Shown: piece by piece, positions 1 to 25,561 of the stretch
Position numbering within the stretch: the first letter of the stretch is position 1
Layout: every line of letters starts with the position of its first letter
Virus record (IMG/VR): IMGVR_UViG_3300017770_006394
Coordinates: 1 to 25,561 of that record
DNA from: a virus
DNA: 25,561 nt
Reading direction: 5' to 3' (one strand)
The notes under the pieces: model-generated
Database searches by the model: none
What the model was told of the DNA's origin: nothing
The model's input: only the letters and a program-made list of their open reading frames with translations
Position numbers and translations under genes: made by a program

Positions 1-60
1 GAGGAAGAGACAGAAACAGAGGAAGAAAAAGAGGAAGAAACAGAAACAGAGGAAGAGAGT
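1..60 (+). repeat. Two imperfect 30-base tandem units coding for Glu/Thr-rich linker
   Basis: Bases 1-30 and 31-60 match at 26 of 30 positions and code for two copies of an EEETETEEE-type decapeptide. More copies may lie upstream of the window. The purine-only composition makes copy-number change by slippage likely. Confidence 0.7.
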
Positions 61-750
61 AAAGAAGAGGAAAAAAAATTCATGCCTATCCAACTTAAGG
101 CTGATATGCTTCAACAACAAGCTTTGACTCTAAATTATAACACAATCATAAGTATAGGTGCTTCTCAATCTTCAATTTATGGGGATAGAACTAATACCGC
201 TTCATTAATGATATATGACAACTTAAAACAAATAGGTTTAAACATAGGAACCTCAAAAATTTCCCTAACAGACAATTACCAGGTATCTTGGGTAGATGGT
301 ATATCACTTTCTTACATGAAAAACTATAATGTAAATACAGTAGGTATATCCTTAACTAGAACTAAACCCTTAGGAAAATATGGTAGTATTGGGTTAGGTA
401 TAAATTATTCTACCATGTTTGGGGAGGACCAATTAGGAGAACAATTACCTAACATATATTCTTTAGGGTATAATTTTTTATATACTAATTCTATTAAAAT
501 AAACCCCAGAATTATATATTCCCCAGCTATTATAGCTTCTCAAACCCCTATGAGTTATGTAGATGAAACTGATGACGCTTTAGCTTTTGGGGCGGTAAGT
601 AAAGACTTTATAGGGATACTAGCAAATTCTTTTATGGTAAGATTAACTAAATCCTTTTCATTTAACCTTGGGTGGACAATAATATATAGTAGCAATGAGT
701 TTGTTCCTATAATGAATTCTTTTATGATAGGATCCAAAATACCAATATGA
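1..750 (+). CDS. Beta-barrel-like surface protein, 3' part only
   Basis: The frame is open from the first base, so the gene begins upstream and only the last 249 residues are visible. The first 27 residues are almost entirely Glu, Thr and Lys, a low-complexity acidic linker encoded by a 30-base repeat. The remaining ~220 residues alternate polar and hydrophobic positions with many Gly, Tyr and Phe (for example GSIGLGINYS and SFSFNLGWTIIYSS), which looks like membrane beta-strands of an outer-membrane barrel. I do not recognise a named family. An internal ATG at 82 could be mistaken for the start, but the open frame upstream argues against it. The stop overlaps the next start (ATGA), so the two genes are probably co-translated. 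A virion-surface or host-envelope role is inference. Confidence 0.6.
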   Translation, partial: EEETETEEEKEEETETEEESKEEEKKFMPIQLKADMLQQQALTLNYNTIISIGASQSSIYGDRTNTASLMIYDNLKQIGLNIGTSKISLTDNYQVSWVDGISLSYMKNYNVNTVGISLTRTKPLGKYGSIGLGINYSTMFGEDQLGEQLPNIYSLGYNFLYTNSIKINPRIIYSPAIIASQTPMSYVDETDDALAFGAVSKDFIGILANSFMVRLTKSFSFNLGWTIIYSSNEFVPIMNSFMIGSKIPI

Positions 751-1277
751 TTATGAAAAAAATAGATTTAAAATTAATTATTATATTTTCTCTTCTAATA
801 GGAATAGTCTATCTTGTTTCCAATCCCAAAGAGACAGTAATTGAAATACCCATTGAAACTATTAAAGTTGAAAAAATAACTGATACTATCTTAATAGACA
901 AAATAATAGAAAAAGAAATAACTAAATATATAACTGAATACAGAACCGAAATAAAAACAGATACAATAATCAAAGAAATTGAAAAACCAGTTGAAGTAAT
1001 AAAAACAATTTATAAAAAAAAGTATGTAAATAATTTTGTAGATGTTCCTAGACCTAAAACTAATAAATGGTTTATAGGATTTGGTTACCAATTCGATAAA
1101 GATAATTATTTTAGCGGTTCAAACATTAAACTAATGCATAAATTTAAAAGTGATAAAATGTTTAGTATAGACCTAGGTTACAGAAATGATTTATTAGATG
1201 CGGAAACAGGTGTAAGTAAACTTAGGCCTTACATAGGTGCATCTATTTATTTTAGACTTGATAAAGACAAAGAATAG
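747..1277 (+). CDS. Membrane-anchored periplasmic stalk protein, unknown function
   Basis: This 176-residue protein has one N-terminal membrane helix (about residues 8-25, LKLIIIFSLLIGIVYLVS). Residues 30-95 are a long Ile/Glu/Lys/Thr-rich segment with repeated EI, TI and KI dipeptides, probably an extended stalk. Residues 100-170 hold aromatic, beta-strand-like sequence (FIGFGYQF, YIGASIYFRL). The start overlaps the upstream stop as ATGA; a second ATG lies two codons in. An inner-membrane anchor plus an extended segment and a barrel-like end, just before lysin and holin genes, would suit an envelope-spanning lysis protein (spanin analogue), but no recognised spanin motif is present and this is inference. 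A tail or envelope anchor is equally possible. Confidence 0.6.
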   Translation: MIMKKIDLKLIIIFSLLIGIVYLVSNPKETVIEIPIETIKVEKITDTILIDKIIEKEITKYITEYRTEIKTDTIIKEIEKPVEVIKTIYKKKYVNNFVDVPRPKTNKWFIGFGYQFDKDNYFSGSNIKLMHKFKSDKMFSIDLGYRNDLLDAETGVSKLRPYIGASIYFRLDKDKE

Positions 1278-1286
1278 TCATATATT
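1277..1286 (+). promoter_or_regulatory. Candidate phage promoter box (TTYRTATATT, 9 of 10)
   Basis: GTCATATATT lies 23 bases before the lysin ATG, the same spacing as at several other genes in the window. The gap between the upstream stop and the lysin holds nothing else. The promoter role is inferred from recurrence and placement only. Confidence 0.4.
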
Positions 1287-1309
1287 TATAATAAAAATTG
1301 ATACTATAA

Positions 1310-1915
1310 ATGGATTGTTATACTAGAAAACAAATCAAAGAGGCCGTTAAGTCTAAAGGACATAAATGGTTTGAAAGTGGAAACTACAACCTAAACATTG
1401 TAGGAGTTAGAAACTCAGACACACAAGGTAAAGTTACAAACAAATTTGATGATCATTTAACAATTTCATACAATGTAGATGGGGTAGAAAAATTCCATTG
1501 TTTTAAAGCAACAACAGATCCTGGATCTCACTGGGAAAGAAATTTACTTAATAAAGATGGAGTAGCTATTTTAGTCCCTGACCAATACCGGGGTTCACAT
1601 AAAATAAGAAAACATCAGGGTAAATATGAAGCTTTATGTCAACAGAAAGAAGTTAAAGTTTACAGAGATAATAATAAAGATGGTGTTTATGATACCCTAG
1701 AAGAAAATATCCATGAAGGTATTTTTGGTATTAATATACATAAAGCAGGTTCTAGAATAAATGGGTCCACTCAAATAGATAAGTGGTCCGCGGGTTGTCA
1801 GGTATTTTCCAAAGAATCCGATTTTAACCAATTAATGACCTTGGCACATAAAGCTAAGGATTTGTATGGTAATTCCTTTACTTACACATTAATTGAGTCA
1901 AAAAACATAATCTAG
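1310..1915 (+). CDS. Probable endolysin with L,D-transpeptidase (YkuD)-like fold
   Basis: The 201-residue protein ends in a segment that resembles the YkuD-type active site: GINIHKAG (His144), then a spacer, then KWSAGCQVF with Ser160, Gly162 and Cys163. The classical family signature is H...(S/T)HGC; here the second His is replaced by Ala. There is no signal peptide, as expected for an enzyme released through a holin, and the holin gene follows after one base. Residues 1-130 are not recognised; they could bind substrate. Function as a peptidoglycan-cleaving lysin is inferred from the motif and the neighbour. An alternative is a virion-associated cell-wall enzyme. Confidence 0.6.
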   Translation: MDCYTRKQIKEAVKSKGHKWFESGNYNLNIVGVRNSDTQGKVTNKFDDHLTISYNVDGVEKFHCFKATTDPGSHWERNLLNKDGVAILVPDQYRGSHKIRKHQGKYEALCQQKEVKVYRDNNKDGVYDTLEENIHEGIFGINIHKAGSRINGSTQIDKWSAGCQVFSKESDFNQLMTLAHKAKDLYGNSFTYTLIESKNII

Positions 1916-1916
1916 T

Positions 1917-2342
1917 ATGAAAACCACCAGTACTCTAACTACTTTAATTATATCTGTGAGCACAACACTAGCGTTTATTTGTTCCTATTTTATGGAACTA
2001 ACATCATCTAATATAGAACAATATTTTGCAGTCGCTATGGTCGTATTTGCTGATGGGTTTTTTGGTGTTATAAAAGGAATAAAAGGAGAAGGATTTAAAA
2101 CTTTTAAAGCCCTCAAAATATTAAAAACTTTATTTTTTTGGGTTTTAATTTTAACTGTAATCCTGGGAATTGAAAAAGGATTTACAGGTACTTCTTGGTT
2201 GAGCGAAACTTTACTTACCCCTTTCCTTGTGTTTCAAATGATAAGTATTCTAAAAAATGCCTCAATGGCTGGGTTTATTACAAATGACCTATTAAATGTC
2301 CTCTTAGATAAAATAGATAAACACAAAGGTCAGAGACAATAG
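1917..2342 (+). CDS. Holin, phage_holin_4-like
   Basis: The 141-residue protein has about four hydrophobic segments (roughly residues 5-24, 33-51, 70-88 and 97-115). Between the second and third lies a charged loop (FADGFFGVIKGIKGEGFKTF, then KALKILKTL) that matches my memory of the phage_holin_4/toxin-secretion holin family, which has an Asp, Gly and Lys-rich connector in that place. It would form lesions in the inner membrane at the end of infection to release the upstream lysin. The charged C-terminus (DKIDKHKGQRQ) is typical of holins. It starts one base after the lysin stop and is followed by a terminator hairpin, so lysin and holin form one small unit. Confidence 0.65.
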   Translation: MKTTSTLTTLIISVSTTLAFICSYFMELTSSNIEQYFAVAMVVFADGFFGVIKGIKGEGFKTFKALKILKTLFFWVLILTVILGIEKGFTGTSWLSETLLTPFLVFQMISILKNASMAGFITNDLLNVLLDKIDKHKGQRQ

Positions 2343-2366
2343 CCTTCTTATGATAAAATAAAAAAT

Positions 2367-2393
2367 AGGTTGCCCATTTGGACAACCTTTTTT
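2367..2393 (+). terminator. Rho-independent-type terminator after the holin gene
   Basis: A six-base stem AGGTTG/CAACCT with a ten-base loop is followed by a run of T. It closes the lysis unit. The T run merges into TTTTATATTCA, a weak relative of the promoter box seen elsewhere. Confidence 0.7.
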
Positions 2394-2425
2394 ATATTCA
2401 TAACAAATATTTAAAAAAAAATAAT

Positions 2426-3658
2426 ATGGAAAAATTAAAAAAAGGCATATTCCCCTTTCTAATAGCATTTTCTGCCCTGTCGGTATCTGCTTCGGCCGCT
2501 TTCTATTCAGTTAGTGGCCTTAGCAAACTCTTTGCTGGTGCCTCATTTGAAGTAATTATTATGGCTGGGTCTTTAGAAATATCTAAACTTGTAGTAGCTT
2601 CATTACTATATCAATACTGGGATAGTTTAAATAAATTTCTTAGAACATATCTTACTGTAGCATGTACAATATTAATTATAATCACCTCGATGGGGATTTA
2701 TGGTTTTCTATCTTCGGCGTACCAAGAAACCTATTCTAAGCTTTCTACACTAGAAAATAAAAAATCCTTTATACAACAAAAAATAAACTTCTACCAATCA
2801 GATGTAACAAGATATGATACTGAACTTGAAAGGATTAGTAACAATATCAGTACCCTTTCTAACGCCAAATCTCGATCAATCCAAGTACGAGACACTTCAG
2901 TAGTTGGGGGTGTAAGAACAACAATCTCCACTTCAGAACTCAGAATTTCACAAAAAAGAATTGGAGTAGAAGAAAATAACCGTAAATTAGCCCAAGCTAA
3001 ACGAATGGTAGCTGCTGATAGTTTACAAAAATTCCAATTAGAAGTACTAGAACTTTCCAACAACAATGAAGTAGCTGGGGAATTAGGACCCCTGCAGTAT
3101 CTATCGGGACTTACAGGTATTCCTATGGATAAAATTATAAACATACTATTACTTGTTATAATATTTGTGTTTGACCCTTTAGCTATATCTCTAGTAGTAG
3201 CATCTAATTTTGCTTTTGATAAAGCATACCCTAAGAAAAGAGAAAATTTATATGGTGAATTTGTAGCTAAAGAAAACATATGGGATACCCTAGAAGATGA
3301 TGAAGAGGATGAACCATCTATATCTAATAATGATTTAACTGAATATATTAAGAATTTTGAAGTTAAGGATCCTGAAGAAGTAAATTCTAAAGAGGAGTTC
3401 ATGGGTAAACTAGATGAAATAGAAAAAAAACTAGAAGAGGAACAACCCCCCCAATTGTTAGAAGAAGAAAGAATAGCAATTGAAAAAGAAGAAATGGAGA
3501 AAAAATTACTTAAGGCAAAAGATATTTTACAGCAATACGCAACCAACGTAATAAAATCCCAATCCTCATACACAACTGAGAATTATCTAAATGATCAAAC
3601 TGACCAAACTTTAAAAAAGTTACAAAATATAGATGATGATCAAACTATTACATATTAA
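2426..3658 (+). CDS. Multi-pass membrane protein with coiled-coil and acidic tail, unknown function
   Basis: I take the ATG at 2426 (410 residues). A longer frame could begin at a TTG inside the upstream terminator loop, but that start is implausible. Three membrane helices occupy about residues 9-29, 39-58 and 72-92. A predicted coiled coil runs from about 95 to 150, then a soluble stretch, and a fourth helix (INILLLVIIFVFDPLAISLV) near 240-262. The rest is a Glu-rich tail with another possible coiled coil (about 335-385) ending in Asp/Gln/Thr-rich sequence. I do not recognise the family. Topology suggests an inner-membrane protein with its charged tail in the cytoplasm; a membrane-anchoring, superinfection-exclusion or host-takeover role is possible but not shown. 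Confidence 0.65.
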   Translation: MEKLKKGIFPFLIAFSALSVSASAAFYSVSGLSKLFAGASFEVIIMAGSLEISKLVVASLLYQYWDSLNKFLRTYLTVACTILIIITSMGIYGFLSSAYQETYSKLSTLENKKSFIQQKINFYQSDVTRYDTELERISNNISTLSNAKSRSIQVRDTSVVGGVRTTISTSELRISQKRIGVEENNRKLAQAKRMVAADSLQKFQLEVLELSNNNEVAGELGPLQYLSGLTGIPMDKIINILLLVIIFVFDPLAISLVVASNFAFDKAYPKKRENLYGEFVAKENIWDTLEDDEEDEPSISNNDLTEYIKNFEVKDPEEVNSKEEFMGKLDEIEKKLEEEQPPQLLEEERIAIEKEEMEKKLLKAKDILQQYATNVIKSQSSYTTENYLNDQTDQTLKKLQNIDDDQTITY

Positions 3659-3673
3659 TTTAAAAAACAAAAA

Positions 3674-4246
3674 ATGAAACAAAAATTTATTAGTCTATTT
3701 ATATTACTGCCTCTTTTAACATTTGGTCAAATCCGAGATATAGATGCTGGAATTTATAAAGTAAAATATGATGAAGGATTAGAAAATCCTTTAGAAGTAA
3801 CCTATACCATATTATGCCCAGAAGGCACTGCATCAAGAAAAGGTATGGATTTCCATGCTGTAGACTCAGTACATACTGCTAATAATGATGATTACAAATA
3901 TAATGTGTGGGATAAGGGACATATGGCCCCCGCAGCTGACTTTAATTGCGATAAAGAAACTTTAAAAAAAACATTTTCATATTTAAATTCATCTCTCCAA
4001 CATAAGGGACTAAATAGAGGAGTTTGGAAATCTTTAGAAACTTACGAACGTAAACTGGCATTAATTGAATCTCCAGTTAATATTAAAATAGTAGTAAAAT
4101 TTAGTGACAATCCTGAAAGAGTACCTGGTGGTGCAGCTATACCTCTGGGTTTTACTAAAACAATAACTACATCTGAAAGAGTATTATCTTTTTATTTTCC
4201 AAATGTACAACCAACCCAAAAAACATTTGAAGAATATAAGTTGTAA
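3674..4246 (+). CDS. Secreted DNA/RNA non-specific endonuclease (NUC1/EndoG-like)
   Basis: The 190-residue protein starts with a signal peptide (residues 1-19, ending LLTFGQ, a typical Bacteroidota cleavage context). The catalytic beta-beta-alpha-metal motif is DKGHMAP at 80-86, with His83 as general base; the family consensus is DRGH, so Arg is replaced by Lys. The metal-binding helix follows as YLNSSLQHKGLNRGVW with Asn105, Asn114, Trp118 and Glu122 at the expected places. Family members cut single- and double-stranded DNA and RNA. Export implies action in the periplasm or outside the cell, for example on incoming DNA of competing phages or on DNA released at lysis. A terminator follows. 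Confidence 0.85.
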   Translation: MKQKFISLFILLPLLTFGQIRDIDAGIYKVKYDEGLENPLEVTYTILCPEGTASRKGMDFHAVDSVHTANNDDYKYNVWDKGHMAPAADFNCDKETLKKTFSYLNSSLQHKGLNRGVWKSLETYERKLALIESPVNIKIVVKFSDNPERVPGGAAIPLGFTKTITTSERVLSFYFPNVQPTQKTFEEYKL

Positions 4247-4271
4247 TCCCACTTCCCCACTTATTATATTT

Positions 4272-4291
4272 GGCTCCCGTAGGGAGCCTTT
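4272..4291 (+). terminator. Terminator hairpin fused to a promoter box
   Basis: Perfect seven-base stem GGCTCCC/GGGAGCC with loop GTA, followed by TTT. The same stem recurs at 12021-12037, and in both places the T run is also the first part of a TTTGTATATTTA box. Confidence 0.8.
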
Positions 4292-4298
4292 GTATATT
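4289..4298 (+). promoter_or_regulatory. Candidate phage promoter box TTTGTATATT
   Basis: An exact match to TTYRTATATT lies 24 bases before the ATG at 4323 and directly after a terminator stem, so it would restart transcription for the DpdA region. The role is inferred from recurrence and spacing. Confidence 0.5.
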
Positions 4299-4322
4299 TA
4301 GGTATAATAATAAATAAAGGTT

Positions 4323-4829
4323 ATGTTATTTAATCCCCTTAATTCTAGGAAACAACTAGAAGTTAAATTTTCCAAACTTCAAAAACTAAACTACAACCAA
4401 TTTAGGTGGTGGCGTATGTATGATAACCCAAATAAACCTTTGGATAAATATCAACCTCTCCGTGACCGTATTTTAAATGGTGATTTTGAATATTCTCATT
4501 TCAAACCACAGGCAGAATGGTGTGAACATGAGATGAATGATGCTTGGGAAGAATGTTACCCTGATATAGGTAAATATAATGAAAAGACATCGATGTTACG
4601 TTCTAGAAGAAAACGTTTATTAGAAGATTTTGAAAAAGATGAATCTGAAAAATTACGACTCCTTACAAAAGGCTTTACAGATGATTTTAATATTACCCTA
4701 GAACAAGTTTATACAGAAATCGAAGGATGTTTTGGAGATATGATTGACCTTTATTATCTTATAGAAGATAAATACAGAAAAAAAATCAAATCCCCAACAC
4801 GTAGGGGACGACCAAAAAGAACTATTTAA
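4323..4829 (+). CDS. Unknown protein with basic AT-hook-like C-terminus
   Basis: This 168-residue protein is soluble and highly charged, with many Trp and Tyr in the first half (for example FRWWRMYDNP) and a probable helical region SMLRSRRKRLLEDFEKDESE in the middle. The last residues, TRRGRPKRTI (159-168), contain the RGRPKR core of an AT-hook, which can bind the minor groove of AT-rich DNA. I do not recognise a family. It is first in the unit that includes the DpdA-like gene, which starts 13 bases later, so a DNA-linked role is plausible, but that is inference. Confidence 0.6.
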   Translation: MLFNPLNSRKQLEVKFSKLQKLNYNQFRWWRMYDNPNKPLDKYQPLRDRILNGDFEYSHFKPQAEWCEHEMNDAWEECYPDIGKYNEKTSMLRSRRKRLLEDFEKDESEKLRLLTKGFTDDFNITLEQVYTEIEGCFGDMIDLYYLIEDKYRKKIKSPTRRGRPKRTI

Positions 4830-4842
4830 AAAAGTTATATAA

Positions 4843-5640
4843 ATGAAAGTATCACACGAAGTACCTAGATGTCTTTTAACATCCTCACCTGAATACAATG
4901 ATTACGACTATTGTCTTCCCCACCTATTAGATATAGATGAGGAATATAAACAATATTTTTACGAAGCTAAAAAATCAGGACGCTATGTTATTATGGATAA
5001 TAGTTTACATGAACTTGGTCAAGCATACGACCATAAACGTCTATTATACTGGATTAACGAATTAGAACCAGATGAATTCATGGTACCCGATGTCTGGATG
5101 GACTGCCATCAAACAGCGAACCAGGCTAAACATTGGTTGCAATATAAATTTCCTAAGAAAACTAAAAAAATAGCAGTAATTCAAGGTTCTAACAAAAATG
5201 AAGCATATTTATGTGCTGGTTTATTACGGGATTTAGGGTATGATAAGCTATGTGTATCCTATGGGGCAACTTGGTATAATGATTTCCTCCCTCATACAAA
5301 TGAGGACATGGGGAAGGCATTAGGGAGAGTAAGATTTGTACAAGGTTTACTAAAACTAAAACATCTAAAAGATACTAAATTCCATTTATTGGGGTGTGCT
5401 GTACCTCAGGAATTTGGGTGGTACGATAATAACCCAAGAATAGAATCCATTGACACATCAAACCCTATCATGGCTGCTTTAGAAGGTATAGTTTATACAC
5501 AAAGAGGTTTAACTGTTAAGCCTAAAGCAAATATGAATGATTTTTTTGATGTAAAAATTGAAGATATAGACTATAATAAAGTTACAGTAAATACTAATGT
5601 TTTTAGACTTATTAATGGTCTCAAACTTTTAAAATCCTAA
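4843..5640 (+). CDS. dpdA: DpdA-like DNA guanine transglycosylase (TGT family)
   Basis: The 265-residue protein follows the order of motifs of the tRNA-guanine transglycosylase barrel: MDNSLHELG at 51-59 (position of the DSGGFQ catalytic Asp, here Asp52), VPDVWMD at 81-87, a short VIQG at 112-115, HLLGCAVPQEFG at 181-192 (compare the LMGVGTPEDL strand), and IDTSNP at 203-208 (compare the catalytic D-x-x-x-P segment). It lacks the CxCxxC zinc site of tRNA TGTs and is shorter, as expected for phage DpdA proteins, which exchange guanine in DNA for a 7-deazaguanine base. The neighbours are queC, an amidotransferase, and further on queD, queE and folE2, all needed to make that base. Assignment as DpdA is by motif order and context, not by search. 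A tRNA substrate cannot be excluded. Confidence 0.75.
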   Translation: MKVSHEVPRCLLTSSPEYNDYDYCLPHLLDIDEEYKQYFYEAKKSGRYVIMDNSLHELGQAYDHKRLLYWINELEPDEFMVPDVWMDCHQTANQAKHWLQYKFPKKTKKIAVIQGSNKNEAYLCAGLLRDLGYDKLCVSYGATWYNDFLPHTNEDMGKALGRVRFVQGLLKLKHLKDTKFHLLGCAVPQEFGWYDNNPRIESIDTSNPIMAALEGIVYTQRGLTVKPKANMNDFFDVKIEDIDYNKVTVNTNVFRLINGLKLLKS

Positions 5641-5680
5641 CACATATTTTAGTAAAACCATTTGTGGTCTCTATAACTTA

Positions 5681-5690
5681 TTTGTATATT
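5681..5690 (+). promoter_or_regulatory. Candidate phage promoter box TTTGTATATT
   Basis: An exact match to TTYRTATATT lies in the 116-base gap before queC. It is 66 bases before the queC ATG at 5757 but 18 bases before an in-frame TTG at 5709, so this site either drives a longer leader or argues for the TTG start. Confidence 0.45.
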
Positions 5691-5756
5691 ACATAAAGTA
5701 AAACACGTTTGCCTATACGTAAAATACCAGGCACAATTTTAAAAAATATATTTCCA

Positions 5757-6497
5757 ATGGATTTAAACCAAGCATTAAACAATCTCCCAACTACTGACAA
5801 AAATGTACTAGCTGTACTATCAGGAGGATTAGATTCTTCTGTAATGACTATGATGTTAGTAGAAAAATATGGAGCTAAAAAGGTATCAGCTATTAGTTAT
5901 GATTACGGTCAAAAACAAAAAATAGAATTAGATAAAGCTTCAAATTTATGTAAAACCCTAGGTATTAGACATAAAGTAATTGATTTATCTATTTTAGGAG
6001 ATATAGCAAAACCTATGTCAGCTAATATAGGAGGTACAGATATAGAAATGCCTGATATTAAAGATGTTCTAGGGGATCCTCAACCACCAACATATGTTCC
6101 TTTTAGAAACATGATTCTATTATCTTTAACCATGTCCACAGCTGAAGTAGAAAATGCTTCCCACGTATTTACTGGTTTACAAGTCCATGATGAATACGGT
6201 TACTGGGATACTTCACAAAAATTTGTAGATAGCATCAATGCCGTTGCCTCTCAAAATAGAACCCATAAAGTAGAAATTGTAGCCCCATTTAGCCATTTAT
6301 CCAAAGCACAAGAAATAGAAATTTGTAGAGAAATGGGGAAAGTAGATTTACTAGAAAGTACTTTAACTTGTTATAACCCCAATAAAAAAGGAGAAAGTTG
6401 TGGGAAATGTCCATCATGTGCCGAAAGAATAATGAATTTTATGAAGGTAGGAATAAAAGACCCAATTCCTTACTCAATCGAAATCCCTTGGAATTAA
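5757..6497 (+). CDS. queC: QueC, 7-cyano-7-deazaguanine (preQ0) synthase
   Basis: QueC converts 7-carboxy-7-deazaguanine to the nitrile preQ0 with ATP and ammonia. The 246-residue protein has the PP-loop SGGLDSS at 22-28 near its N-terminus and the zinc-binding cluster Cys205, Cys215, Cys218 and Cys221 (CGKCPSC) near its C-terminus, as in the whole family, and normal family length. I chose ATG 5757 because it puts the PP-loop at the usual distance. A TTG at 5709 would add 16 residues and fits the spacing from the promoter box, so it remains possible. The amidotransferase gene starts one base after its stop, which suggests coupled translation and a shared pathway. Confidence 0.92.
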   Translation: MDLNQALNNLPTTDKNVLAVLSGGLDSSVMTMMLVEKYGAKKVSAISYDYGQKQKIELDKASNLCKTLGIRHKVIDLSILGDIAKPMSANIGGTDIEMPDIKDVLGDPQPPTYVPFRNMILLSLTMSTAEVENASHVFTGLQVHDEYGYWDTSQKFVDSINAVASQNRTHKVEIVAPFSHLSKAQEIEICREMGKVDLLESTLTCYNPNKKGESCGKCPSCAERIMNFMKVGIKDPIPYSIEIPWN

Positions 6498-6498
6498 T

Positions 6499-7143
6499 AT
6501 GTGTGCTATTGTAGGAAGTTTCGATAAAGATAAACTCAAGGAGTTAATCGAACTCAATTGTTATAGAGGAAACCATTCATATAGTATATCAGAGTACACA
6601 CTAAAAACAAAATCTCTATTTACTACAAGAGGGTTAGGGGATTTTCCATTTGAGATTTTAAAAGAACTTAAAGAGGGCAAATATTATATCGCTCATACTC
6701 AAGCCCCTACTACAGATGCAAAATCAACTAGTAATATCCATCCTCACAGGTTCAATAATGATTATATGCTTTGGCACAATGGAATTATTAAAGAATCCTT
6801 TGTTAAAAAAATGCAAAATCAACTTAATACAGCAGAAAAATGGGATACAGCTTTATTAAATGAGTGGGTATATAACAAATATGATCTGGGGGAAGTAGAT
6901 GGTACTTTTAGTTGTTTAAGGTTTGATAAAGGAAAGCTAATACTCTTCAGAAATGAAATATCCCCTATGTTTATAGATAAAGATTTTAATATTTCAAGTA
7001 CAAAATTTAAAAATTCAAACCCAACCCCCGCAGGTAAAGAACTTTATATGCGTTTTAACGTTAATTCAAAATCGGATATTGGGGTATTGGTTGAAATGGG
7101 TGAATTTAAAACAAAAGAAAATCCTTATTTCTTTTTAGAATAA
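6499..7143 (+). CDS. Class II glutamine amidotransferase, stand-alone partner of QueC
   Basis: The 214-residue protein begins MCAIVG, with Cys2 as the N-terminal nucleophile after Met removal. Other class II (GATase2/Ntn) signatures follow in order: YRG at 22-24, HTQAPT at 66-71, HNGII at 93-97 and Asp116, then GTFSCLRF at 135-142. Such domains release ammonia from glutamine in the cytoplasm. No synthetase domain is attached. In some archaea and phages a GAT domain fused to QueC (Gat-QueC) makes archaeosine-type bases from preQ0. Here the two parts are separate genes one base apart, so conversion of preQ0 to the formamidine base is the likely job. An ammonia supplier for QueC itself is the main alternative. 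Confidence 0.8.
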   Translation: MCAIVGSFDKDKLKELIELNCYRGNHSYSISEYTLKTKSLFTTRGLGDFPFEILKELKEGKYYIAHTQAPTTDAKSTSNIHPHRFNNDYMLWHNGIIKESFVKKMQNQLNTAEKWDTALLNEWVYNKYDLGEVDGTFSCLRFDKGKLILFRNEISPMFIDKDFNISSTKFKNSNPTPAGKELYMRFNVNSKSDIGVLVEMGEFKTKENPYFFLE

Positions 7144-7190
7144 ATTTGGTTACCTTAAATAACTTTATTATATTTAAATATATAAAAACC

Positions 7191-7276
7191 GCTCGAGTGG
7201 TGGAATTGGTAGACACGCTGGACTTAAAATCCAGTGGACTGTAAGGTCCGTATGGGTTCAAGTCCCATCTCGAGTA
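7191..7276 (+). tRNA. tRNA-Leu (anticodon UAA)
   Basis: Cloverleaf with acceptor GCTCGAG paired to CTCGAGT, anticodon loop CTTAAAA in a CTGGA/TCCAG stem, a long variable arm (TGGACTG...GGTCC) typical of Leu, T arm ATGGG TTCAAGT CCCAT, and discriminator A. CCA is not encoded. It reads UUA, the preferred Leu codon in AT-rich genes. Confidence 0.95.
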
Positions 7277-7281
7277 CAACT

Positions 7282-7353
7282 GGTCCGTTCGTCTAGGGGT
7301 TAGGACGCATGGTTTTCATCCATGTAACAGGGGTTCGATTCCCCTACGGACTA
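7282..7353 (+). tRNA. tRNA-Glu (anticodon UUC)
   Basis: Acceptor GGTCCGT pairs with ACGGACT (one G-U), the anticodon loop is TTTTCAT in a CATGG/CCATG stem, and the T arm is GGGG TTCGATT CCCC. It lies five bases after tRNA-Leu. CCA is not encoded. The sequence is close to Bacteroidota tRNA-Glu as I remember it. Confidence 0.95.
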
Positions 7354-7366
7354 CAAAAAACACATA

Positions 7367-7580
7367 ACGAGTAAGGGGTACTCGTGAGTCTTTGATTACA
7401 GACTTAAACAAGTAATTGAGTTTTAAAACAGCACCTCTTAAAAACTGTTTTCTTTGGAATAAAGCTAGGTAATAGAGGCTCCAAGTAATTTGACTAATTT
7501 CAAGAGGGTAAGACCCGCAGGTTTATTGAAAGAAAGAAAACCGATATATCTACATAACTAAATCTCGGTTATGGTTTTTT
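7367..7580 (+). ncRNA. Candidate structured non-coding RNA inside the tRNA array
   Basis: About 225 bases between tRNA-Glu and the next tRNA have no ORF but hold several perfect stems: ACGAGTA (7367-7373) with TACTCGT (7379-7385); AGTCT (7387) with AGACT (7400); AAAACAG (7425-7431) with CTGTTTT (7445-7451); GGGT/ACCC at 7506-7516; and AACCGA (7539) with TCGGTT (7565), the last followed by T6 at 7575-7580 like a terminator. CCTCTT (7434-7439), in the loop of the third stem, can pair with AAGAGG (7502-7507), which would make a pseudoknot. No known RNA family is recognised; it is not a tRNA, and I see no tmRNA tag or hammerhead core. It could also be spacer RNA used in processing. Confidence 0.35.
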
Positions 7581-7653
7581 GTCCCATAGCTCAGTTGGTT
7601 AGAGCATCTGACTCATAATCAGAGGGTCCTTGGTTCGAGACCAAGTGGGACAA
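7580..7653 (+). tRNA. tRNA with CAU anticodon (elongator Met or Ile2)
   Basis: Acceptor TGTCCCA pairs perfectly with TGGGACA, the anticodon loop is CTCATAA in a TCTGA/TCAGA stem, and the T arm is CTTGG TTCGAGA CCAAG with discriminator A. It is not an initiator type. The GACTCATAATC stem-loop resembles tRNA-Ile2, whose C34 is changed to lysidine so it reads AUA, a common codon here; sequence alone does not settle Met against Ile2. Its body is almost the same as the following tRNA-Asn. Confidence 0.9.
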
Positions 7654-7659
7654 CTAATT

Positions 7660-7733
7660 TCCTCCTTAGCTCAGTTGGTTAGAGCATCTGACTGTTAATC
7701 AGAGGGTCCTTGGTTCGAGCCCAAGAGGAGGAG
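7660..7733 (+). tRNA. tRNA-Asn (anticodon GUU)
   Basis: Acceptor TCCTCCT pairs with AGGAGGA, the anticodon loop is CTGTTAA in a TCTGA/TCAGA stem, and the T arm is CTTGG TTCGAGC CCAAG with discriminator G. It lies six bases after the CAU tRNA and shares its D arm, anticodon stem, variable loop and T stem, which points to local duplication. Confidence 0.94.
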
Positions 7734-7738
7734 CAAAT

Positions 7739-7809
7739 TGACCCATGGTGTAATGGTAGCACTCCGGTTTTTGGTATCGTCAGTCAAGGTTCGAGTCCTT
7801 GTGGGTCAA
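7739..7809 (+). tRNA. tRNA-Gln (anticodon UUG)
   Basis: Acceptor TGACCCA pairs with TGGGTCA, the anticodon loop is TTTTGGT, and the T arm is CAAGG TTCGAGT CCTTG with discriminator A. The anticodon stem CCGGT/ATCGT has a C-T mismatch at its outer pair and one G-U, weaker than usual, but every other part matches Bacteroidota tRNA-Gln. Confidence 0.92.
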
Positions 7810-7830
7810 CAAAATCTAAATTATATATTT

Positions 7831-7995
7831 ATGGGAAATCAAAAATTACCTGATGCTAGAAATCATCAAATTATTAGCTTTATTAAATCTGCTATCCGTA
7901 TTTTAGGTTATGGTACTTTATGGTTTAATTTGGACCTTGCAGTTATTTTACTTATATTTAGTGAAATAGTAGGTATAAAAGAAGAATTAGTTTAA
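7831..7995 (+). CDS. Small membrane protein, unknown function
   Basis: This 54-residue ORF (MGNQKLPDARNHQ...) starts 21 bases after tRNA-Gln. A longer frame reads back into the tRNA, so the ATG at 7831 is the only sensible start. Residues 16-47 form one or two short hydrophobic helices (SFIKSAIRILGYGTLW, then DLAVILLIFSEIVGI). A 9-of-10 match to the TTYRTATATT box touches the start codon. The function is unknown; the thioredoxin gene follows after 17 bases. Confidence 0.5.
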   Translation: MGNQKLPDARNHQIISFIKSAIRILGYGTLWFNLDLAVILLIFSEIVGIKEELV

Positions 7996-8012
7996 TTAAA
8001 AATAAATAAAAA

Positions 8013-8258
8013 ATGAGAAAAATCTTGTACTTTAGCGCAAAATGGTGCGGACCTTGTAAACAATTAGCCCCTATTATGGAATCTTTACAAGGAGAGATTA
8101 ATTATGAAAAAATTGATGTAGATTCAAATACCGAACTATCTACTAAATATGGTATCAGAAATATCCCTACTTTAATTTTAGTGGATAACGGTAATGTTAT
8201 AGATAAAAAAACAGGAATTCAATCAAAACAACAAATTTTAGATTTATATAATGGGTAA
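8013..8258 (+). CDS. Thioredoxin
   Basis: This 81-residue protein is short for a thioredoxin (usually about 105) but has the redox site WCGPC at 11-15 and the cis-Pro region RNIPTLILV at 50-58, so it has lost mainly N-terminal and loop sequence. It would reduce disulfides in the cytoplasm; phage thioredoxin-like proteins often serve ribonucleotide reductase. Its last eight bases overlap queD (ATGGGTAA), so it is translationally coupled to the deazaguanine genes. No reductase gene is seen in the window. Confidence 0.9.
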   Translation: MRKILYFSAKWCGPCKQLAPIMESLQGEINYEKIDVDSNTELSTKYGIRNIPTLILVDNGNVIDKKTGIQSKQQILDLYNG

Positions 8259-8718
8259 ATTTCAATCAAGTAAAGTATTTGATGGTTTCAGTACTGTATT
8301 CCGTCAATGGAGAGCAAAAGACACACATTGTAGTTATTTACATGGTTATGGTATTTCTTTTAAAGTTTACTTTGAAGGTAAATTAGATGAACGTAATTGG
8401 GTTTGGGATTTTGGTGGAATGAAACGTGCCAAAACCTTAATTGATGGTTTCCAACCAAAAGAATGGATGGACCATATGTTTGACCATACTCTAATCTTAG
8501 CCGAAGATGACCCATTCTTAAAAGCATTCTCAGAAATGGGAGATGCTAAAGTAGCACAAGTAAGAGTAATACCAGCTACAGGGGCTGAAAGTTTTGCCAA
8601 ATATATTTTTGAAAAATTGAACCCGTTTGTCCAAGAAGAAACTAAAGGACGTGTCAAAGTAGTTAAAGTAAAATTTATGGAGCATGGCAAAAATGCTGCT
8701 TATTACATAGGGAATTAG
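8251..8718 (+). CDS. queD: QueD, 6-carboxy-tetrahydropterin synthase, divergent type
   Basis: QueD turns dihydroneopterin triphosphate into 6-carboxytetrahydropterin, the second step to preQ0. The 155-residue protein matches a QueD/PTPS subgroup that I recall by the block FRQWRAKDTHCSYLHGYG (residues 17-34), with catalytic Cys27 and His31, WDFGGMK at 52-58, FDHT at 77-80 and the Glu at GAES (112). The classical zinc motif is HGH with an earlier FSAAH; here the last His is Tyr33 and the first is replaced, so metal binding must differ. It overlaps the thioredoxin gene by eight bases and lies 48 bases before queE. Confidence 0.85.
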   Translation: MGKFQSSKVFDGFSTVFRQWRAKDTHCSYLHGYGISFKVYFEGKLDERNWVWDFGGMKRAKTLIDGFQPKEWMDHMFDHTLILAEDDPFLKAFSEMGDAKVAQVRVIPATGAESFAKYIFEKLNPFVQEETKGRVKVVKVKFMEHGKNAAYYIGN

Positions 8719-8766
8719 AACAATGATTAATAAAAGTGAGTAAAAAACCACTCTAAAAAATTAAAA

Positions 8767-9555
8767 ATGGAACACAAAAAATTAAAACGTATTGAGGATT
8801 ACGATAAGATCCTCCCAATTGTAGAAATATACACTTGTGTACAAAGTGAAGGAAGCCGTGCTGGTTACCCGACAATTTGCGTTAGAACTACAGGATGTAC
8901 CCACAGATGTTATTTCGGTGAAGGTGGGTGGTGCGACAGTTGGTATACTTCAATTCACCCTGATAAGGGACAATTTACATTCAATGACATAGTTGAAATG
9001 TATAAAGCAAACCCACACATTAAAGAAATGATGTTAACTGGAGGTTCACCTACTATGCATGGTTCTCTAGTTAATGAATTAACCCATTTTGCACATGAAA
9101 ATGATATTTTTATTACTATCGAAACTGAGGGGAGTCATTTCCTCGCCACTGACTATCCTATTCACTTGTTATCTATTAGTCCTAAGTTTTCTAATTCTGT
9201 TCCAGTCCTTGGCGTAGAAACACCTCAGGGGGCTATTACCGACCAAAAAATGATTGATAGACATAACAAATTTAGACTTAAATACGAAACTATAGCTGAA
9301 TCTATCTCTTACCACTCAGATTACCATTTAAAACCTGTTTGGGATGGAGAAAATAAGGAATCATTACAAGAAATCTTGAATTTTATTAAGGTAATGGATA
9401 TTCCTCAAGATAAAGTATGGTTTATGCCTGCGGGTGATTCGAGAGAATCTTTATTTCAATCCTATCCTTTAGTATTTGATTGGGTTAGAGATAATGGTTA
9501 TAGAATGACTTGGAGACCACACATTATAGCCTTTGAAGACCAAAGAGAAGTATAA
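8767..9555 (+). CDS. queE: QueE, 7-carboxy-7-deazaguanine synthase (radical SAM)
   Basis: QueE contracts the pterin ring to 7-carboxy-7-deazaguanine using a 4Fe-4S cluster and S-adenosylmethionine. In this 262-residue protein, IYTCVQSEGSRAGYPTICVR (21-40) is the substrate-binding region with the family's Q-x-E-G signature. The cluster Cys are 44, 48 and 56, spaced CX3CX7C, with five more residues than the usual CX3CX2C. LTGGSPTMH near residue 100 and the SISPKFSN segment near 150 are also family features. It lies between queD and folE2, with no terminator between them. Confidence 0.9.
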   Translation: MEHKKLKRIEDYDKILPIVEIYTCVQSEGSRAGYPTICVRTTGCTHRCYFGEGGWCDSWYTSIHPDKGQFTFNDIVEMYKANPHIKEMMLTGGSPTMHGSLVNELTHFAHENDIFITIETEGSHFLATDYPIHLLSISPKFSNSVPVLGVETPQGAITDQKMIDRHNKFRLKYETIAESISYHSDYHLKPVWDGENKESLQEILNFIKVMDIPQDKVWFMPAGDSRESLFQSYPLVFDWVRDNGYRMTWRPHIIAFEDQREV

Positions 9556-9629
9556 TAAAAGTTTAAAAAATAAATTAGGATATTAATAGTAAATTCATTA
9601 TATTACAATAAATCAAAACAAATAAAATT

Positions 9630-10649
9630 ATGTCAGAAAAAACAAGCTACGAGTGGCTAGATGAATCAACCACTAACCCTAACATTATCCCTTATGATAT
9701 GAAAGAGGGTACTTTATCTTCAACATTAGATAGAAGCTATGATAATAACTTTAAAGCTACCGAAGAATATAAAGCATCCATGGGAGATTTACAAAATGGG
9801 GCTTCATCTAATATTCAAGGTAGCCATACAAAAATCCAACAGGTTGGAATACATAACTTTAAACTACCCCTAAAGTTTAAGAAAAAAGATGGGGATACTA
9901 TAGAACTAGAAACCTCAGTAACAGGTACTGTATCTTTAGAAGCTGAGAAGAAAGGTATTAATATGTCTCGTATTGTGAGATCATTTTATGAATATAAGGA
10001 TCAAGTATTCTCAATTGATCTATTAGAAGATATTCTGGGTGCCTACAGAGATAAATTAGGTTCTTATGATGCTCATATAATCCTTAATTTTAGCTTTCCT
10101 ATTATTCAACCTTCTCTAAGAAGTGGGTTAGAAGGATACCAATATTACAATGTGTCTTTAGAGGCTAACCATAAACAAGATGGTACTCTAAAAAAATACA
10201 TCCACTTTGATTTTGTATACTCTTCAGCATGTCCTTGTTCTTTTGAATTAGCGATGCAAGCAATGGAAGAAAGAAATAAAGCTATAGTATCTCATTCACA
10301 AAGATCAAAAACACGTTTGACAATTGAGTTTGAAGATATGGTTTGGATTGAGGATCTAAGAGATATGTGTATTGATGCTTTACAAACAGAAACACAAGTT
10401 ATGGTGAAACGTGAAGATGAACAAGCTTTCGCTGAACTAAATGGTTCTAATCTTAAATTTGTAGAAGATGCAGCACGTTTAATTCATGAAAGGTTAAGTG
10501 AAAATGATAAGATATTAGATTTTAAAATTATCTGTTCCCACTTAGAATCTCTCCACTCCCATGATGCTATATCAGTTTTAGTTAAAGGTGTTGACGAAGG
10601 GTTAACAGCTGATGTACCCGTTGAAGTTTATAGAAGTTTAGTTTGTTAA
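9630..10649 (+). CDS. folE2: FolE2, GTP cyclohydrolase IB
   Basis: GTP cyclohydrolase makes 7,8-dihydroneopterin triphosphate, the entry compound of the preQ0 route. The 339-residue protein has the COG1469/FolE2 signatures: QQVGIHNFKLPL (70-81), KKGINMSR (107-114; the usual form is HMSR, here Asn111), SSACPCSFELA (198-208) with the metal-binding Cys, LKFVEDAARL (275-284), and SLHSHDA (307-313). This type, unlike FolE1, can work with metals other than zinc. About 40 residues at the N-terminus are extra and unrecognised. It completes FolE2-QueD-QueE-QueC in one genome, so the phage need not rely on host GTP cyclohydrolase. Confidence 0.92.
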   Translation: MSEKTSYEWLDESTTNPNIIPYDMKEGTLSSTLDRSYDNNFKATEEYKASMGDLQNGASSNIQGSHTKIQQVGIHNFKLPLKFKKKDGDTIELETSVTGTVSLEAEKKGINMSRIVRSFYEYKDQVFSIDLLEDILGAYRDKLGSYDAHIILNFSFPIIQPSLRSGLEGYQYYNVSLEANHKQDGTLKKYIHFDFVYSSACPCSFELAMQAMEERNKAIVSHSQRSKTRLTIEFEDMVWIEDLRDMCIDALQTETQVMVKREDEQAFAELNGSNLKFVEDAARLIHERLSENDKILDFKIICSHLESLHSHDAISVLVKGVDEGLTADVPVEVYRSLVC

Positions 10650-10679
10650 TATTAATACAAAAAAATTAGAAAGTACACA

Positions 10680-11078
10680 ATGTTAAAAATAGAAAATAAA
10701 TTATTTGTATCCTGGAGTGATGTTAGAACAACAATTAACATTTTATGTAAAAAAATCGCAACTGAATTACCTAATATCGATTCAGTAATTGGTTTAGAAC
10801 GAGGAGGATTAATACCCGCAGTTATGGTATCCCATGAATTGAATTTACCTTATTCTAAGGTTATCCTCCCTAATACTCTGGTAATAGATGATATATGTGA
10901 TAGTGGGGTTACTTTAAAAAATACAGTTGGAGTTTATACTGCGGCTTTGTATCATAAACCCCACACTTCATGTTTTACCCCCAGTCTCTATTCTAAATTA
11001 CATAAAGGAAATGAATGGCTTATTTTTCCTTGGGAAAGAAATGATAGTGAAGAAATGCAAGATTATTTAAATAAATAA
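10680..11078 (+). CDS. Short Gpt-like purine phosphoribosyltransferase
   Basis: The 132-residue protein has the type I phosphoribosyltransferase PRPP loop TLVIDDICDSGVTL (66-79) and an upstream SVIGLERGGLIPA (35-47), as in bacterial xanthine-guanine phosphoribosyltransferase. The C-terminal NEWLIFPWERND recalls the W-x-x-x-PW end of Gpt. It lacks much of the hood loop between these motifs. Family members join PRPP to a purine or pyrimidine base. Next to deazaguanine genes it might salvage guanine, xanthine or the displaced base, but the substrate is not deducible from the sequence. Confidence 0.8.
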   Translation: MLKIENKLFVSWSDVRTTINILCKKIATELPNIDSVIGLERGGLIPAVMVSHELNLPYSKVILPNTLVIDDICDSGVTLKNTVGVYTAALYHKPHTSCFTPSLYSKLHKGNEWLIFPWERNDSEEMQDYLNK

Positions 11079-11085
11079 AAATAAA

Positions 11086-11238
11086 ATGAACGAAGAAGCA
11101 GTAAAAGAGTATGTGTATAGTAAATACAAACAATTCAAAAATAAAACCATAACAATAGTTGAAAGAGATTCTACATTAGAAATCACTTCAGGTAAAGATG
11201 AATCTCCTTTGATTCTATCAAAAAATATTTTAAATTAA
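11086..11238 (+). CDS. Small unknown protein, 50 residues
   Basis: An ATG eight bases after the phosphoribosyltransferase stop opens a 50-residue frame (MNEEAVKEYVYSKYKQF..., ending LILSKNILN). It is charged, with a probable N-terminal helix then a TITIV strand. It fills the gap between two well-supported genes with the same spacing as its neighbours, which is the main support. No family is recognised. Confidence 0.5.
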   Translation: MNEEAVKEYVYSKYKQFKNKTITIVERDSTLEITSGKDESPLILSKNILN

Positions 11239-11254
11239 TTAAAAATTATATATT

Positions 11255-11452
11255 ATGAATTATTGGCAAGTAGATGTAAAGTTAACAATTGAACAAGATA
11301 GTGGTAAAATCCAAAAAGTAACAGAAAAATATCTAGTAGAAGCACATTCTCCTACAGACGCTGAAGCTAAGGTGTACAAAGATTTTGAAGGTGAAAGTAA
11401 TTTTACAGTAGATAAAATAGTAAAGACAAAAATTATAAAGATTATAGAATAA
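11255..11452 (+). CDS. DUF4494-like small protein
   Basis: The 65-residue protein fits the pattern of DUF4494 as I remember it from Bacteroidota: an N-terminal WxxDVK strand, KVTEKYLVEAHSPTDAEAKV (21-40, compare YLVDALSFTEAEAR), and NFTVDKIVKTKI near the end. The function of the family is unknown. Its presence supports a Bacteroidota host, from which the gene was probably taken. The stop overlaps the next start (TAATG). Confidence 0.7.
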   Translation: MNYWQVDVKLTIEQDSGKIQKVTEKYLVEAHSPTDAEAKVYKDFEGESNFTVDKIVKTKIIKIIE

Positions 11453-12006
11453 TGGGAGAACAACTAGAATTATTCTCAGAGGAAAACATGAATGTTAATG
11501 GAGTTCCATTTATAGATGAGGTAGAAACCTTTAATAAAACATTTGGTAAACCTAATAACTATGAACCAACAATCCCTGAAAAAAAAGAATGGGAATTTGT
11601 TTATGATTTTGGTCATGAAGAACTTGAGGAATACAAGGAAGCATGTGAGTCTGGAAATATTATAGAAATCCTAGATGCTATATGTGATATTGCCTATGTT
11701 ACCTTAGGAAATGCTTCTATGCTCCATGGTCTTAAAGATAAAGTATGGCCCGCGTATCAGGAAGTTCAAGCTTCAAATATGTCTAAATCTTGTAAAACTG
11801 AAGATGAGGCTATTGAAACTGTATCTGTTAGGAGTAAGGAACAAAATGAAAAATGTCATTACGAAAAAGTAGATGATGTTTGGGTTGTGTATCGTACTAG
11901 AGATAGAAAAGTCATGAAATCTGTCAATTACTTCAGACCAGACTTGTCCCAATTCTTTACCCAAAAAGAACTACAAAAATTCCATACAGCTTCTTTAGGA
12001 ATATAA
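11452..12006 (+). CDS. MazG/HisE-type nucleotide pyrophosphohydrolase-like protein
   Basis: The 184-residue protein has the all-alpha NTP pyrophosphohydrolase pattern: HEELEEYKEA (55-64) with the EExxE metal site, then ILDAICDIAYVTLG (73-86) with the DxxxD of the second metal helix, and VQASNMSKSC (105-114), a block I associate with the HisE/PRA-PH-like group in phages. These enzymes split (d)NTPs to monophosphates and could remove unmodified or non-canonical nucleotides. The C-terminal 60 residues (HYEKVDDVWVVYRTRDRKV) are probably a small beta-hairpin extension. It ends the unit that starts with folE2; a terminator follows. Confidence 0.75.
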   Translation: MGEQLELFSEENMNVNGVPFIDEVETFNKTFGKPNNYEPTIPEKKEWEFVYDFGHEELEEYKEACESGNIIEILDAICDIAYVTLGNASMLHGLKDKVWPAYQEVQASNMSKSCKTEDEAIETVSVRSKEQNEKCHYEKVDDVWVVYRTRDRKVMKSVNYFRPDLSQFFTQKELQKFHTASLGI

Positions 12007-12019
12007 AAACAAAAAACTT

Positions 12020-12040
12020 AGGCTCCCACAGGGAGCCTTT
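12020..12040 (+). terminator. Terminator hairpin fused to a promoter box
   Basis: Stem GGCTCCC/GGGAGCC with loop ACA, then TTT. It has the same stem as 4272-4288, and the 29-base block reaching through TTTGTATATTTA differs from the first copy at only two loop bases. Confidence 0.8.
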
Positions 12041-12047
12041 GTATATT
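12038..12047 (+). promoter_or_regulatory. Candidate phage promoter box TTTGTATATT
   Basis: An exact match to TTYRTATATT lies 23 bases before the DNA polymerase ATG and directly follows the terminator stem. It would start the replication unit. Confidence 0.5.
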
Positions 12048-12070
12048 TACCCAAATAAAAAATTATATAA

Positions 12071-13813
12071 ATGTCATACAAAAAGTGTTACTTAGGGAAA
12101 AAGTTAGGAAGCAATTATTTTGAAATTCATCTTTGGGAAAGTGATGGAGAACACCAAATTATTCCCTATAATAATGTAGCGTACCAAGAATGTAGTGAAG
12201 AAGAACATTCTTTTGTAGGTCTAAATGGTGAATATTTAAAACCCACAAATAATTGGTTCTTTTCAAAAAACCCCAACTATAGAAGCAAGAACACCCCAGG
12301 ATTACATTTTCATGATATGAAACCTCACCAAAAATTCCTTATTGAAAGATATGGGGTAAATGATGTTCCTTCTAAAGGACATAGAGAGGTATTTTTTGAT
12401 ATAGAATGTGAAATTGGAGGGGCATTAACTGAAGATTATATTGCTAGTGCACCAATGCCTATTACTTCAATAGCTTGGTGGGATAAAACCCCAGATACTT
12501 GGCATATCCTAATCTTAGACAAAAAAGGTGAACTCAAACATACACCAGGAGAAAAAGAAATAATTCCTGTATCAACAGAACGTGAACTTCTAGCTAAATT
12601 TGTAGAGGCATTCCGGGATATGAATCCTGATATTCTTGTAGGGTACAACTCGGATTATTTTGATATTCCTTATTTGTATCATAGAATATGTAATGTTTTA
12701 GGTAAAGAATGGGCTGATCATCTTTCTCCAATTGGTGAAGTTAAAACTAAAAAATATGATAAATACTTTTTTAAACAAAATCAATTTGTAGATATTGTAG
12801 GTGTTGAATCCCTTGATTATATTCGTTTACACAAAAAATATAGTTGGAAAGATGAACCTAGTTGGAAATTAGATGCTATTGGTGAAAAATATGTTGGAAT
12901 GGGGAAAGTTGAATATGAAGGAAATCTTGATCAACTGTTTGCTACTGACATTCATAAATTTATCCAATACAACTTTGTTGATGTTGAAATTTTACAAAAA
13001 CTAGATGAAAAACTCCAATATATAGCACTCACAAAAAACCTATCACATAAAGGAAAACATAACTATAGTGAAGTTTACCACAATAGTGTAACCCAAGATG
13101 GAGCAATTTCAGCATATTTGTTATCCCAAAACCTAATACCTCCACCTAAAGAAATGAACCAACAAAAGAAAGATGGATACGCAGGTGGGTATTTATTTTG
13201 TCCAAAAGCGGGGTTATACAAATATATGTTTGATGAGGATTTAACTTCATTGTATCCTTCTATTATTATGACTATTAATATAGGTAAAGAAACATTTGTA
13301 GGGCGTATTATAGATGCTGATGATCGTAATAATAGATTAGGCCTTAATGATTTAATCGAAAAAGACCCAAATGAGGAGCTATTAGTAGAAAATCCTAAGG
13401 GTATGCAAACTAGAGTAACTGCAAAACAACTAGTTGATATAATTAAATCTTCCAATTTAGCAGTAGCGGCTAATGGTTCAATGTTTAGAACAGATAAAGA
13501 ATCAGTACTATCAACTATTTTGAAAAAATGGTTTGAAGAACGAGTTTTATACAAAGGACGTATGAAAAAAGCATACAAATCAGGAGATAAAGAAAAAGGC
13601 GAATATAATCATTTAATGCAATATACAATGAAAATTTTGTTAAATTCATTATATGGTGCTACTGCTCTCCCCTCTTTTCGCTATGGTATGAATTATGCAA
13701 TATTGAGTGAAGCAATTACATTATCAGGTCACAGAATTATTCAAGAATCCGCTCTATGTGCTAATCGTCACATGAACGAGGTACTTAGAGGTAACATAAA
13801 ATTAGAAATATAA
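12071..13813 (+). CDS. DNA polymerase B family, N-terminal part (43A-like)
   Basis: This 580-residue protein carries the N-terminal, 3'-5' exonuclease and palm/fingers parts of a T4 gp43-like replicative polymerase. Exo I is FFDIECE (108-114), Exo II is VGYNSDYFDIPY (190-201), Exo III is YNFVDVEIL (300-308), motif A is DEDLTSLYPSI (388-398) and motif B is KILLNSLYGA (521-530). It ends about 50 residues after motif B, before motif C, so it cannot be active alone; motif C is in the gene at 14077. The stop overlaps the start of the 86-residue ORF (TAATG). Both parts must assemble into one enzyme, as in T4-like phages with separate 43A and 43B genes. Confidence 0.92.
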   Translation: MSYKKCYLGKKLGSNYFEIHLWESDGEHQIIPYNNVAYQECSEEEHSFVGLNGEYLKPTNNWFFSKNPNYRSKNTPGLHFHDMKPHQKFLIERYGVNDVPSKGHREVFFDIECEIGGALTEDYIASAPMPITSIAWWDKTPDTWHILILDKKGELKHTPGEKEIIPVSTERELLAKFVEAFRDMNPDILVGYNSDYFDIPYLYHRICNVLGKEWADHLSPIGEVKTKKYDKYFFKQNQFVDIVGVESLDYIRLHKKYSWKDEPSWKLDAIGEKYVGMGKVEYEGNLDQLFATDIHKFIQYNFVDVEILQKLDEKLQYIALTKNLSHKGKHNYSEVYHNSVTQDGAISAYLLSQNLIPPPKEMNQQKKDGYAGGYLFCPKAGLYKYMFDEDLTSLYPSIIMTINIGKETFVGRIIDADDRNNRLGLNDLIEKDPNEELLVENPKGMQTRVTAKQLVDIIKSSNLAVAANGSMFRTDKESVLSTILKKWFEERVLYKGRMKKAYKSGDKEKGEYNHLMQYTMKILLNSLYGATALPSFRYGMNYAILSEAITLSGHRIIQESALCANRHMNEVLRGNIKLEI

Positions 13814-14073
13814 TGGCATTAAAGAAACAATCAATTAGAAGTACAATGACCATTTTGGTTGAAGGTGTAGAGATTCCAAAAGATGAATTAATAACTTTAA
13901 GTGAATCTTGGTCCGAACAACAGGAGTCTTTTTTTAGAAAAATGCTTAAACAAGGTGGGAAATTTAAAGTAAAGGGTTTACCTTTCGAAATAAGATTAAA
14001 AGAACAGATACTAACCTCTAAAGGGGAAAAAGACGGAGGAATCCAACAAATCCCAGGAGAGAAAACATTTTAG
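13813..14073 (+). CDS. Unknown 86-residue protein between the polymerase halves
   Basis: The ORF is joined to the upstream polymerase gene by TAATG and stops three bases before the downstream one, so all three are translated from one message. It is soluble and basic, with LSESWSEQQESFFRKMLKQ (29-47) as a likely helix and GGKFKVKGLPFEIRL (48-62) as a likely beta-hairpin. I see no GIY-YIG, HNH or LAGLIDADG motif, so it is not a plain homing endonuclease. It is not polymerase sequence either: the two halves join without loss when it is removed. It could be a partner that holds the halves together, or an ordinary small gene caught in the rearrangement. Confidence 0.6.
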   Translation: MALKKQSIRSTMTILVEGVEIPKDELITLSESWSEQQESFFRKMLKQGGKFKVKGLPFEIRLKEQILTSKGEKDGGIQQIPGEKTF

Positions 14074-14076
14074 TAT

Positions 14077-15012
14077 ATGAAACATTTACAAGAAACACCA
14101 TGGTGGATTTGTGATGCAGAGGATGAAAATTACTGTGCATATGTAGACACCGATTCTAATTATTTTAATGCTGAACCTATTTTACTTCATTTGTACCCCA
14201 ATTTTGAAGAATTTAGTGATGGAGAAAAAGATGATATTCTAGAAAAAGTAGCACTTAAATATCAGGATATTATTACTGACCATTATGACTCTTTATCCAA
14301 GGAATGTTTTAATGCTCCTGAACACAGACTCGAAATGAAGACAGAGTGCGTTATACGTTCAGCATATTTTAGAAATACCAGACGTTACGCCCAATGGATT
14401 ACTAAACAAGAAGGTATTGCTAAAGAGACCTTAGATATTAAGGGTTTAGAATTCATGAAAGCAAATTTCCCACCTATCCTAGGAGCATTTTTCAATGACA
14501 TTTTACAGCAGGTTTTAAAGGGTGGAGAAAAGGAAAACATTTTGGAACAAATCAAAACCTTTAAACATCAAATCCTAAGTGGGGAAATTCCTTTAGCAAA
14601 ATTAGGTAACCCTACAGCTGTAAAAAAATTACAAAAATATTCTGGTACTAGTGCTAGGGCAGGAGAAATGTTTACTGAAATATTAAAAGGAGCCCCAGCT
14701 CCGGTTCGTGCCGCTATTAGATATAATGACTTACTAAGATTGTGGGGTCTAGATAAAAAACATAATTATATTACACAAGCTGATAAAGTTAAATGGATAT
14801 ATGTTAAAGATAACCCATACAAAATAGAAGCATTAGCCTTTTTTGATTATGATGTCCCAGAAAAAATCCAAAATTTCTTAGATGTATATGCAGATAGGCA
14901 AAAAGTATTTGAATCAATTCTATTAAATAAATTAGAGGGGTTTCATAATGATCTAGGTTGGTCTCTTGATTTAAACCCTTATGTAAATGCTCTTAAGTCC
15001 TTTGAAATATAA
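14077..15012 (+). CDS. DNA polymerase B family, C-terminal part (43B-like)
   Basis: This 311-residue protein starts just before motif C (YVDTDS, 22-27), which holds the palm Asp residues, and continues through DIKGLEFMKA (compare KIMGLE of RB69 polymerase), the thumb and PAPVRAAIRYNDLL (compare HIRGILTYNRAI), to an RB69-like end (LLNKLEGFHNDL...). Together with the upstream part it gives about 890 residues, normal for gp43. The first ~20 residues look like true polymerase sequence, so the break is clean. It acts with the clamp encoded 37 bases downstream. Activity requires association with the 43A-like part. Confidence 0.92.
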   Translation: MKHLQETPWWICDAEDENYCAYVDTDSNYFNAEPILLHLYPNFEEFSDGEKDDILEKVALKYQDIITDHYDSLSKECFNAPEHRLEMKTECVIRSAYFRNTRRYAQWITKQEGIAKETLDIKGLEFMKANFPPILGAFFNDILQQVLKGGEKENILEQIKTFKHQILSGEIPLAKLGNPTAVKKLQKYSGTSARAGEMFTEILKGAPAPVRAAIRYNDLLRLWGLDKKHNYITQADKVKWIYVKDNPYKIEALAFFDYDVPEKIQNFLDVYADRQKVFESILLNKLEGFHNDLGWSLDLNPYVNALKSFEI

Positions 15013-15019
15013 AATAATT

Positions 15020-15029
15020 TTCATATATT
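15020..15029 (+). promoter_or_regulatory. Candidate phage promoter box TTCATATATT
   Basis: An exact match to TTYRTATATT lies 20 bases before the sliding clamp ATG, in the 37-base gap after the polymerase. No terminator precedes it, so it would add transcription of the clamp. Confidence 0.45.
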
Positions 15030-15049
15030 ACAGTTATAAAAAATAAAAA

Positions 15050-15772
15050 ATGATAAACAAAACATCCCTCCAAAGTCTTATTTCCAAATATTATTTAAAT
15101 GGTTTAAATAATCAAGTTAAATGGAGAATACAAGATAATGCTTTAACTGTATATGCTGGAGAAGCAGGTAGAGTATGTAAAATTAAATTAAATGATTTCC
15201 CACTAGAAGATGGGGAATTAGGTATATTTGATACTCATAAACTAAGTAAATTGCTATCTATTACTAGTGGTGATTTAATTTTATCCCTAGAAAAAGTTAA
15301 AGCTATATACACTAAATTATACATAGCGGATTCAAATTTCAACTTAACTTTCTCTTTAGCTGATATTTTAATTTTAGGTAAAAATAAATACTATGGGGAT
15401 CCTGAATCATTTGAAGTTAAATTAGATTTAACCCCTGAAGATATTGGTCGACTAATTAAGGCGAAAAGCGCGTTAAATGATGTAAATAACATGCTTATAA
15501 CAACAACAACTGATCTCGACGGGAACAATGTGTGTGAGTTTATTTTTGGGGACAATACCGGATTCTCCAATAAGATTACCTATCAAATCCTAGGAGATAT
15601 CTCACAAACAGATATGTCAATCCCATTTGATTCCGAGGTATTTAAAGATATTTTAAGCGCAAATAAAGACCAAGATGGTGGTACCTTAAAACTATCAGAT
15701 GTAGGTATTATGAAACTTAATTTTTCATCTAAAGAAATTGAATCCGAATATTTTATAGCAAGAAATGAATAA
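15050..15772 (+). CDS. Sliding clamp, gp45-like
   Basis: The 240-residue protein is near the 228 residues of T4 gp45 and lies directly after the polymerase. It has the two-domain beta-rich pattern of the trimeric clamp: DFPLEDGELGIFDTHKLSKLLSI (about 48-70) matches gp45 ISDVIDFDVAIYDLNGFLGILSL in layout, followed by a FSLADILILGK segment, and ends KLNFSSKEIESEYFIARNE, compare KFEGEHANYVVALEAD. It would ring the DNA and hold the polymerase and late-transcription machinery. Primary sequence conservation is low; the assignment rests on layout and place. Confidence 0.8.
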   Translation: MINKTSLQSLISKYYLNGLNNQVKWRIQDNALTVYAGEAGRVCKIKLNDFPLEDGELGIFDTHKLSKLLSITSGDLILSLEKVKAIYTKLYIADSNFNLTFSLADILILGKNKYYGDPESFEVKLDLTPEDIGRLIKAKSALNDVNNMLITTTTDLDGNNVCEFIFGDNTGFSNKITYQILGDISQTDMSIPFDSEVFKDILSANKDQDGGTLKLSDVGIMKLNFSSKEIESEYFIARNE

Positions 15773-15900
15773 AAAACCTGTAATAAATGGATGAAAGTAG
15801 AAAATTAACATATGTATAATAGAATATAATATTGTATAGCTAGGGCATGCTGTTATATTTAAATTAATCGAGAGCTTCGGCCTCACAAAAACTAAATGAT
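15773..15900 (+). promoter_or_regulatory. Leader before the chaperone genes with TATAAT-like box and UUCG hairpin
   Basis: This 128-base gap is the longest non-tRNA spacer in the window. It holds a TATAAT at 15815-15820, a TGTTATATTTAA at 15851-15862, and a small hairpin at 15870-15884 in which GAG/CTC and GC/GC stems, with one bulged A, cap a TTCG tetraloop 16 bases before the hsp20 ATG. There is no T run, so it is not a terminator; a 5' leader element of the chaperone mRNA is more likely. No heat-sensor motif (ROSE or fourU) is recognised. Confidence 0.35.
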
Positions 15901-16317
15901 ATGAGTACATTATTCCACGAACAATCTAAGTTCGATTTATTATTCCGTAACCTATTCAAGGCAGACGGTGTTTTTCAACCAACCACGTTTGAAAACAAAC
16001 AACCACACCCACTAGACATTTTTTATGACGATGAAGGACTTCATTTTGAAGTTGCCTGTACTGGTCTAACTAAAAAAGATATCCAATTAGAAATTGATGG
16101 TGATCTTTTAAAAATTATCTATGACAAACCAACCGAAGAAGAAGATTATTCTAGTTATATCTATAAAGGATTAGCTAAAAGATCTTTTAATCTAGGTTAT
16201 AAAGTAGCAGCTAAATTCGAACTTGAGAAATTAGAGGCGGAAATGAAAGATGGTTTACTTCATTTATTTATTCCAATTGCGGAATCCAAAAAACCACAAT
16301 CAATCAAAATAAAATAA
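15901..16317 (+). CDS. Small heat shock protein, Hsp20 family
   Basis: The 138-residue protein has an alpha-crystallin domain from about residue 37 to 132: HPLDIFYDDEGLHFEVACTG, KKDIQLEIDGDLLKI, then KRSFNLGYKV and the EMKDGLLHLFIPI strand, ending in the short PQSIKIK tail with the IxI motif that links oligomers. It holds unfolding proteins in a refoldable state in the cytoplasm. It leads a chaperone group with GroES and GroEL about 400 bases on. The N-terminal arm is short (about 36 residues). Phage Hsp20 proteins are frequent in T4-like marine phages, where a role in assembly or late protein folding is assumed. Confidence 0.92.
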   Translation: MSTLFHEQSKFDLLFRNLFKADGVFQPTTFENKQPHPLDIFYDDEGLHFEVACTGLTKKDIQLEIDGDLLKIIYDKPTEEEDYSSYIYKGLAKRSFNLGYKVAAKFELEKLEAEMKDGLLHLFIPIAESKKPQSIKIK

Positions 16318-16327
16318 AAGTTTTCCC

Positions 16328-16353
16328 AATATAGCGTGTCCTAGCGCAATATT
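16328..16353 (+). terminator. Hairpin after hsp20
   Basis: AATAT and GCG (16328-16336) pair with CGC and ATATT (16345-16353), with one A-A mismatch and an eight-base loop. It lies 10 bases after the hsp20 stop and ends just before a promoter box. There is no T run, so termination is uncertain; it could also be an operator. Confidence 0.4.
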
Positions 16354-16354
16354 A

Positions 16355-16364
16355 TTCGTATATT
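16355..16364 (+). promoter_or_regulatory. Candidate phage promoter box TTCGTATATT
   Basis: An exact match to TTYRTATATT lies 24 bases before the ATG at 16389, right after a hairpin. It would drive the gene at 16389 and the overlapping groES and groEL. Confidence 0.45.
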
Positions 16365-16388
16365 GACGTCTAATAAAAACAGTTATAT

Positions 16389-16709
16389 ATGTCTAGAAGA
16401 TCCAAATCACTAACAACCATTTCTGACCCTTTAATGGAACCTTATTTTATAACAAAAGATGAAACTTGTTATACAGTAAATGAGAGAGTACAACCAAATA
16501 AAAACCACTTTAGGTCTAAAGGGGAAGGTACTGAGTATTCGAAACCTCAAGGTTTCTATTCAAGTTTTGAAAGAGCACTAAACAAAATTGCAGTTGAAAA
16601 ACTCCACACTAAAAAAGATTATGATTCACTTATTGAATACATAGAAGAATTTAAAACAATCCATTCACAAATTAAAACTTACACAAATGAAATTAGAAGC
16701 GCTGTTTAA
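16389..16709 (+). CDS. Unknown protein, 106 residues, overlapping groES
   Basis: The protein is charged and soluble. It contains MEPYFITKDETCYTVNER (16-33), a possible beta-hairpin, then PQGFYSSFERALNKIAVEKL (53-72), where an aromatic-rich turn leads into a helix. This layout (hairpin, 'GFYSSFERAL', helix) occurs in small phage proteins of the DUF5405 kind, but I am not sure of a match. Its last 23 bases overlap groES, so it is part of the chaperonin transcript. The function is unknown. Confidence 0.6.
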   Translation: MSRRSKSLTTISDPLMEPYFITKDETCYTVNERVQPNKNHFRSKGEGTEYSKPQGFYSSFERALNKIAVEKLHTKKDYDSLIEYIEEFKTIHSQIKTYTNEIRSAV

Positions 16710-17055
16710 CGCCGTTATTGTAAAACCGATTGAACCCGAAGAAACTACTTTTGGTAATATTATCGTACCTGATCTAGGAAAAGAAAAAAATGAATTCGGT
16801 GAAGTAGTAGCCGTAGGTCCTGGACAACCTACCCAAATGGGGAATTTCATAGAAACTATCCTAAAAGTAGGAGACAAAGTAGTATTACCTACTATGGGAT
16901 TCACAAAACTTCCATACGATGGTGAAGAATATTATGTAGGACCTGAAAATCAAATTTTAGCTAAAATATGCTCAACACTTGAGGTATCAGATCTATTAGA
17001 AGAAACAAAAGAATCATTAACACAAGAAGAAATTAAAGCTATATCAAATGAGTAA
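16687..17055 (+). CDS. groES: GroES co-chaperonin
   Basis: The 122-residue protein matches GroES from the start: [25 protein letters not shown] (residues 5-29) is the family's N-terminal signature, then [22 protein letters not shown] and the Cpn10 end ENQILAKI. About 25 extra acidic residues follow ([22 protein letters not shown]), beyond the usual ~95. The mobile loop is around residues 18-30. It would cap the chaperonin ring. It overlaps the preceding gene by 23 bases and groEL by eight, showing tight coupling with groEL. Confidence 0.92.
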
Positions 17056-17365
17056 ACAAATCAAATTAGGTTCAGAAGCAAGAACCCAACTAGTAAAAGG
17101 TATTGATCTTTTGGCAAATGCTGTTGTATCAACTTTAGGTCCTAACGGGAGAAATGTTGTTATTTCTAATCCTCAAGGAGTACCTCAATCAACAAAAGAT
17201 GGAGTTACAGTTGCTAAATCTATCACATTATCAGACCCAGAACAAGAGTTAGGAGCACAATTGGTAAAACAGGCTGCGATTAAAACAGCAGAAAAAGCAG
17301 GTGATGGTACAACAACATCTACCCTATTGGCCCGAGAGATGATTAAAGCGGGTTTGAATGCTTAA
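17048..17365 (+). CDS. GroEL N-terminal fragment (105 residues)
   Basis: This is the part of groEL before the in-frame stop. It contains the ATP-binding loops of the equatorial domain ([21 protein letters not shown]) but not the intermediate or apical domains, so it cannot work as a chaperonin by itself. It overlaps groES by eight bases. Confidence 0.75.
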
Positions 17366-17557
17366 AACAATAATGAAAGCGCGGTACAGATTAAACGTGA
17401 TATTGATGCTACAGTTAAAACAGTTGTTAAAAACCTTAAAGATAATATTGCAGAAGATATTGTTGCTGAGGAACAATTAGAACAAGTAGCAACCATCTCA
17501 GCAAATAACGACCCTGAAGTTGGAAAACTAATTGCAACCGCTATTGATAAAGTAGGG

Positions 17558-18670
17558 ATGGAAGGTGTTGTCCATATTGAAGAATCACGAACCGGAGAAA
17601 CATATCTAGAAACAGTAGAAGGATTACAATTTGATAGAGGATATAAATCCCCTTATTTTGTAACAAACAATACTACTATGACCGCTACTCTAGATAACCC
17701 ACTTGTTTTAATTTCAGACCAGAAAATTACTCAAGTTAAAGAATTACTCCCAATTCTAGAAGCAGTATCAAACCAAGCAAAATCTTTACTAATCATTGCT
17801 GAAGATATTGATCAGGAAGCATTAGCAACCTTGATTGTAAATAAGATGAGAGGTACAATGAATGTTTGTGCTGTTAAATCCCCAGAATTTGGAGATAGAA
17901 GAAAATTGGTACTTGATGATATCGCTATTACTACTGGTGGTCAAGTTTTCAGTAAAGATAAAGGTATGAAACTTGATAAATTCAGCTGGGAATGGTTTGG
18001 TGAAGCACGAACAGTAACTGTTGAAAAAGAACAAACAACAATTGTTGATGGTAAGGGAGATGTAGATGCAATCGAAAAGCGTATTGATGAACTTCAAACC
18101 CAAATTAATAAAGCTCAAACTCCTTTTGAAATTGAAAAGTTGCAAGAACGTTTAGCTAAATTTGTTGGGGGAGTTGCTATTATCCACGTAGGAGGAAATA
18201 CCGAAACGGAAATGAAAGAGAAAAAAGATAGAGTAGATGATGCTTTACATGCTACAAAGGCAGCAATTGAAGAAGGTATTGTACCCGGAGGAGGAATAGC
18301 ATTACTATATGCATCTTCAGGTATAGAAGCTGAAACTACTGGTGCACAAATTGTTAAACAAGCATGTGCTAAACCATTTAATCAAATTTTAGTTAATGCT
18401 GGTTTTAACGATGTTAAAGGTCAAATCCTAGCAGACAGTTTAATCAATTCAGGTAATGATACTTGGGCTGGGTATAACATTAAAACTGGTGAAACGGTTA
18501 ATATGAAAGAAGCTGGAATCATCGATCCTACAAAAGTATCTCGTACAGCGTTACAAAATGCAGCCTCAGTTGCGGGTACAGTATTACTTACAGAATGTAC
18601 TGTAGTAGATGAACCAAGCGAAGATAATAACCCACCACAAATGGACCCTATGATGGGTATGGGAATGTAA
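17558..18670 (+). CDS. GroEL C-terminal fragment (370 residues)
   Basis: If translation restarts after the stop, the first good in-frame ATG is at 17558 ([20 protein letters not shown]), at position 171 of the full protein. From there the apical domain, intermediate hinge ([23 protein letters not shown]) and C-terminal equatorial half follow. The 64 codons between the stop and this ATG also read as GroEL, which shows that the break is one codon only. Confidence 0.75.
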
Positions 18671-18697
18671 ATTAATTAATAAATAAATAAATAAAAA

Positions 18698-18865
18698 ATG
18701 ACGAAACAAGAAATTTTTGAGATTATTGAAGAAAACTACAATATCTTATCAGCAGAAAATGGTGGAACTACTAAAGCTAGCCAAGCAAGGGCAAGAAAAG
18801 CAGCACAAGCTATTAAAAGAGTAATTACAGATTATAAAAAAGCATCTGTAGCAGAAAGTAAATAA
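18698..18865 (+). CDS. Histone H1-like (Hc1-type) small basic protein
   Basis: The 55-residue ORF (MTKQEIFEIIEENYNIL...) ends in a Lys/Ala/Arg-rich stretch, TKASQARARKAAQAIKRVI then DYKKASVAESK, which closely follows the RARKxxxELxKLxxEYRKxSVAExK pattern of Hc1-like proteins encoded by most Bacteroidota. It probably binds DNA in the cell; Hc1 proteins compact chromosomes. It starts 28 bases after groEL and is followed by a strong terminator. Being short, it is easy to miss. The gene supports a Bacteroidota host and might help pack or protect phage or host DNA. Confidence 0.65.
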   Translation: MTKQEIFEIIEENYNILSAENGGTTKASQARARKAAQAIKRVITDYKKASVAESK

Positions 18866-18871
18866 TTTATG

Positions 18872-18900
18872 TAGGGGGGCTTGTCCCCCCTATTAATTTT
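18872..18900 (+). terminator. Strong terminator after the H1-like gene
   Basis: Eight-base stem TAGGGGGG/CCCCCCTA with loop CTTGT, followed by TTAATTTT. Its T tract runs into the next promoter box. Confidence 0.9.
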
Positions 18901-18909
18901 TCATATATT
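18900..18909 (+). promoter_or_regulatory. Candidate promoter box TTCATATATT very close to a start codon
   Basis: An exact match to TTYRTATATT comes only six bases before the ATG at 18916, unlike the 20-24 bases elsewhere. If it acts as a -10 box the message would be leaderless or nearly so. Confidence 0.45.
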
Positions 18910-18915
18910 AACACT

Positions 18916-19215
18916 ATGACAGAAGACATAAAAGTAGAAGACATCCGCGCAAGACAAATAAGGATTGAAGAGACCCCTGTACTCATAGCTAAAAGACAAC
19001 CCCCTGGGGACCGTTGGAAACTTACATCTGATGGAGTTGATGGGAAAGTTTACAACTCCCTCACAGATGTTCTAGAGGCGTATATGACTCAAACTAAATT
19101 TAGAGGAGACTATAGATTATCCCCTATGACTAGCGAATTATTTGCAATTACAACATCAGAACACGAAGTTAAACCACAACCTGTAAAACAATATTCTTTA
19201 TATGGCGAGTACTAA
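18916..19215 (+). CDS. Unknown protein, 99 residues, before the clamp loader
   Basis: The protein is soluble. Its N-terminus is acidic and basic by turns (MTEDIKVEDIRARQIRIEETPV), followed by AKRQPPGDRWKLTSDGVDGKVYNSLTDVLEAYM (26-57), which suggests a short beta-sheet and a helix. It overlaps the clamp loader gene by 14 bases. No family is recognised; the place next to gene 44 suggests a replication-linked small protein. Confidence 0.6.
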   Translation: MTEDIKVEDIRARQIRIEETPVLIAKRQPPGDRWKLTSDGVDGKVYNSLTDVLEAYMTQTKFRGDYRLSPMTSELFAITTSEHEVKPQPVKQYSLYGEY

Positions 19216-20116
19216 AAATCACAGTTTATTAGTCGAACGTTATAGACCCACAAAATTAGAAAATTATGTTGGGAATGAGAATATTAAAGGAGCAATATCT
19301 AAATATCTAGAACAGAATGATATTCAAAATTTTATATTCTACGGCCCAGCAGGCTGTGGGAAAACTACATTAGCTAAAATAATTACCAAAAACCTTGACT
19401 GTGAATTCATATACATTAATGCCTCAGATGAAAGAGGTATTGAAACTATTAGAGATAAAGTACAAGGGTTTGCGAGTGTTGCCTCTTTCAAACCACTTAA
19501 GGTTGTTATTTTGGATGAAGCAGATTTTCTTACGATTCAAGCTCAAGCTTCACTCCGTAATATTATCGAAACATTTTCACGTACTACAAGATTTATCATG
19601 ACTTGTAATTTTGTGGAGCGTATTATTGATCCTTTACAATCAAGATGTCAAGTACTTAAAATAGTACCTCCAACTAAAAAGGATGTTGCTAAACATTTAG
19701 CTGGAATTTTAGATCAAGAATCTATTGAATTCGAAATAAATGATTTAGTACCCCTAGTTAACCAATACTATCCTGATTTACGTAAATGTATTAATACTAT
19801 ACAATTATCTACACAAGATAATGTATTAAAACTAGACCAATCAGTATTAGTATCATCTAATTATATCGATAAGGTAATTAATGCTTTATCAGATGGGTCT
19901 AAATTTAATGATATACGTCAAATCATAGCAGATGCTAATGTAGACGATTTTGATGAATTATTCAAAGCCCTATATGAAAGATCATCTGAACATTCACCAG
20001 GTAAAGAAGGTACAGCAGCTATTTTAATAAATGAACATCAATATAAATCAAATTTCCGAATCGACAAGGAAATAAATACAATGTCGTTAATTCAAAATTT
20101 AATAAATAATAAGTAA
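19202..20116 (+). CDS. Clamp loader ATPase subunit, gp44-like
   Basis: The 304-residue AAA+ protein has the box II-like start SLLVERYRPTKLENYVGNE (8-26), Walker A GPAGCGKTT (48-56), Walker B VVILDEAD (101-108), sensor 1 FIMTCN (131-136), and the arginine-finger region DPLQSRCQ (143-150), all typical of RFC small subunits and T4 gp44 (319 residues). It would form the ATP-driven complex that opens the sliding clamp. The gp62-like partner follows after one small gene. Overlap of 14 bases with the upstream ORF and two-base spacing downstream indicate one operon. Confidence 0.95.
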   Translation: MASTKNHSLLVERYRPTKLENYVGNENIKGAISKYLEQNDIQNFIFYGPAGCGKTTLAKIITKNLDCEFIYINASDERGIETIRDKVQGFASVASFKPLKVVILDEADFLTIQAQASLRNIIETFSRTTRFIMTCNFVERIIDPLQSRCQVLKIVPPTKKDVAKHLAGILDQESIEFEINDLVPLVNQYYPDLRKCINTIQLSTQDNVLKLDQSVLVSSNYIDKVINALSDGSKFNDIRQIIADANVDDFDELFKALYERSSEHSPGKEGTAAILINEHQYKSNFRIDKEINTMSLIQNLINNK

Positions 20117-20118
20117 TT

Positions 20119-20361
20119 ATGGAAAAACAAGTCCAACAACCTCAAATTGACCTTAACAACACAACTGAAATCAAAAACTTTGATGGAGGTAGCATTTTTT
20201 TACAAGGTGTAGTATTACGTAAAGTATCCAAATTCATTACAGGAACAGATGAAGATGCTCTACTACCCATTCCTGTATTTTATGATCCTTCTTCTAAAAA
20301 GATTCTAAAGGATTCATTACCTAAAGAATTAAGAGAAGAACTAACAGACGAGCTTATTTAA
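20119..20361 (+). CDS. Unknown phage protein, 80 residues, between genes 44 and 62
   Basis: The central block FLQGVVLRKVSKFITGTDEDALLPIPVFY (27-55) resembles, from memory, a small conserved protein of T4-like marine phages that has a zinc ribbon around an RK(V/I)SKF-TGT-D-PIPV core. Here no Cys remains, so the ribbon must have been lost, or the domain is stable without it. It sits between the two clamp loader genes and overlaps the gp62-like start by one base (TAATG), so it is made together with them. The function is unknown; a clamp loader or transcription cofactor is possible. Confidence 0.6.
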   Translation: MEKQVQQPQIDLNNTTEIKNFDGGSIFLQGVVLRKVSKFITGTDEDALLPIPVFYDPSSKKILKDSLPKELREELTDELI

Positions 20362-20774
20362 TGAAAAACGTCTTTGATTGGCTCAAATGTATTAACAACA
20401 CCAAACCCCCAGTTGAGTCTTTTACAGACAAAGATTGGGAGGTTTGGAATAGTTATATGGTCCATCGCTTCCTTAGTATGGATCCTAATTACATAGATAT
20501 AGTGAATGAAGTTCAATCTATGCCCCCTCAAAGTAAAAAAGAAATATATTCAATTTATAAAGAATATATTCCTAAAAATAACAAATGGAATAAATATATT
20601 AAATCTAAGGTAAAACAACCTAATAAAGATTTAGTAAACCATATTAAAGGTTACTTTGAATGTTCTAGTAGAGAAGCAAAAGAATATATAGAAATGTTGG
20701 CTCCTACAGAAATAAATCGTATATTAACTAATAAAGGGTTAGACAAAAAAGAAATAAAACCATTACTAAAATGA
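20361..20774 (+). CDS. Clamp loader small subunit, gp62-like
   Basis: The 137-residue protein fits gp62 of T4-like phages: FDWLKCINNTKPPV (5-18), VHRFLSMDPNYIDIVNEVQ (34-52; compare the N/HRxLS block), an IPKNNKWNKYIK segment near 70-81, and a helical C-terminus with SSREAKEYIEML. T4 gp62 has 187 residues; marine relatives are shorter. It would join four gp44 subunits in the clamp loader. The assignment depends partly on its place beside gene 44. Its last four bases overlap the next gene (ATGA). Confidence 0.75.
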   Translation: MKNVFDWLKCINNTKPPVESFTDKDWEVWNSYMVHRFLSMDPNYIDIVNEVQSMPPQSKKEIYSIYKEYIPKNNKWNKYIKSKVKQPNKDLVNHIKGYFECSSREAKEYIEMLAPTEINRILTNKGLDKKEIKPLLK

Positions 20775-21007
20775 AACAACATTTATATAAAATGCTAGTA
20801 ACATCTGCTGAAGCAGATAAATCAAAAGCTTTATTATCACTTGAAATATTAAGTAATAATGCAGTTGGTATCGGTGACCATTCAACAGGAGACTTTTATA
20901 AGAATGCTGAAGAAGCACTTGCTATGTTAGTTGATGCTGATGATAGGTTAGGTGCTTTAAATAAATATTTCAACAAAAACACTAACAAAGAAATACTCAA
21001 TGGGTAA
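20771..21007 (+). CDS. Unknown protein, 78 residues
   Basis: This is a mainly helical, charged protein: residues 1-30 (MKQHLYKMLVTSAEADKSKALLSLEIL) and 40-70 (DFYKNAEEALAMLVDADDRLGALNKYF) are probable helices joined by a NNAVGIGDHS turn. Helical proteins with a similar PVGIGEH turn occur in T4-like phages as I remember, with unknown role. It overlaps gene 62 by four bases and the next gene by eight, inside one operon. Confidence 0.6.
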   Translation: MKQHLYKMLVTSAEADKSKALLSLEILSNNAVGIGDHSTGDFYKNAEEALAMLVDADDRLGALNKYFNKNTNKEILNG

Positions 21008-21416
21008 TACAGTAAGCAAATACGAAGAAAATATGAGCAGTAGAGAAATTAGCAACGCAAAATCAGGCATCCCCACTAATTCATCCGTAAATGTATTTGA
21101 AAAAGAATACCCTGAATTGTCTAAAGGATTCAAAAACATCCAACAAGAACAATATGAGATGTTTGCATCAAAACATTTAGACTATGGTTTAAGTAACATA
21201 GCATTAGGTGGAGATATTGTTAACAATGAGGGTGATAAAAAATTCTCACTAACCGGGTTGGCTATAAGATTAACTGATAAGGTTTCACGCTTAAGAAATT
21301 TAATGGTTAACGGAAAAAATTATGTTGAAGGTGAAGGAATGGAAGATACCTTTATTGATGTTGCCAACTACGGAATAATTGGGTTACTTGTAGGGCGAAA
21401 CCAGTGGAAGAAATAA
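21000..21416 (+). CDS. DUF1599-like protein (nucleotide-modification-associated domain)
   Basis: The 138-residue protein contains KHLDYGLSNIALGGDI (58-73), then LTGLAIRLTDKVSRLRNLM (84-102) and DTFIDVANYGIIGLLV (115-130). These are the blocks I remember for DUF1599, a small helical domain seen in phages and named in some domain databases as associated with nucleotide modification. The Asp and Asn residues at the ends of the helices recall the MazG-like pyrophosphohydrolase fold. It may act on dNTPs or bases in connection with the deazaguanine system, but this is inference. It overlaps the upstream gene by eight bases. Confidence 0.65.
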   Translation: MGNTVSKYEENMSSREISNAKSGIPTNSSVNVFEKEYPELSKGFKNIQQEQYEMFASKHLDYGLSNIALGGDIVNNEGDKKFSLTGLAIRLTDKVSRLRNLMVNGKNYVEGEGMEDTFIDVANYGIIGLLVGRNQWKK

Positions 21417-21422
21417 AAAAAT

Positions 21423-22391
21423 ATGGCTAAAAAAACACCAAGTATAGTAAAAGAAATCCGTAACAGTCCTCCCCAGGAGATAAACTATGCGTATCAAAAG
21501 AATATTTCATACTCCCAAATGTCAATTTACAGAGGTTGCCAACACCGATGGAAATTACAATATAAGGATAAGATTAAACGGTTTACTTCTTCAATTCATA
21601 CTGTATTTGGTACAGCCATTCATGAAGTAATGCAACATTATCTAGATGTAATGTATGAGACTAGTGGGGCTAATGCTGATAAAATAGATTTGGAAAAATT
21701 ATTCCAAGAAAAATTTATAGGAGAATACCAAAAACAATATAAATCAAATAACTCAGAACATTTTTCTTCAGCAGAAGAAATGAGAGAGTTTTTTGAAGAT
21801 GGGATTGGCATTTTAAATTGGTTTAAGAAAAAAAGAAGTAAATATTTTTCAAAACGAGGTTATCATTTAGTTGGTTGTGAAATTCCTATCACAATTGCGC
21901 CTAATAAAATGTATAATAACGTATTATATTTGGGGTATTTAGATGTTGTCATGTATAATGAGAAAACAAATAAATTCAATATTATAGATATAAAGACAAG
22001 TACTAGAGGTTGGAGAGAGCAAGATAAAAAGAATGAAGACAAACAATTCCAACTCCTCTTATACAAACAATTCTTCTCAGAACAATATGGTATACCCTTA
22101 GAAGATATTAATATAGAATTTTTTATATTAAAAAGAAAAGTATTAGATTGGGATGATGAAAAATTAATGTCACCCCATCAAGCTTATAGGGTACAAACAT
22201 TTACCCCCCCTAGTGGTAAAATAAAAATAAATAGAGCAAAAACTGCTGTGAATGATTTCATCAACGAGTGTTTTGATTCTAATGGTAAAATAAAAGAAAA
22301 AAATTACCCAAAATCCCCAAGTAAATGGAATTGTAGGTTTTGTGCCTATAGTCAAGATAAAAAAACTTGTGGAGAAGGTATAATCTACTGA
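21423..22391 (+). CDS. PD-(D/E)XK nuclease with Cys cluster (Cas4/AddB-like)
   Basis: The 322-residue protein has the RecB-like nuclease motifs in order: SYSQMSIYRGCQHRWKLQY (29-47), GTAIHEVM (63-70) with His67, GYLDVVMY (171-178) with Asp174, IIDIKTS (187-193) with the DxK of the active site, and QFQLLLYKQFF (208-218). Cys39 together with Cys304, Cys307 and Cys316 (CRFCAYSQDKKTC) would bind a 4Fe-4S cluster, as in Cas4 and AddB. Such phage enzymes cut or trim DNA in recombination or host DNA breakdown. It follows the clamp loader operon after six bases. Confidence 0.85.
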   Translation: MAKKTPSIVKEIRNSPPQEINYAYQKNISYSQMSIYRGCQHRWKLQYKDKIKRFTSSIHTVFGTAIHEVMQHYLDVMYETSGANADKIDLEKLFQEKFIGEYQKQYKSNNSEHFSSAEEMREFFEDGIGILNWFKKKRSKYFSKRGYHLVGCEIPITIAPNKMYNNVLYLGYLDVVMYNEKTNKFNIIDIKTSTRGWREQDKKNEDKQFQLLLYKQFFSEQYGIPLEDINIEFFILKRKVLDWDDEKLMSPHQAYRVQTFTPPSGKIKINRAKTAVNDFINECFDSNGKIKEKNYPKSPSKWNCRFCAYSQDKKTCGEGIIY

Positions 22392-22431
22392 TATTTTTAT
22401 ATACGTATCAAGAAAAATTAAATTAAATATT

Positions 22432-22617
22432 ATGGCAAAAAATGAAATGACACTGACTAGTGTTAAGATCCAAAGTGATTTATTCGAGAATTTTAAAATT
22501 GAATGTGTGAAAAGAAAATTTTCTTTCCAAAAACTTGCTGATCGGGCAATTTATTTGTATCTTACAGATGAAGATTTTAGAAAACAAGTTACTAACCAAA
22601 CCAATCTTGAACTATAA
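22432..22617 (+). CDS. Small ribbon-helix-helix-like protein
   Basis: The 61-residue protein has the Arc/MetJ pattern: a short strand MTLTSVKIQ (6-14), helix SDLFENFKIECVKR (15-28), turn KFS, and helix FQKLADRAIYLYLT (32-45), then a charged tail. Such proteins usually bind DNA as dimers and repress phage or plasmid genes. A TTTTTATATAC tract upstream resembles the promoter box weakly. It stands between the nuclease and glycosyltransferase genes and could control the latter. Confidence 0.65.
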   Translation: MAKNEMTLTSVKIQSDLFENFKIECVKRKFSFQKLADRAIYLYLTDEDFRKQVTNQTNLEL

Positions 22618-22629
22618 ATTAGATTAAAA

Positions 22630-24069
22630 ATGAATAAAAGTTTTGAACATCTCCCTAAAGATAAAAGGAAGAAAATACTATTAATATGTGATGATATTAG
22701 AGTACATTCTGGTGTTGCAACTGTAGCAAAAGAAATTGTAGTACATACGGCTCATCATTTTAATTGGGTTAATTTAGGAGGGGCCATTAAACACCCTGAA
22801 TCTGGAAAAAGAATAGATTTAAGCCCAAATACGAATGAAATTCTAAATATAAAAGATTCATCCATAACTTTATACCCAACCTCGGGGTATGGAGACCCTA
22901 CAATCTTAAGACAATTATTGGAAATCGAAAAACCAGATGCTATAATGTTAATTACAGATCCAAGGTATTTCACATACATTTTCAATATGGAACAAGAAAT
23001 CAGGAAAAAAATCCCAATTACTTACTTAAACATTTGGGACGATTATCCAGCACCAATGTATAATAGACCTTACTATGAGGCTTGTGATTTATTGATGGGA
23101 ATTTCTAAACAAACGGTTAATATTAATAAATTAGTTTTAGAAAACCGTGAAGGTAATAGAATATTTAAATATGTACCCCATGGTTTAAATTCTGATATTT
23201 ATTTTCCTATGCCTTGGGAAGATGAAAAATTTATTGATTTTAAAAAGAAAATTTTAGGCACTTCAAATCCTAAATTTGTATTATTTTTCAATTCTAGAAA
23301 TATTAGAAGAAAACAAATCCCTGATGCTATACTAGCTTTCAAACACTTCTTAGATCAATTACCTAAAGAAGAATCAAAAGAATGTTATATGGTTCTCCAT
23401 ACAGAATTAGTATCGGACCATGGTACAGATTTATCAAAAGTAGTAGAATATTTCTTAGGTGAAGAATATGAGAATAATGTTAAATTTTCTTTAAATAAAT
23501 TACCACAAAATGAGTTGAATTATCTGTATAATATGGCTGATGCTCAAATTTTATTAACTTCTAATGAAGGGTGGGGACTTACACTTACTGAAGCTCTTTT
23601 AACAGGTACTCCTATTATTGCGAATACAACAGGAGGTATGCAAGACCAAATGAGATTTGTTGATGAAAATGGAGAATGGTTTACACCAAGTGCTGACATC
23701 CCTTCTAATCATAGGGGTACATACAAAGAACACGGTGAATGGGCTTTCCCAGTTTACCCTACTTCAAGATCTATTCAAGGTTCACCTGCAACACCTTATA
23801 TCTATGATGACAGATGTAGATGGGAAGATGCTTCTGAAAGAATAAAAGAAGTATATGACCTAGACCCCGAAGAAAGAAAGCAAAGAGGTTTAAAAGGTAG
23901 AGAATGGGCTATTAGCAAAGAAGCAGGTTTCACATCAAAACACCAGGCAGATAGAGTTATGAAAGCTTTTAATGAGCTATTTGATATTTGGGAACCTAGA
24001 GAAAAATATGAAATTCATAATGCTACCGAGTACCGAGGAAAATTTTTAAACCACAAATTAATTTACTAA
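22630..24069 (+). CDS. GT-B glycosyltransferase (GT4-like), first of a pair
   Basis: The 479-residue protein has a Rossmann start KKILLICDDIRVHSGVA (14-30) and the GT4-type donor-binding block SNEGWGLTLTEALLTGTPIIANTTGG (about 310-335; compare E-x-FG-x-x-x-x-E). NIRRKQIPDAILAFKHFL in the middle is the usual start of the second domain. The last ~100 residues carry an unusual insertion (YPTSRSIQGSPATPYIYDD). It would transfer a sugar from a nucleotide donor in the cytoplasm. The target might be phage DNA, a virion protein or host glycan; no sugar synthesis gene is visible here. Confidence 0.88.
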   Translation: MNKSFEHLPKDKRKKILLICDDIRVHSGVATVAKEIVVHTAHHFNWVNLGGAIKHPESGKRIDLSPNTNEILNIKDSSITLYPTSGYGDPTILRQLLEIEKPDAIMLITDPRYFTYIFNMEQEIRKKIPITYLNIWDDYPAPMYNRPYYEACDLLMGISKQTVNINKLVLENREGNRIFKYVPHGLNSDIYFPMPWEDEKFIDFKKKILGTSNPKFVLFFNSRNIRRKQIPDAILAFKHFLDQLPKEESKECYMVLHTELVSDHGTDLSKVVEYFLGEEYENNVKFSLNKLPQNELNYLYNMADAQILLTSNEGWGLTLTEALLTGTPIIANTTGGMQDQMRFVDENGEWFTPSADIPSNHRGTYKEHGEWAFPVYPTSRSIQGSPATPYIYDDRCRWEDASERIKEVYDLDPEERKQRGLKGREWAISKEAGFTSKHQADRVMKAFNELFDIWEPREKYEIHNATEYRGKFLNHKLIY

Positions 24070-24081
24070 AAAGTTATAAAC

Positions 24082-25392
24082 ATGAGCAAACCAAGATTTG
24101 TAATATCATCCCCTTTTGACACATACTCAGGTTATGGTGCGAGGTCTAGGGATATAATTAAAGCAATAATTGAACTTGACAAATATAAAGTAGAATTACT
24201 CCCCCAAAGATGGGGGGCTACTTCATGGGGTTTTTGTAAAGACCACCCTGAATGGGAATTTTTATTAAAACACACAACACCACAAGATTGGCAAAAGAAT
24301 CAACCCGAGATCTGGATGCAAATAACAATTCCTAATGAATTCCAACCAGTAGGAAAATACAATATTGGTTTAACAGCAGGTATTGAAGCTACTTTATGTA
24401 AGGGTGAATGGATTGAAGGTTTAAATAGAATGGATATGAACTGGGTTTCATCAGAACATTCTAAGATTACATTTGAGAATTCACAATATCAAAAACAAAA
24501 TCCCCAAACTAAACAACCTATGGGTGATTTAAAAGTAGAAAAACCAATCCACGTGATATTTGAAGGAGCAGATTTAGCTACTTATAGATCAATTCCCCCT
24601 ACTGAGATTAAAAATATAAATTTAGATTCTATAAAAGAACAATTTTGTTATTTATTTGTAGGTCATTGGATGGAAGGTGAATTAGGTCACGATAGAAAAA
24701 ATGTAGGATTACTGGTTAAAGCATTTTTAGAAACTTTTAAAGACCAAAAAACTAAACCCGCCCTTATATTAAAGTCATCTGTAGGTTCTCCTTCGTATAT
24801 GAGTAGGGATGCAATCCTAGATAAAATTAATACCATTAAAAAAACAGTAAATTCTAAAAATCTTCCAAACATATATCTTCTAAATGGGGAGTTTGATGAT
24901 TTAGAAATTAATGAGTTATACAACCATCCTAAAGTAAAATCTATGGTTAGTTTAACTAAAGGAGAAGGATTTGGTCGACCCTTATTGGAATTTGGCTTAA
25001 CAGGTAAACCTATTATAGCTTCTGGATGGTCAGGACATTTAGACTTCCTTCACCCATCAAATGTTACATTACTTACGGGAGAGTTAGAAAATGTACACCA
25101 TAGTGCTGCTAATGACTGGTTAATTAAAGAATCTAAATGGTTTCAACCTAATAGTGGAGAGATAGGTAATTCTTTAAAAAATGTTTATAAAAAATACAAA
25201 ACATACCTCCCAAATTCTAGAAAACAAAAACAATATGTTAAAACTAATTTTAGTTGGGGTAAAATGAAAGAACTAGTAGGAGATATCTTAGATAAAAACA
25301 TCCCCTATTTCCCAGAAAAATTAGACTTTAAACCGGTATTCCCAAAAGAAATTAAAATAAATAAACCAGCAAAAAATAAAATAAATCTCTAA
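24082..25392 (+). CDS. GT-B glycosyltransferase, second of a pair
   Basis: The 436-residue protein begins FVISSPFDTYSGYGARSRDI (6-25), a GT4-like acceptor domain start with a Gly-rich loop, and has the donor site TKGEGFGRPLLEFGLTGKPI (about 291-310), followed by IIASGWSGHLDFL. It differs from the upstream enzyme in sequence but shares the fold, so they are not a recent duplication. The 12-base gap to the upstream gene suggests joint expression and perhaps two consecutive sugar additions. The C-terminal tail is rich in Lys and Pro. The target is unknown. Confidence 0.88.
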   Translation: MSKPRFVISSPFDTYSGYGARSRDIIKAIIELDKYKVELLPQRWGATSWGFCKDHPEWEFLLKHTTPQDWQKNQPEIWMQITIPNEFQPVGKYNIGLTAGIEATLCKGEWIEGLNRMDMNWVSSEHSKITFENSQYQKQNPQTKQPMGDLKVEKPIHVIFEGADLATYRSIPPTEIKNINLDSIKEQFCYLFVGHWMEGELGHDRKNVGLLVKAFLETFKDQKTKPALILKSSVGSPSYMSRDAILDKINTIKKTVNSKNLPNIYLLNGEFDDLEINELYNHPKVKSMVSLTKGEGFGRPLLEFGLTGKPIIASGWSGHLDFLHPSNVTLLTGELENVHHSAANDWLIKESKWFQPNSGEIGNSLKNVYKKYKTYLPNSRKQKQYVKTNFSWGKMKELVGDILDKNIPYFPEKLDFKPVFPKEIKINKPAKNKINL

Positions 25393-25404
25393 AAATATAT
25401 AAAA

Positions 25405-25561
25405 ATGAAAATGAACGTAGATGCTATTATTGATTGCCCTAAATCTGGGGGAGACCTTTGTTATAAAACAGAGATAAACGCTGATATAACTAATTTCTTC
25501 AGTATATCATGTGGTTTTTGGACTAACAGTTTATTCAAAGAGGGTTCTGAATTCTTTGAAA
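25405..25561 (+). CDS. Unknown protein, N-terminal part only (cut by window end)
   Basis: An ATG 12 bases after the glycosyltransferase stop opens a frame that stays open to the last base (52 codons). It starts MKMNVDAIIDCPKSGGDLCY and continues with FFSISCGFWTNSLFKEGSEFFE. The SCGFWTNS block resembles a small conserved protein of T4-like marine phages as I recall; the two Cys could be part of a metal site. Its full length is unknown. Confidence 0.6.
   Translation, partial: MKMNVDAIIDCPKSGGDLCYKTEINADITNFFSISCGFWTNSLFKEGSEFFE

Follow-up and report, generated by a model that had tools for sequence, protein, structure and literature searches.

The question raised by this locus is whether the virus carrying it places a modified guanine in its DNA and, if so, which base this is and how its supply is regulated. 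The window, meaning the whole stretch of DNA that was analysed, comprises 25,561 nt (positions 1–25,561 of IMGVR_UViG_3300017770_006394) and is a 25.6-kb fragment of a marine virus, with flavobacteria as its probable hosts. In the initial annotation, FolE2, QueD, QueE, QueC and a TGT-like protein had been named and 7-deazaguanine DNA had been predicted from them. Searches with family models place all five proteins in the expected families at the positions assigned earlier (Table 1).

Table 1. Features of the cassette and its borders in the window.
Feature	Position	Strand	Evidence or remark
Cassette	4323–12006	+	orf4323 to MazG-like gene
Terminator-like hairpin, upstream border	4272–4288	+	GGCTCCC-GTA-GGGAGCC and T-run
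orf4323, conserved protein with C-terminal AT-hook (RGRP), 168 aa	4323–4829	+	adjoins dpdA
dpdA, TGT-fold, predicted DNA guanine transglycosylase, 265 aa	4843–5640	+	phrog_19058, E 1.4e-48
queC leader RNA, H-type pseudoknot	5705–5733	+	P1 5705–5708/5717–5720; P2 5710–5714/5729–5733
queC, canonical zinc-motif QueC	5757–6497	+	ORF called from TTG 5709; PF06508, E 1.9e-52
GAT, class II (N-terminal Cys) glutamine amidotransferase	6499–7143	+	phrog_12378, E 9e-44; model pLDDT 92
tRNA array: Leu(UAA), Glu(UUC), Met(CAU), Asn(GUU), Gln(UUG)	7191–7810	+	
Thioredoxin	8013–8258	+	conserved in cassette of relatives
queD, 6-carboxytetrahydropterin synthase	8251–8718	+	PTPS, E 1.3e-15; phrog QueD, E 3e-40
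queE, radical-SAM 7-carboxy-7-deazaguanine synthase	8767–9555	+	phrog QueE, E 3e-52
folE2, GTP cyclohydrolase IB	9630–10649	+	NF010200, E 1.5e-79, exceeds curated cut-off
Gpt-type 6-oxopurine phosphoribosyltransferase	10680–11078	+	DDxxD PRPP motif and W..PW purine motif conserved
Small conserved ORF	11255–11452	+	immuto homologue annotated DUF4494
MazG-like nucleotide pyrophosphohydrolase	11452–12006	+	family match
Terminator-like hairpin, downstream border	12020–12038	+	same hairpin as at 4272–4288

Together, FolE2, QueD, QueE and QueC would convert GTP to preQ0. Because this route is complete and is accompanied by a DpdA-family transglycosylase, 7-deazaguanine DNA remains the prediction, drawing on the family models, a confident TGT-fold model, the nearest isolates and gene co-occurrence. 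The nearest isolates are annotated for, or shown to have, 7-deazaguanine-type DNA. Co-occurrence of the pathway with DpdA is constant over > 100 related contigs, counts that are not independent since many of these relatives belong to one lineage, and the gene order of the cassette is kept in dozens of contigs. A phage preQ0/DpdA pathway is in itself of an already known kind. The phages described by Hutinet et al. 2019 (PMC6884629; CAjan and Rosebush with dPreQ0, 9g with dG+) likewise cluster four synthesis steps with DpdA. The window differs from them in its FolE2 in place of FolE (most of its relatives hold FolE in this slot), in its split QueC and GAT, in a small DpdA without detectable sequence similarity to that of 9g, and in the addition of a leader RNA, an AT-hook protein and a phosphoribosyltransferase.

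The cassette is anchored by the transglycosylase. For DpdA, searching the PDB with a sequence profile alone returned nothing informative, whereas its structural model (pLDDT 92.5, pTM 0.88) falls inside the TGT fold, with TGT 6YGL (E 1.8e-7) and the solved DpdA 7UI4 (E 7.7e-7) among the top three Foldseek matches. Across 33 sequences, residues D52 (MDNSLHELG), D83 and D204 (SIDTSNP) never vary; by motif order, they are putatively equivalent to the acid/base and nucleophile of TGT. The protein is devoid of the zinc-domain extension and groups with the DpdA of Campylobacter phage CP220 (E 3e-45) and Flavobacterium phage immuto (E 6e-46), its nearest isolates by tblastn, as it does in a tree with a midpoint root only. 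This group is presumably the DpdA3 subfamily. The name reportedly comes from Cui et al. 2023 (NAR). Family and fold thus make insertion of a 7-deazaguanine into DNA the predicted role of this small DpdA, which would swap guanine in the phage DNA for preQ0. The DpdA of CP220 shares 38.5% identity with the window protein across 98% of the query length, and in that phage 100% of the dG is substituted by dADG (cited in PMC8306585). As its DpdA is the nearest characterised homologue, the DNA of the present phage may carry 7-deazaguanine perhaps at a high level, and such modified DNA would resist host nucleases.

The gene directly upstream appears to be tied to dpdA. At all 43 orf4323 loci with > 2.5 kb of downstream sequence, dpdA is present; 59 of 73 homologues have [KR]GRP close to their C-terminal end, and R-G-R-P is invariant in a 16-row alignment. 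No isolate phage matches orf4323. An AT-hook protein would help DpdA hold AT-rich DNA. This partner, pointing to DNA, also bears on the proposal that the cassette raises queuosine in host or phage tRNA. Such a role has been suggested for phages without DpdA (PMC6884629), and the tRNA array of the cassette does include a Q-type anticodon, that of tRNA-Asn GUU. However, the cassette is built around a transglycosylase of the DpdA type whose nearest relatives come from phages that modify their DNA or are annotated as doing so, and QueF, QueA and QueG were not found, making a purpose in tRNA very improbable.

The cassette is probably transcribed as a single unit bounded by two like terminators. Its two border hairpins are the only strong terminator-like hairpins on the plus strand, they flank the whole cassette, and their pattern occurs twice in the window against 0.02 expected by chance. 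The same hairpin is found at the mazG/polB junction of relatives L010, L012, L016, L030 and L058. A division into two transcripts by the tRNA array, as proposed earlier, thus finds no support. The enzymes that were listed as all the parts are real, but the conserved unit also includes the amidotransferase, the phosphoribosyltransferase, the AT-hook protein, thioredoxin and MazG, and neither the GAT gene, which begins 1 nt after queC, nor the leader RNA had been recorded.

The QueC of the window is a PP-loop ATPase family member with a C-terminal zinc Cys4 motif (CYNPNKKGESCGKCPSC), 63% identical to that of Vibrio phage 2.275.O. Its start is most likely ATG 5757, because homologues start so and TTG 5709 falls within the conserved RNA leader. 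Nearly all related contigs hold in this slot a QueC without the zinc motif, and in the DpdA tree the window sits among kin of that type; the QueC-GAT pair has replaced the zinc-less QueC of these close kin. The two QueC types appear interchangeable, since immuto, which has QueF and a formyltransferase, uses a zinc-less QueC without GAT. A zinc-less QueC was also considered as a marker of dADG phages and rejected, as the QueC of the dADG phage CP220 has the zinc motif. The QueC-GAT pair has counterparts in Vibrio phages KVP40, nt-1 and 2.275.O and Pseudomonas phage pf16, with the same order and near-overlapping genes (GAT 35–44%, QueC 50–63% identical). Unlike the window, nt-1 and pf16 use DpdA2, and nt-1 is without the leader RNA. 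More broadly, 77 of 80 GAT homologues adjoin QueC, with a median overlap of 1 nt.

The GAT model matches the glutaminase domains of GlmS and PurF (E about 1e-9), and C2 (the N-terminal Cys nucleophile), H93-N94-G95 (the HNG oxyanion motif) and D116 are invariant. Glutaminase activity is predicted from these features, although Q68, found in 40 of 40 sequences where GlmS (R73) and 9g have the Arg that binds the glutamine carboxylate, counts against it. GAT would hydrolyse glutamine and pass the ammonia to QueC for the formation of preQ0. QueF is present in 55 of 80 GAT loci and needs preQ0 as its substrate, so that GAT with QueC would be expected to deliver preQ0.

The main rival for the identity of the final base is archaeosine (dG+), with GAT turning preQ0 into G+ like the Gat half of Gat-QueC in 9g and Crenarchaeota. 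GAT does belong to the class II amidotransferases and is coupled to QueC, the Gat-QueC of 9g together with DpdA yields dG+ (PMC6884629), and QueF is missing. The absence of QueF noted earlier is correct within the window, and QueF was not found in ten related contigs of 48–139 kb by a search that recovered two positive controls. However, GAT and QueC are separate adjacent genes rather than a fusion of the archaeosine synthase type, and GAT belongs to a subfamily different from 9g Gat, with no significant BLAST or profile similarity to it and Gln for the conserved Arg. As GAT often coexists with QueF and differs from 9g Gat, we rejected it as proof of dG+. Close relatives and immuto, moreover, manage without GAT, and nt-1, with both QueC and GAT, contains mainly dPreQ0 among the measured bases and only traces of dG+ (PMC6884629 Table 2). 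Archaeosine is hence rather unlikely and preQ0 the likeliest final base; we lean slightly toward dPreQ0 as the end product, unless a gene outside the fragment alters the base. A later base-modifying enzyme could lie beyond the 25.6-kb fragment.

The phosphoribosyltransferase, with Gpt/XGPRT as its PDB relatives, is found in preQ0-pathway phages in 11 of the 12 isolate records with a homologue, and like MazG it is a constant part of the cassette among relatives. Its motifs suggest that it probably recycles the guanine released by DpdA, which it would return to GMP, closing the loop to GTP. Alternatively, the enzyme might charge preQ0 itself, with kinases, MazG and the split polymerase handling the triphosphate, so that the base enters DNA as a nucleotide. 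The constancy of both genes, the distance from purine to PRPP motif, which is shorter than in XGPRT, and the full substitution of CP220 DNA would fit this route. It is, however, unnecessary given DpdA, no nucleoside kinase or ribonucleotide reductase is seen in the window, and the purine-site motif W..PW is of the guanine/xanthine enzyme type; we judge entry as a nucleotide highly unlikely. Considered as a whole, the account in which the cassette makes preQ0, DpdA inserts it and the remaining proteins take accessory roles is likely.

Between dpdA and queC, about 20 nt before the latter, lies an RNA element of about 30 nt that covaries in both helices, P1 and P2. It is found once in each phage genome, invariably ahead of queC. 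Pairs were counted over rows of one loop geometry only, since P1 came out misaligned when all leader types were aligned together with MAFFT. Minimum-free-energy folding gave no significant z-score, a method that cannot score pseudoknots and is not used as support. The element looks like a preQ1 class I riboswitch (RF00522) in size, topology and gene context, being an H-type pseudoknot of about 30 nt with an A-rich third loop, upstream of the queuosine-pathway gene queC and close to its start codon. In preQ1-I riboswitches the specificity base is the C that immediately precedes the 3' strand of P1 (PMC11625349), whereas U occupies this position in 121 of 121 unique leader elements. RF00522 gave no match up to E 10 for the window stretch or E 1 for five loci, and the leader is not represented in Rfam. 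Two other readings were rejected: a general phage promoter, since no genome, up to 177 kb in size, contains more than a single strong copy or a single tandem pair, and a conserved coding stretch, since the spacer ranges from 1 to 5 nt, copies differ in how many reading frames are open, and in the window copy a stop falls in the frame of the relatives.

The pseudoknot would control translation of queC, perhaps by sensing a pathway metabolite. It is about as likely as not that the leader is instead an operator bound by a protein (QueC or a phage repressor, for example) or acts as a signal for RNA processing or stability. The size and position of the leader fit a translational operator, no ligand is known for it, and it is kept when the QueC type changes. 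Its retention before non-orthologous QueC types argues, on the other hand, against autogenous binding of QueC, and in topology and gene context the element agrees with preQ1-I riboswitches. We tentatively suggest, with somewhat less than even confidence, that the pseudoknot represents a new class of riboswitch, or else the preQ1-I fold with altered specificity, and that a whole marine flavophage lineage uses it to detect a metabolite of the 7-deazaguanine pathway and to adjust how much of the base is supplied for its DNA. On this reading, the switch persisted when its target enzyme gave way to the QueC-GAT pair of an unrelated lineage.

Several isolates help to place the system. CP220 differs from the window in that its queC and dpdA are about 46 kb apart and no leader RNA was found. 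The cultured Flavobacterium phage vB_FspM_immuto (Immutovirus) is closer, with identities to the window of 70% for QueD, 78% for QueE, 72% for MazG, 53% for the phosphoribosyltransferase and 34% for DpdA, GroES/GroEL nearby and the leader RNA before its queC. It differs in having QueF and the formyltransferase beside DpdA, FolE rather than FolE2, and its QueC elsewhere in the genome. The RNA element, DpdA and the phosphoribosyltransferase all occur in immuto, a phage in culture on Flavobacterium sp. LMO8, which makes the leader element testable now. The structured leader RNA and the Gpt-type enzyme are offered as candidates for metering the base supply and for handling the released guanine, respectively, while the dpdA-tied AT-hook protein suggests how a minimal DpdA could work widely on AT-rich DNA.

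The window is a linear IMG/VR virus fragment of 25,561 bases, with a GC content of 29-36% per kilobase. Family scans gave strong scores for QueC, QueD, QueE and FolE2, bearing out what the initial annotation had read from motifs. FolE2 occupies the slot held by FolE in most relatives; it recurs in five related loci (L045, L056, L058, L236, L241), and its homologues among isolate phages are remote only. For DpdA no Pfam family was found. The protein matches phrog_19058 (E 1.4e-48). Two isolates carry its nearest homologues: Campylobacter phage CP220, at 38.5% identity (E 3e-45), and Flavobacterium phage immuto, whose protein is annotated as DNA guanine transglycosylase and is 34% identical (E 6e-46). 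The AlphaFold2 model, based on an alignment of 33 relatives, is confident (pLDDT 92.5, pTM 0.88), and a Foldseek search of the PDB puts TGT in the top two places, followed by the solved DpdA 7UI4. Placement outside the TGT fold, named beforehand as grounds for refutation, is therefore not what the model shows. Judged by motif order, D52, D83 and D204, all invariant in the alignment, stand as in TGT. The window protein has no space for TGT's zinc extension. Cellulophaga phage phi19:2 encodes a weak DpdA relative, gp042 (21% identity, 47 bits), which is annotated as hypothetical and lies close to QueD, QueE and FolE; a search for QueC in this phage found none.

Coordinates of the features discussed
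Feature	Position	Remark
Terminator-like hairpins	4272; 12020	matching pair
orf4323	4323-4829	168 aa, C-terminal AT-hook
dpdA	4843-5640	TGT fold
queC leader element	5705-5733	H-type pseudoknot
P1	5705-5708/5717-5720
P2	5710-5714/5729-5733
GAT	6499-7143	class II glutamine amidotransferase; starts one base past queC end
Phosphoribosyltransferase	10680	Gpt-type
Family B DNA polymerase	12071-15012	split into two genes
Intervening ORF	13813-14073	86 aa
GroEL	17048-18670	single in-frame stop at end of 17048-17365 ORF
Glycosyltransferase-like proteins	22630-25392	two, large, adjoining, at window end; weak Pfam match, 24082-25392
phi19:2 gp042	L004 15288-16067
Tandem leader copies	L016, first at 9704	GCGU and GGAU types

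The earlier gene set had missed the GAT. Its residues C2, HNG and D116 are the same in all 40 homologues compared, and its model (pLDDT 92.2) matches the glutaminase domains of GlmS and PurF. In IMG/VR, QueC lies upstream on the same strand in 77/80 GAT homologues, and the two genes overlap by a median of 1 nt. BLAST and profile comparison with the Gat domain of phage 9g gave no significant match, and 9g Gat has Arg where the GAT family has Gln. Since QueF, present in 55/80 GAT loci, needs preQ0, the GAT is probably an ammonia supplier of QueC; a role as archaeosine synthase is about half as likely. Vibrio phage nt-1 also has a QueC-GAT pair; among its measured bases dPreQ0 predominates at a low level, with only traces of dG+ (PMC6884629 Table 2). 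The order dpdA, formyltransferase, thymidylate kinase-like gene, queF, queC, GAT is conserved in L090 and about 30 GAT loci from many phages, which suggests formylated preQ1 as the end product there.

Roughly eighty contigs in IMG/VR have a dpdA whose product shares 52-84% identity with the window protein, mostly in a shared gene order. Wherever the queC slot is covered, these carry a divergent QueC lacking the zinc Cys4 motif, the near-identical L008 excepted. This C-terminal motif occurs in 0/60 divergent QueCs, compared with 80/81 canonical, mostly GAT-linked ones. The zinc-less form characterizes a whole phage lineage (L020 and most relatives), and QueF-bearing immuto likewise uses a zinc-less protein as its QueC. 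In a maximum-likelihood tree the window DpdA nests inside the zinc-less group, and a second locus set, reached via another gene, shows the same pattern among relatives; the window lineage has thus exchanged its own QueC for a QueC-GAT pair. Among isolates, the pair of Vibrio phage 2.275.O is most like it.

The pseudoknot 5' of the window queC recurs 5' of the relatives' divergent QueC. It is strictly present in 120/138 unique queC leaders of the lineage (135 zinc-less QueC and three canonical, pooled over all searches, motif scan included), and most of the other 18 carry it with compensating changes. None of the 55 QueC leaders from other phages, most of them GAT-bearing, contains it. A pattern-only IMG/VR scan returned at least 119 stretches; among the matches listed, 114 copies were read together with the downstream gene, and 108 precede a zinc-less QueC by 18-40 nt (median 20). 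The other six comprise one cut off inside QueC, two with an intervening ORF and three chance-like matches. A set of 84,980 bacterial and archaeal genomes gave 20 matches, of which just three are real, each 5' of the same phage-type QueC. Searched with a covariance model, phage genomes that carry the element, cultured immuto among them, have a single strong copy or a single tandem pair; CP220, phi19:2 and nt-1 have none. L016 has tandem copies just 5' of one queC. L290 and L342 have an extra ORF between element and queC, HNH-like in L342; a second, fully compensated copy in L290 (AGGUU/AACCU, ACUCC/GGAGU) lies directly 5' of queC.

P1 occurs as GCGU/ACGC, ACGU/ACGU, UGGAU/AUCCA, CGGAU/AUCCG, AGGAU/AUCCU and AGGUU/AACCU. 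Its four core pairs form in 24/24 aligned rows, and three of these pairs vary in both partners; of all cells, 88% pair, versus 19-38% when slid, with relatedness partly controlled. Natural halves pair over at least 4 bp in 101/102 cases, chimeras in 41%. P2 is mostly GCC/GGC, elsewhere CCC/GGG or UCC/GGA, with extended forms (ACCC/GGGU, UCCC/GGGA, ACUCC/GGAGU), and its covariation has few sequences behind it. The sequences of some relatives place the 5' strand of P1 within the dpdA 3' end, where the codons AAY GGA encode Asn-Gly; there the outer pair tracks the wobble base (AAT with AUCCA, AAC with AUCCG). Coding conservation is rejected as the cause of the element, since its spacer varies in length by single bases.

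The element resembles preQ1-I riboswitches in size, topology, A-rich third loop, gene context and nearness to the start codon. The preQ1-I specificity base is the cytosine preceding the P1 3' strand (PMC11625349); window-type elements have U there in 121/121. Because of this replacement and the lack of a match in an Rfam search, we would not file the element as preQ1-I. Judged from sequence, it may be a metabolite switch, a tentative reading that we consider somewhat doubtful; a protein operator is the main alternative.

The cassette had been described as two transcripts split by a tRNA array. The entire window has just two terminator-like hairpins, which match each other (0.02 expected) and flank exactly orf4323-mazG, and no convincing + strand terminator was found between them; this favours a single predicted transcript instead. 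orf4323 has no match in isolate phages even at E 0.1. Its homologues, 59/73 of which end in the AT-hook core, often touch or overlap dpdA, and dpdA is found in 43/43 orf4323 loci with sufficient downstream sequence. In several loci orf2378 is relocated and orf4323 remains with the cassette. The phosphoribosyltransferase has PRPP and purine motifs; it probably recycles guanine released by DpdA. Its homologues in the isolate collection number only 12 records: four are immuto, five Cellulophaga phiST-type and two Brevundimonas phages that have FolE and QueE close by; the last is a 4-kb fragment.

Beyond the cassette, the 86-aa ORF separates the N-terminal part of the polymerase from motif C (YVDTDS). 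Relatives such as L017, L026, L055 and L066 show the split too, and homologues of the ORF also lie near queC in L011, L018, L073 and L085. Apart from its in-frame stop, the GroEL reading frame is uninterrupted in either direction; the stop may be genuine or an error of sequencing or assembly.

The pathway and DpdA are real and of a known kind; this member is new and combines its parts in a new way, and a specialist would expect neither the leader RNA nor the accessory parts.
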